Source: Amphiura filiformis
Lineage: Eukaryota; Echinodermata; Ophiuroidea; Amphilepidida; Amphiuridae
Direction: 5' to 3'
Length of the DNA: 64,000 bases
Assembly: GCF_039555335.1 (NCBI RefSeq)
Contig: NC_092641.1
Location: 31,370,848-31,434,847 of the forward strand
The position numbers and the translations under genes were made by a program. The notes below the pieces were generated by a model, which searched no databases, was not told the DNA's origin, and saw only the letters and a program-made list of their open reading frames with translations. Shown piece by piece: positions 1 through 64,000 of the stretch (position 1 is its first letter; each line of letters begins with the position of its first letter).

Positions 1-147
1 AAACAAGAAGCTGAAGAGGAAGAAAGGAAGAGGAAAGAAGAGGCCAGAAGGAAGAAGTTTAAGGAGGAGAAGGAAAAACAGAAGGAGGCTGACAGAGTGA
101 AGAAAGCGGAGAAGAAAAAGAGAGATGAGGAGAAACTTTTGGCTGAG
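1..147 (+). CDS. TTC3: TTC3 exon (window exon 1), charged coiled coil
   Basis: Reading frame 1 is open from the first base and ends in phase 0 at a GTAAGA donor at 148. It encodes 49 residues, almost all Lys, Glu and Arg, a predicted charged coiled coil just before the TPR-like helices. The 5' border is outside the window, so the exon may be longer. Confidence 0.85.
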
Positions 148-3100
148 GTAAGATAGCGAGAATTCTAACACTATGGATCACAAGAGCCTCATCCCAATGG
201 CATAGTCCAATCTCAATTGCATAATCATAGTGCACAATTTGACCTCAAGTTGCAGAGTATGAGTTTTTGTACCCAAATCTTCAAAAGTCATTCATTGAAT
301 GTACAAATGTAATCGGCAACAGGCCTATCTTCCATGGTATGTTAGGCCCTATAATAAGCATTAGTTCTGTGACATAGATGCAGTGGTCCCAGACAGTGGC
401 GTAGCGTCATAGGGGGGGGCATGTGCCCCAATCGATCTCAAAATTCAGAAAATCTCATCGGAAAATTGCCGAAAAAGGAAAAAGGGCTTGTGCCAGGGAT
501 TGACTTTTGAGGAGATCGTGAGCAATCACTCTCTACTGCTCTCTTTATAAAGGAGAGTGACTTTTAGCTCTCCTTAGTTGACCATTCTCTCCTTACATTT
601 TATTGTAAATGCTCTAAATAGCTCTCCTTTGGAGGCTCCAGAAAAGCTATTTATTGCTCTCCTGCAAATTCCAAAAGACCTGTTGTGCCCCTCCCCCATC
701 AGACCCGGTGCCCCCCAGTCATGGTCAGTGCCCCCCCCCCATATGATGAAACATGCTACGCCACTGGTCCCAGGGTAAAGCAGAAATAAATAAAACAAAA
801 GCCCATATATGTATACATTTGTGCAATGTAATCAGTTGTTTTTTTGTTTTCACATGCAGAAAGCTAGATTGGAAAAACTTGCTGCCAAACACGAACTAGA
901 AGACACATTGAAGCAAGGGTCAGAGGCCTACTTGGACAAGCGAGGGCGCCAGGCTGTAACCTTCTACCAGAAGGCGCAGGACTTGATTAATCAATCCGCG
1001 GAACAGGTAAGATATTTGTAATTACTGCAAATGTAGAAATTAGGTATGATTTATGGGCACCCTGTATATTCGGCAATATAGCTCATTATTACAAATTGAA
1101 TTTTTTGTTTTGTTTGTTTTAAGCCTAGAATGTTCTTATCACATCTAACACTGTTTACCAAAGTAAATACTTATGGTAGTAAATTAGAGGGGAACAACAT
1201 TTTGTTCTTTGTAAACCAAAGTTTCAGTTTGCCACCTTATATTATTTATGGACACCTTGTACGAAGCCGCTGACTTTGGCAAATCATGTGTCTTTGCAGC
1301 GTTAGCTTTCCGCTTTCCAAAAAAGGTTTACTTTCATATTCATCCGATGTAAACAAACAAAGTTGTTATGAGTTCTGTTGAATAAGAATTGGTGATTTTT
1401 TCACATTTTACAGAGTTTAACACTTTTGACCATTATACTGTATAATGGATTATTTTCACGGTGTTAAATTTTCGCTGATCAGTATTGCGGTTTCATTTAT
1501 TCACGCTTTCATACAGCTACATATTGAAGCATATGGACTGAAAAAATTGGGGGGTTTAAATTCACAGTTGATTGTTTAACCACAAAAGCATGAAAATTAA
1601 GCTCCTGCAAAAAAAAATTCCCTTTATACAGTATGACATGTGACCTCATCAATTTAATCATATATTTATTGAGTTGTATTTCAACCCAGCTGGGGATATT
1701 TTTCTCATGTACTGAAAGTGGACATTTTCAAAAATGGGCAAATACGTTCTAAATATAACTCTATGTAGTCAGGCCTGTGAAATCTCCGCTACAGAGCGGA
1801 AATCCGCTTTTTTCATTTTTCCGACCGATTTAAATTTCAGCTTTTTTAAAACATCAAAAATCAAAATAGTGTCTGTGTACTTCTGATAGCATTACGTGTT
1901 GCAATAAAACGACTGGAAATAAGATTAACGATGTTTGAAAGGTCATGAAACAAAGGTCATATAACATCATCGCGATATTCTTTGATTCCTCGTTCGTACT
2001 CATTGTGTAATACGTTTGTTTTGGAACTGTGCCCCATCGGAATGATGTTAAAGATGGCGTCGTGGTCGCTGTGGGGAAATAAGAAATATGTGATTGTTCG
2101 TAAGCGATTTTCAATCCAAACCATCCATCGGAAGTTTCACATTGGATTTCATAAAAAGCATATGGAATTAAGAAAAGATACATCATGGCTACCATACAAT
2201 GTAATTTTGTCGAGCGACGTTCACATTGAGGCAATGAAATGGAAGCTTATAATCATCAATTTATTGCCAGTGAAATATGCACGGAATAGCATTGAATTTG
2301 TTCTGTAGTTTAGTAGGTAAATTTTCCGATTTTTTAAAAAACCCCACTGGTAGGAAAATTTTCCGATTTTTTTTAAAGCCTAGTTCACACCCCTGATGTA
2401 GGAAACCGAAAATCGCATATTTAAAAAACAGGCGTAGTAGTTCAAATTCGACAAAGTAAAAAAATTGCACACACAAAAACTGCCACTTATAAATATAATA
2501 TTGATTTGCATGGATTTAGATCAGTTTCCTTATGTTTATTTATTTTCATACCTACATGTGATTACTAACTGTATATTTAATGATTTTTTTTCCGTCCATA
2601 CAGTGGGGTGGCCTGCGTGAAGAAGACTATGTGACATTCTTGTATGCCTGGGGCATGGCAGGTTTGGAATCTGGCATTGGAAAGGTACAGTAAATCTATT
2701 TTAATTGTTTATGTTCCTGGGAGTCAACCATTTTGTACAATACTCAGCATAGATTGTAACAAAGAAAGGATTAATGCAGTTAGAGAATTTAGAAAGATCT
2801 CAATTGTATTCTTTTAATTTGTGGAGGATTGATTCAGAACATAATATGTTCCCATAAAAAGGAACTTAAGCTCTGGGGAGAGAGTGAGAGATGTTAAGAT
2901 GATTTAACGATAGGTCTACAAGCCAATCAACACTCCACTTTATGATACGTTTGGAGTAACATATCTTCTTTCATTGTCAAATTTAATTAAGATTCATTTT
3001 GCTTCATTTCAAATTGGAACCACTGCTTTAACGATTCTTAACGAGTTTTATTTTCTGATCTTCCAAGGACTTGAATGCAATTAATGACAGGGAAGAGCAT

Positions 3101-6100
3101 GCAATTATGGTTTAATATTATATTATAATTATTAATAACTAAATTAATTAGCTTTTGAGTCGGTTGTAGACGTGACACAAATTAATTGGCTGTTCCAGTT
3201 GAAATCCATATCCCCCTAAGAACAACGTAACATTAATCTCCCAAACAAGGGGTGTAGATTTCAAATTTAGTCGCCCATTCAGGGAACCCCATTTGGAAAT
3301 CACACTCCCTGTGTGGGAGATTAAGGTCATGTCTTCCATAGGGGTGTATGGATTTCAACTGAATAGCCCAGTGCATGCCTGGAACAAAACAGCCAGTCAG
3401 AAACGGGGTCAGAATAATATGTAGACTCTACATATTATAGTGTATTGATAGTGTTTAGTTACACTCCAGGTACTGCATACAGTGTATTCAAAATTATGAG
3501 CATCGCATAGGATTGTTTCAGTTTCCTTTCTCGTGTTTTTATTGGCCATGTTTCAGACTCTTTTGTTTTAAAGAACAGCAAACTTTGTTATGTTAAGATG
3601 AATTTCTTTGTTTAAAAAATTGTGTAGTACTTTTTTCGAAAACATTTCAAGAGTACTTCTGAAAAGAAAGAAATGTATGCATGCATCCATGAGAAAATTA
3701 CGAAATTTAGTAACAAGCATGGATTTGAAGAATCTTTAATTCTTTATGATCACAAGAATCTTTTTACTAGGGCTTATAATGAAATTAATAGAAAAATTCA
3801 TGATGCAAAAACAAGTATTCTTTCCTAATTGTGAATATTTGAAGGTGGGAAATTATTGTGCTTATACCAGTCTTTGTCTCTATCTCATCAGGAAATACAA
3901 TTTTAGACCCCATGGGCAGTGCTGTTATTCATACAGTGCCCTTGATTGGCTAATTGCATGATATAATCATCTGAGTACCAATTAAAACAGAGGTTTTAGA
4001 TCTCCTTTGGCAATTTTATGCTTAATCCCATTCAGCCCTGCTGACTATTCTTACTGCATATCTGATTGGCTCAATACATGATACAGCGCTCTTTGTAACT
4101 AATCAAAATTGTTCTTTGATAATTGAGCTGGTAGTGCCTGTGGGGTTAATCTCTTCACTGATGATGTGTAGTTAGAAAATAATGGGATATTCTAGTTGAT
4201 ATCCATACACCACCTATAGCAGATATGACCTTTTTATCTCCCACGCAAGGGGCATAGACTTCAAATGGAGCAACCCATTTAGGTAACCCCATTTGAAATC
4301 TACACTCCCTGTGTGGAAGATCATGTTTTTCAGAGGGGTGTATGGATTTCAACTGGAATAGCCCAATTGTATTGGAACAGGAGTTAATTAAACCAAGCAA
4401 AATGTCTTAATTGTAGCATCATAAGTTTGAATGGAATACAATTGTTTTTAAAGCTGGCTATTTTTGTGTTTCCTTCTGCAGGAAGTGAATGATGCAGTTC
4501 AGCGGTTTGATACCATGTTGAATGAACACAGTCATGTTCGTAGTCCTCTAGCCTACTACGGTCAAGGATATGCATACTACAAACATTGCAAGTAAGTCAA
4601 TTAGATTGGTTTACTCTTCCGATGGCTGATTATATCGAGTATGTCATGAAGGGACTTTTGCTCTGCATGTAGCAGATTTATTTGTACTTTATAAATTCCT
4701 GCTATGCAATCTGATTTTGATGAATGTTTTCAAAAGCATTCATGAACAAGCCTGTACTCTTACACATTTCTAGTCCCCTGCGTAGAATTGGCAAAGGGGG
4801 CTCTAGAAATGCTAGGCGTCCATATGTGCATTCCTGTCTTTGTGCTCCCGATGGTATCAAGTATGGGTGTCCATCTTTGCAGCATAGATGCATCTCAAGT
4901 AGGCGCTGGTGGTGTTCAGAGGTGGGTCATGGATCAAAGGTCAAATAGGGTTAAATTGCTATAAACATTGTCCTGGGTTAATCCAGCTTTAGTTCCAGTG
5001 GCAGCTCTACCTTATTTGAATGGACAAGCGGTTAGGTGTGACAGCCAGACTTCCCTGAATTAATTGTTGGGGGTGCACCACTACTCATGCACGATGAGTG
5101 TGTTTATATCTTCTCAGCACTATATATGCAGGTCCCCATTTATTCATCTGGGTGTAGAGAGACAGTAGAGTTAAGTACTTTGTTTAAGTGCACAACACGA
5201 TGGCACTGTTGGGGTTTGAACCCACAACATTCCGATTGTGTGTCTGCCTGTAATGCTGAGCCACCATGCTCTCTACTGTGCATACATAATTGTGTTTAGA
5301 AGATGAAAATGGGTGAAAAAAAATGAGTTTTGATTGACAATGGGCTATTTTTATGATATTGCAGGTTTCAAGAAGCATTTGAGCCGTTGGATAAATGTGA
5401 GAAGATGGCCAAGAAGTTGAAGTATGTTGTGGAAACATGGCCAGGGACAACACAGAGCATCAAGGAAACTACCAAAGGACAGATGGAGGTTTGTGTGGGG
5501 ATGTGTATGGGGGGGTAAATGCATTTGAGTGATAAATGTCCACGGTTGGATAGCAATACAGGGGGTGTCTGGGTGTGTGTATATGTTAGTTTGTTTGCCT
5601 TTATGCTTATGTGCATGGCTGTGTCTGTGTGTTTGTTTGTGTAGTAATTTTGTTTTGTACTTCATCAAAGTGATACGCTTCATACACTTGAGCTAAAACT
5701 TGGTACAGGATATAAATACCCAAGTACATGAAATTAATAAATAAATGATAATAATAATAATATATGGCGCTTACTATAGCGCAATACCAAACATGTTCAT
5801 TGCGCTTTACAAAATAAGAACTTACACTACATGGTCTTATGTTACAAGCAATAAAACTACACACAAAATAACAACAGATTAATACAAATGTGTCTTGAGA
5901 GAGCGTTTGAAAATGTCAACAGATGGAGAAGATCTTATTGAGAGCGGTATGTTATTCGGTATGATAGCTACATAACATTATTCAAACTAGTAAATAAATA
6001 GTTCAATAAAATAATTCAAAATATTAAATGAATGGCTAAATAAAATAACTCAAAGGAGCTAATTAGATAGCTAAATAAAATCATTCAAAATACATAAATT

Positions 6101-9100
6101 CTGTCATATTCCATTCAATCACAGGTCGGAATTGAAAACCTGCGCGATCGCTGCAAGAACCCTCCCCCGTCAGATGCAACATGTCGCCATCCAGACTGTC
6201 CATCTCGCCGTGAGATCTACCTGACTGACCCGGAGTTCAAAGGTTACGTGAGCACGGTCTGTAGCGAGCACTGCTTGATTGATTATCACCTGAACTGCTG
6301 GAAGGTGGCTAAGAGTGAGTGGGAGGAGGAGATCTTTCATGATAAGGTAATTTATGATATATCTGCAATAGCTGCTACGTGACATATTTTAAAGATGTGT
6401 ACAATATTAGAATGCAGAAATTGTCCAGTATTTATGTGGCAGCTATTGCATATTTGGGTCTTCTCGATAGGGAACTTGGTTTGAAAGCTTCATCTTCAAG
6501 GACCCCATTGGAAATAAGTTATTATTTATTGATGATTTTCATGGGTGATCCTGGCAACAATATTTTATTTGGAATTGTAATCTTTTTAGTTTTTTAATGT
6601 ATTTTTTATAATGTACTTTTTTTTTAAAAAGATTTATAAAATTTTAAAAGATGTATACAATTTTGTGCAATATTGTTATCTTTTAATGTTGTTAAATCAG
6701 ATAAATTCAATCAATCAATAAAATTAGGAACATTATTATTTGTGTGTTGCAGTTTGTGAAACTAGCAATAACCCCAGTTTGTAAATGCATAGGTGGAAGG
6801 ATAGAGCCACAGAGAAACTTTTGTGATGTTAGGATTAAACTAAGCAATGTGGGTGGGCTGTGCACTATCCCTCTCGTGTGTGTTAGATACATTTAAACAT
6901 GAAAATACCCTTGCACATCAAAGTTAAGACATTGATCTAGAGCAAGCCAGGATGAGGCTTTATGCAGCTATAATGTACATGTAATAAAGCCTCAACTAAA
7001 GCCATCAGGATAGGAATGAATATAATACCAATATTTTTCTGCGTTCAATTTTCAGGATGTTATCAACAAGCATTGCAACACTCCTGATTGCCTAGGTGAG
7101 GTCATCTCTCTCACCATCTATGGCTCTGATGGATTGCCAAAAGTGGAGGTAAGTGGACACTTGAGCATGTTTCTATTCAGCAGCAACATACAGAGAGACA
7201 TTCTCAGTAGAAACATCTCGCTTGTAATGAGGCGGTGTGCAGTTACTAGAAACATGTAATTTATGTTGTGCTTATAATGAAGAGAAAATGGTGTATGCTT
7301 AGAAGTGGAGACCTGAAGATGCACCAGGATAAACATTTAGATGATTAATTAGATTAATAATTTCCTATTAATTTGTGATTATACCTGGATAACCTTCAGG
7401 AACATACCAGTCTTCCTTCATGAAAATTCTAGGATTGTTATATGTTAAAAATTTCAATTTTTAATAATTTGCCATAGAATTTGTATTATATCGCGAATTT
7501 AAAAAAATCTAAATTAGTTGATATCAGAAGGACATTCCTCATATTCAGAATGCAATTTGATATGTCTGATGTGCTCCCAGGTCCCACAGAAAAATACTGT
7601 GCCAAAGTGGGTGACCAAGCCCTTAAGTGTAACAAGATTTTTTGTGTGTATTTATTTTATGAAGAATTTGCCTCCCTGTAACATTGTGGTACAGTAAAAG
7701 TTTGTATTTAACTCATTTTTTTTCTTTTTACTCCTCATCCAGGCCAAAAGTGATCAGGCAAAGAAAGAAAAGGAAAAGGTCAAAACCAAAGGGTAAGTAG
7801 CCAATATTTATATAAGTTGCTATTAAGTATGCTTATAGGTATGGTTATAAGCCCACATGGATACAAGCCCATGTGCGGATCTAAGCCCACCTCATATCTT
7901 TGAAAATATTTTAGAACCAACTATGCACCCAGGTATAAACCCAGTAGTTAGGTTAGCTTTGTTATATTAAAGAATTTGCAAAATGCAGTCTACTTTGGAT
8001 AATTATATTCAAAACCACTGTACCGTGAAACCCCTTTCACCTACAATGAAAGAACTATGACAGAAGTTGACTTACATGAAAAGTAAATTTAGAATGGCAT
8101 TTCCTATTGCCCAATCATATAATGATTGTGCAATGGGAATTTCCCCCAGTTACCATGTACATTCTAATCAGTGGATAACTCTTGCAATACAGAACGTATG
8201 TGACTTAGTTGATAACACTCATGCATATAGAGCCTAGCCATGTATTGCTACTCTAAGCAGATTTAAATCTATGCTATATAAGTGTGAAGTAAAATGATTT
8301 GAATTTCTCATTATTCAGGGTTTTTTTTGTTGCTGATTAAAGGTTGGTTATTATTTGCCTATAATTTTCATTTCATCCTGTATGGTGGTATTGAAAATAA
8401 GATTTACAAAATATACATTAATTTTGTAAACATTGTGTGATCATGCATTTTGGATATACATGTATGCCTACAAACTATTTGATCATGTTCATGTATTTTC
8501 AACAGATAGTGAAATACATAGATTAGACTGTATTCCAGGTCAGATACATTTGGTGGGCAAATGTGTGAAAAATATTATTTGGGTCTGAAAGCAATCAAAA
8601 GGCATTCTGTTTAGATGATTTTTCTATAGTAAAATTACCTGTATACTATAATAGTAGGTTATTTTTGTTGGATTAATTTTGTGTGATTTTATCAATTCTG
8701 GATGTTTAGTGGGTGTTTAATTTGTTTTCCAAATATTTTCACATTAAATAAAAAAATTCTACATGTATGTGTAATAAATATTTTTCACAGGGTTAAACAT
8801 TTGCAGCTGCCTGTTCAAGCGCAAAAATTATGGAATTGAATAAGTTAAATAAAAATGTTTTTATTTATTTTACATTATTTCTTTTGTGTGTGTTCATAGC
8901 AAAAACAAGAGCAAGCAAGACAAGAAGAAACAAAAGAAACAGGAGGCCAAGAAAAATCCAGAGAAAGGACAAGGAGATAACGGGATAGAGTTGATAGTGT
9001 GTCATCATCTCAGAGTGATGTAGCTGAAGAACTAAAGATGCCTAGAAGAGGTAAGGGGTCAAAGGTCAGGGAGATGGAAAGAGAGATGGTTGTGTGTCCT

Positions 9101-12100
9101 CATTACAGTGATGTAGCCAAAGAACTTATCATGGGTCATAGGTCAGGGAGACGTGGATAGATTTGATAGTGTGTCTTCATCACAGGATGATGTAGCAGAA
9201 GAACTTAAGATGCCTAGAAGAGGTAAGGGGTCAAAGGTCAGGAAGATAGCTCAGCTAGGAGGGAAGACTACTTATTTGGCAAAAAAGCAGGACAATCGAA
9301 TCCTGTGACAATATGATGTTATCACAATCATGTAGATATAGACCAGTTCCTAAAAGTAGTACCTTCACCTCATCTATAGATAATGTGCACTGATGTGGTA
9401 GAGCACTGGTAACCAAAATGTCCAGGCTTGAATCCCAATTCAGTGGATCCAAGCTTCCCCACTGGCTATATGTTTTGTTGCTTTTGTTTGGTATTCAATT
9501 TGAAATCTATTTCTCGTTGTTGATTCCAGTTGAAAGAAGAGATGACGACACCACCTCTTCGGTATCCAGTCGTCAAGAAGAAGGCGGCACCGTCTCTCAG
9601 GATGGAGATGATTCGCAAGAGCAGAACCTCTCGGATATAGATGACATTCTGGATGATGATGATCTGCCCATTGTTATACCGGATGCTGCTTACGTACTGA
9701 AGAGAGACGATATGGAGGATAACAGTGCTGCTGCTGTAAGTCTTATGTAGTGGAGTCAACCTAGTGTTAGTTCTCTACTCTGGGCTATTCCATTTAAAAA
9801 CCACATTACCCATGTGGAAGATTTAGCTAAAGTCTACCACAGGAGGAAAGCCACAATACGGGGGAGTATGGGTTTCAAAATGATTAACTCTGACCAACTA
9901 CATTTGAAAAACATACTCCCTCTGTGGAAAGTATTTCCAGAATCTTCCACAGGGGTAGTGTGGATTTCAACTGGAATAGCCCCATGGGTAACTTGTACAA
10001 GTGCATGAATAATTATGCTCGATGCAATGCTTCTGATACAAGATCAAATATAGGGAAAATTGTTACATATCTAAAACTTCCTATGAATAAAAAGATTGTC
10101 AAAATGGACACAGGATTATTACATCACCAGTGGAAAAAAAATTCCAAAATGAGCTAATTATACCACATTTCTTAGCACGGCAGTATTATGAAACTTTCAG
10201 AAAGTAAAATGGTACAATTTTTTGGCAATGAAGTACACGCAATATTTGGCAACTTTCAAGACATTAATAACCACACCTCTTACAAAATAATGTTGTAAAT
10301 GTTTCAAATTATTAGTCACATGTTTTATTTAGGTGGCTAAAACTGATTTTTTTTTCCCATTTTACAGAAAAAATCCAAGCCATCCAAGACAAAGTCTAAA
10401 AAGAAGAAGTCCAAGGTAAGATTGAATGTGTATATTTTAAAATGGACACAATATATTAAGATACTTGATAAGAGATTTGGAGTATTGTGGAATGGTCAGA
10501 AGTCTGCATACCCAAAATAAACACAATTAATACCAAGTTATAATCCTAATTCTTGTTATTATTAATAACCCAATAAGCACTCATTTCCAAATCAGAACAG
10601 TTCCGTCTCTTGAAGAATTGAACATTTTAAAGCATAACTTAGATTTTCTCCTGTAAAACTTGAAAAGGCAAAAATGGACTTATTGCTAGAGAGTTAAAGA
10701 CTACTGACAGCAGTAAAAAAAAATCATGCAATGTGCAAATGCGTTATTTAAATGTGCATTGTGCTGCACTTTGGACATTCTAACGTTCACCAATTGAAGA
10801 TGGACTAGTCCCAATTCCAGAAAATTATGGATCTAATTTTTCCAAATAATTAGTTTATAACCACTATGTAGAAAAATCTTTTGTGGAATCAGAATGTTAA
10901 GATCCTAATCAAACTCTTTAAATAATAAAACATTTGCATTTATTTTATAGGCTGCAACAGATTTGAACATCCAACTTCAGTTTGTTGATGATGGGCAGCG
11001 TAGCTTGATGACATCAGACGATGTTATATCTCCTGAAGCTAAGAAGCAGTAAGTTTTTACATACAAGTGCCTTTTTTTTTGTTCGGAAATACAATTAACA
11101 TAAATGGCATCTACCAGCATGCACATTTTTGAAACACCACACTGAGTGCAATTATTATGTTAGACATGGCAGTTTAATTTGAAAACATGTTTCCAGATAT
11201 CACAAAAATATATATTTATTCATATTGCTGGACCTAAAAAGATTTTCTTGCTAAGGAATTCTCATTTTGAATAAATGTATCAAATTGGTAAAATTTCAAA
11301 AACAAAAATCCTTCATATCAGGCACCAGTTATGGTTTGTTTAAAATATGTGGTGAACCATGTATCCCAACTTTTCAAGCTGAAATAAGATGATATTGAAT
11401 TTAGAAATTTGTTGCTGCTGAAAAAAAAACCCAAAGAAATTTGTTTTCCTGCCATGACATTTATAAACAACAATTCATTTTCTGAGTTAATTGAACATAG
11501 TCCTAGACTCTCTCGCATACACTTACCATACCTCTTACATTGTAATGATTGTATGTTAACTTTGTGATGATTCCATGTTTCCTTTTCAGTCCACATTACA
11601 CTCCAAATTTTCACCAAGAGTCTCCTTTTGCGGTCCCTCAACATCTGAGGGAGCAGGCATCCAATTTTGAGCGTTCCTTGCCGCCGAGTTTCTCCCAGAC
11701 GCTCAAAGACGGGCAGTCGTTTGCTGATACAGCCAAGATAACGGAAACAGACGAGGAGAAGAGTCAGAAGATTGCGCTTTTATTGTAAGTAATGAAAAAA
11801 ATAAAACACACTTAAATAGTAAAGAATGCGCAGGAAGAAAGGTCACCCTACTTTGATGAGAGTAATAATGGACTAGTCCAGTTGCCATACACCCCATACG
11901 AAAGACATGACCTTAATCTTCCACACACACAGTGTGAATTTGAAATGGGTTACCTGAATGGGTGAGTCTATTTGAAATTCACACCCCGTGTGTGGAAGAT
12001 TAAGATCATGTCTTCTATATAGGGGTGTATGGATTTCAACTGAAATAGCACATTGAGCAGTGAAATTGATATGAATGTGTGAAAAATATTGTCAGCCACT

Positions 12101-15100
12101 GACAGTTTGATACCTTGTGGAAAAACATTCAAAATCAGAGAGATGTAATTATTGCAATTCAAAAAGTAAAAAAATCATAACCACCCAAAAGTGTACACTT
12201 TCTCATTTTGATGTGTATGACTTGAGCAGCTAGATTTTTTTTTTTAACAGTTATTTAATTTGTATAATTATGTTTTGACGTAAAACAATGAGGAATTACA
12301 GAAATGATGTTGAAACCTTTTCAACAGATTTTGTAATATTGTAGACTAAATAAAAGTGTCAAAGCCAAGCGAAAAACTTATTTTTGCTGAGAGTTTAATC
12401 AGTGAACCACTGACTATCTTAAAGCAGGTGGTGTTGTGATCCAACAGCTCACTGGCGCGAAGTTATGTTGGACCACGACCGGAAGTGACATAACTGCTTA
12501 TCAGTCAGCTGTTAACAACAACAACAACAGCTTTGAAAAAGTCAGCGGTGTACTGATAAACCTGTCGGCAAATAATAAGCGTTTCGCTTTATTTAGTCTG
12601 AAATGATGGATATTACCTTCATGTAAGCATACTAAGAATTATCTGTAGCCTTGAATAAAGACAGGGATTATACAGCTTTCGGAATCAAGCTGTCTAATCC
12701 CTCAATGAAGTCTTGGCAATAGACTAATGTTGTGTATGCTTACATAAAGGATAAACCAAATGTTGTGAATAATGGAACCAGTGACAATTATTGTATTCAA
12801 TTTGTGTAGTGCAAGGTTTGTTCTTCAAAGCTTGATGTATAAAGTGCACATTAAAGGTGGGTAACCTGATTGACAACCTCATCCCCCCACTTTACCCATC
12901 AAAATGCAGATTTTGATATCAGGTGAAAGCTCATATTTTTCTCATTAACATATTGAAATTGGGCGTTCCAAATCGGTATATTTCTGGAGAAATCATCAAA
13001 AAACTGTCAAATTAGTCTCAAATGTGGTATATCACATTTGAGACTAATTCAACAGTTTTTTGATCAAATCTTCGGAAATACACTGATTTGGAACCCCTAA
13101 TTTCAGTATGTTAATGAGAAAAATAGGATCTCTCATTTGATATCAATTTATTACATGATCATGATGATTATCGTTAATAAAAACACTGTAGACTGCCAAA
13201 ATCATGCTGTATAAAATGTCAGTAATTCCATAAGGAATTAGTCACATTTACAAGGAACATTTACGTGTTATTTTTGCATGAATGTTTGAAAGGGACAAAA
13301 TTCGATTTTCCAAATATATCAGGTCACCTTCCTTTAAGGGATCTAAAATGAGCGTTTATATGCGTTTCGACAGTATTTTTTGTGGGACATGAGAGCACCT
13401 CAGACCTATCGAATTGCATTCTGAATCTGAAGCATGTCTTTCTGATATCAAATAATTTTCATTTTTAAAAATCACAATATAATACAAATTTTATGACAAA
13501 TTATAAAAATTTGATATTTTTCAAATTTTGATATATAACAGTCCTCGAAGTAAATTATATAAATCTAATGATATATTCTTAAAGTGTATGTAGCAGGGAG
13601 GAAAAGCCGACGGTCAATTGAAAATTTTGACCTTTCATATTGAAGATATGGATTTTTTCCCAAAAGACCTAATTTTTTTGGTGTTTTGGGAAAAAAATCC
13701 ATATCTTCAATACGAAAGGTCAAAATTTTCAATTGATCGTCGGCTTTTCATCCCACCTACATACACTTTAAGTATTAATCATCAGATTTATTAAGTTTAC
13801 TTCAAGTACTGTTAAATATCAAAAATATCAATTTTTAATGATTTGCCATAAAATTTGTATTAAATTGCGAATTTCAAAAATCAAAATTATTTGATATCAG
13901 AATGACATTCTTCGTATTCAGAATGCAATTCGATATGTCTGATGTGCTCTAATGTCCCAAAATAAATACTGTCCAAACGCTCATACCCCAGCCCTTAAGA
14001 CACTCACCTTCAGCATATATAACACAGTATGTATATTTCTCTTGTATATTTTCCCAATTGTTAATCTCCTTCACAGTCATTTCTGTCGTTCCTAACAAAC
14101 CGTCTGTAATACAGCAGAAACAAGGACTCATGTGATTGGCTGCCGCTACCTGATGTCATCGACCTTTGACCTATATATTCGCCACACATGCCACATGGTC
14201 TGGGCCGAGAATAGGCACACTGCACCTCAATATTATTGATCAATTGTGTCAGGTTTTAATGCATTTTCTATGTGTATGTGGGGTGGGTGCGTACATGTGT
14301 GGAAGCATGTTATTTTCTCTTCACAATTTACTCACGAATATGCAAATAAATCTGTACCATTACCTCGTGAATTTCTAAGAAGTTTAACAAATATTAAAGT
14401 TTTTTTCTTCCTCCTGATTTTGCAGTCATCTATCGGACCTGTTTGAAAGACTTGGTCCTGTGACGCATACAATGACCCCCGCCTGAAATGGAACTTGACA
14501 AGCTGCCCGAGCGCAGCCAGTGATATCTCGCTACGGAGGACTACGTAAATTCCTGCTCCAATCCAAGGACTTTTTTGTGCTGGAGGATCATGTGAGCTTG
14601 GCAAAAGATGCTGTGAAATGTCACGAAGTGTTTACAGAAAGAAACAGTCGCCTGCAACAATTAGGACTACCGCCACCGCCCATTACGGGGCTAGGTTTTG
14701 GTGCTCCCATGGGGAAGGGGCCCGTAACTTTTGGGGATGCTAATCCATCTCCGCCACACATGGCTCCTGGACACTTTCCCAGTGTAGCAAGTGACCCTGT
14801 CGGGTCAAAGGTTACAAACTCTTCACATGCCGGAGGTGTTGATGCACTGGACAGTTTTGATATACCTCCCAGTAGCGGCATCGCCTCAATGGACGATATT
14901 GATGATATAAGCTTGAAGCAATCCGTCGGAAGTGACGATAGCAAATCTGCCATTGTTGTCGAGCCGGACAGTGGGTCAGTGTGGCCTAAGAATCAGGATT
15001 TGGATCAGGAACTTGACCGTGTGCTTAAATCTCAGCAGCTGAATGCTTCTGAATCTTTGCAGTCGTTGAATCGTCTAGAGCCATTTTCTACAAAAAGTGG

Positions 15101-18100
15101 CACTAGTCCTCACGGACTAGGCGTTAAGTCTGTATCTGTGGACATATCGTCACTGCCGACGTTTGATTCGGGACTAGGCAGCATGCCGTCATCAAATATA
15201 AGTAGTGATAATAAAAAAAGTTTACAAAACGGTACTGGAACTAGTCAAAATGCGGATGTTGTTACATCCGCTATGAACAATATCAATATCGTTGCCGGTA
15301 GCTCTCACAAGTTACCAGCGACGAATGGGGGTCAAATAGGGGGGATGACAACAATCACCACCACAACAACAACACATGTTACACAATCAGAACAGTCAAC
15401 AGCCACAACTGTTGGTGGTTCCGAAACACAATCAAAAACTGATGCAATACAATCTATGAAAGATAACAGCATTTCTACGGAGAAAGTAGTTGTGAAGGAT
15501 TTTTCCGATGGAATGGATACTAGCGCAGTGGAAAAATTGCCGGGTGAAACTGGGGAGAACAAAATTATCGAAAAGGATAATGTGCCGACTATTGATAGTC
15601 TGGATAGAAAGTCACCCATGATTGAAGTAGATATACGTGACAAAGCGCCCTCTGTGAAATTAGATCCGAAGCTCGACTTGGTGGGGAATGTGGCCCCGTC
15701 GAGTGAGGATGTCACAGTGTCGGCGATTGAATACCAGAAACTCGTAGCACGTTACAAAATCGTGCACAATGCTTGCAAAAATTTTCAAGAGAATCGTAAG
15801 AACATGAAGAGCATGATGACACAGACTTTTGTGTTGAAAGTGCGTACATGCGGTATGAACACGGAGCCGTTTATGGAGTTTGAAGAGCTGAAAGTTATCA
15901 AGGAAAGACTGCAGGTAAGCGTAATTGCAGAATTTGATATTTGTTTATTTTGTTTTGTGATGTAAAATGAGAATAATGTTTTTTAGATTTTTAAAAACTT
16001 ATTTTGAATTATGATGTCATTTTCATTTTCGAGTGTTCGAAAGTACACAGCATGAAATTGGTTGATTTCCACAATTGAAGTACAAACATCAATTGTTCTA
16101 TACTTAATCAATGCAAGTATCAAATGAAGTAAATTTTCTTCCAAATATGTCTCAGAATTTCATGATTTAATGGCAAAAAACTAAAAAAAGAATTACAAAA
16201 AAAGGAATTTGCTGTTTCTGCTGACATGGATGGGCTAAGAAAAATGAACGCACATGGCGGCTTTGAGACATAGGTTTATATGTTTGGCCTTACTTTTGCA
16301 TTTTTCTAAGTGGTTCAATTGGATTACCTTTCACGTCCACTGTTTGCACTGAGATGTAAATCCTCTAGAATTTTGGAAATGGGGCCATAAAAAAAAAAAA
16401 AGCCCGAAATTTAAAATAATTTTAGGGGGACATGATATGCTTTTAATCTCTGCCATAACCTATTCCCAGAGGAGCCCCCCTCCCCATTAATGTTCCACTT
16501 CTGCATGTAAGCACTTGGCCACCTGGACAAGCCCAGATCAAATTGTCAGGAAATAGATCTGTTGCCCATTTACATCTCTGTTAGCACTCTTTTAACCCTA
16601 ATATGCCCAGGTACTACAAAATACTACTTGATGTATGCGCTGTTCGTACGTGTGTGATGATGCAATTGCCCTAGGTGATATATAGGCACGGTTTTGCTGG
16701 CCAGCAAAGCCCAAGACCTGAGGCAAAGTGTCGCCGACCTAGTGCTTGGCATGCGAGGGGTCTCGGGTTCGAATCCCGACCAGAGCAAACAACTTACTTT
16801 CTTTTCTCTCTTTATTCCTTCCTTTCCCTTCCCATCGCCAAAAAGCCCCTGGAGTGTTAGGGTTAGGTGCTTTTCCTTGGAATGGTGGTGTATGTTGATG
16901 TACAGTTGGACTCGCCATCACCTACTTTGTATAAATGCATCCACCAACTACCGCCAAATTTAATACTCGTTTATCTCCTCTGTTAACAGGGAAGCTTGAG
17001 AGATGCGATGCAGAAGTACATGCATCTACAGAGGACCAGTAGCAGCGATATGAATGCCATGAAAGAGATGTTTGAAAAGAAGGATGCCAAAGAAAAGGTA
17101 GGTCACAATAAAGAAGGTTAAGCTTGAAGCAACATTTCCACAGGGGTTGAGTTTTGAAAATAAACAGGTGTGCTACAGATCTCACTTCTGGAAATGTTAA
17201 GGTGTGCTGTCAGGTGTGTTACTACATTGCACTCGGTAAGAAGTTTAGGAATTGAGGTGTGCTATAAATCACACTCAGACAGGCGATTTAAGGTGTGCAG
17301 TCGCGCTCACACGCCTTAAAGCTTAATCCCTGATTCCATTGTTAATAAGATTTTTTTTCATACACTGATAGTTTTCACTGTCAGAGATGTCCCCTTTTAA
17401 TTGTAAGCTGAACAAAACAAAGGAAACGGCTATCTCCAGCGCCTTTATTGCCAGTGTGTTTATCAGTCCAGAGATCGTTACTGAGGTTGATCTGTTTGAT
17501 GTGTTTTGAACATCATGTGCATCTTGTGTGAACAAACATACACAATTTGAGTAATATTTTCATTTTATGATGAAGAAAACGATGGGACACATCTTTTTTA
17601 TTAAAAATCTTTGATTTTGCCACAAATACAGCCTTGCAGGGTATGTTAGTTCATTATAATAAAATAATAATAATAATAATAGATAAGTATTTGTATTGCG
17701 CCATTTATCTAGCAAATTAAATCTAATCCAATTAAAGTAAATTACAATCGTTTAAGAATTTTGAAACATATTTTAAAAGGATTTAAAATTGTCTGGACTA
17801 ATAAATACTATAAAAGTGGAATTTTTCATGGCACATTAATTTGTGCGCTTTTCACCCTCAACACTGCAACCACAAAAATAAAAACATGTGAAAATGTTCT
17901 TTTACGCATTATGTTGCACTTTAAGGGTTGTTTTACAATCAGGGTACACAAATTGTCTCACTGGGGGTGAAAAATGAAGTGTCTAGTTTTTCCTCAATTT
18001 ATTTGTTTTTGTGTTGTAGATGGGTCAAATAGGAAATCTGTAAAAATTTTAGGCGTCAAGTGTTCAGAGTTTCAAGTTGTGCCAGAAACATGTTTTTGAT

Positions 18101-21100
18101 GTACATGTTTCTGTATACCCAATTTTTCTGAGAGGACACATTTTGACGGAAACCTGACTTCCAACTTTCAAACATGTGATACATGGAAACTAAGTGTAAG
18201 TGGACTAAGTGTTTATTATGAGTTTGTAGGATATATATTAGTGTTTTTCAAGAAAATATAATTTTAGTCTTGGGTCAATTTTAACTATGGATTACAAGCT
18301 TGTATTCGGAGAGGACATTTTTTGACGGAATTTTCAACATAAATTTGAAGAAATGGTACAATTAATGAAACGGTCGCAATCTTACATGGTTCTCAATTGA
18401 ATACCTGAGGGGAAGAAGGGCCCAACTCCATCAAAACTGTTTTTGAGATATTAAGAAAAAACTTTATATTTGGAAAAGTTTTATAGACAGAATGTTTTCA
18501 TCTTCAGGGGACCTTTAATACATGAGCATACATTATTACATACATTCGAAATTATATATGATGTTTCCATGGCAACGGTACAGGTCTTAATACGAGCTGG
18601 AGTTGGGCCCTTCTTCCACTAATATACTGCAAGTACCAGTTCCGTAAGCAGATGTGTTATAAATAACTAGTATTATCCATTAATTGCACAAGTAGAAGCA
18701 TGTAATATGTTAGCAAGAAAGTTTATTGTAGTGAAAAGCAGATTTCATGGATGAACAAAAATTCCTCTTTAACCCAATATTTGTGGAAGAAGGGCCCAAC
18801 TCCATGGAGTTGGGCCTTTCTTCCATGAAAACCATGATTAAGTGTACGTGGAAGACTATTTAGAGAGTGGATTTTGGTTCATCTTTCACACACAAGGAAG
18901 AACAGTCTGCTGGCAATAAAATGCTGGGACTAACTGATTTTTGTAAACAATTGGAGTTGGGCCCTTCTTCCACTCAGGTATTCAATTTTGAACAATCATG
19001 TTTCAAACATTACTTCTGAACAGTCAAAATATGTTTTTATGTTATTGCTGGCAGTGATATATCATTTGCAAAGTTCACAAAGGTCAAATGTGACGGCTAT
19101 TTTGTCCCAAAATCATACAGAAATGTATATTTTCATCATTTGCTAAGCATTTCAAACAGTTTCTTTGTGGCTGTAGGTGGAACTAATAGGGGCCAATAAT
19201 TAGGCATGGCAACTTTTAATCATAAGTTAATCTAATATTTGAAACAGGGCACAATATGGTGCTCAGCCCAAATGTACCCTGATTGTAAAACAACCCTTAA
19301 GGTCCTTGACCCGATTGACAGCCTCATCCCCCATTTTCTTCATAAAAACTGACATACAACTCAAATTTGAGAAACATGTTGTTTTAATGGTAGGCCTCAA
19401 TGTAAGATAGAAAACAGAAGATGAAAAATCGGACCATCCCCTTTAATAGCACATGATAGGGAAATTAGAGGGTGTGTCTTGGGAGACAGCTGTCACCGAA
19501 TTCTTGAAAAGTGTGCCGAGGCTTTTGGGTCTACGCTTGTGCATAACACACTATACATTATGTTGTGCTTTTTTTTTAAATACAACTTTTGGATGATTGT
19601 GTGTACAGGAGCTGACGGTTGCCTTAGCGGATGTGAAACGTCAACATGAGAATGATTTGAAACAATGGCAAGCTGAGAAGACTCATGTCATAGAAGACAC
19701 AAGAATTAGGGATTCAAAGATACAACAATTGGAGTCAGAAAAAAATATGTGAGTAGTTCTTAAGTATTGCATAAGTATTAAGTAAGTATTGCATAAGTAT
19801 TAAGTAAGTATTGCATAAGTATTAAGTAAGTATTGCATAAGTATTAAGTAAGTATTGCATAAGTATTAAGTAAGTATTGCATAAGTATTAAGTAAGCATT
19901 GCATATTGCATAAGTATTAAGTAAGCATTGCATATTGCATAAGTATTAAGTAAGTATTGCATAAGTATTTCTTAAGGTTGGTCTGAACCATGGCATGTTT
20001 TAAAAATGACGAATTCCAGTTTTCTTGAATTCTATATTCATTAGTCTGTGTACTTAAAGTTTGAACTGAAGAATTTTAGGTTTTTAATTTTTTTATTAAA
20101 TTTCTATCATTTTAAATATGGTATTTCACCCTTTTCCATCTGAAATCGTCCACATGGTCAATGGCGGGAAATTTTGCCAATCTCGTTGCTAACTGGCGCG
20201 TATATTTGCCTTGCGCCCAACGCAACAAGCCTGACCGCATTTCCCTGTGCGCTACTAATAACACACATGCAATTCACCCTGCCCTGTATCTCGCGCGAGA
20301 TTTCAAAACAACTTCTGTGACCGAAGACATGGCCGGCCGGGAAATTCATACGGCTTGATGAACAATTATTCCTCTTTTTTTATGGAAAATATTGCATTTA
20401 TTTTCGTAAAATATGCGCGGAAGTTGTATCTTAATTACGACTACGAGCTGCGTGAATTACAGGAATCAAGATTATCACATTTGAAAACAAGGGTTGTTTG
20501 ATTGCTGTCTACTGCCACTTTTGATACAAAACGGCGATTTAAAACGTGTTAATTTTCGTGCATGTTTTCAATTTTTCGTTTAAGCTAACAGATTCATTAT
20601 AGAAAATAAAGGTAATATTTTGGTCTTATCGTGTACAGCTCCTTTTCCTCTAGGAGCTGTTTTTTCATTTTTTTTTTAAATTTCTGTCCAAAACAAAAAT
20701 ATACACCAGTATTGCCTAAATTAGACTGAAAAAGTCAAATTTCAACCATTTTTATCGAATATTTCTAAAAGATGGTCAAAATTCAAAAAAATAAAAAAAT
20801 GGATCCTAGATTTTCATACCTAGTTTTTGAAAATCAGTAAGAAAAATGTCTATACTGAAAAAATAATTAGTTACGGTTTACGTACATTTTTGGGTCAAAA
20901 TAATGTTTTTTATGATTTTCTCCAAAATGGAGCATTTTTAAATTAATCCATTCGAAATATGTATACTTTTATACACTTTAGATCAACAATTTAGAAGTTA
21001 GAAGGCTAAAATGTTTTCCATAATTCCATGGTTCAGACCAACCTTAAGCAAGTAGTGCATCAGTATTTCTTACATATATATATACAGCACCTGCTTGGGG

Positions 21101-24100
21101 ATAGTGAAACAGACCAAATAATATTTCTGGCCCCGGATTGCAAAAGTTGGAAGCAACTTGTAGTCACCTGCTCCGCAGCCAGCCGATTGATGATGATTGA
21201 CAGTACTTTCTGTATGCAATGTGGTTATATGCTTGTAAAAAAAGCAATAACGACTTTCACATACTCATTGAGAGACAAACCCTGTTGGTGCGGGGACAAA
21301 CCCTATGGTGCGAAAGGTTGCGGGTTCGAACCCTGGTGGTGACTAGTCTCGTTGTAACCCGTACGAAACTCGGGGAGCTGATCCTGGTTGCGATGGCTAT
21401 TTGTGGAATGTCTAGGGTGTGCGCTCTTGAAGCAGCAAAGTCCCTGTATTGTTGTTTAATGGTTTATGGAATGATGTGGGCCGTAGTGGTCAGCGACAAC
21501 CTGTAAAGTGTGCTGAGGCTTGTGGATCAACGTCTAGGCGTTGTGCTAGCTGTGCGTAGCGCACTATAATTCACTGCGCTTTTCTTTTTTTTTTTTTTTT
21601 TGCTCTTATAAGTAAGACGTGAGAATTTGGTTTAAAACTTTCTTTCATTCAATATTGTTTATCGTTACAGTTTACAAAATCAATTGGCAATCAAAGACCG
21701 TGAGATAGAGGAGTTGAAACGCAAGACACAGGTGGACAGGTAAGTCGGCTTATCATTACATTGTAGCCAGGGCAACCCCAAACTATGTCAGCACTCAGAC
21801 AGAATTGCATTTTCTTTTTGCAAAATGTTTACAAGTTTAAACAATAATTTTAGTAAACATTTTGTTTTCATGTTAAACATTTTATATTTCAGCAGAGGTA
21901 CGTACAACCCTATGAGGTGACACTGCATAACACCCCCTTTTATTTTTTGGGGTGCAGTTTTTTGGTGTGAATGGTATCGTTCCTTCTGTCCTTCTCCAAA
22001 GTGGTATTGCTATCCTAATCATAATATTGTGACTCAACTTCGTGTGGGTGGTGACGGGAGAAATGGCACTCCGAGTAACTGATTCATGCTCCTTGAGTGT
22101 GAAATTCAGGGTTTTTTTCCGCAATGTAAACAGCTGCAGTCAGTGCAATGAATAGAGGTTATCCACTTTACTCATGCGTGACTTCTAACAAAAGGCGCTG
22201 GTTCCCGTAGTATTCCTCATTCAAACTAATTCAATGCACGACCTCGGAGTTACCTGCATGACTTTGGCGGGCTATTTTGAAATAGTCATGGTTGCACATG
22301 CAGGTACTTCTTTTGAAAGTCCTAAACAAGGTATAGGAGTCGCTGGTAGGATATGCAGCTTATAGAACACGGATAACTCTATGTGGTATATAACTCATGT
22401 TCTTATGCATTTTGTTCTTATTCTCCACAGGGATCTATGGGTTGCTGAAAAAATGAAACTTCAGGAGACATTCCAGGCTTCTGAAAGGAATCAAAAGTTA
22501 CTTCTACAAAGAGCAATTGAAGGAGAGGTAAATATTTGATATTGGTCAAAATATGAATTGAATGTGTGTGTATCAGTTGCTTTCAGATCTTCTTTTATTT
22601 TAGGAATTTTAATTATGTTAGCATAAACCTGTGAGCCAATTGGTGGAAGATGGATTGAAATAATTCCATGGCATTAAGGGATCTAGAATGAGCGTTTCTG
22701 GCGTTTCAACAGTATTTTTTGTGGAACATGAGAGCACCTCAGACGTATCGAATTGCATTCTGAATACGAAGCATGTCTTTCTGATATCAAATAATTTTCA
22801 TTTTTTGAAATTCACTATATAATACAAATTTTATGACGAATTATTAAAATTTGATATTTTTCAAATTTTTGACATATAACAGTCCTCGAAGTAAATTTTA
22901 TAAATCTAATGATATATTCTTAAAGTGTATGTAGCTGGGAGGAAACGCCGATGATCAATTGAAAATTTTGACCTTTTATATTGAAGATATGGATTTCTTC
23001 CCCAAAAAGACCTAATTTGTTTTGGTGTTTTGGGGAAAAAATCCATATCTTCAATACGAAAGGTCAAAATTTTCAATTGATCGTCGGCTTTTCATCCCAC
23101 CTACATACACTTTAGGCGCATGAAAGTCGATTCCGAGTTTATCGTCCCCCGCCCGCGTCACTTTTTGGAACCAAAAACACCCACGTTAAATTGTCAAAAA
23201 TACCAATATAATTCATTATTTTCAAAGTATCAGTGTTTTCACCAGTTTTAGCAATTGGAAACATATTTTTGTTTGTAAAACATAAATTCATAACTAGGAA
23301 GCAAAACCAGGTTCTTTTCTAACTTTTCTAGTCCCTACCCATATAAAAACATGTTTATAAATAACATGTATGAGTGTGGCTTTAAATCAACACACATTTT
23401 AGGTCAATAATGAAATCTGATGAAATAATGAAAAATGAAAAATGAAAAAGTCACCTCACCAACCTGGAAAAAAAGGGGACGATAAACTCGGAATTGACTT
23501 TCATGGGCCTTAAGTATAAATCATCAGATTTATAAAGTTTACTTCGAGTACTGTTAAATATCAAAAATATCAATTTTTAATGATTTGCCATAAAATGTGT
23601 ATTATATTGCGAATTTCAAAAAATCAAAATTATTTGATATCAGAAGGACATTCTTCGTATTCAGAATGCAATTCGATATGTCTGATCATCTGATGTGCTC
23701 CAATGTCCCACAATAAATACTGTCCAAACGTTCATACCCCTTCCCTTAAACCATTCAAATTGATTTGAAAAAAAAAATCATATTACATGCCAGTAATGTA
23801 TTTTTCATCATACTTGAACTTGTTACATATTTCCCTGCCCAGATCCTTTTGCTGCAGGAACGCTGTAAAATGGGTTCACATGCACTGGAGTCTTGGATAC
23901 GTGAAGGAGAATTTCACCTCAACAATTTTAAAATCAACCTGCAAAGGTAAGAGTAATTTTTAAGTGGCTCCTATTTAGACTACTGGATGTGGTCACAGGA
24001 CATGGATGGCAAACTCATAGGCTTTTGCTACATCCTGCTTCAGGATTATGGTAAATTTATTTGTTGAAAATTGACTTTTGACCGTATTAAGGGTAGACGA

Positions 24101-27100
24101 GGTATTGTTGGTCGAAACGACCTAAAAATCGATTTTCATTATCTAGATCAATATATTATTGAAAAATAACACCTTGATGTTTTGGAAAAGTTCATTCTAC
24201 AAATCGTATACTTTGCAAACTTGCTTAATTTATTGTTGTTAATGAGTTATGTACGTTTTACAAAAGTGTTGTTGTTTCAGCCCTCTTTACAACGTAACTC
24301 AAGAACCGCAGCACCTATAAAAGTATATCTGTGATATTTTAATTCTTCTACACACTCGCTATGAATTGAGCAATGCAGTTTTTGCCAAAGCTCACTGCCA
24401 TTCGTAAGATGCTGTGAACTACCAAATCACAACAGTTTAAAATAATTAATAACCTTAATTTGTCATCTAACTCCTTAACCATAGGTCCTATGCTCACAAA
24501 CATATTATGGTGATTCTTAATTTGAATTGAGCCCATCCAAATTAAAACCTCTATTCAATGTCACATGAAAGTTGAAAAAGAAATCATACATTATTGTTTA
24601 ATTAATTAATTGGACTTGATACAGCTACATTACAGATCTGTTTCATAAGGCCACAGGGCCTCACTCAACAGAAGCACATAACCATAATGTAGCTGTATCA
24701 AGTCCAATTAATTAATTATTTTGCTTCCATTTTGGTCGGGCACCTTACCTTTGAATGATTTCAACCATCTTGGATGTATATCTTGAATTTATCTATATAC
24801 ATTATTGTTTAGTCTAACTAATATGGTGTTTTTGTTCTCAGGACACCGGACAATTTGAAAATGAAGGAAGGTTTTAACCAGTGGCACAATGCGGTCGCTG
24901 AAAACAAACAAAAATTGGACCAGCTCAAGGTGAGATGGGAATATCGAAGCAGATTATAATTGATGTTGGGAGAGGTTATAGGTCATTGGACTGCATCCAT
25001 TACCTGAAATGGGGAGGAGGCAGAACCAACATGATGTTATCATCTCTTCCTTACCCTCACATCATAACAACTGTACTTTGTTTCACCTTAGTAGTGATGT
25101 TAGTGTTTTAATGCAATCTTGCTGGTAGTGTGCGGACAACCGGTCCTTGTTACGCATGTGTATACCCTCTATAGGTTTAGGTACTATGTACAATTTGATA
25201 CTGCAAGGGCTATTAAAGGGCTCCCCCCCCCCAAAAAAAAATTGCCAAAATAGCCCTCAAAAAATAAATTATGGGGGCGATTTTTAATAGAAAGAAGATC
25301 CTGAAAGGAAACTATTTTGAGGCTTCTGGCTCAGAAGTAAATGTGGAATATGGGTATATAGCCACCAAAATCCTGAAAGTAGCCCTGAATTATAAAAAAA
25401 GTATTTTGAGGCCTGATGCATGGTATTTAGCTGTTCAAATTAGATATGACAGTATCTGTGCTGGCAGGTTTCCTTCTTGTATATATATAACATTTATCTC
25501 TTTTTTTTTCATCTTCTGCAGATCAAATATGAGGGCCAGATTCGTGAGATTCATAGTGGTCGTCTGCTGTCACAGCTTGCTACTATAGATGTACCAACAA
25601 TTACAAAGCCAAGCTTGGTAAGTGTAGATTGGAATTTGAACTCTGTGTGTGGGGGGAGGGGCACTGGAGAATGCCAGCAAACGATGACACATATGACATT
25701 TCACATTTAAACAGTGGACCTCTTTACAATAGGGGACCGTTCTCAGTTCAAGGTCTGCAAACGTCCGCATTGCTTGTATAATGCATTTGCGAGATACGTC
25801 CTCTATTGCAGGTGAGATATAACGTCAAATTTCATATTTATACTTATACACACAAAAAGTAGTGAAAAAGGTCCTTGGGTATGTCCAACGAGTACGGGAC
25901 GTCAGCGTTTGCGCAGTCCTAAACTGTGTCCATATTCAGGGGGTGTGTGTAAGTGTGTCCAAATGCATGAAAACAATTTTACATACATATTATAAATTGT
26001 ACTTTTAAACTTGTTTTGCATTTAAACAAAACTTGGAACCCATTTAAATATGTGAGCATTCTCACATTTATTCCAACCCCAAGTTTTATCCACCATAAAA
26101 CCACTTGTCCACTATACTAAACAACACAATTAAAAACTCACACAATGTATCAACTCAATGTGCTATTCCAGTTGAAATCCATACACTCCCTATAGAAGAC
26201 ATGGCATTAACCTTCCACACATGGAGTGTGAATTTGAAAAGGGGTGTCCTGAATGGGTGACTCCATTTGACATTGTAGATTAATGTCATGTCTTCCATAG
26301 AGGTGTATGGATTCACCTGGAAGAACCTGATTGTACTTCACTCAGCAACTGTTGAATCTTGCATCCTTGTTGAGGAATTACTAATTTCAAAACATTTCTT
26401 GTATTTTTTCCTCTTCTAGCCACCACTACCACCACCAGGTGCCTTCATGGGGGGTCCCCGTCCAGGGTTCATCCCACCACACATACCTTCTGGTATCCGG
26501 CCATCACTAGACATGACACGACCCCCACATATCCCTCAATCCACATCTTCCCCCATCAGCACCCCTTCCCCATCCCCCTCACCAACCCTTTCCCAAACAA
26601 GTACCAACTCTGTCCCATCTCAGCCAATATCAGTCCCCGTATCACTTGTTGAGGATAAAGCTCCTAAAGGACCGGCCAAAGTCACCCCTGCACAAGTCAC
26701 AGTGCCGCTACAAGAGCAGGCTCCATGGCCTCCGGCTTCATTGACACCGGGTCATTCGTCACCACCTGGGTTTCCATCGGTGCAAACAGCGCCCTCTACT
26801 TTGCCTGCAGGAGGAAGCAGCACAGCTAATAGCCTAGGAGCGGTGGGTAGCAGTAGACCACAGAGTGTAAGTGGTGCTAGTGCAACACCAGGCAACAACA
26901 GACCTGTGAAACAGCCTCCAACTGCTCCGAATCCAGGTATGTATTACAAATCTGAACTTTTCACTTGCCGACATGCACACCCTGATCACATCAAAAAAAA
27001 GCGGGGCATAGCAGGGTCAGGCAATATTCCTTGTTTGGATGTGCAACTATTTTATAACATGATTGAGTGTGCTAACTAGGACTCCACATATATGCAGTAC

Positions 27101-30100
27101 ACATCATAAGCAAAGCAAATGTTTAGGTTTTCATCGAATGACCTCTTTGATCCACCACGCTCTTTTTCTCTTCATTCATGTTTTTCTTAAATAGCTAGGT
27201 TTTACAGATGATGGAATTGTTAAATGATGTCATTACACTTGCCACATTTGTATGTTTTAAAAAATAATGAATAACCTGCAAAGTTCCCCCTTTTGATGTG
27301 CTGCATCACAAATATGTGATGTGTCATGTCAAAATCAGACACTTTTGGGCAGGTTATAAATTTTGAGGTTTTTACATATCTTAAATATAGAGATATTTTG
27401 CTCCATAACGCCATTTTCCCCGATGAAATCGGACATTCCTAAGCGAAGATAATGAGTTCGTAAGTTATGGTAATATAAAATTGGAAATTGAGATATCGGC
27501 CTTTAAAAATATTATTGACAATGTTGAGAGTAGGAATTACCTTGAAAAATGTCTCAAAAAATACCAGATGCCAGTTATATTCCGTTCTGAAACTATCAGA
27601 CATTATTTTTAACATTAATAACATCACAAATTCGCAACAAACCCAAATTGTGAAAAAATTACCCGGGCAGATTTTTGGCTATTTCTCCATTTACGATCCT
27701 GCCCAAAAGTGTCTGCTTTTTACATGACACGTCACATATGATGATGGAATTGGTAAATGGTGTCACTCGCCAAATTTGCATTTACAAAATAAAATGAACA
27801 ACTTAAAGAGTAAAAAACAAACATGTGCTACTACATGACCGTATGTTATGCATCTATTTGGATAAAATATTGACTGATCAAATTGTAATTATTCTTTAAC
27901 CTGGGACACTCAAGTGAACCATACGACTTGTGCCACATTGCACTGATTTTTGCATCACACTTCTCTGTTTTCAGCAGCAGCAGGTGGATCTGTTCCAGCA
28001 GTTCCTGTGGCCCAGCAGCCCAGGACCAACTTTGAAAGAATTCTCTTCCCACTGCAGTCGCTCTTCCCTCAACACAACCAGTAAGTCATCTACCATATTT
28101 CCTCAAATAGTTGCCTCACCTTCAATTCAACGCCCCCACCACTTTTTTCAACCAAGATGTTTCAAAAATGCTGAAGAGGATATTTATCCTTCCCATATGC
28201 ACCGAGTCATTCATACCTGTACATGAATGTCATAGTCATCGCCAAGGGGGTAACTTGATTGTCCCATATTTTGTTCTGCATGGATCTGGCTGGCATAGCT
28301 AAATTGATATAAGTAAAAGAAAACAAAGGAATCACCATGTTGTAAACTCCCTCTATTTCTCCAGGGTACAGCTTACCAAAGCTATCAAGGAGGTACGTCA
28401 AGCTAACAATGGATCACTCTCTGGCCTATCAGTGGATGAGATCATACGGAGAGCAGCTTCAGTACTCAAACATCAACCGGTAAGTCACTGACCTTTGACC
28501 CCATGTTTTTGATGACATACGAGGAGCTATATCGATGAAATTTTGTCACTGTTATTACTGGTCCTTATTGTGCATTATGGTTCAAAAATGGTCTCATAAG
28601 TATGTTTACTTTCTTTACAGGTGGCGCTAGATTTTTTTGGATACCCCCTCGTATATACTATTGTAACAGATTAAAGCTGTTTCGCAGCTCAAAGTGAATT
28701 TCCAGTTGAAATCCATACACCACTATGGAAGACATGATCTTAATCTTCTATTTCATAATTTTATGTTACATGTACATACTTTTTGTTGTTCATTTCAGCC
28801 CATGCGTGCTGCTGCAGGGACTGCAGGTGCAACTACAGGAGCAGGTGCCAACAAAGGCTGGCAGAATAACAATGGTGAGGTACCACAGGGACAAAGACTG
28901 GTACAAGGAGTAATGCAAGGTAGGGTTGATATCAGATACAATTTCTACAATGTTGATGCACTCCAAGGTAGGATTAACATATCTTACGCACAAAATCATA
29001 CTTCCAATATTGAGTCGCAAGTAGGGTGATGGTGGCCATCTTGAATATGCGAGGAAGAGAAAACATTGTACAATTACTTCATAAACATTTTAAATGATTA
29101 TTTTTCATAAACTTGCATTGTGAATGATTTAATACCATTTTCATACCATGGGGGCATCTTGGATGTGCAGGGAAGAGAAATATCTAGATTTTTACTTTTT
29201 GTAACAGTATAAAACTAGCATTTTATAGACACTGCAGAAAAATTTGCCTAAAGGAAGCAGTAATCGCCCTTTGAACGAATCCGCTATCTTGCTATCCCTG
29301 CAAATGCATGCACAAAAAGTCCATATTTTTTGGAGTCTTGTGTAGAATATGCAATAAGGACATGTTTTACGAATTGACACTTCAGTGTTAAGTAAAATGA
29401 TTCAAAGTGAGCATGCCAATGTAACTAGAAATTCGGTATCAAGCATCACATGCCTACAATATCAATAAACATTTGTACATAATGTGGTATATGTGACATG
29501 TGATCAAAGAAAATCAGCTACTGCGCTTTTTAAGTCAGAAATATTGATTTTGTGATATAGTCAAAGAAAGGAAGTATTTCCTTTTTTTTTGTTTCCTATT
29601 GTTTTAGAAATTCTTAAACTGCTCACATCTTTTGCATTGGTTGTCCAAATTCAATGTGGTTTTCTGCAAAATGTAGCTTTGCAAATGCTGTTTACAATCC
29701 TATAAGAATTAACTGCAAACTGAATATGTCTGACTTCAGACTGATTTTGCTTGATATTATGCTTGCTGGTCCTTAATCCTCTTCATGCGGGTGTCGACTA
29801 CCGACCACATGGATCATATTTCTTTAAAATATTCATATGTTTCAGAATTGTACATTTTCATGACCATATTTATAACCCACATGAAAAATGCATTAAAATG
29901 AGTACAAACAAGCCTAGTATTGGTTCAGTGGTTCTTGTGATAGCTCTTGATATATTTTAAAACTTGATGTTGAAGCGTATGCCTAGCATGCAGCATGATT
30001 AACTTGATTTCATTCCGATTCCTCCTTACCAGGAATGGCAGCACAACAGGGCAAATTTCAGTGGTCCTCAGAGTTGGGTGGCTCCTCTGCATTCAAAACC

Positions 30101-31310
30101 AAAGGCTTCCTGGATGATGATGAAGATCCCTGTGTGATTTGCCATGAGGAAATGACACCTGAAACCATCAAGATTTTGGAGTGTGGACATCACTTTCATG
30201 CAGAGGTGAGTTGATTTGACAATGGGCTATTCCAGTTGAAGTCTATACACCCCCTGGGAAGACATGATTTTAATCATCCACACAGGGAGTGTTAATTTCA
30301 AATGGGGTTGCTTGAATGGGTGGCTCCATTTGAAATTTACAACCCCTATGTGGAAGATTAAGGACATGTCTTCCATAGGGGGTATATGGATTTCAAATTG
30401 AATGCCCAATTACATTTGTAGTTTCCTTAGAGGTTGATAATAATGTTGATGTAGTGTTTGGAAATTTTACCATATTTATGGAGTCATTATGCTCATGACA
30501 ACCACAAACAACTGCAACCTTGGTGCCTCCCCAGGAAAGAGGAGGGAGACACATTTAGGTCCATTTCAGCTAAACCTGTTAACCACTGTTACAGGCAAAT
30601 TTATTTATAAAGCATTGTGGAACATCAAACTTACAAGGTTGTGTTGACAAGTTTTAAAAAATTGGGTCATTAAAAAGAGCAACTGTTATTACCTACATTC
30701 TGTACCTTGTGTAAGACACTGCACTTGTTGGGTACAGATGTTTTTATGCCTTTTGAGTATACTATAGTATATGTGTCAATATATGTGATGTGATTAGGCA
30801 AAATCAGTTGGAACTCAGTCAGATATATCGATTTTCAGATATAGCCAAACAAAGACAATACTTTATTTTGTTGCATATTGTTTTGGAAACACTTCAACTG
30901 TTCATATCTTTGGAACTAAATGTTCAATTTCAATGTGGTTTTCTGCAAAATGTAGTTTTGCAAATACTTTATACAATCATGTAAAAACTTAAAAATTGAA
31001 TGTGTCTGACTTCAGACTGATTTTGCTTGATCACACCAAATACGTGGCATATAGCCATCTATTTAATTAATCAACCAAATCAATCAATCAGGCTCTAAAT
31101 AAACAAATGATTAAATCACTAAAATCAGTGATGATAGAAATGTTCTGCTCTGCCATCTTTAAAATGTATTTGTGAAATGTTGATAATTCATTCATCTTCA
31201 TTGATTTCTTTTGTTCTTTACAGTGCATCAAGCAATGGCTAAATGAACAAAGCACCTGTCCTAACTGCCGTCACTATACCTTGCTACCGGATGAATACCC
31301 ATCACTCTAA
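1..31310 (+). CDS. TTC3: TTC3-like E3 ubiquitin ligase, 5'-truncated by window edge (27 coding exons)
   Basis: The 27 exons join with consistent GT/AG borders and phases and give roughly 1,660 residues, against about 2,025 for human TTC3, so the N-terminal part lies before base 1. Order seen: charged coiled coil, TPR-like helices, a Cys/His-rich module, Lys-rich linkers, an acidic segment, a long Ser/Thr-rich disordered region, several coiled coils, a Pro-rich stretch, a conserved FERI...LSGLS segment and a C-terminal C3H2C3 RING finger. The Cys/His module (REIYLTDPEFKG, then YHLNCWK and CNTPDC), the LSGLS segment and the terminal RING together identify TTC3 rather than a generic RING protein. 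Known role of the family: ubiquitin ligase reported to act on phosphorylated AKT. Two exons carry frame breaks (see exons 9 and 14). Joined coordinates are given exon by exon. Confidence 0.93.
394..766. mobile_element. hAT-like non-autonomous element in TTC3 intron
   Basis: The element begins CAGTGGCGTAGC and ends GCTACGCCACTG, a perfect 12-bp terminal inverted repeat. It is flanked by 8-bp near-duplicates, GTCCCAGA (386-393) and GTCCCAGG (767-774), as expected for hAT target-site duplications. The interior has C- and G-runs next to the ends and no transposase frame. It fills most of the 148-859 intron. Confidence 0.8.
860..1006 (+). CDS. TTC3: TTC3 exon 2, TPR-like helix
   Basis: The acceptor is TTTTCACATGCAG and the donor GTAAGATA; 49 codons, phase 0 at both ends. 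It continues the coiled coil and then gives GSEAYLDKRGRQAVTFYQKA, which has the spacing of a TPR helix pair (small residue, aromatic, AV.FY.KA). Confidence 0.92.
1769..2395. mobile_element. Candidate degraded DNA transposon in TTC3 intron
   Basis: Approximate inverted ends (TCAGGCCTGTGAA at the left; TTCACACCCCTG at the right) lie between two copies of ATGTAG (1763-1768 and 2396-2401). Frames open on both strands inside (about 108 and 126 codons) resemble no protein I recognise. The duplicated flank is 6 bp, so the superfamily is uncertain; it may be a worn hAT copy. Confidence 0.45.
2604..2684 (+). CDS. TTC3: TTC3 exon 3, TPR-like
   Basis: 27 codons, phase 0 to 0, acceptor CCATACAG, donor GTACAG. 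The peptide WGGLREEDYVTFLYAWGMAG continues the helical repeat region. Confidence 0.88.
3188..3370. mobile_element. Palindromic ~180-bp MITE, family A copy 1
   Basis: Family A is a near-perfect inverted repeat. The left half reads GGCTATTCCAGTTGAAATCC, then ATACACCCCCTATGGAAGAC; the right half is its reverse complement, ending in GGAATAGCCCA. This copy starts GGCTGTTCCAGTTG and ends CAACTGAATAGCCCA. It has no coding capacity. Other copies are listed along the window. Confidence 0.8.
4183..4366. mobile_element. Palindromic MITE, family A copy 2
   Basis: Starts TGGGATATTCTAGTTGATAT and ends TTTCAACTGGAATAGCCCA. It is the second family A copy in the same TTC3 intron (2685-4481), about 1 kb from copy 1. 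Confidence 0.8.
4482..4591 (+). CDS. TTC3: TTC3 exon 4, TPR-like
   Basis: Acceptor CCTTCTGCAG, donor GTAAGTCAA, phase 0 in and 2 out. It encodes a helix pair with SPLAYYGQGYAYYKHCK, a typical TPR pattern (LAYYGQG.AYYK). Confidence 0.92.
5165..5262 (-). repeat. tRNA-derived SINE fragment
   Basis: On the minus strand TGGCTCAGC resembles an A box and GGGTTCAAACCCC a B box, about 50 bp apart, as in tRNA-derived SINEs. The fold is not a functional tRNA. It lies in the intron 4592-5364. Confidence 0.5.
5365..5488 (+). CDS. TTC3: TTC3 exon 5
   Basis: Phase 2 in and 0 out, acceptor GATATTGCAG, donor GTTTGTGT. The first base completes a Lys codon. It encodes FQEAFEPLDKCEKMAKKLKY (TPR helix), then the TWPGT segment that precedes the Cys/His module in TTC3 proteins. 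Confidence 0.93.
5489..6124. other. Intron with low-complexity and repeat fragment
   Basis: It holds a short ATA microsatellite (about 5745-5765), then a fragment with GGCGCTTACTATAGCGCAAT and TTGCGCTTTAC (about 5764-5815) that looks like part of a dispersed repeat, and AATAAAT/TTCAAAAT-type simple sequence to 6110. No gene is visible. Confidence 0.5.
6125..6346 (+). CDS. TTC3: TTC3 exon 6, Cys/His-rich module
   Basis: 74 codons, phase 0 to 0, acceptor CAATCACAG, donor GTAATTTA. Cysteines and histidines (CRHPDC, then CSEHC, then YHLNCWK) surround REIYLTDPEFKG, the most diagnostic stretch for TTC3. The spacing suggests zinc binding, which is inferred and not shown. The module continues into exon 7 with CNTPDC. 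Confidence 0.95.
6347..7055. other. Intron, nothing recognised
   Basis: AT-rich, with poly-T and poly-A runs near 6600-6660. I see no repeat ends or coding segment. Confidence 0.5.
7056..7148 (+). CDS. TTC3: TTC3 exon 7, end of Cys/His module
   Basis: 31 codons, phase 0 to 0. HCNTPDCLGEVISLTIYG supplies the last Cys pair of the module begun in exon 6. The donor is GTAAGTGG. Confidence 0.93.
7438..7626. mobile_element. Truncated TTAA palindrome (family B, one end only)
   Basis: It matches the right third of family B, including GATATCAGAAGGACATTC and GATATGTCTGATGTGCTC, and ends AGCCCTTAA at 7626. The other half is missing, so this is a 5'-deleted copy in intron 7149-7742. Confidence 0.7.
7743..7792 (+). 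CDS. TTC3: TTC3 exon 8, Lys-rich
   Basis: 50 bp, phase 0 in and 2 out, acceptor CTCATCCAG, donor GTAAGTAG. It encodes AKSDQAKKEKEKVKTK, the start of a basic linker. Confidence 0.85.
7793..8899. other. Intron, nothing clear
   Basis: Long AT-rich intron of 1.1 kb. I find no terminal inverted repeats, SINE boxes or coding segments. Confidence 0.45.
8900..9050 (+). CDS. TTC3: TTC3 exon 9, with an apparent one-base frame break
   Basis: The acceptor is GTGTTCATAG and the donor GTAAGGGG. Read from exon 8, the 5' part gives a basic KNKSKQDKKKQKKQEAKK segment but meets a stop at a TAG near 9020. Read back from exon 10, the 3' part gives VDSVSSSQSDVAEELKMPRR. The two frames differ by one base near 8980-8985, at an AACGGGAT run. 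One extra G would join them and make the exon length fit both neighbours. A sequencing deletion or a real indel are both possible. Confidence 0.75.
9051..9529. repeat. Two extra tandem copies of the exon 9 3' half
   Basis: After the exon 9 donor the ~80-100-bp block is repeated twice. The copy at about 9069-9145 is worn and has lost its donor. The copy at about 9146-9222 still reads DSVSSSQDDVAEELKMPRR in the exon 10 phase and keeps a GTAAGG donor at 9223. No acceptor that keeps frame with exon 8 is visible, so I treat both as duplicated remnants. Confidence 0.7.
9530..9735 (+). CDS. TTC3: TTC3 exon 10, acidic linker
   Basis: Phase 1 in and 0 out, acceptor TTGATTCCAG, donor GTAAGTCT. It encodes Ser/Gln-rich sequence followed by an acidic run (LSDIDDILDDDDLPIVIPD). 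No catalytic features. Confidence 0.85.
9781..9984. mobile_element. Palindromic MITE, family A copy 3 (divergent)
   Basis: Starts TGGGCTATTCCATTTAAAAA and ends TTTCAACTGGAATAGCCCCA. The middle is more diverged than in other copies. It lies just downstream of exon 10. Confidence 0.7.
10368..10415 (+). CDS. TTC3: TTC3 exon 11, Lys/Ser microexon
   Basis: 16 codons in phase 0 (KKSKPSKTKSKKKKSK), acceptor CCATTTTACAG, donor GTAAGATT. A basic nuclear-localisation-like patch. Confidence 0.8.
10416..10950. other. Intron, nothing recognised
   Basis: AT-rich intron without visible repeat ends. Confidence 0.4.
10951..11048 (+). CDS. TTC3: TTC3 exon 12
   Basis: Phase 0 in and 2 out, acceptor TTATTTTATAG, donor GTAAGTTT. 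It encodes ATDLNIQLQFVDDGQRSLMT and a short Ser/Asp segment. Confidence 0.87.
11049..11589. other. Intron, nothing recognised
   Basis: AT-rich. An open frame on the minus strand (11318-11644) overlaps exon 13 and has no protein-like composition. Confidence 0.4.
11590..11784 (+). CDS. TTC3: TTC3 exon 13
   Basis: Phase 2 in and 2 out, acceptor CCTTTTCAG, donor GTAAGTAA. It encodes HPHYTPNFHQESPFAVPQHL followed by a Glu/Lys-rich helix ending TDEEKSQKIALLL. Confidence 0.88.
11872..12051. mobile_element. Palindromic MITE, family A copy 4
   Basis: Contains AAGACATGACCTTAATCTTC and its inverse on the right, ending GATTTCAACTGAAATAGCAC. Inside the 2.6-kb intron 11785-14425. Confidence 0.75.
12598..12755. 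repeat. Inverted repeat with internal hairpin
   Basis: The arms TTCATGTAAGCATAC and GTATGCTTACATAAAGG face each other around a second hairpin (AGGGATTATACAGCTTTCGG and its approximate inverse). A candidate worn MITE; no target duplication is clear. Confidence 0.45.
12851..13337. mobile_element. TTAA-bounded palindromic MITE (family C)
   Basis: The left end is TTAAAGGTGGGTAACCTGAT and the right end is the inverse of TTAAAGGAAGGTGACCTGAT. The centre is an inverted repeat around TCTCAAATGTGGTATATCAC. There is no open frame. Its right TTAA (13334-13337) is also the left TTAA of the next element. Confidence 0.75.
13334..13998. mobile_element. TTAA-bounded long palindrome (family B), full copy
   Basis: A 665-bp fold-back. 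The left end is TTAAGGGATCTAAAATGAGC and the right end CTCATACCCCAGCCCTTAA. The two halves are inverse copies over nearly their whole length, meeting near 13685 at GACCTAATTTTTTTGGTG. It has no transposase. TTAA target preference is typical of piggyBac-type mobilisation, but these ends are not those of a named family I can vouch for. Confidence 0.85.
14426..15914 (+). CDS. TTC3: TTC3 exon 14, large disordered exon with three frame breaks at its 5' end
   Basis: The acceptor is CTGATTTTGCAG and the donor GTAAGCGT; phase 2 in and 0 out. From 14520 a single open frame runs to the donor: YGGLRKFLLQSKDFFVLEDH, then about 330 residues rich in Ser, Thr, Gly and Asp (disordered), then a conserved helical end (IEYQKLVARYKIVHNACKNF). 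Between 14426 and 14519 the protein appears in three successive frames (HLSDLFERLGPV; AYNDPRL; MELDKLPERSQ). Each shift is explained by one missing G next to an existing G, and the three together keep the overall frame. Confidence 0.85.
16384..16400. repeat. Poly-A tract
   Basis: A short A run in intron 15915-16989, which also holds the SINE at 16690-16872. The rest of that intron shows nothing recognisable. Confidence 0.5.
16690..16872 (+). repeat. tRNA-derived SINE, family 1
   Basis: An exact B box, GGTTCGAATCC, is at 16766-16776, with a plausible A-box region about 40 bp upstream (CGACCTAGTGCTTGGC). The tail is pyrimidine-rich (TTCCTTCCTTTCCC), then CGCCAAAAAGCCCCTGGAGT and GTTAGGGTTAG. 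The same tail occurs at 38480-38533, which shows it is a dispersed family and not a tRNA gene. Confidence 0.75.
16990..17097 (+). CDS. TTC3: TTC3 exon 15, coiled coil
   Basis: 36 codons, phase 0 to 0, acceptor CTGTTAACAG, donor GTAGGTCA. GSLRDAMQKYMHLQRTSSSD then a Met/Lys/Glu helix; start of the C-terminal coiled-coil block. Confidence 0.9.
17921..19300. mobile_element. TTAA-bounded 1.4-kb element with 28-bp perfect inverted ends (family D)
   Basis: The left end is TTAAGGGTTGTTTTACAATC (continuing AGGGTACA) and the right end is its exact inverse, ending AACAACCCTTAA. The interior carries five copies of a ~20-bp motif in both orientations (see separate entry) within an inner inverted repeat from about 18392 to 18995. 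There is no transposase frame. Confidence 0.85.
18411..18971. repeat. Five copies of a GGAAGAAGGGCCCAACTCCA motif
   Basis: The motif occurs at 18411-18430 (+), about 18598-18617 (-), 18785-18804 (+), about 18804-18823 (-) and about 18952-18971 (-). The first three are spaced 187 bp apart and the third and fourth form a back-to-back palindrome. All lie inside the family D element. Confidence 0.8.
19297..19446. mobile_element. Short TTAA-bounded element (family C-like) abutting family D
   Basis: The left end TTAAGGTCCTTGACCCGATT resembles the family C end (both continue with a GACAxCCTCATCCCCC block). The right end is the inverse of TTAAAGGGGATGGTCCGATT. It shares its left TTAA with the preceding element. 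Confidence 0.6.
19476..19580 (+). repeat. SINE family 2, 3' tail fragment
   Basis: GTGTGCCGAGGCTTTTGGGT, then CTACGCTTGTGCATAACACA and a T-run, match the tail of the longer copy at 21258-21601. It ends about 30 bp before exon 16. Confidence 0.6.
19609..19748 (+). CDS. TTC3: TTC3 exon 16, coiled coil
   Basis: Phase 0 in and 2 out, acceptor TGTGTGTACAG, donor GTGAGTAG. ELTVALADVKRQHENDLKQW followed by heptad-like charged sequence. Confidence 0.9.
19752..19970. repeat. 22-bp minisatellite beside a splice donor
   Basis: About nine to ten copies of AAGTATTAAGTAAGTATTGC+AT start within a few bases of the exon 16 donor. Two copies near 19900-19940 are variants with CATTGCATATTGCAT. Confidence 0.9.
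19972..21047. mobile_element. TTAA-bounded 1.1-kb element (family E)
   Basis: The left end TTAAGGTTGGTCTGAACCAT (continuing GG) and the right end are exact inverses over 22 bp. The centre (about 20140-20350) is distinctly more GC-rich, with short frames open on both strands; the flanks are AT-rich. It is inserted at the end of the 22-bp minisatellite. Confidence 0.82.
21258..21601 (+). repeat. tRNA-derived SINE, family 2
   Basis: B box GGTTCGAACCC at 21323-21333. A ~200-bp body follows, ending GTGCGTAGCGCACTATAATT, then a long T-run to 21601. The tail matches 19476-19580. Confidence 0.65.
21671..21739 (+). CDS. TTC3: TTC3 exon 17, coiled coil
   Basis: Phase 2 in and 2 out, acceptor ATCGTTACAG, donor GTAAGTCG. 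LQNQLAIKDREIEELKRK, clear heptads. Confidence 0.9.
21740..22430. other. Intron, nothing recognised
   Basis: No inverted ends or coding segment seen. Confidence 0.4.
22431..22527 (+). CDS. TTC3: TTC3 exon 18, coiled coil
   Basis: Phase 2 in and 0 out, acceptor TATTCTCCACAG, donor GTAAATAT. DLWVAEKMKLQETFQASERN and a continuing helix. Confidence 0.9.
22674..23749. mobile_element. Family B palindrome split by a nested insertion
   Basis: The left end is TTAAGGGATCTAGAATGAGC and the right end CATACCCCTTCCCTTAA. It is the same fold-back as 13334-13998, interrupted in its right arm by 395 bp at 23115-23509. Without the insert its length is close to the other full copies. Confidence 0.85.
23115..23509. 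mobile_element. Nested palindromic element inside family B copy
   Basis: The left end GGCGCATGAAAGTCGATTCC (then GAGTTTATCGTCCCC) is mirrored at the right end (GGGGACGATAAACTCGGAAT, then TGACTTTCATGGGCC). The host sequence CACTTTAAGTAT is split so that TTA is present on both sides. Confidence 0.78.
23843..23946 (+). CDS. TTC3: TTC3 exon 19
   Basis: Phase 0 in and 2 out, acceptor TTTCCCTGCCCAG, donor GTAAGAGT. ILLLQERCKMGSHALESWIR then a helix ending NLQR. Confidence 0.9.
23947..24841. repeat. Intron with a hairpin repeat
   Basis: TTAAGGGTAGACGAGGTATT at about 24089 looks like one end of a TTAA element without a partner. Arms at 24599-24632 and 24685-24718 (TTGGACTTGATACAGCTACA and its inverse) form a hairpin with a ~50-bp loop. 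Confidence 0.5.
24842..24929 (+). CDS. TTC3: TTC3 exon 20, coiled coil
   Basis: Phase 2 in and 0 out, acceptor TTTGTTCTCAG, donor GTGAGATG. TPDNLKMKEGFNQWHNAVAE then NKQKLDQLK. Confidence 0.9.
24930..25521. other. Intron, nothing recognised
   Basis: Contains short C- and A-runs near 25225; no repeat ends seen. Confidence 0.4.
25522..25617 (+). CDS. TTC3: TTC3 exon 21
   Basis: 32 codons, phase 0 to 0, acceptor ATCTTCTGCAG, donor GTAAGTGT. IKYEGQIREIHSGRLLSQLA; end of the coiled-coil block. Confidence 0.9.
26161..26331. mobile_element. Palindromic MITE, family A copy 5
   Basis: Starts TGCTATTCCAGTTGAAATCC; the right end is worn (GTATGGATTCACCTGGAAGA). It lies about 90 bp before exon 22. Confidence 0.75.
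26420..26936 (+). CDS. TTC3: TTC3 exon 22, Pro/Ser-rich
   Basis: Acceptor TTCCTCTTCTAG, donor GTATGTAT, phase 0 in and 1 out, 172 codons. It starts PPLPPPGAFMGGPRPGFIPP; the rest is Pro, Ser and Thr repeats, a disordered spacer between the coiled coils and the C-terminal conserved block. No folded domain. Confidence 0.88.
27313..27741. mobile_element. Inverted-repeat element flanked by a longer direct duplication
   Basis: The arms CAGACACTTTTGGGCAGG (about 27338) and CCTGCCCAAAAGTGTCTG (about 27698) are inverse, with GTGATGTGTCATG and CATGACACGTCAC outside them. On either side the host repeats ATGATGGAATTGTTAAATGA and about 40 further bases (27209 and 27741), far longer than a transposon target duplication. 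Confidence 0.6.
27975..28080 (+). CDS. TTC3: TTC3 exon 23
   Basis: Phase 1 in and 2 out, acceptor CTCTGTTTTCAG, donor GTAAGTCA. QQPRTNFERILFPLQSLFPQ, the first part of the conserved segment before the RING in TTC3. Confidence 0.92.
28365..28479 (+). CDS. TTC3: TTC3 exon 24, conserved LSGLS segment
   Basis: Phase 2 in and 0 out, acceptor TATTTCTCCAG, donor GTAAGTCA. VQLTKAIKEVRQANNGSLSG continues to LSVDEIIRRAASVL, a hallmark of the TTC3 C-terminal region. Confidence 0.94.
28697..28749. mobile_element. Family A MITE, left-end fragment
   Basis: Only the left ~50 bp are present (TTCCAGTTGAAATCCATACA to GATCTTAATCTTC). Confidence 0.7.
28799..28919 (+). CDS. TTC3: TTC3 exon 25, Ala/Gly/Thr-rich
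   Basis: Acceptor TTCATTTCAG, donor GTAGGGTT, phase 0 in and 1 out. RAAAGTAGATTGAGANKGW then a Gln-rich end; low-complexity linker. An alternative donor, GTGAGG at 28874, would shorten it, but its phase is not compatible with exon 26 (inferred). Confidence 0.82.
29490..29758. repeat. Dispersed repeat with GATCAA/TTGATC ends, copy 1
   Basis: It begins TGATCAAAGAAAATCAG and ends CTGATTTTGCTTGAT. The second copy at 30785-31035 shares CAATGTGGTTTTCTGCAAAA and GTCTGACTTCAGACTGATTT. Confidence 0.65.
30033..30205 (+). CDS. TTC3: TTC3 exon 26, first half of RING-H2
   Basis: Phase 1 in and 0 out, acceptor CTCCTTACCAG, donor GTGAGTTG. An acidic FLDDDEDP leads into CVIC (first zinc pair), then CGHHFH after 13 residues. 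With exon 27 this gives C-x2-C-x13-C-x-H-x2-H-x2-C-x10-C-x2-C, an intact C3H2C3 RING with all eight ligands. Confidence 0.96.
30223..30408. mobile_element. Palindromic MITE, family A copy 6
   Basis: Starts TGGGCTATTCCAGTTGAAGT, ends TTTCAAATTGAATGCCCA. It begins only 17 bp after the exon 26 donor. Confidence 0.8.
30785..31035. repeat. Dispersed repeat copy 2 (matches 29490-29758)
   Basis: Same internal blocks as the first copy, ending CTGATTTTGCTTGATCACAC. Both copies flank exon 26 in the same orientation. Confidence 0.65.
31224..31310 (+). CDS. TTC3: TTC3 last exon, end of RING-H2 and stop
   Basis: Acceptor TTGTTCTTTACAG, phase 0. CIKQWLNEQSTCPNC completes the RING; the protein ends about 13 residues later (LLPDEYPSL, TAA at 31308-31310). 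The C-terminal position of the RING agrees with TTC3. Confidence 0.96.
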   Translation, partial: CIKQWLNEQSTCPNCRHYTLLPDEYPSL

Positions 31311-31384
31311 ACATATGTGAATATTACCTGTTTGTTGTGGAAGATGGTCCACTGTGTCAGTTACAGTTTCCCAGGGACCTGAAC

Positions 31385-31390
31385 AATAAA
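31385..31390 (+). terminator. Proximal poly(A) signal candidate for TTC3
   Basis: AATAAA lies 75 bp after the stop, followed at about 31414 by GAGTGTTGTC, a GT-rich stretch. It would give a very short 3' UTR. Confidence 0.5.
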
Positions 31391-31454
31391 TAACGCCACT
31401 TCGTTTGAAATAGAGTGTTGTCGCTTATTAACGATACCCACCGTCATTTTAAGA

Positions 31455-32170
31455 AATTGATAAAACATTGTGGAACACCAAACTTATGAAGTTGTGTTGA
31501 CAAGTGTTAAAATGGCGAGTTCATATGCAAAAGCAGATATCAAATTTGAGATATAGGCAAATATTCACTGTAGAAGTGATGATGTAACTATCATAGTAAT
31601 TGGTTCAAACAATTTTTTAATATACTGCACTAGTATATTAACGTTGGTTGCTCCCAGGTATGTGGATTAATCTGGTTGAATAGATTGAAATCATTCTCTC
31701 ACTGCACTAGTACGTTCATGCAGTACCTGACGTACCTCTGCATTGAACCATAGATGTCAAAGAACAGGGATAAAGACCTGGATAGTAATTCTATAGAATA
31801 TTCATATCATGCTGATCACTCACACCTGTAAGGTTAGTATCTTTGAAAAGACTAGTATTGTATTCAATCTATGAATGCAGATTAACAGGTGATAAGTGCA
31901 ACCTGTTTTTAGTGCTGGGCGATGTATTCAAAAATTGTTTCAACCAATTGCTATGGTAGTTAATCCTGTTACATCATCACTTCTATCAAATATAAAGAAC
32001 ACAATTAAGTGCTACTTTTGATCCTAATTTTACAAAGTTACCTTAGATTGTTTAATGTAGAGTGTCAATTTAAACCTAGCATTATGGGCAGATGTCGATG
32101 GCCTTATAACTCAAAAAGTAAAAAGTTTTAAAATTGCATATATCGGCTTTTGCATCTGTTCTCTTCATAT
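31455..32170. repeat. Fold-back region downstream of TTC3
   Basis: The arms GAAGTGATGATGTAACTATC (about 31575) and its inverse (GTTACATCATCACTTC, about 31973) enclose 350 bp; GTTCAAACAATTTTT is mirrored too. A direct repeat of 30605-30665 (ATTGTGGAACACCAAACTTA) is at 31463. No gene is seen from 31311 to 32591. Confidence 0.5.
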
Positions 32171-32591
32171 CTATTAGTAAGTTTTTTGGCGTGTTCGCCG
32201 GTGGAAACGTTGGCGAACCCACTAAAATTTCTCATTGTTACGAACTCCCGTCATAAAAGCCTATCTCACAATTTCTTCATATCTAGATCATTAAAATGTG
32301 TAGCTATACTGGTCTTGTGTCGTTAATCTATGAAAGTGTTGTCAAATTGTTGAGAGCCTCTTTCGACATTCTCCGTGAATTTGTTAAAAATGTGGTAGTA
32401 CCTAAATCTGAGATTTGTTTTTGTGTTTTATCATATGAAAAAAATCGCAAAGATATAGGAGGTATGATTTGTATGTACTTTGTCTTCAAAATTAAGCATA
32501 TTTACCGTGTTTTTGCTTGATGCTGATGTTTATTTACTGGGTGATTATTTAAACCCATTGCTGTTCTTATTATTACTCAGAAACTATATAC

Positions 32592-34354
32592 TTAAACTGT
32601 AAAGCAGTTTTAGTCAAGTCCAAGCATGTTTATTATTAGAAAAGTTTGAACTCAGAAACTATTCAAATTTAACTACAATATTATTTACTCCTAAAAGAAA
32701 TACCATTACTCAGATACTAAGTATGAAATAATATTCATATATTTTTTCCTCATCTAAAACCTATACTCAGAAACTACCAAACTTAAATATAGTTTTGAAA
32801 TCCATGTACATACATTTCTTTAAAAAGATATTTAGCCACATTTTGCCATTGTTGATTAATTTAAGATTCAAGACAAATGGTATTTTGTGTTGAGATGTGT
32901 AATGTATACCAAAGAGATTGTACTCAAGGAGTACCTACTCAAAATTGCCATGTGTGTAACACTATGGTAAATCCACTATAGAGATTATACCCAGAGAGTA
33001 CCAACTCAAAATTGCCAGGTGTCTAATGCTATGGTAAATCCACCATTTTGGTTTGGGGGTTTGTTGCTCATATAGGGCAAACAGTGTACCTCCAGCATAT
33101 TTCGGCACAAGCCCTGAAATCAAACGATAATTTGTGTCTTTAAGGGATCTAGAATGAGCGTTTATGGCGTTTCGACAGTATTTTTTGTGGGACATGAGAG
33201 CACCTCAGATGTATCAATTGCATTCTGAATCTGAAGCATGTCTTTCTGATATCAAATAATTTTAATTTTTGAAATTCACGATATAATACAAATTTTATGA
33301 CAAATTATTAAAATTTGATATTTTTCAAATTTTTGATATATAACAGTCCTCGAAATAAATGTTATAAATCTAATGACATATTCTTAAAGTGTATGTAGCT
33401 GGGAGGAAAAGCCGACGATCAATTGCAAATTTTGACCTTTTATATTGAAGATATGGATTTTTTCCCAAAAGACCTATTTTTTTTGGTGTTTTGGGAAAAA
33501 ATCCATATCTTCAATACTGAAAGGTCAAAATTTTCAATTGATCGTCGGCTTTTCATCCCACCTACATACACTTTAAGTATAAATCATCAGATTTATAAAG
33601 TTTACTTCAAGTACTGTTAAATATCAAAAATATCAATTTTAATGATTTGCCATAAAATGAGTATTACATTGCGAATTTCAAAAAATCCAAATTATTTGAT
33701 ATCAGAAGGACATTCTTCATATTCAGAATGCAATTCGATATGTCTGATGTGCTCTAATGTCCCAAAATAAATACTGTCCAAACGTTCATACCCCAGCCCT
33801 TAAACTGTAAAGCAGTTTTAGTTAAGTCCAAGCATGTTTATTATTAGAAAAGTTTGAACTCAGAAACTATTCAAATTTAACTACAATATTATTTACTCCT
33901 AACAGAAATACCATTACTCAGAAACTATGTATGAAATAATATTCATATATTTTTTCCTCATCTAAAACCTATATACTCAGAAACTACCAAACTTAAATAT
34001 AGTTTTGAAATCCATGTACATACATTTCTTTAAAAAGATATTTAGCCACATTTTGCCATTGTTGATTAACTTAAGATTCAAGACTAATGGTATTTTGTGT
34101 TGAGATGTGTAATGTATACCAAAGAGATTGTACTCAAGGAGTACCTACTCAAAATTGCCATGTGTGTAACACTATGGTAAATCCACTATAGAGATTATAC
34201 CCAGAGAGTACCAACTCAAAATTGCCAGGTGTCTAATGCTATGGTAAATCCACCATTTTGGTTTGGGGGTTTGTTGCTTATATAGGGCAAACAGTGTACC
34301 TCCAGCATATTTCGGCACAAGCCCTGAAATCAAACGATAATTTGTGTCTTTAAG
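32592..34354. repeat. Recent ~550-bp duplication with a family B palindrome at the junction
   Basis: The sequence after CTTAA at 32592 (ACTGTAAAGCAGTTTTAGTC) runs to GATAATTTGTGTCTTTAA at 33143. It is repeated from 33803 to 34354 with only a handful of differences. Family B occupies the whole interval between the copies (33140-33803). Each boundary is a TTAA. Confidence 0.85.
33140..33803. mobile_element. TTAA palindrome, family B full copy
   Basis: The left end is TTAAGGGATCTAGAATGAGC and the right end ACCCCAGCCCTTAA. It is 664 bp, with halves mirrored around TTTTTTTTGGTGTTTTGGG. No transposase. Confidence 0.85.
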
Positions 34355-35171
34355 CTTGAGCGTTATAAGTTTGTGCACTAGATGCTTAGGCAAAAAAAAA
34401 AAAAAGGTTTGTCTCAAAGCTTTGCTACAAGCGTTTGTAAAATCGCATACGATTTGACAAAAAAGAAATGCAGAATTTTTTTTTATTTCAAAATTTTTTT
34501 AGTTTTTCCAGAAAAATCAGCGAAAATCAGACTTTTTCTCAAAATAACATAAAAAAAATAGAAAATAAAAAAAAAAAAAAAAATTGCATTTCGCATTTGT
34601 TTTTAAATTTCTCATGAGCTTTGAGACAAATATTTTTTTTATTGCCTTAGCGTGCATGTTTGACACAACATGTGACATGCAGAATGCAAATCAAAGTTTG
34701 TTGTGTGCATAAGGGAAATTTTCCAGAGGTACTTGATTTGCCCTCAAAGAGCGACATGCAACATGGTGGAGTCTGTACTCATTGAATATACTTGATCTTG
34801 GCGCTTCATTATTATCTTAATGTTTGAAGTCATATATTGAAGATATTTTTGCTTGTTCGTTCAAAAACTTATTTTATAATCTTGCCGATGAATTTTCATA
34901 TATTGAACTTGTTGAACTAAACCTGTTTAGCTTTAGTAATGAACCTGTTTCACTATATCCTTAAACTGTTTGTTGAATGCTAAATATGTTTTATATTAAC
35001 TTTACACCTGTTCAATTATGCCAGCAATGTCTTGCATTTGTAGCAATCACCAAATATTTGCCTCCCTCCTACCCCTGTTTTGTTCAGTGCTTCGATGTTT
35101 TCGCTAAAAAAAAGCACCATACAAATGTATGTTTGAAAAACAAATCTTGCTCACGCTTCTACTTCAGCAAA
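34355..35171. other. Intergenic, low-complexity
   Basis: Poly-A runs near 34390 and 34568. GTTTGTCTCAAAGCTTTG (about 34407) and GAGCTTTGAGACAAAT (about 34615) form a weak inverted repeat. No gene. Confidence 0.4.
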
Positions 35172-35358
35172 GGGCTATTCCAGTTGAAATCCATACACCC
35201 CCTATGGAAGTCATGCCCATAATCTCCCACACAGGGGGTGTAGATTTCAAATGGTGTAACCCAGTCAGGTGACTCCATTTGAAATTCACACTCCCTGTGT
35301 GGAAGAGTAAGGTCATTTCTTCAATAGGGGATGTATGGATTTCAACTTTAATAGCCCA
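35172..35358. mobile_element. Palindromic MITE, family A copy 7
   Basis: Starts GGGCTATTCCAGTTGAAATC and ends TTCAACTTTAATAGCCCA; one of the best-preserved left halves. Confidence 0.85.
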
Positions 35359-35520
35359 ATCATGGCATCACCACTGGTTTCTCCGAAGTTTGTGGTTAAA
35401 AAGATTAGTCATTCAAAAGTTTGAACTACTCCACAGATGACATGTACTCAGTGAATTTTCCCACTGGTAACATTGGCTTCCCAACCTATTTTCGGGATGT
35501 TCTTCCACATGATCATCATT

Positions 35521-35694
35521 TGGGTTATTCCAGTTGAAATCCATACACCCCCAATCTTCCATACAGGTAGTATGAATTTTAAATGGGGTTACTTGAGTGG
35601 GTCACTCCATTTGAAATCTACACTCCCTGTATTTGAGAGATTAAGGTCATGTCTTCCATATAGTGTGTATATGGATTTTAACTGGAATAGCCCA
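35521..35694. mobile_element. Palindromic MITE, family A copy 8
   Basis: Starts TGGGTTATTCCAGTTGAAAT and ends TTTAACTGGAATAGCCCA, 160 bp after copy 7. Confidence 0.83.
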
Positions 35695-35982
35695 TTTGGA
35701 ATACTCCAATCCTTGACCTCATAACATGTTTTGTTAACTGTTTTTAAATTATATTCAAGAAAAAAAACTGTTTTGAGGAGCCTGTAACACTGTAAACTGA
35801 ACCAGTCATTTGGAGATAGGACTATTATGCTATTGAGCTTCTAATAGGCAAGACTTGTTACATCACAGATTCATATAGAGTTGTGAACACACAGTAGGGC
35901 ACATTATCTTTGCAAAGCGCTTGTGACATGTTCAGGTAACAGAAATTGAATAAGCTTCACCCATTTAGGACATAAATATTGT

Positions 35983-36673
35983 TTAAAGGGAATCTGTACC
36001 ATAAACTAATCAATGGCTATATAGTTGCAGCAATAATAAAAACGACAAACAGTAAAAGTCCCAAGCTTATATCGTCCAAATAAAGGAGAAATTCTTAATT
36101 CCTTACGACGATTAGCGCTGAGTTTGCGATCCATGGTGGCTGCCATATTGATACCCGATGTATTTTTATTACGCTGTAACGGTACCCCGATTTTGAAACC
36201 AGCGAAATCTGTGCCACGAGCCTCGTCCCTCGTGAACTTTGGTGACACGAAGCGAATACTACCAAAGTTCAGATTCAACATTCGTTCAAAAAAAACGCGA
36301 CAATTTCTACCCATAAAACTACAGAAGAACATAAAAAAATGTATTTTAAGTAATATTTATGATCAACAATGTCTTTTGAGAACGAAAAGTAAAAACAGCA
36401 CTAAAAACCAAAATTCGCTGTAGGGTCATGAATGCCATACAGCAAACACGCTTTCGCCGTGGGTCTGTGTGAAAGGTTACACTACCGTTTGTGGCAGAAA
36501 GGATTCACAAGCAGCTATCATGGCGGCTCCTTGAATCGCAGAAACAAAGGATTAAAAGTGCTTTTTCTTTGTTAGGAATATTCCGAAATTCATATAGACC
36601 GTCTGGTATGTTTAATTTAGGGGTATATAACTATATTAGCCATTGATTAGTTTATGGTACAGATTTCCTTTAA
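35983..36673. mobile_element. TTAA-bounded element with ~40-bp inverted ends (family F)
   Basis: The left end TTAAAGGGAATCTGTACCAT is mirrored at the right (ATGGTACAGATTTCCTTTAA), continuing through AAACTAATCAATGGCTA. The centre is more GC-rich and has frames open on both strands (about 100 codons each way) with no recognisable protein. Confidence 0.85.
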
Positions 36674-37990
36674 TAAATATAGAACATGGAAAGAGAAACC
36701 CACAATGTACGTGCAGCAAAAACCTTCGCTCAGATTAGATCCGGGGACCTGTTTATATAGTAGTGATAAATATAAGATGGAGAAAACATACTTTTAATTT
36801 AAATGTTGATCTTATCATTATGGTTGTAGCAGAATGCCGAATATAGTGATTTATCCGTCATATTACGCATGAATTTTCTTGAACTTGAGGACAGGGATCT
36901 GACGCACCATTAACTAACCATGTATGCCGCCCTCTATTGCTCACTTCCCACGCTAAATAAATATGTTTTGCTCTTAAATAATTGATAGGCTTGTGTGATT
37001 CAAGAGAGGGCATGCGTAACATGATTTTAACAAAGTTTACGTACGACAACATAATTGGATATTCAGTGATTCAGAATTACTGTGTAATTTAGTAAGTTGA
37101 GATTTGCAAGTCGCACCCACTGTTTAGAGCGGTATTCGATTACTTTTTGCTTGTTAGGTATCCAAGGCTACTATGATCTGCCTTTTAAAACTTGAGATAT
37201 ATTATAAGCACATTTGTATAATTTGAAAGGTCACACAGAATGAATGTAGCAAGAAAATTTCACATCAATTTTGTTTATAGATATTGGTTTTGTTTCATTT
37301 TCATTTTCAAATAGTATTACTCAGTGAAACTGATTTAAATCGATATATACAATGTTAGTCAAACATAACAAATATAATTATAGTTTTAAATCTAGAAAAT
37401 TGTATAACTCTATGTGTAAAAGGATACATGAAATGTCATCTAAGTGTAAAACTACCTAATTGTGATTTACTTGTGTATTAATGACTTTGATTTTGTATAA
37501 AGCAATGAATTTTAGTTCTTATTTTTAAGTTAGTGTGAAATGTAGATTTTTGGGTTGAAAATAAAGGTTGCAAGAAGTCTATCTGACGTTGCTGTTGTGC
37601 CTTATTTAATTGTGATCATTAATTTTGATTAATGTACGATCTTTTTAAATTTTGTTTTTTAAATTTTAAAGTTTGATTCATTTATTTCAAACCTGATTTA
37701 GCATATTTAGAATGTTTACACATGTCTCACACTTAAATGGAATTGGCCAAATATGTTGTTTTTGTCAGGTCAATAGAGAAATTTGGACACAATGTTATAC
37801 TAACTAAGCCCCCCATGGCACTCGTGTTTTAAACGGCCAAAATAGCCAGTGGGATTTCTTTCACTTGACCTCGTTATTTCATCTTACAGTTATTAGTCCT
37901 AACTTACCCAAAAGACACAAAAAGCTACAGCACCAAGTAACTGCGAGAGCAAGTATCCCACATGATGCAAGTGCGTGATCATGTGAAAGC
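36674..37990. other. Intergenic; possible distal TTC3 3' UTR
   Basis: A worn fragment near 36880-36955 (GACAGGGATCTGACGCACCA and GCCGCCCTCTATTGCTC) resembles one arm of the palindrome at 37991-38359. AATAAA at 37560 is listed separately. No gene. Confidence 0.4.
37560..37565 (+). terminator. Distal poly(A) signal candidate
   Basis: AATAAA followed about 25 bp later by GACGTTGCTGTTGTGCCTT, a GT-rich downstream element. If used by TTC3, the 3' UTR would be about 6.2 kb and would include several transposons. Confidence 0.35.
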
Positions 37991-38359
37991 ATATCGTTAT
38001 GAATTCGGCAGACGGCCGAATCCGGATTCGGCTTTTGGTAAATTCATTTCACGCATGCATTACTTTTGAATTTGAGAACAAGGGATCAATGCTGTACATA
38101 ATAGAGGGCAGCATATCAATTTTTTAACGGAGATCAGATGATAAGAGCATAGTAAGTATTCAAAAGAGGCGGTATACAGGGTTAGCTAACGGTGCATCGT
38201 GATACGGTCAACGAGGATAACCGTTAGAAAGTCGATATGCTGCCCTCTATAGGTAAAGTATTGATCCCTTGTTCTCAAATTCAAAAGTAATGCATGCATA
38301 AAATGAATTTACTAAAAGCCGAATCCGGATTCGGCCGTCTGCCGAATTCATAACGATAT
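37991..38359. mobile_element. Long palindromic element with GC-rich ends
   Basis: ATATCGTTATGAATTCGGCA is mirrored at 38340-38359. Each arm is ~130 bp and includes GCCGAATCCGGATTCGGC (itself palindromic) and AACAAGGGATCAATGC. The loop is at about 38120-38220. No coding frame. Confidence 0.8.
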
Positions 38360-38369
38360 AATGGGCATG

Positions 38370-38535
38370 GAAAGCGTGGCCGGCCAAGGTATATTCTCCA
38401 GTGGCTCGCAATGGCCGTTTGTGTGTCTGAGGGGTCACAGGTTCAAAACTGCACCAAGAAAAAAATTTCTCTTCATCTTCATTCCTCCTTTCCCTCCCCT
38501 CCGCCAAAAGCCTTCAGGAAGTTAGGGTTAGTAAT
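38370..38535 (+). repeat. tRNA-derived SINE, family 1, second copy
   Basis: A worn B box (AGGTTCAAAACTG), then TTCCTCCTTTCCCTCCCCTC, CGCCAAAAGCCTTCAGGAAG and GTTAGGGTTAG, as in 16690-16872. Confidence 0.65.
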
Positions 38536-38635
38536 ATTATTTAAACATTTTGGGTAAGGAAAAACAAAATTAAAATTTGACGGAAATCATAAGATTATTC
38601 ACATTTTCCCCTTGGTCCAGATTTACAAGTTGGAA

Positions 38636-38903
38636 ATATGTGACCATCCAGCACAACTGAGCCCTGAAGTCGCCAATCATCATTTTTGAGATATTCAACC
38701 AAAATATTCTGCTTGAAATTAGCTTTAAAATGATGTATATCATGTCTATTATATAGTACTTGACATTTAAGTAGTGAAAAATCAATAAAACAGTCAATAA
38801 ATCCTTTGTTTCCTATTGTTTATTGTTAAGTTCAATGGAGCATATCTCAATAGTGGCACTGGCGACATCCGGGCTCAGTTGTGGTCACATATGCAGACCT
38901 TGG
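38636..38903. repeat. Inverted repeat with TATGTGACCATC end
   Basis: TATGTGACCATCCAGCACAA (left) faces CTCAGTTGTGGTCACATATG (right). The same theme recurs at 63139-63402. Confidence 0.55.
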
Positions 38904-41354
38904 TGTATTGGAATTAGCATTTGGATTGCCTACATGGTGCAGATTTCATACAGACCTGAAACAAACCTTTAGTGAAAAACACTGAAAATGCTCAAAAAAA
39001 GCTGAAAAAATGTAAAATTTGGGTAAAATGGCTCAAATAAAAGAAAATGCATAAATTTGATCAACATAAAAATCTGAAATATGTTTAAAAGAGTAAGTTT
39101 CAGGTCTGATTACAGTAACAATCCAGAGTGTTGCCACTTGGAAACAAGTAAACACTGCACAAAAAGAAAGTCCACACTGTTTGGTCATAATTCTCAACGC
39201 GATTAAGAACATCAAAATTAACATGCTCCAATTTTTACTAGCTGCAGTTCGATACCTTGTGTCCAGGGTTTTCTTTAACGCACAAAACACGCGTAAAATT
39301 CAGGCACTTTGCTGACTCCTTCAAATCCAAAGTCCCAAAGTCCAACGCGTACAAAATCTTGAAACGTACGCGTTCAGATATTGCAAGATTTGAATAGAGA
39401 AACACCCGATATTGTGCATTTATTCTCGGCTTTTGGCATTTAGGACCTACTCCTGATATGTAGGGCCCCATCACATTTTGTCAGCATCGATCCATGCATG
39501 TTTTAGTGATTGCGAGTCTCTAAAATTGTAGAGTGTCAGTTTGAAATCTTGCAAATTGGGTTCAGGTCCTTTTTTCTGTTTAAATGATGCACCAAATGTC
39601 TTCAGTTGGACTTTAATTTGGCAAAATATTCCCTCTCATGGGGGAACATTCCCCTCAGACACCCCAATGCCTAGTGGATAAACAAGTGACCATTTTCGCA
39701 TCGGCTTTCGACATTTGCTAATTTAGGCCCTATGTTTAACACAATTTATAGGCCTAATAGGGAAAACGTGACAACAAAGGCTTTATGGACCGTCATTTCA
39801 CAATTTTCGGCTTTTCAACTTAAATTTTACACAGTAATAGTGCCAAAATGGTCCACCAAATCACTTCAATTAGGTCTTCATTTTGCACAAGTTTCTTACT
39901 TCTTTTATTATTATTATTATTATTTTAAATGTTATTATTTTCTTTTATAATTGCCCCCACCCCCTTCTGACTGCTCTAGATCCGCCACTGCTCCAAACAG
40001 TGGCGTATATTTCTTATTGAGTTGGGGGGGGGGGGGTGAAAAAATGTCTTGAAGTATAGTGAATCCAGCACCTTTTGGCAAAAGAATAAGTTTATGGTAC
40101 AAAAAATGTTACCATTTTGAAGCTAAACTGTTGAAATATGGTGCAATAGTGGAATAAATTCGCACTAAGCGCGCAACAATTTGCACTTTTGGGACTAAAA
40201 TTATCAAATATGAGGTTAATTTGGTCAGAAACCCACATACAGGCGTCAACATTGGGGGATGATTGTATGGACCATCCCCCTGGCAAAATATTGGGGGAGA
40301 TCCCCCCCCCCGGATCTACATCTATGGCTCCAAAACACACATATTGTTAAAATGTCTTATTCCAAAAAAATACCCCTTGGGCAATGTTTTGACTCCTTCA
40401 GAGGAAAAATTCACAATTGAAAGGGTCAAAAAAATTTGAAAATACCCTTTCAGCAAAATGCTTAAAGAAAACCCTGCTTGTGTCTAAAGAATTTCAAATT
40501 ATCTAGATTTCAATGATTTTGTGATGAAAATTGGTGTAAAATTAGTTGTTCTGAAATGTTTTACTTGCCTGAAGTGAGTAGCCAACAACAAGAGTATCAA
40601 ATGGAAAGAGCCTGCACAGTACAGACCATGGAGAGAATTGTTTGGTTGCTCTCATTTGAAGTGAGTAGCCACAAAGTGTGTCATATATTGGAAAGAGCCT
40701 GCACAGACCATGGAGAATATTGTTTGGTTGCTCCCATCTGAATTAAGTAGCCATCAACACATGTCAATGCCATTTTGCGGCTGCATGCCAACACACCGCC
40801 CTTGTACGATTGTATTAATTAATGGAGGATCCGCTTGCTAAAAAAGTTTGCATCCGACCTCCATCAATTGAACTCCACACTGCCTGTGCTTCTTACACTA
40901 TGCTAACCAAACATGGGCCATGGGGAGTTACATTGATGGGGACATCAATTGTCCCCATTGTGTTATATTGCTGGGGGTTCTGAACTTTTGTTGGGGTAGG
41001 GATGTGACTGGGACTTGGGAAAAAAAAGAATTTAAATCAAATTTGATGAAAAACACTTGAAACAAATTTTTGGAAAATTTTCAACAAATTTGGCTAAAAA
41101 AATAATGACAAATTTGCACTCTTTCAAGGAAATTTTTAAATAAACACCCTTTCTTAAACTTTCAAGAAATCGTGAGCCATCAATAAATCGCAGTGGCTGA
41201 AAATGTACCCCGAGTTAAACTAATTGGCTGAAAATGCACCCTGAATCTACCGCACATCCATGTACCCTCCTTTTCACTAAGAACCCCTACCCCAGGGTTA
41301 TATTTTATGTATATGTCACATCTTCAAAGTGTTCATGTCACTACAACAAGAGAG
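38904..41354. other. Intergenic, repeat fragments only
   Basis: A TTA microsatellite at about 39905-39930. hAT-like end motifs CCGCCACTG (39974) and CAGTGGCGTA (39998) point to worn elements. A ~100-bp tandem duplication (GAAGTGAGTAGCCA, GGAAAGAGCCTGCACAG) is at about 40570-40750. No gene. Confidence 0.45.
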
Positions 41355-41651
41355 TAAAGCAGTATGCAGACTCCAAGTATTAGATGTACAATATTGTATG
41401 TAACATATCTACGTTATTTAATCTATTGCCATTCTATTTCCAGTAATGTTTAAGTTCTAACGAATGTTTGATGACGTAAAATCGATATGTTACATATAAT
41501 ATCTGGTAAAAATATATTATTGATTTTACGTCATCAAACATTTGTTAGAACTTAAACATTACTTGAAATAGAATGGCAATAGATTAAATAACGTAGATAT
41601 GTTACATTATACAATATTGTATGTCTAATAAAAAGTCTGCATACAGCTTTA
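41355..41651. mobile_element. Palindromic MITE with TA-type ends
   Basis: TAAAGCAGTATGCAGAC is mirrored at the right end (GTCTGCATACAGCTTTA). The arms are nearly perfect for ~130 bp (CAATATTGTATGTAACATAT, ACGTAAAATCGATATG). Ends in TA suggest mariner-type mobilisation. Confidence 0.8.
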
Positions 41652-43730
41652 AGGGCACAAACATAAGCAATGGCACATGAAAACAAATCACTTTCAAATT
41701 ACAGTATTTTATTACTTTATAGTAATTATACCTACTTACAGGTTCACATATTAATATACACAAAGTATCAATACAATATTATTGCTTTTCAGGAGAAATG
41801 GAAGAAATATTGGAAACAAACACATTATTGCTTGAATGAAAACTGGACGGATCTATATATGTTTGGATTTTTCACATTCAAAAGGGTATTATTATTATTT
41901 TATAAACTATGTAAATTGTACTACAACTGATGAGCAAATGTATTGTACAAAATATCAAATTTACATAAGTTTTTATTAGAAATGGAAGAATTTGAGAGAT
42001 GGCCGGTTTTAATGGACGGCTTATAAATTATTTAATGTTACTGATTTGGACGGAAAATTTATAGCTATAACAAAATCTAGCACACTTTTAGTTGACAATA
42101 TTATAACAAGCATGTGTACTACATTTAATGTTGTAAACAAATTAATAAGACTTCACTGGACGGATATTTTGATGGAATGGTGAAAATTCTGGTGAATACA
42201 TAATGGTGAAATAGATATTTGTGTACTTTTATAGGGTAATAGAACAAGATGTAAAAGTTATCAGTTAATTTCTATTTACAGCAGTAGGTCATTAAATTCT
42301 TATACTATGTAATGAATATTAAATCTGTTCATCTAGACTTAATATTTTTGATAGCAACAGTATTGCATCTCATCCAAGACGCATCATCAAGCTGAATGTC
42401 ACAGGTCAATAGCTCAGTGCCTGATCAGTCAGCCTGACGATGCGTCTTGGATGAGACGTGATAATGTCGCTATCAAAAAAAGTAAGTCCTGAGGAACAGA
42501 TTAATTTTATTATGTTTATCTACCTGGATGATTGAGAATATTCACAAATATACTTATACTATGTGTACAGGGTGTCCCAAAAGTAAGCTTATGATACAGG
42601 CTTATGATATGCTGAGTTGCCCACAACACCATACACATAAACAAATTACCTCTACTTTCAAAAAAATATATCAATTTATACCTGCCAATCCTAAAACCTC
42701 ACAAATAGGGACAAATGGAAGAAAAAATCTGAAAATCGGGACATTCCTAAATTTCCTATACATTTCTATAGTGGTATTTTTGCAAAAATAGGGACACATG
42801 GTAAAATCGCTCCCTTTTATGCTTTTTGTTTTACAGTCCCTATTAAATAGGGACAGTTGCCAGGTATGCCAATTACATGTATTTCTTTCATCCGGATAAA
42901 AAAAAGGGGAATAATTATAATACTCATTGGCCAAAAAGACAGACAAGTGAGAAATGTGTATGCATTTGGTACTAAAACTAGGTATCCTGGGCTAAGTATC
43001 CCCGGATACAAAATCTGTGCTGAGCACTTGTGGGCTAATTTGGTCAGAAGCTTTCCGTGCTGAAACCTAGCCATTAATTACAACATTACCAGATTCCTAA
43101 TGCTACCACTCTCAGAGGTACAATGCTGCGCAGGTACTTTGTGGCTTCTCTCGAGTAACAGTCCAATAGCAGTGTGTGATTCTGATGTGTGTACTCTAGT
43201 AGTACCCACACAGGAACTCTAGAGTACCAATGAAGTAGCTGAAGAATGAAGTGGCAGTGTACCTCTGGTGGCAGCAGCAATTGGTAGTGAAACTATATGC
43301 CTAAGACTTGCTAAGCACTTACTTGGGTCTAAAAACTTTGCTTAATTAGCACATACTTTTATGCTAAAACTATTGCTAAGCACTTTTGAGCTTACCTGGT
43401 CTAAAACCTTTGCTAATAAATACACGCTGTACAAAATAACAAGTTTTTTCAAGACTATAAATTCATCTTCCGTAAATTTATTTCCTATGACCCCCCCCTG
43501 ATGGAAATACAGCAAAACAAAAGCATCTTTAGACAAACTGCAGAAAGCATGCTTTTTCACTGCAGGAAGTACCTTTTTTTCACATCTGCACAGCTTTTCT
43601 GTTCACATCAACAGCCCATGTGAGTTATGTCCCCTCGCTGCCCAGATGCCATGGTATTTACTCAGATTATATCAGTTTATATTTACAAAATAATATCCAT
43701 AATATACATCTATACATAACAGTTTTGGAG
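41652..43730. other. Intergenic up to CFAP45
   Basis: A hairpin repeat at about 42346-42480 has arms CATCTCATCCAAGACGCATC and its inverse, with GATAGCAAC / GTCGCTATC outside. GTACAGGGTGTCCCAAAAG at 42566 looks like a mariner-type end. TTTATT at 43477-43482 is a possible AATAAA for CFAP45 on the minus strand, about 250 bp after its stop. Confidence 0.45.
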
Positions 43731-43809
43731 CTAGTTTTGCAAGGTAATGACAGGAGCGTTTATTCTTCTCTCGACCTCGGCACAGTATTTCTCTGGCACA
43801 CCGGCTTCC
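43731..43809 (-). CDS. CFAP45: CFAP45 exon 10, C-terminus
   Basis: On the minus strand the acceptor is ATTCTTAATACAG, phase 2 in. REAGVPEKYCAEVERRINA, then VITLQN and TAG (43731-43733). The PEKYC motif marks the CFAP45 C-terminus. Confidence 0.95.
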
Positions 43810-46800
43810 CTGTATTAAGAATGAAAAAGAGGATAAGGAGGATTTAGAAGATTTTTTTTGCAAAAGTACCTTGTTTATATGGATATGCACTGATGGAAAC
43901 ATTATAGGCAAACAAATCTACATTTTAGTCATTGGATTGCGTTTCATGCCACTGACGAGCTGTACACAAAATTCCTGTTGAAATCCATACACCCCCTGTA
44001 GAAGACATGATTTTAATCGTCCACACAGGGAGTGTGTATTTCAAATGGGGTAACCTGAATGAGTGAATCCATTTGAAATCTACACCCCCTGTGCGGGGTA
44101 GATTAAGGTCATGTCTCACATACGGATTAGCCCAACCATTGTGTCTTTGTGCTGCTGAGGCTGAGCCTTAGGCTATCTATAAAGATGCAGTTATTCATTT
44201 GTCATGGACATATGGACATAAGTCTTTGTGCTACTGAGCCCTGAGCGATCTAGATGCAGTCATTCAAAGGGCAGCTCATGGGCATATGTCTTTGTGGCTG
44301 ATGAACATTGTGTCTTTGTGCTGCTGAGATTGAGTCCTATAAAGATGCAGTCATTCATTTGTCATGGACATAAGTCTTTGTGCTACTGAGCGCTGAAAGA
44401 TCTAGATGCAGTCATTCATAGGACAGCTCATGGACATGTGTCTTTGTGGCTGATGAACATTGTGTCTTTGTGCCATTGAGGCTGAGCCCTAGGCTATCTA
44501 GATGCAGGCCATCATTTGACATGGACATAAGTCTTTGTGCCACTGAGCCTGAGCAATCTAGATACAGTCATTCATAGGGCAACTCCAGGACATTGTGTCT
44601 TTGTGGCTGATGAACATTGTGTCTTTGTGCTGCTGAGATTGAGTCCTATAAAGATGCAGTCATTCATTTGTCATGGACATAAGTCTTTGTGCTACTGAGT
44701 GCTGAAAGATCTAGATGCAGTCATTCATAGGACAGCTCATGGACATGTGTCTTTGTGGCTGATGAACATTGTGTATTTGTGCCATTGAGGCTGAGCCCTA
44801 GGCTATCTAGATGCAGGCCATCATTTGACATGGACATAAGTCTTTGTGCCACTGAGCCTGAGCAATCTAGATACAGTCATTCATAGGGCAACTCCAGGAC
44901 ATTGTGTCTTTGTGGCTGATGAACATTGTGTCTTTGTGCTGCTGAGATTGAGTCCTATAAAGATGCAGTCATTCATTTGTCATGGACATAAGTCTTTGTG
45001 CTACTGAGCGCTGAAAGATCTAGATGCAGTCATTCATAGGACAGCTCATGAACATATGTCTTTGTGGATGATGAACATTGTGTCTTTGTGCTGCTGAGGC
45101 CGAGTCCTAGGCTATCTAAAAAGATGCAGTCATTCATTTCTCATGGACATTAAGTCTTTGTGCCACTGACCCCTGAACGATCTAGATGCAGTCATTCATA
45201 GGGCAGCTCAAGGACATGTGTCTTCGTGCCAATGAGCCCTGGGTTATCTAAATGCAATCATTCATATGGCACCTAATAGACATGTCTTTGTGCTGCTGTA
45301 CCGTGGGCTATCTATATGCAATCATTCATGTACGTAATGGAGATACGTCTTTCTGCTGCTAAGTGAGTCATCGATAAGAATAGTCAATAAAAACATTTCT
45401 CTTTTACATTTATCTTACCTGAGTTCTTTTAATTTCTTGCCCTTGATGTTATCCAATCTAGCTCTCCTTGCATTAGCCTCCTCTTTAATCTTCACACCCT
45501 CCTCGAAGAAAGCATTCCTCTCGCCGACCTTCAGCTGTTCCTTCTGACGTATCTGCTTGCGCACATCTTCTGCGTGGTCAAGACGCTTGTAGTGCTGATC
45601 CGCTTCCTCTCCTTTTTCTTTGTCCATGGCTTCTAGCTGCGCTCTGTGATTAATGTCAAATGTAGATGATTAGAATTAAAGCGGAGTGGAAACATTGATT
45701 GATGTGATCATTATTAAGTTTTCTAACAAAACATATTTTCAATGCTAGACCTGGACAGTACCAACAGCTATCACACTAATATACACATGTATTTTTTAGC
45801 TATTTATGACATAGATCTTCTTTTCTTTATCAAATTTTTCAAAAGGGGGGTGCACCAAATTGACCAATTCAGCATCCAAACGATGAAAGTCCAAACCTTC
45901 TCACGCAGCACAAAATAATTTGAAAGATTAATTTAAGACCGATATTCAACTTCATTATATCCAAAATTAATTAGTGGTAGGCCCTATTTGTGCAAATTTG
46001 TGTGCGCTCCATGCGCAATTGTTTCAAGGATGGGGGAAGGGGCACCATTATGTATCCTTGCCTCCTTGGGGTGCCATTATGTATCCTTAGCCCTTGGCGC
46101 CATCACCCCTAGCTATGCCACTGACAAAGTGACCTAACTCTGATATCTACCATAAACAGTAGCGCTTTCGGAATAGGTAAAAAGCGCCATACAGACTGAA
46201 ATATGACTTACTCCAAGACTCGTTCAAACTCTGCTCTCTCCCTCTGAGCCTCCACAGACATGAAGTGTTCCTTGTTGCGGACTTGGACCTCACGTGCGAT
46301 CTTCAACATCTGCTCTGTCTCCGCCTTCTTGACGGCATCTTCCTTCTCTTTCTGTCTCCATTCACGTTCTCGTTGCTCCTGGTTACGCTTAGCTCGGAGG
46401 GCATCTTTCTCGGCTTGGTAATCCTTGGCTCGTTCCTGTCACATTGCAAAAAATAAAATAATTATTGTAAAATCATCAGTATTGTTTCCAGTTGATCCCT
46501 TGTTTCTTCCCTTTTCTTTTTACTAGACTTGTTTCATCTTCTTGGCACTAAAAAATCAAATACGGATAGTGATCTGAAATATTGACCTAAATTCCATTTG
46601 AACTCCATACACCCCATATGGAAGACATGACCTTAATCTCCCAAACAGGAAATCTAAACTCCTTGTGTGGGAGATTAAAGTCATGTCTCTCATATATGGG
46701 GGTGTATTGGATTTCAACTGGAATAGCCCCAATGTGTATACATGTACATGGTTTGCATAAACAAAATTTGTGCAAAAATTGTTCAACTCAAAATCTCTGC

Positions 46801-49800
46801 ATGCCTCTTTAACATTTTTCAATCAACATTAGGCTGTAAAAAATTACCTTTTGGTTCTTGTCCCCTCCTAACTGAATTTCTGGGACTAGTCAGATTGTTT
46901 ATTTAGATTTTTCAAAAAAATTAAGACTTTGGAATACTTGAAAACTTTATACAGATAAATATGTTCACTAGAGAACACAGATCACTTTTGTGTCTTTTCA
47001 TTGGTACTCTAGGGTTTTATCCTCAGAATTTCACATTGGTAAAAAAAGAAAAAGGGTCTCCTCATTTTCCTCAAGCTTTTTGACAAAGACCAAAAACTGC
47101 TAACAATGCCAATTTTACATTGAAAAAAAAAACTCCCTCCCTGATCAATTCATGAAAATCCTTTGGACGAAAACCAAAAAAATAACAAAAAAAATTGTAT
47201 GTTGCATTACTAACCTGTTGTGCCCTGAGTCGAGCAATTTCTTTTTCCTTTTCAATTTTGATCTTCTCTTGTTCGGCTTCAAAGGCAGCTTCTCTGGAAG
47301 CCTTCTGCTTCATGTACTCGTTCACTTTGAGATCGGCAAGCTGCTCTTGTTCTTCTTTACGTTTCTTCATATGTTCCGCTTCCTCGTTGGCACGGGCAAT
47401 CTCAGCTTGTGCTTCCAGGGTCATGATGTGCTTTTTCTTCAAGTCCTGTTGTTTGTGTTTGAGATAGATAACAAAAATCAGGTAAGTCAGGTAATTTAGG
47501 TTTAATTACTGTTATTTGAGTTAGTCGTGTATGTGTGTAACAGTTGATCATTCATAGACATATGTGTAACAATTGATCATTCATAGACACAGCCCTCGAA
47601 TTAAGGATCTGAAGGGGCACGGCAACTTTTTTAGGGCAAGTTGACAATTGCCTTGGATTTCCATTGAAAAGGCGAGGCAGCACGGCAATTTGTAATATTT
47701 CAAAAGGGCATCACGGCAACTGTTTAAAATTTGAGAAGGGCACCAAGGCAATTTCTCAAAAGTAAAGAAAACTCACGTTAGCAATCATGATAGATGATTT
47801 TAGTGCTTATCGAACATTGGTCTTAATATTGAAGTTCGCAAGTATACAATGCGGAAAGAATTGGGGAATTCCCTTTTATTTCAGTCTGTAGCTATATCGA
47901 TTTGGATTAGGTTTATACTTGTGTGCAGGGTATACCAGAATTATTCTGTCCTTTCTAACACCAAAGGTTAAGGTATTTTCCTTAAAAAATGGCAAAATAT
48001 AAATATGCAAATTAGCTCATTATAATATATGTAAATGCTACATCAGCATCCCCTGGACATCATCAGCTATCACCACATGCATTAATCATAAAGTCATTAT
48101 AGTCTACTCTACTGATGAGCTTAATCATGTTCGCAAATATTTTGATATGAATGTAGGCCTATACTACAAAACAGGTTTCCTTATTTGGTAAAATATGCAA
48201 ATTAGCTCATTGAAATATTTAGTGACTATGACTGAATGCACTAAAAATATATTTTTAATTCAATGATATAACACAATAGATTTGAAGTTGTTTTACTCCA
48301 CCAGAAAATGATTTTGGGCAAAAAAAACAATTTAACACCATGGAATTTATAATCATGTCTAAGTGAGGGTATATATATGAATCCAACAGATATAAGAATT
48401 AATTCGAAAATGTTCAGAAATCAAATAATCAAATTATCTTAATTAGGCATAGTGTCCTTTCAAAAAGGTCATGGAAGGGAAAATAATAAATGTAAACAGT
48501 TAGAAAGTCAGCAAAAGTGACCTTGAGCTTAGCATAGGTCATAGGTGTCCCTTCAAAAGGTCATAGAAGGGGAAATAAATGTACATAGAAGTCGGCAAGA
48601 CTCATCACAAAGGAGTGCACAAAGGGGTTGTCGGCAAAACTGTCTTCGGAGGTCAGCTTTGAGTTTAGCATAGGTGTCCCTTCAAAAGGTCACATAGAGG
48701 GGGAAATAAATGTAAATACAAGTCGGCAAGGACCTTAGAACTCATCACAAAGGAGTTCACAATGGAGTGGTCGGCAAAGTCCTTTGAGGTGCAGGGCACC
48801 GACGGCAACTTCTTTAGAGGGCACGGCAAGTGACTGCCGTCGGTAAAGGACATATTTTGAGGGCATTGCGGCAGTGGGGTTGGGCACCCATGCCGTCGGT
48901 GCCGTGGGTTAATTCGAGGGCTGCATAGACATATGTGTATGCTGACTCGCTGAGTGTATATCCATATCAAAAGAATGCACTTGTCAGCTGCCACTTGTTT
49001 CTCTTTTTGCCTAATAGCTAGGAATAAATACCAGACTCATCGCAATTGGAGGTCACTTCAAATCATCCCCAAGTCACATGGCTTAGGAATGGTCTCAGTA
49101 TTCCTAACCCATGTGACTTGGGGATGATTTGAAATGACCTCCATCCACATAAAATGAGTCTGGTTTTTATTCATTTAGAACAACCATTATGTAAAAAGAG
49201 ACACATGTAGCAGCTGACAAGTGCATCCTTTTGATATGGATGTACACATACATCAGTACCGTACCATAACTGTATTTCCTAAATAGCTAAAGTAAATTCA
49301 ATGATTTAAAAGGAAGTTTCAAATTCAATATATATATCCTTGCAAGTAATCAAAGGAACCAAATTAAACAAAAGTTTTCAATACTTATGTGGTCTACGCT
49401 GTGCCTTGAGCGTATACACATATAGAAGTGATAAACAATCACGCTGATTGGCTGATCAACAGTCATGACAACAAGACGGTTGATCCATCGGTCATCGTCG
49501 CATAGAAAGGAAGGAGACCTCTTTCATGCGATCGATCATCACCATCATGCACGCAGACCACAAAAGTATTAAATAGTTTACCAATTTCTCAGAAGCACCC
49601 CGTATATGCTTCAGTCTTTATGATAACAACAAATAAATACGATACTAACCTCAAGATCTTCTCTTTGTAATTTTTCTAAATATTTCAGCCTCTGTAAAGC
49701 TTCCTGGTCTTTGCGTTCTTGATCTAGCGCCCTCTCTTCTTCACGCTGAGCAATTTGATTGAGAACCTTGGATGCACCTCTGTAAATGAAAAGTAAAAGA

Positions 49801-52800
49801 TATTAGGCTATTTCTGTTGAAATCCATACACCCCTATTGAAGACATTACCTTAATCTCCCACACAGTGGGTGTAGATGGAATCACACATTCAGGTAATCC
49901 TATTTGAAATTCACACTCCCTGTGTAGAAGATTAAGGTCATGTCTGCCATATGAAATGTGTGGATTTAAACAGGAATAGCTCATATTGTATGATCCAAAC
50001 AGCCCCTTATACCAAGATATGCATGGAAACTGTAAAATGCTTTCAAAAGTTTGCAATCACTTTTTTCCATGTTTATTATCTTGAGCTTGACCGTACAAGC
50101 AAACACAGATAACAAAACAAAATATTAAATTCTTGATTGATCTTTGTAACCAGGGAGCACCAAGACTAGTGTTCACTGAACTCTACCATCCTAACCCGTA
50201 TTCCTAACCAAGAGTGAAAATAAGAGCTTTTTTACCAGGACTCAGTTTGGGAAAAAAGTAAGTCCTGGTTCTTTTGAATTTAGTCAGAACGACTAGGATT
50301 CACTTTAGTCTAAACAGGACTCACATTTTTTTACTAACACTCATAAAGTCAAAATGTTCTAATATATATCCAATGGCACAATTCAATAGTAAAATTGCTC
50401 CAAAAACAAAATGTACAGTCTACAGAAAAAAAACTTGACTTACTCATATCTTTCTCTTTTCCTTTCATTTTCAATTTCTTCCTGTAATTCCAGCGCCCTC
50501 TGCCTTTCTAATTCCATCATGATGTCTAATCTTTTCTCTTCTTCTTGATATTCATCCTTGATCATGCCTTTCTCTAACATTTGAGCATCACGGATGGCAT
50601 GACATTTAGCATTTAACATGAGCTGTGTACAAAAGAAGTAAAAACAAAAGGTTATAATGACATCATAAAAGGTTGTCTCAGCATACTGAACATTATAGTC
50701 CACAGAGAATGAGAGACTTTCCTCAGATTATGCATATTCATCATGCAGCAAGTCAACCTGATTCTAGTAAACTCAGGCTTGTATCGAGTCAGGATTATTT
50801 GGGACATGTTGGAGCTAAAAAGTGGACCTTTAATGAATTTTCCTTCAAAAAAAGGGCTGGCTGATTTTAACATGGTTACATGGACCTTTTTGATTTTCCC
50901 TTTCAAAAAATGGCTGAATGTCAACAGTTTTTACAGGAGGAGGGTTGCATACCTGATACCTCCTATGGCTTTGAGCAAGATAGTTGAGAATCAATTATGA
51001 TTCAGTAAAGTTTGATGAAATTGCATCCCTGGTGGTTATTTTCTAACAACTCCCCAGTTACACCTAGGTGTGGCGAGGCATGTGCAGGTAAAGAGGTAAG
51101 TCTGGGGGTTTGTTCAGTCAGTTCAAATAGCTATCGATGTAGCCAGGTAAGTAGGTAAGTAAAACACTGTATCTGTAAATATACACATAGCACAGTCTCA
51201 GTGCTCCCATAAATAAAAAACTAAAAAATACAAAACTACATGTCCAAAATTTAGCCCTGAAAATATAAACCACACCTGTGGATTCTGGGGGTTCAATCAG
51301 TTCATATATTAATGTAGCCTTGATTTATTAGTCTGGTCTTGCTTTGAGTTCAGAGAACTTATTCAAGCACTGTTTTTAGAATTTAGCAGATGTGTATATT
51401 CATATCAAACTGATGCACTTCGTGGCTGCTACATGTGTCTCTTAATTGAACATAGCTTGGAATAAATACCAGACTCATCTCAAGTGGATGTTAACATCAT
51501 ATCATCCCAAAGTCACATGGTTTAGGAATACAGAGATCATTCCTAAACCATGTGACATTAGAATGATTTGAAGTGACTGCTACTTGAGATGAGTCTGGTA
51601 TTTATTCCTAGTTATTATGTAAAAAGAGACATAATTATGTAGCAGCTGATAAGTGCATCGTTTTGATATGGATGTACACATATGTCACAGGCATTGATTT
51701 TGCCTGTCCCAGGAGCAAACTGTCCGTCCAAAATGACAGGTGGGTGGGCGGCTAGCAAACATCCTGACAACATTTTTACTTGGAAGCAAGATAAAACACT
51801 TACTTCATTGAGATGTTTGATTTCATCCTCCTGTTCCTCCCTCTGTTCTTTAGCTTTCTGTAAGAGATACTCTGCCTTCTCTCGCGCCTCTTCCTCAAGA
51901 TCATTCAGCTTTTCATTCTTTTGTCGAGTTCTATCCAGTGATTGCATCTGTAGTTTAAGTTCATTACTCTTTTCCTGTGGCAAATAATAACAATTAATTA
52001 CATTATAAAAATAAAATATGATCAAATTGGACCCTATATTAACCCCATGAGAACTACCTGCCGATTGGCAAAAATGAGTATTGTGCCCAATTTTGAACCA
52101 ATCAAGGAACGTAATTAATAAGATCATCTGCAAATGCAAGTTTGACCATAAATAGTTTAAAGCCTAGTTATAATTGGCAATTGAAATTGAAATGAGCATT
52201 TCAAGTTATCAACCAATCAGAAATGCTGTTAGATGACCAGTATATTTGAACTCACCTCAGCGGCTTTCTTCATCTTTTGCATCTCTGCAATCTCTGCCAC
52301 ACGTTCTTCTGATGAAAGCACCCTAGATGCATATAAGATTCTCTGGAATTCATTAGTAGGTAAGACCACTGACTGACCTGAAGGATCTTCACGAGGAACT
52401 CTGAAATGAAGACAAAACATTGTTTGACATTAGTTTAGCTCCCTCCCAATCGACAAAGACTCATGGAAGCAAACCAGATGGATTAGAGAAGCAATGTGGA
52501 TCAGAAAACTGGGGGCCAACGTTATCAACCGCGATGAAGGGACATACTCACTCAATCATTGTTTGACATATATTGTAAGTTGGTTGTCAGAATTTCTCAA
52601 TATTGTAGTTTGCAAGTAGAGCGAATTAAAAAGACTAGTTTGCGAATGACATCCTGTCAATCGGACCAAAAATGCAGTACTGCGCAGGTCAGCAACAAAT
52701 CACGCCATGCCTTTGCCCTTATCAGAGGTGTAAGCGAGGTAACGCATCCACTCCCTGAAAAACATGCGAGCCAAAGGCGAGCACCTCGCCAAATTTCCGG

Positions 52801-55800
52801 AAGTGCACGGGGACTTGTCCGGCGAATAGGCTGCAGGGTATCACCCCCTCAAAAATTTTTTCCAAAATCATCCAATCCCGAAATGTAAAAAAAAAAAAAC
52901 CATTTATGTCTTATGTCAGACACAAACTAGTCTTTTTAAATTTGGTCTTCAATTATAGTTGAGACAGGAAAAATGGACGCAATACAAGCAATGAAATATT
53001 GGGACAAAATGGGGTATAAAATTATGGCGTGTATGTTTCTTCCAGAACGGATAGGAATATCCGGTATTCCGGGTCATTCCATAGGTTGACTGGCGGTGTG
53101 TATTCTCAGATGTGGGCATCACCAGGGTCTGGTGCCATGAAGTGAGTACATGGTGTTGTCATATCGATTTTACTGCTCAAGAATAAAGCTTGGTCAGATT
53201 GAAACAAAATGCACATTTTCACATGTTAGTCCTGAGCCAGTGGTCATTTGGGAGTCCATAGATGGGACTAAGTTGCAATTTTGTCTCATTTGGAAAATTT
53301 GGCCAAGATGCCACATTGCCACTGTTTCAAGTTTCTATCAAACCATAGAACTTGCCATTTAACTGAAATCAAAACTGGTTCACAAACAAAAATTCCAAGC
53401 TTGCTTCACCAGTACAGATATAAATAATGCACAAAAAAGTATCCCCTTGTACAAATGTATTAAAACTTTACAACATATCATGTTGCAACTAACAAAATTT
53501 GCAGTTTATTTGGATTTTAATTATTTCCAATTAACTGTGCTCAAATTTACAACCACACATTTTTTATGTGTTTTTATAAATGAAGAGCTTTGTTGCAAAA
53601 CCCCTTACATCCACTTCTTGCCCAATTTTGAAAACACATAAAAAATCACTGATATACTTGTAAGGGGGTTTTCAACAAAAGCAAGTTTTGGCGGGATGCT
53701 TGGGTAGAATGAGCATCCCGCCAAAAACTGCTTTTGTTGGAAACCCCTTACAAGTATTTTGTTGATGATTTTCTGATGTGTTCTCAAAATTGGGCAAGTG
53801 GATGTAAGGGGTTTTGCAACAAAGCTCTTCAAATGCATCCCCAAGAGTTATTTCTGAAGTTGAATATTTTTATCTTTTATTTCACTCTTGCAAATTCATT
53901 TTTTTAATCTTGAAAATTTTACCCAGACTTACATTAAATTTCTAATTAAATCCTTTGTAATAACTTGTATTTCTTTCTTCTCTTTCCTTTTGCTATTTTT
54001 TGCTGATGATGAGGGCGACCCTCTCTGTGTATTGACAACTTCCTGTGTTGGTGAGTTCTGCGCTCTAGATCTAGCTGCTCTATTTGGTTCCCCGAATAGA
54101 GATTCATCTACATTGGACGTCTTGCTGACTGTGTAGTACTGTCTAGTCTTGGCACGGCGGGCGGATGAAGTGCTGCTGCCCGCAGAGTCCATACTTAAAA
54201 CACTTCTTGGCTATAGAAAGAAGAGGGAAAAATCGAATCAATGTGTAAATATGTGTTATATTGTGTACAGTGGTGCCACGTACCAGGGGAAGCATTAATT
54301 CCAAGGGTCTCAGTCAAAATACGAAATCGGGAAAATGTCCACTTTTTATGGCAAATTTTAGGCAAATTTGCCTAAATTTTTTTACAGATTTTTGCCCTTG
54401 CCTTGCCTGTTATTTCTGGTACTGCCAGTGTGAGTGTTGGTAAAACCAATGCCAGGCTTTTTGCTGATTTTAATTTAGATAGTGAGTACCGGTAGCACTA
54501 ATACCATGGCATGATGACAGTACGTACTGCAATGGTCATTATTATGTTGGGGAATAATGTACGGTAATGCAAGTACATGTAGGCTTAGATTACAGCATCT
54601 TCATGATGTTTTACGAGACTATTAATGAGTGATCAGCTTTGTTTTACTTTCCAATTTGTCAATGATTACAGCTCACAGTCACAGCTCTATCCTCAATCAG
54701 TTAATGAGTTTTTTTTTTGGCTACCTATCATTGGACCAATGTAAGGTTTGTTTGTAGTTGACAACAAGTTTAACCTTGTGGAGAAAGTTTAATTTGATAA
54801 ATTAGTAATTTTAACCTTATCGGATGGTCTAAAAGTCAGGATCCCCACTGGAAATATGGTGATCTTTTCTTTTAGACCACCCGAGCTATATAAGGTTAAA
54901 ACTACGAATTTATCAAATTAAACTTTCGCATCAAGGTTAAACATGTTCTTAGCTATACAAACATACCTTTTATTTCGTCTAACAAGTTTCATTTTGTTCC
55001 AAAATCCATGTTTTTATCGCAATTTTTGACGTAAAAGAGCGGAATACAAAACCGGACTCCAAAACTTTCGTGCAGCACGAGCGCTTGTTGTACGCTTCGT
55101 TCTGACGGTGATTTACGCTCGCGTATCAAGCATTTTCAAGCGTGTTTGACAGTAATTTACTGCATGACGCAATTGTACATTTATTCAAGATGGCGAATTT
55201 CTCCAAAACACAATGTAATTTACTTTGAAAAAATCCCTCATTTCACAAATTCTTTGCATCTTTCCACTCATCTGATCATCTTTTTATGTGACGGAAGTTA
55301 TGCTGATTTTATGAAGGTATGTTTCTTGCTTTTCCGATAATTTTTTTATTGTGTTTTGAGACAAAAACTTCCATAGCAGAATAGCTGTTTTCACTTGTTT
55401 TCAAAAAGTTGTTTTAATCTTGTTTTTTACCCCATAATTTCCCTCATTTATCGAAGCCCTGCCCTCCTTCCAATACATTAAACCTTGACTTCAAAGTGTT
55501 TGGCAACTGTTTAACCTTGATGCAAAATTAAACCTTGATGCAAAAGTAATAATTTAGTCCCTATATAGCGAGGGTGGTCTAAAGGAAAAGATCGCTGGAA
55601 CTATCTCAAATTGAGTCAGAATCAGTGTCAAGCATTATATCATACAATGGAAAGTACCGGTAAATAAAACCGATCACTACAGGTACCGGGGTATAGCACC
55701 CGAAAAAGTTGCTCTGTCAAATGACACGTCGGCGAATTGTTAGCATCTAGTTTTAAATAGAAAACTCTGAAGATATACAGGTATGTCATCAAAATAAATT

Positions 55801-58327
55801 TTGGTAACATTAAACTTCACACAGAATTGTTTTAATGTTTTGGAAAATTAGTGAAGTAGATATCGTCCCACATTATCTCAATCCACTCACTCTATCGGAC
55901 CATGGCGTTGGAGTTGTCGTGGTCAGTACATGAGTCATGAGACTGATGAGTAGGCCTATAGACTAGTATATTATTAAACGTAGGCCCAATAGATCTCTTG
56001 ATCAAAAATACATTTATGTATAAGGGCACACATGCCATGCATGAGTGTGCTGTAAATGCACTTCATTTTCCACCCCCGTAAAATTTCAAAATGCCACAAC
56101 ATCAAACATGCCAAAAATTTCCCCCAGCTTTTGTCATGTTTGTCCCCACCACCCCTGAACCCTAGTCCGAATAATCAGACCCAGAACAAAATATTAATTT
56201 CTGACATGATCCTGTACTGGGTCTGAACTGTTTCCATATGAAATCTTGATGTAGGTCGTGCGCAATGAATTGGGGGCCAAATGCGTTACATACTAAAAAA
56301 TTGAACAATTTGCATGTTTTTGTACTTAGACTGATCTAATTCATAAACTGTTCATCAAAACCCTATAAAATTATATATCACTGTAAAGCTTAGGGTATCA
56401 GGGATACACATGTACAAACAATTGGTCAATATACAGGGTGCCACAAATGTCATATAGGGTGGAAAAGTTAAATTTTGGTTCAAAAAGTATACAATTTTGT
56501 TCCTCTCTTATTTACTAGCAAAAATTCCTGTTCTGCTGAAACCTTTTTAGATGTGCTAATAACATTGTAGGCTTCCAAAAAAAGCAAACTTGTAATGATG
56601 AGTTATGTTGCCCAACTGAGATACAGGGTGTTCAAAAGTCGTACATAATTTTTATGATTTTTATTACATAATCAATCAAAACTTTTTTTCCTTCATGACC
56701 TACACAAAAACCAATGGCATATTTGAATTCCTCATCAAATTTCCATCCAAAAAATATAAACATTTACAGCAGTAGGGTAACTCCTTCAAGAAATATGACC
56801 TTTGGAACATTTCGGAGCATAAATGAATACTTAACACAGTAGCATTATAGGAAAAGCCTAGAACCCATGACACAGAATGCAGCACACTTGCAACAAATTA
56901 ACTTAGCTTGGAGTAAAACTGGTCACATTTCAAACTAGACATAAATACCAAAACAATGGTACATAATCCATCTCAATACCTTACTGGGTTATGAAGTTAC
57001 AGTAAAAAATATATTTGTGAGGCGCTAAAAATCAATATTCCCTATACTTTAACACATGCCTCAACCGTAGGATCCTCAACCGTAGGATCCTCCACCCCTG
57101 ACTTCACATCATTTGAACTGCAATATCTCAAGAAGTAAATAAAGTGTGGTGTTCTTTCTTTCCACAATTTGAGCTAGATAAATAAGCAACAAAATGAGAC
57201 CAAAACTAGTTCAGTACCCCTCTCCATTCTTGAGATCTAGGACAAAACGTCCTGAATAAAATGAAAAAATGTAACGCCTCCACCTTTTCCAATACCCCAA
57301 TTCATGACGCACGACCTGTAGGTATCCTAGGTGAATTCAAATTTGCCATCAAATTGCATCGTTTTATATATCAAATTAAAGCCCTTGAGTAAACTAAGCC
57401 AAAACTGAAAACCTTTTTTTTCATAGCACTTTCCGTAGCAAAGTTACATCTTGTCAAAGATTGACTTTCATCAAAAAAGATTCAGCTAGCAAAATTCCCC
57501 AAAAGCGGCATTTCGGGGTGTTTCTAGATCTTAGTCTCATGGCGATGGCAGCTTTTTTAATGGAACTGCTATCAAAATCCCTCTAAAATTCCATGTGCGA
57601 CTTGATTATCACCATAAAAAATCATATATTTGGGTCAAGTGAAGTATAGAAAACATATTTATGTAGGTTTCCTTCACCCACCTATTCTCGAAAAAAATTC
57701 AAATTTCTATGTAAATATGCATTGTGTTGGGGCCCCGGTCTCGGCGAATTAGCTGACTAGTAAATGTGTTAACTAAGGTTTGCCTAGGTTACCTACTTGA
57801 TGGCAAATTGGACAATAGAAGCACATGGATCTACGTGACAGCTTTTTAATCCCTATTCATGTTACGTGAATCACGCTATTGTGGACCATCCTTCTGATAC
57901 TTGAGTGTTTGGACAAGCGGGATGGTCTTTTGTCTACCTCTCTGTTTGTAAACAAACCAGGAGGTCGAAATCGTCCTCCTCGCCGAATACGCAAGTCGGC
58001 GTAATAGTACGGCACTACCCTGAACCTTGCCCAATTTTTGGGAATGAGATCCCAAAAAGATATTAAAATAATAACTTTACACAACCACAAGTGGACTCAG
58101 TTCAATGTATAAAGCAATAAAACAATGAAAAGCATTCATTTTTGGTAAGCTTAAAAATGAAAAATCTCTTGCAGATTTGCACACACAAACATTTCATGAT
58201 TTGAATTTTGAAACATAACAATTACAATAATCTGATTTTAATCATTCAAATTCAAAACTAGGCCAGAAATTAAACTTTTGTAGATCAAGTAGATTTATGG
58301 GTTGTCTACTAACAAGTAACTTACCAT
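43731..58327 (-). CDS. CFAP45: CFAP45 (CCDC19), complete, ten coding exons
   Basis: The exons join in phase to about 554 residues (human protein 551). The order matches the family: MPRS start, VDESLFG, a QVITKDLI segment, VPREDPSG, then almost continuous charged coiled coil with NAKCHAIRDAQ, FEAEQEKIKIEKEKEIARLR and a conserved end, PEKYCAEVERR. The known role is a filamentous inner-lumen protein of the ciliary doublet A-tubule, needed for normal beating. There are no catalytic or membrane features. It is head to head with MRPL39 and convergent with TTC3. Its nine introns carry many MITEs but the coding sequence is intact. Confidence 0.97.
43971..44134. mobile_element. Palindromic MITE, family A copy 9
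   Basis: Starts TTCCTGTTGAAATCCATACA; the right end is cut short (CACATACGGATTAGCCCA). In the last CFAP45 intron. Confidence 0.75.
44140..45350. repeat. ~155-bp tandem array with higher-order structure
   Basis: Units start at GAACATTGTGTCTTTGTG near 44303, 44455, 44612, 44763, 44921 and 45073. Two unit types alternate (CTGCTGAGATTGAGTCCT and CCATTGAGGCTGAGCCCT), giving a ~309-bp higher-order period. Each unit holds two related half-units (GATGCAGTCATTCAT...). The edges are more worn than the middle. It occupies most of the last CFAP45 intron. Confidence 0.9.
45419..45643 (-). CDS. CFAP45: CFAP45 exon 9
   Basis: Phase 2 in and 2 out, donor GTAAGATA. AQLEAMDKEKGEEADQHYKR continues to NAFFEEGVKIKEEANARRAR, a highly charged coiled coil that aligns with the ATFEEGRRLKEEA region of vertebrate CFAP45. 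Confidence 0.95.
45644..46211. other. CFAP45 intron, worn repeat end
   Basis: Near 46080-46125 the text CATCACCCCTAGCTATGCCACTG resembles the right end of a hAT-type element such as 394-766; the left end is not clear. Confidence 0.35.
46212..46435 (-). CDS. CFAP45: CFAP45 exon 8
   Basis: Phase 0 in and 2 out, donor GTAAGTCA. ERAKDYQAEKDALRAKRNQE and REWRQKEKEDAVKKAE match the family closely. A plus-strand open frame here is only the shadow. Confidence 0.96.
46591..46732. mobile_element. Palindromic MITE, family A copy 10 (internally deleted)
   Basis: 142 bp: ATTCCATTTGAACTCCATAC at the left and TTTCAACTGGAATAGCCCCA at the right, with part of the centre missing. Confidence 0.8.
47215..47445 (-). 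CDS. CFAP45: CFAP45 exon 7
   Basis: 77 codons, phase 0 to 0, acceptor ACAAACAACAG, donor GTTAGTAA. LKKKHIMTLEAQAEIARANE and AAFEAEQEKIKIEKEKEIAR. Confidence 0.96.
47590..48923. mobile_element. hAT-type non-autonomous element, 1.3 kb, with perfect 8-bp target duplication
   Basis: It starts CAGCCCTCGAATTAA and ends with the exact inverse TTAATTCGAGGGCTG. CATAGACA is present on both sides (47582-47589 and 48924-48931). Subterminal GGCACGGCAACTT-type repeats occur near both ends. Around 48480-48790 a GTCATAGAAGGGGAAATAAA-type block is repeated about three times. No transposase frame. Confidence 0.9.
48957..49244. mobile_element. Palindromic ~290-bp MITE (family G) copy 1
   Basis: TATATCCATATCAAAAGAAT is mirrored by CCTTTTGATATGGATGTACA. 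The inner arms share AATAAATACCAGACTCAT and CCAAGTCACATGG. Confidence 0.8.
49650..49779 (-). CDS. CFAP45: CFAP45 exon 6
   Basis: Phase 2 in and 0 out, donor GTTAGTAT. GASKVLNQIAQREEERALDQ then LKYLEKLQREDLE. Confidence 0.95.
49805..49983. mobile_element. Palindromic MITE, family A copy 11
   Basis: Starts AGGCTATTTCTGTTGAAATC and ends TTTAAACAGGAATAGCTCA, 25 bp upstream of exon 6 on the minus strand. Confidence 0.78.
50444..50622 (-). CDS. CFAP45: CFAP45 exon 5
   Basis: Phase 0 in and 2 out, donor GTAAGTCA. LMLNAKCHAIRDAQMLEKGM, the most conserved stretch of the family, then EEEKRLDIMMELERQRALEL. Confidence 0.97.
50623..51394. other. CFAP45 intron, nothing clear
   Basis: No recognised repeat before family G copy 2 at 51395. 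GGTAAGTAGGTAAGTAAAAC (about 51144) is simple sequence. Confidence 0.35.
51395..51675. mobile_element. Palindromic MITE (family G) copy 2
   Basis: Starts TATATTCATATCAAACTGAT and ends TTTTGATATGGATGTACA. It shares ACCAGACTCATCTCAAGTGG with its own right arm and with copy 1. Confidence 0.8.
51804..51974 (-). CDS. CFAP45: CFAP45 exon 4
   Basis: 57 codons, phase 0 to 0, acceptor ATTTGCCACAG, donor GTAAGTGT. EKSNELKLQMQSLDRTRQKN then LNDLEEEAREKAEYLLQKA. Confidence 0.96.
52256..52400 (-). CDS. CFAP45: CFAP45 exon 3
   Basis: Phase 2 in and 0 out, acceptor TCTTCATTTCAG, donor GTGAGTTC. VPREDPSGQSVVLPTNEFQR, matching the VPTEDPSG region of vertebrate CFAP45. Confidence 0.97.
52624..52942. mobile_element. 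Candidate inverted-end element with GC-rich interior
   Basis: AATTAAAAAGACTAGTTTG is mirrored by CAAACTAGTCTTTTTAAATT. The interior is GC-rich and open for 109 codons on the plus strand with no recognisable protein. Confidence 0.5.
53581..53831. mobile_element. Palindromic element in CFAP45 intron
   Basis: TGAAGAGCTTTGTTGCAAAA and its inverse end the element. Inner arms GGCGGGATGCTTG / GAGCATCCCGCC flank a tiny loop. It would fold into one long hairpin in the pre-mRNA. Confidence 0.8.
53933..54210 (-). CDS. CFAP45: CFAP45 exon 2
   Basis: Acceptor CTTCTTTCTATAG, donor GTAAGTCT, phase 0 in and 2 out. It begins PRSVLSMDSAGSSTSSARRA and includes VDESLFG and QVITKDLIRNL. The internal Met at 54192 could start translation alone, but the PRS residues join in frame to the ATG of exon 1 and resemble the MPLS start of the vertebrate protein. 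Confidence 0.93.
54769..54941. repeat. Inverted repeat in CFAP45 intron 1
   Basis: TTTAACCTTGTGGAGAAAGT is mirrored by CTTTCGCATCAAGGTTAAA. A related partial block (TTTAACCTTGATGCAAAATT, GGTGGTCTAAAGGAAAAGAT) recurs at about 55509-55592. Confidence 0.6.
55600..57290. other. CFAP45 intron 1, nothing coding
   Basis: ATACAGGGTGCCACAAATG (56433) and ATACAGGGTGTTCAAAAGTC (56622) look like mariner-type ends. A short tandem CAACCGTAGGATCCT is at 57063-57092. No gene. Confidence 0.4.
58325..58327 (-). CDS. CFAP45: CFAP45 exon 1: start codon only
   Basis: The minus strand reads ATAAAAATG, then the donor GTAAGTTA. The ATG is the last codon of the exon, so coding resumes at 54210. In frame upstream there is a TAA eight codons earlier, so no longer N-terminus is possible. 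Joined to exon 2 the protein begins MPRSVLSMDSAG. A five-codon upstream ORF (ATG at 58358, stop at 58341) would lie in the leader if transcription starts above it. Confidence 0.85.
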
Positions 58328-58432
58328 TTTTATAAGTTGTTTATTGCGTTGTTATCATGAAATTGTTTCTTTTTTTCGCCTTTCCCTTCTGTTGATCTCT
58401 GTGTTGTCACTGCTTTTCGCTTCATCACCTAT

Positions 58433-58444
58433 CTCGCATGCGCA
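58433..58444 (-). promoter_or_regulatory. NRF-1-like site
   Basis: The minus strand reads TGCGCATGCGAG, one mismatch from the consensus YGCGCAYGCGCR. NRF-1 sites are common in promoters of mitochondrial genes and in bidirectional promoters, which suits MRPL39. Confidence 0.55.
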
Positions 58445-58461
58445 TAATTATTTACATGCCC

Positions 58462-58475
58462 GTCTCCTTGGCGAC
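58462..58475. promoter_or_regulatory. RFX X-box candidate
   Basis: GTCTCCTTGGCGAC fits RYYNYY-N2-RRNRAC, and so does its reverse complement GTCGCCAAGGAGAC. It is about 135 bp above the CFAP45 start codon, the usual position for X-boxes of cilia genes controlled by RFX factors. Confidence 0.65.
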
Positions 58476-58527
58476 CAGGGCGGAACCTTCCCATCATACA
58501 TCACGAATATGATGTCAAAGGTCATCC

Positions 58528-58533
58528 CACGTG
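58528..58533. promoter_or_regulatory. CACGTG E-box
   Basis: A perfect palindromic CACGTG about 100 bp above the MRPL39 ATG. It is short, so chance occurrence cannot be excluded. Confidence 0.35.
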
Positions 58534-58632
58534 AGGTATCAAAATTCGGAAGTATTTCACCGAGTGCAGCGCACGATAAGAAAAACATAGTTTTTCATGA
58601 ATTTATGCCATTAGCGAAGTTAAATAGTGAAC

Positions 58633-58681
58633 ATGAGGTTAATAAGGTTATCTGAATCGGTCATCCGCAGGACATGCCGTT
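58633..58681 (+). CDS. MRPL39: MRPL39 exon 1, targeting peptide
   Basis: ATG at 58633, an in-frame TAA four codons upstream, strong donor GTAAGTAA at 58682, phase 1 out, as exon 2 requires. The peptide has six Arg in 16 residues. Confidence 0.85.
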
Positions 58682-61600
58682 GTAAGTAACTAAAGGCTAA
58701 GTAGTTTTATACCCTTTTGTTGACGTTTTTAGTCGTACGTAGGTAAGGTAAGCTTACTTGTTACATTACAGTTTGCACACAATTTGTACATACATGTATT
58801 GACATTGTATCATGAATTTGATGATCAGACAAACCATGCAAACCTTAGTTAACACATTTGCTAGTCAGCCAAATTGACCCAAGAATCCCACATGGAATTT
58901 TAGAGGGTCCGATTTTGATAGCAATTTCATATCAACATCAAATTGATCAATTCATATTGGCTGGACTTAGCCCTAGAACTCTGGCCATAGTATCCGTTTT
59001 TACTTCCACTAGGGCCAGAGGCACTTACATTGAAAAATTTGTTGGAGATGCTTGAACGATCCAGTACAAAAAATCAATGCTTGATCGAACCAATACAAAT
59101 GTGTGTCAGGTCACTAATTAACATGATAAAACCCACTTGAGAACACACAATCGCCAGTCATTTCTAAAGACGCATTTATACTCAATCGCTTTTGCAGAAA
59201 TCTGAATCGCACGCATGATCAGTGTACTAAATCGCCGTCGTATTTGCCTGCTGAGCATGCGCATAAATCGCTGTTTTTCAAAAGCGACACGTAGGCCTAT
59301 ATTGACACCCTCTGTCGGTCAAGGATTCAGTCTGATGATGAGCAACCCATGGGTATAAACACAGCTTTACACAATGACTAATTTACATAGGCACAAAAGA
59401 CCGTGTTCATGTACGTTACTCAGCCAAACATGGCAGAGTAGGTCCCGGATGACGGTACATGTTCCTATCTCCTCAATGTTATACCTTTCCAACAAGGAAA
59501 GAGATACGAAAAGCGAACGTCTAGCTGGACTCGGAAGAGTCGAGTATAGAAGCCAAGCTTGTGCGGGGGTAAAGCTGCTTATTGTTGTTGTACTTGAATA
59601 CTTGTAGGCTGCTTGCTTGAACGGTGGTTTCTTTTAGACTGTTCCAGTCGGTAATGGTTCGGGGGAAAAATTAGTTTTTGTGGCACTGGATGCGAGTTTG
59701 GTGGTGAATGAAACTTTTTGTATTATTGCGGCGAGAAAGCCGGGTAACTGGCGTAAGGTAACGGTCACTGGGGATGTCTATCTCATCATGGACGATCTTC
59801 TACATCATGGACTTGTAAGCGGGCTGTTTTTCTTCTCTCCTCCATCCAGTGACTGCCATCCAAGGTCGTTGAGGAAAGTTGTTACAGTTCCTTTAGTACG
59901 CTCAAAGTTGGATCTATATGATATTATTGTAGGCATACCTTAAATTTAACACATTTGGCATTTGCTACATGTAGTCAGCCAAATTCACCTAGAACACAAT
60001 ACATATAGAAATACATCTACAGGTAGGTCAAGGAAACCTACATAAATATGTTGTCTAGATACTTCACTTGACCCAATATGATTTTTTATCCATGGTGATG
60101 ATGAGACACTCGCACATGGAATTTTAGAGGGATTTTGATAGCAGTTCCACATAGTCATAGAAAAGCTGCTATCATCATGAGACTAAGATCTAGAAACACC
60201 ACCGAAATGCTGTTTTGTTAGCTGAATCTTTTTGATGAAAGTCAATCTTTGTATACATGTATCTGCTACGGAAAGTGCTACGACAAAAAGGTTTTCAGTT
60301 TTGGCTTTCTTTACTCAAGGGCTTTAATTTGATATATAAAATGATGCAGTTTGATGGCAAATTTGAATTCACCTAGCATACCTACATATTGAAAATCTGC
60401 TCTATCTAGATTAAATATTTCATATCTGTTAATAGGTCGCATGTCATAAGTTGGGTACAATTTCCATTACATGGTCAAAAATTACAAAAAATGAATTTTT
60501 TGATATGTTAAGGGAAGGGGTATGAACGTTTGGACAGTATTTATTGTGGGACATTAGAGCACATCAGACATATCGAATTGCATTATGAATATGAAGAATG
60601 GCCTTCTGATATCAAATAATTTTGATTTTTTGAAATTCGCAATGTAATACGTTTATGGCAAATCATTAAAATTGATATTTTTGATATTTAACAGTACTCG
60701 AAGTAAACTTTATAAATCTGACAATTTCTACCTAAAGTGTACGTAGGTGGGATGAAAAGCCGACGATCAATTGAAAATTTTGACCTTTCGTAGTGAAGAT
60801 ATGGATTTTTTCCCAAAACACACAAAAAAATAGGTCTTTTGGGAAAAAAATCGATATCTTCAAAATAAAAAGTCAAAATTTTCAATTGATCGTCGGCTTT
60901 TCATCACAGCTACATACACTTTAAGACTATATCATTAAATTTATAAAATTTACTTCGAGGACTGTTATATCTCCAAAATGTTTAAAATATCAAATTTTAA
61001 TAATTTGTCATAAAATTTGTATTATATCGTGAATTTCATAAATGAAAATTATTTGATATCAGAAAGACATTCTTCGTATTCAGAATGCAATTCGATAGGT
61101 CTGATGTGCTCTCATGTCCCACAAAAATGCTGTCAAACGCTCAAAACGCTCATTCCAGTTCCCTTAACATGTTGTATATTGACAATCTCTAATAATTAAC
61201 ACCATTTTTAACCTTAACATGTGCTTATTTTTTGAGATAATGCTTAATTACTAATTAATTACAGGCATCTATGTAAATCTCAAATTTCAAATGTGTTTTT
61301 CTCAAATCGGACCTCAATTACAAAAATGACTGTAAATTTTTTATTTTATGCAATTGCAAGAATGTCATCAGATTTGGAGGATATGTTCTCAATACATGAA
61401 TGCTTCAAATGAACTATTTAAAATAATTGTACGTACATGTTAATTACATTGTGAAGGTCAATGACCTTTTTACGAGTAATTAGCGAGATGGTTATTCTAT
61501 TATTGAGGAAATGAATATCAAGAAGAGAAATATACATTAGCATATTGCTGAAAATACTGAAATTCAACTAGGATTTCATTAAAAATGAAAAAAAATGGAA

Positions 61601-64000
61601 CATAATACCCTTTAAGGTGGTACTACACACCTTGATAAATTTGTGACTATTTTTGCATTTTTCTCAAAAAATAATATCACACTGGTAACAAAAGTTATGT
61701 ATATTATAGGGGTAAGGAATTCAGTTACTACACTGGAATTTCAGTAACTCAAGACAAGGGGTTCATTATGTTAAGAAATGAGGTACATTTTAGCGGTACC
61801 TCTTTTCTTATCATAAATAACTTACCGCTTATCTTGAGTTACTGAAATTCCAGTGTAGTAACTGGATTCCTTTACCAGTGTGTAGTTACTTTTTGAGAAA
61901 AATGCAAAATTAGTCACAAAATTTATCAGGGGGTGTAGTACCACATTAAAGTAGTCAGTAATTGTTTTAGTTGTACAAATTCAACATTCAAAGCTGTCAA
62001 TACATCATACCCTCCCTAGATTTGAAAAAGTAACCAGTAGTTTTGACATGCTGGCGTGTGAATTTTCATATAGGCCCTATTGCACACTCCCGCATCCGCC
62101 TGCTCCACATCCGCCCTGCTCCTCCACCTCTGGCATTTTTCATTTCAACTGATGTGATTTTTTTACTGAATATGAATAATGTATAATTATATGCTTCAGT
62201 AGACTGAAAGAGTATAATATTAGGCTTAAAATGAGGTATCAACCACTGCTGTAGGATCAAATTTGTATCACATTTTTCAGAAAAGTGTAATCCCTCCACC
62301 CTTTTAGCATACCCAACTTATGACATGCGACCGTTAATGTTTTTATTTGTTTTGCACAGTTTGCATCAAGTCATGTTTTGGCTGAACATTTTTGACAAAA
62401 GTCAATCTTTGACAAGATGTAAGTTGTAACTTTGTTACAGAAAGCGGTATGATTTTAACATTCCCCTCAGAAAAGGAGACATTTTTGTTGATGGAGTCAG
62501 TGGCATATCAAGGAGGGTATGTGCTGTGGGCACCATCTCAAGGAGGTGTGAAATTTACAGAGCAGATATTTTCGTTATCTTTTATAAAAGAAATTCAATT
62601 GACTTTTTCTATTAATTGCAGGTTTTTCATCAGACCAAACAGCCGTCAGTTCAGCAATATCCGTAACACAGAAACAGAATGAAGTGTTTGACAGAGAAAA
62701 AGAGCGCCAGTTGTCACTGGTCAAAGCTATCGAGAAGGTACACGTCAAACATCTAGGCACTGAGGACGAATGTTCATTGATGATGAATAAATACCTCTCC
62801 ACACCATATCATGTTGCTATGCGTAAGTGATTTATAAAATCTGTTTGAATCTCTATAGACCTGTCTCTCTGTGTGTCTGTTCTCTCATTTTCTGTCTCTC
62901 TCCCCTATATCCCCCTCCTCCTCTTATGATGCGATCTGGTCCTTGGAGGCCAAAAGAGGTATATTTTCTTGTAACACGTTTGACATTAGGCTTAATATAC
63001 CGTACTGAAAACACCAACGATCTAGCATATACTTGGTACTCAAGTTATAAATGAAGTTTTGTGATGTAAATGTATTTTATTGTTTTTTACTTTGGTCTTT
63101 ATCTCAATTTAGAATTTGCCACCTTTGGCCTGTATGGACCAGATCATATGTGACCATCCACCACAAAGTGGTAGTAAAGTCGGCTCTAGATCATTTTCTG
63201 TTTATTGCAGATATTGAAAGAATGCACTTTCAGCTTTAAAATGACACCTCAACCAGCTTCATCGGACATCTGGAAGTGAAGTTATGGTGCATCAAAGGTC
63301 AAATTCCTAATATATTTTAGAAATCCAATACTGTTTTTGATTGTATCTCAAAATGGAAAATGCCGACTTTACGACCAGTTTGTGGTGGATGGGCACATAT
63401 AGTCTCTTCCTCTTTCCCTCCTCTCTTTCTTTCTGTCTCCCTCCATCTTCATCTCTCTCTGGCTCTACGTTTATGCTCTCTTTGATTATGCACAATGTCA
63501 AATGTAAATGAATGATTTTAGGATTCAACTCCAATAATGTTCAACTCAATGTAGTGTTGACTGCAGTCTTCCTAGTTTTAAAATGCATAAACTGGGTAAT
63601 TTGAAATGTCAGGAGACAGCTTGCTATTGTAAGCATCCAGCCATATACATGTTTAATTGCTTTATGGAAATTTTGGTGACTTTCTTAGCTTCTTTCTTTT
63701 TCTTCCTTAACTGCGTTTTAAGGGCCTTCTTGGCTGAGACTGTAAATTATTTTCCTGGCTTGTGCATCTTGTATATATGGGCTAAGTGTGTTTTTCACAG
63801 AAAAGATTCGAAGCTGCTATATAGCATGTGTCCTTGCGGACCAACCATAAAACCAACAAACAACCATATAGCAGAAGCCAGTGGTTCATTGTGGCACAGC
63901 TAGTGTGCTGGCACATGCTACTACAGCAATTACATGAAGATTGTGACCTCAGGTTTGCACTTATCATTTCAGATTTAGGAGAGCCTTACTGTAAGCATTC
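58633..64000 (+). CDS. MRPL39: MRPL39, mitochondrial large-subunit ribosomal protein mL39, 3'-truncated by window edge
   Basis: Exons 58633-58681, 62622-62822 and 63973-64000+ join in phase. The first 16 residues are Arg-rich without acidic clusters (MRLIRLSESVIRRTCR), a mitochondrial targeting peptide, followed by CFSSD, which resembles a processing site. The body reads FDREKERQLSLVKAIEKVHV, then MNKYLSTPYHVAM and HLGEPYCKHS. This aligns with FNKEKARQLSL, MNKNISTPYSCAM and HLSEWYCRKS of human MRPL39, the TGS-like N-terminal region shared with threonyl-tRNA synthetases. The protein acts in the mitochondrial matrix as part of the 39S subunit. About three quarters of the gene lies beyond the window. 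Confidence 0.92.
60508..61167. mobile_element. TTAA palindrome, family B full copy (opposite orientation)
   Basis: Starts TTAAGGGAAGGGGTATGAAC and ends GCTCATTCCAGTTCCCTTAA, 660 bp. The core is CAATTGAAAATTTTGACC with its inverse around 60830. Confidence 0.85.
61612..61949. mobile_element. TTAA-bounded palindromic MITE (family H)
   Basis: TTAAGGTGGTACTACACACC at the left and the inverse of TTAATGTGGTACTACACCCC at the right. The inner arms share TACTACACTGGAATTTCAGT. 338 bp, non-coding. Confidence 0.88.
62622..62822 (+). CDS. MRPL39: MRPL39 exon 2
   Basis: Acceptor TTAATTGCAG, donor GTAAGTGA, phase 1 in and 1 out. FSSDQTAVSSAISVTQKQNE then EKERQLSLVKAIEKVHVKHL. Confidence 0.95.
62930..63405. 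repeat. Inverted repeats in MRPL39 intron 2
   Basis: TATGTGACCATCCACCACAA (63147) faces TTTGTGGTGGATGGGCACAT (63378), with GTAAAGTCGGC / GCCGACTTTAC inside. CTGGTCCTTGGAGGCCAAAA (62937) faces TTTGGCCTGTATGGACCAGA (63124). The first theme also occurs at 38636-38903. Confidence 0.6.
63973..64000 (+). CDS. MRPL39: MRPL39 exon 3, start only
   Basis: Acceptor TTATCATTTCAG; the first two bases complete a His codon, then LGEPYCKHS to the window edge. It matches HLSEWYCRKS of human MRPL39. Confidence 0.9.

Follow-up and report, generated by a model that had tools for sequence, protein, structure and literature searches.

Divergent CFAP45 and MRPL39 genes of Amphiura filiformis start on either side of a 305-bp putative bidirectional promoter

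In the 64,000-nucleotide stretch of Amphiura filiformis DNA analysed here (the window), a gene for a motile-cilia protein, CFAP45, is read from the minus strand and a gene for a mitochondrial ribosomal protein, MRPL39 (mL39), from the plus strand; the two lie head-to-head, with 305 bp from ATG to ATG. This raises the question of whether one promoter serves both genes and, if so, whether their outputs are tied to each other. The initial annotation had described the divergent pair, placed a palindromic X-box, an NRF-1-like site and an E-box between the start codons, and suggested that RFX factors and NRF-1 acting there could couple ciliary build-up with mitochondrial translation. We consider that the interval is probably one ordinary bidirectional promoter, with the outputs of CFAP45 and MRPL39 under separate control. 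The features on which the argument rests are collected in Table 1.

Table 1. Positions in the window of the two genes, the interval between them and the motifs within it.
Feature	Position	Strand	Basis or remark
CFAP45, 10 coding exons, 554 aa	43731..58327	-	open frame; GT/AG at 9/9 introns; CFAP45 chain matches; Pfam TPH
CFAP45 exons 1-5	58327-58325, 54210-53933, 52400-52256, 51974-51804, 50622-50444	-	open frame, GT donors, AG acceptors
CFAP45 exons 6-10	49779-49650, 47445-47215, 46435-46212, 45643-45419, 43809-43731	-	open frame, GT donors, AG acceptors
CFAP45 start codon, sole coding triplet of exon 1, then GTAAGT	58325..58327	-	in-frame join to MPRSVLS...
Inferred bidirectional promoter, between the start codons	58328..58632		GC 0.40, 15 CpG
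NRF-1-like site CTCGCATGCGCA	58433..58444		one mismatch to consensus YGCGCAYGCGCR
Imperfect palindromic X-box GTCTCCTTGGCGAC (minus strand GTCGCCAAGGAGAC)	58462..58475		fits 2/6 published forms tested
GC-box-like GGGCGG	58478..58483	+	in 0.048 of interval shuffles
E-box CACGTG	58528..58533		in 0.058 of interval shuffles
ETS/GABP-like CGGAAGT, 79 bp upstream of MRPL39 ATG	58547..58553	+	in 0.021 of interval shuffles
MRPL39 exon 1, coding part, MRLIRLSESVIRRTCR + one base	58633..58681	+	in-frame join to exon 2; arginine-rich leader
MRPL39 exon 2	62622..62822	+	mL39 match
MRPL39 exon 3, start; runs past window end	63973..64000	+	better mL39 match when added

The identities of the two genes and both of their start codons, as first proposed, are borne out by homology and splicing. 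CFAP45 shows full-length similarity to CFAP45 chains and carries the Pfam domain TPH (PF13868, E 3.2e-80); its best chain match is 8snb_3W (671.8 bits over 519 residues), from the entry 8snb, the source of the closest solved CFAP45, which we take to be that of a sea urchin. Its N-terminus, MPRSVLS, aligns with that of this chain, MPHSVIS, from the first residue of each. The start codon is joined to exon 2 across intron 1 (54211-58324, 4114 bp; acceptor ctatag before CCAAGA at 54210), and the splice reads M-PRSVLSMDSAG in frame. The only ATG directly followed by GTRAG on the minus strand within 54211-60000 is this start codon. A start at the inner ATG of exon 2 (MDSAG) was rejected because the preceding residues, MPRSVLS, align with the N-terminus of the 8snb chain. 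This is of use for annotation: the CFAP45 ATG is the only codon in its exon and 4.1 kb separate it from exon 2, so that gene-finding programs could easily pick the inner ATG instead.

MRPL39 reads from its ATG through exons 1-3 in one continuous frame, of which 92 residues fall within the window and the remainder beyond it. These 92 residues match mL39 chains at residues 19-91, and the best match improves from E 1.2e-10 to 1.6e-15 when the start of exon 3 is included; no Pfam or NCBIfam match was found for this part of the protein. As the initial annotation had noted, each gene has a strong donor soon after its ATG followed by an intron of about 4 kb: GTAAGT stands directly after the first coding exon on both sides, and intron 1 of MRPL39 (58682-62621) is 3940 bp long. 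Pfam returned nothing above the cut-off for 10 further open reading frames (one weak match, with E 0.07, scored 13.1 bits where the cut-off is 27), and a tRNA scan and an Rfam scan of the 64 kb gave no matches. A search of viral contigs with a 152-residue part of CFAP45 gave 21 stretches that fitted a pattern, none of them confirmed as a relative.

A promoter common to the two genes, the claim on which the earlier proposal was built, is supported by the character of the interval. The CpG observed/expected ratio is 1.24 in the interval against 0.51 across the window, a value reached by 3.5% of 305-bp tiles. The locus resembles animal bidirectional promoters, in which two protein genes with no relation to each other are read in opposite directions from starts less than 1 kb apart, with a CpG-rich interval between them. 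In humans, CFAP45 and MRPL39 are on separate chromosomes. ICK is a ciliary gene. Cilium-related bidirectional pairs described in the available text of the respective papers include EVC/EVC2 (PMC3052239) and ICK/FBX9 (PMC2876993), and Xenopus Cep290 is given a 'probable bidirectional promoter' in the accessible part of another (PMC5245798). Unlike in these systems, the partner of the ciliary gene here encodes a mitochondrial ribosomal protein, and a printed case of the CFAP45/MRPL39 pair was not found in a literature search that fell short of most subscription journals. A scan for bacterial promoters, which is not relevant to an animal promoter, found 3 against 2.2 expected.

How readily each motif could arise by chance was judged from 3000 dinucleotide shuffles of the 305-bp interval, by counting the fraction that contained at least one match. 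The NRF-1-like site and the E-box are present where they had been placed, and the ETS/GABP-like site is an addition to the earlier list of motifs. The NRF-1 core GCATGCGC occurs in 0.010 of the shuffles, and this core and the ETS/GABP-like site are both rarer by chance than the X-box, though 23 patterns were tried. NRF-1 and GABP (NRF-2) drive nuclear genes for mitochondrial proteins, and by sequence the interval resembles the promoters of such genes in having putative NRF-1-like and ETS-like sites near the start of a mitoribosomal gene. In contrast to those promoters, the NRF-1-like site lies closer to the ATG of CFAP45 (105 bp) than to that of MRPL39 (188 bp), and the longer ETS/GABP form CCGGAAGT was not found in the interval, where the site is without its leading C. 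This placement does not fit a simple division in which NRF-1 serves MRPL39, which counts against the preferred reading, and the motifs are not cleanly partitioned between the two genes. At least 7 of 16 promoter-motif families are found in none of 5000 shuffles and in 2 of 1045 window tiles, both overlapping the interval, which itself holds 7; we set this count aside as evidence, as several matches were known beforehand, the list includes a post hoc X-box pattern and the test was not blind.

The X-box fared less well. The palindrome exists as described, nearly mid-interval, at 134 bp from the CFAP45 ATG and 157 bp from the MRPL39 ATG; as an RFX site it is weak. It fits the loosest published RFX consensus, RYYNYYN1-3RRNRAC, which is found in 0.276 of interval shuffles and 27.1% of window tiles, and also the published RYYVYYN1-3RRHRAC (0.185 of interval shuffles), and it fails the other four published forms tested, all of them tighter. 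Against the strict form GTHNCCATRGNAAC it has two mismatches, compared with none at 18563 and one at 21763. In Drosophila, according to the available text of PMC2375033, an X-box upstream of the ATG alone does not predict RFX control, such boxes being equally frequent upstream of control genes. These results speak for a rival reading, in which the X-box is a chance match, RFX is inactive here, control of CFAP45 comes from elsewhere (some other site, or an element at a distance), and the interval is no more than a housekeeping promoter of MRPL39 that fires bidirectionally. We regard this as possible, though on balance doubtful, since a symmetric pattern, GTNNCCNNRGNRAC, written post hoc from the site, is present in only 0.001 of interval shuffles and has just 5 matches over both strands of the 64 kb, at 3 loci, against 0.60 expected, and since the distance to the CFAP45 ATG matches the positions of functional X-boxes: 100-250 bp upstream of the coding sequence in Caenorhabditis elegans (PMC2873420) and at most 500 bp from the start in humans (PMC5838959), as given in the accessible parts of these sources. 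The available main text of the latter, a human RFX target paper, contains neither CFAP45, CCDC19 nor 'bidirectional'. The locus is like RFX/X-box ciliary promoters in having a palindromic RFX-like site shortly upstream of a motile-cilia gene, and unlike them in that the putative site fails the tighter forms and is nearly equally close to MRPL39.

Where transcription starts also bears on the preferred reading of a bidirectional promoter. For CFAP45, the exon that carries the ATG is probably also the first one, with transcription beginning close by, because the 11 AGs at 58368-58432, from the X-box to the ATG, are pyrimidine-poor (preceding pyrimidine content 0.06-0.47) compared with the nine real acceptors (0.41-0.94). 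An additional upstream exon may exist for either gene, more so for MRPL39, because two AGs overlapping the X-box have acceptor-like tracts (pyrimidine content 0.59 and 0.71) and, on the MRPL39 side, the pyrimidine content before 8 of 10 AGs is in the range seen at real acceptors. The interval contains several upstream ATGs, some of them opening frames that extend over the MRPL39 start in a different reading frame; long leaders starting inside the interval would include upstream ATGs, which counts against starts there.

Much less probable is the coupling itself, that is, RFX and NRF-1 acting on both genes from the common interval, whereby a cell that builds up its cilia would also raise its mitochondrial translation. 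RFX-like and NRF-1-like sites do lie together in the 305 bp, at most 190 bp from both ATGs, which could put both genes within reach of each factor. However, the mitoribosome has some eighty subunits, and the level of mitochondrial translation would not be expected to depend on a single one. A paper naming CFAP45 together with MRPL39 was not found, the search falling short of most subscription journals. AMP binding and a role in axonemal adenine nucleotide homeostasis are reported for CFAP45 (PMC7606486), so a link between cilia and energy is conceivable, although 'RFX', 'promoter' and 'mitochondri' are absent from the available text of that paper. The strongest version, a lineage-kept divergent promoter at which RFX and NRF-1 jointly set CFAP45 and MRPL39 and tie cilia in cis to mitochondrial capacity, seems to us highly improbable.

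If the interval is an ordinary bidirectional promoter, general factors at the NRF-1-like and ETS/GABP-like sites, and perhaps at the E-box and GC-box, would keep it open and would sustain MRPL39 transcription in most cells. CFAP45 would be raised by the ciliary program in motile-ciliated cells, through FOXJ1 and possibly through RFX bound at the imperfect X-box. The two outputs would then have open chromatin in common, and a joint rise would not be required. We infer that transcription starts within the interval, that these factors bind and that the two outputs are separately controlled. In Xenopus, CFAP45 is among the transcripts raised by FOXJ1 and MCIDAS, as stated in the available part of PMC7606486. 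Because multiciliated-cell genes in Xenopus, like housekeeping genes, are located at domain boundaries (accessible text of PMC5245798), it is unsurprising to find one gene of each kind as neighbours. The back-to-back arrangement with one promoter is of a common kind, and this pair is probably a further case. If the pairing and the X-box were conserved across echinoderms, with joint induction, the locus would tie cilia to mitochondria by a simple link encoded in cis; on present evidence, it is probably another promoter common to one ciliary and one housekeeping gene.

The simplest reading of the interval between the start codons of CFAP45 and MRPL39 is that it is most likely a bidirectional promoter; about one tenth of human genes lie in such close head-to-head pairs. 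The initial annotation had placed the two start codons 305 bp apart and had described first introns of about 4 kb, and both statements hold, the introns spanning 4114 bp (CFAP45) and 3940 bp (MRPL39). The window consists of nuclear DNA from an animal, and its introns are long; all nine CFAP45 introns carry a GT donor and an AG acceptor. The best solved-structure match to the CFAP45 protein is chain 8snb_3W (671.8 bits; 363 of 519 residues identical, from the printed match lines), which we take to be from the sea urchin Strongylocentrotus purpuratus, followed by 8i7r_U (397.6 bits; 250/520), presumably from mouse. The source is thus probably an echinoderm, though no close relative of this urchin. 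The ATG is the sole coding content of CFAP45 exon 1, and its junction with exon 2 yields MPRSVLS, aligned residue 1 to residue 1 with MPHSVIS at the beginning of the 8snb chain; besides this start, no further ATG/GTRAG was found on the minus strand in 54211-60000. The in-window MRPL39 product matches mL39 over residues 19-91 (E 1.6e-15), and Pfam and NCBIfam searches of this short part gave no match. Mitochondrial leaders tend to be arginine-rich.

Features of the window discussed in the text
Feature	Position	Strand	Remarks
TTC3/DZIP3-like E3 ligase exons	6098-6382, 14499-15965	plus	Pfam matches
X-box-like palindrome	18563-18576		0 mismatches to GTHNCCATRGNAAC
X-box-like palindrome	21763-21776		1 mismatch to GTHNCCATRGNAAC
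CFAP45	43731-58327	minus	10 coding exons, 554 aa, open frame
NRF-1-like site	58433-58444
X-box	58462-58475		2 mismatches to GTHNCCATRGNAAC
ETS-like CGGAAGT	58547-58553
MRPL39 exon 1	58633-58681	plus	MRLIRLSESVIRRTCR, rich in arginine
Second NRF-1-like site	59252-59263		TGAGCATGCGCA, one mismatch
MRPL39 exon 2	62622-62822	plus
MRPL39 exon 3	from 63973	plus	continues past window end

The interval has a GC content of 0.40 and 15 CpG, with a CpG observed/expected ratio of 1.24 vs 0.51 for the window, a value reached by 3.5% of 305-bp tiles. As a first-exon test, pyrimidine content upstream of each AG was compared with that of nine real acceptors (eight of the nine of CFAP45 and one of MRPL39; range 0.41-0.94). 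On the CFAP45 side, the 11 AGs in 58368-58432 showed values of 0.06-0.47, two attaining the lowest real-acceptor value, and because of this low content the CFAP45 ATG exon is probably the first; two AGs overlapping the X-box gave 0.59 and 0.71. Of the ten AGs towards MRPL39 (0.24-0.59), eight fell inside the real-acceptor range, so that the MRPL39 ATG exon may or may not be the first. Upstream ATGs number five before CFAP45 (58358-58457, minus) and four before MRPL39 (58509-58605, plus), those at 58509, 58512 and 58605 sharing one frame that extends beyond the MRPL39 ATG to 58655. The MRPL39 start site may lie near its ATG, or else leaky scanning may occur.

Published X-box forms were taken from PMC2375033 and PMC10530576. 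Read on either strand, the X-box GTCTCCTTGGCGAC matches RYYNYYN1-3RRNRAC, and its minus strand also matches RYYVYYN1-3RRHRAC; these two forms are found by chance in 0.276 and 0.185, respectively, of 3000 shuffled intervals. It fails GYTNYYN1-3RRNRAC, GYTRYYN1-3RRHRAC, RTNRCCN1-3RGYAAC and GTNRCCN0-3RGYAAC, and therefore also the published GYTDYY, which is contained in GYTNYY. Its minus-strand half-site GTYGCCA occurs in 0.074 of shuffles. A symmetric pattern, GTNNCCNNRGNRAC, composed post hoc with the site already seen, was rarer than the fitted published forms (0.001 of interval shuffles, 0.014 of tiles); the window holds five matches at three loci against 0.60 expected, a count reached by 0 of 100 shuffles. 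According to PMC2375033, negative control genes are preceded by the loosest X-box just as often; finding one ahead of an ATG is judged there not to be predictive, the useful filter being conservation in a second species.

The two other X-box-like palindromes sit in the stretch after the TTC3/DZIP3-like exons, which match PF19179 (E 3.9e-23) and PF24812 wHTH_TTC3 (E 5.4e-9); GTHNCCATRGNAAC is the strict X-box form. Because human TTC3 and MRPL39 are both on chromosome 21, linkage of the TTC3-like gene with MRPL39 may be old.

Matches to the remaining consensus strings are candidate sites by sequence only. Among shuffles, the NRF-1 core GCATGCGC occurred in 0.010, CGCATGCGC in 0.002, AAAGGTCA in 0.014, the ETS-like string in 0.021, GGGCGG in 0.048, the E-box CACGTG in 0.058 and the FOX-like ATAAACA adjoining the CFAP45 start in 0.141. 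As 23 patterns were tried on the interval (13 matched; the 10 that did not include CCGGAAGT, two YY1 forms, CRE and an ERR form), shares of 0.02-0.06 carry little weight singly. Across the window, CACGTG occurs at two places, fewer than the 4.9 expected, and the NRF-1 consensus with up to two mismatches at five vs 3.57 expected, not above chance. The second NRF-1-like site lies in MRPL39 intron 1, 570 bp past the donor.

Distances to the ATGs of CFAP45 and MRPL39 are 105 and 188 bp, respectively, for the NRF-1-like site and 134 and 157 bp for the X-box, so that the positions of the two motifs show no separation by gene. The suggestion that this arrangement could couple ciliary build-up with mitochondrial translation is possible and no more than a guess. 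In a bidirectional promoter of this kind, general factors would hold the interval open and drive MRPL39, and a ciliary programme would raise CFAP45. In Xenopus, the transcripts that rise in response to FOXJ1 and MCIDAS include CFAP45 (PMC7606486), and RFX motifs are reported to be by far the most enriched at multiciliated-cell gene starts in several animals (PMC5245798). Since Xenopus multiciliated-cell genes, as described in PMC5245798, resemble housekeeping genes in having few flanking peaks and lying at domain boundaries, a ciliary and a housekeeping gene with a common promoter would be expected now and then.
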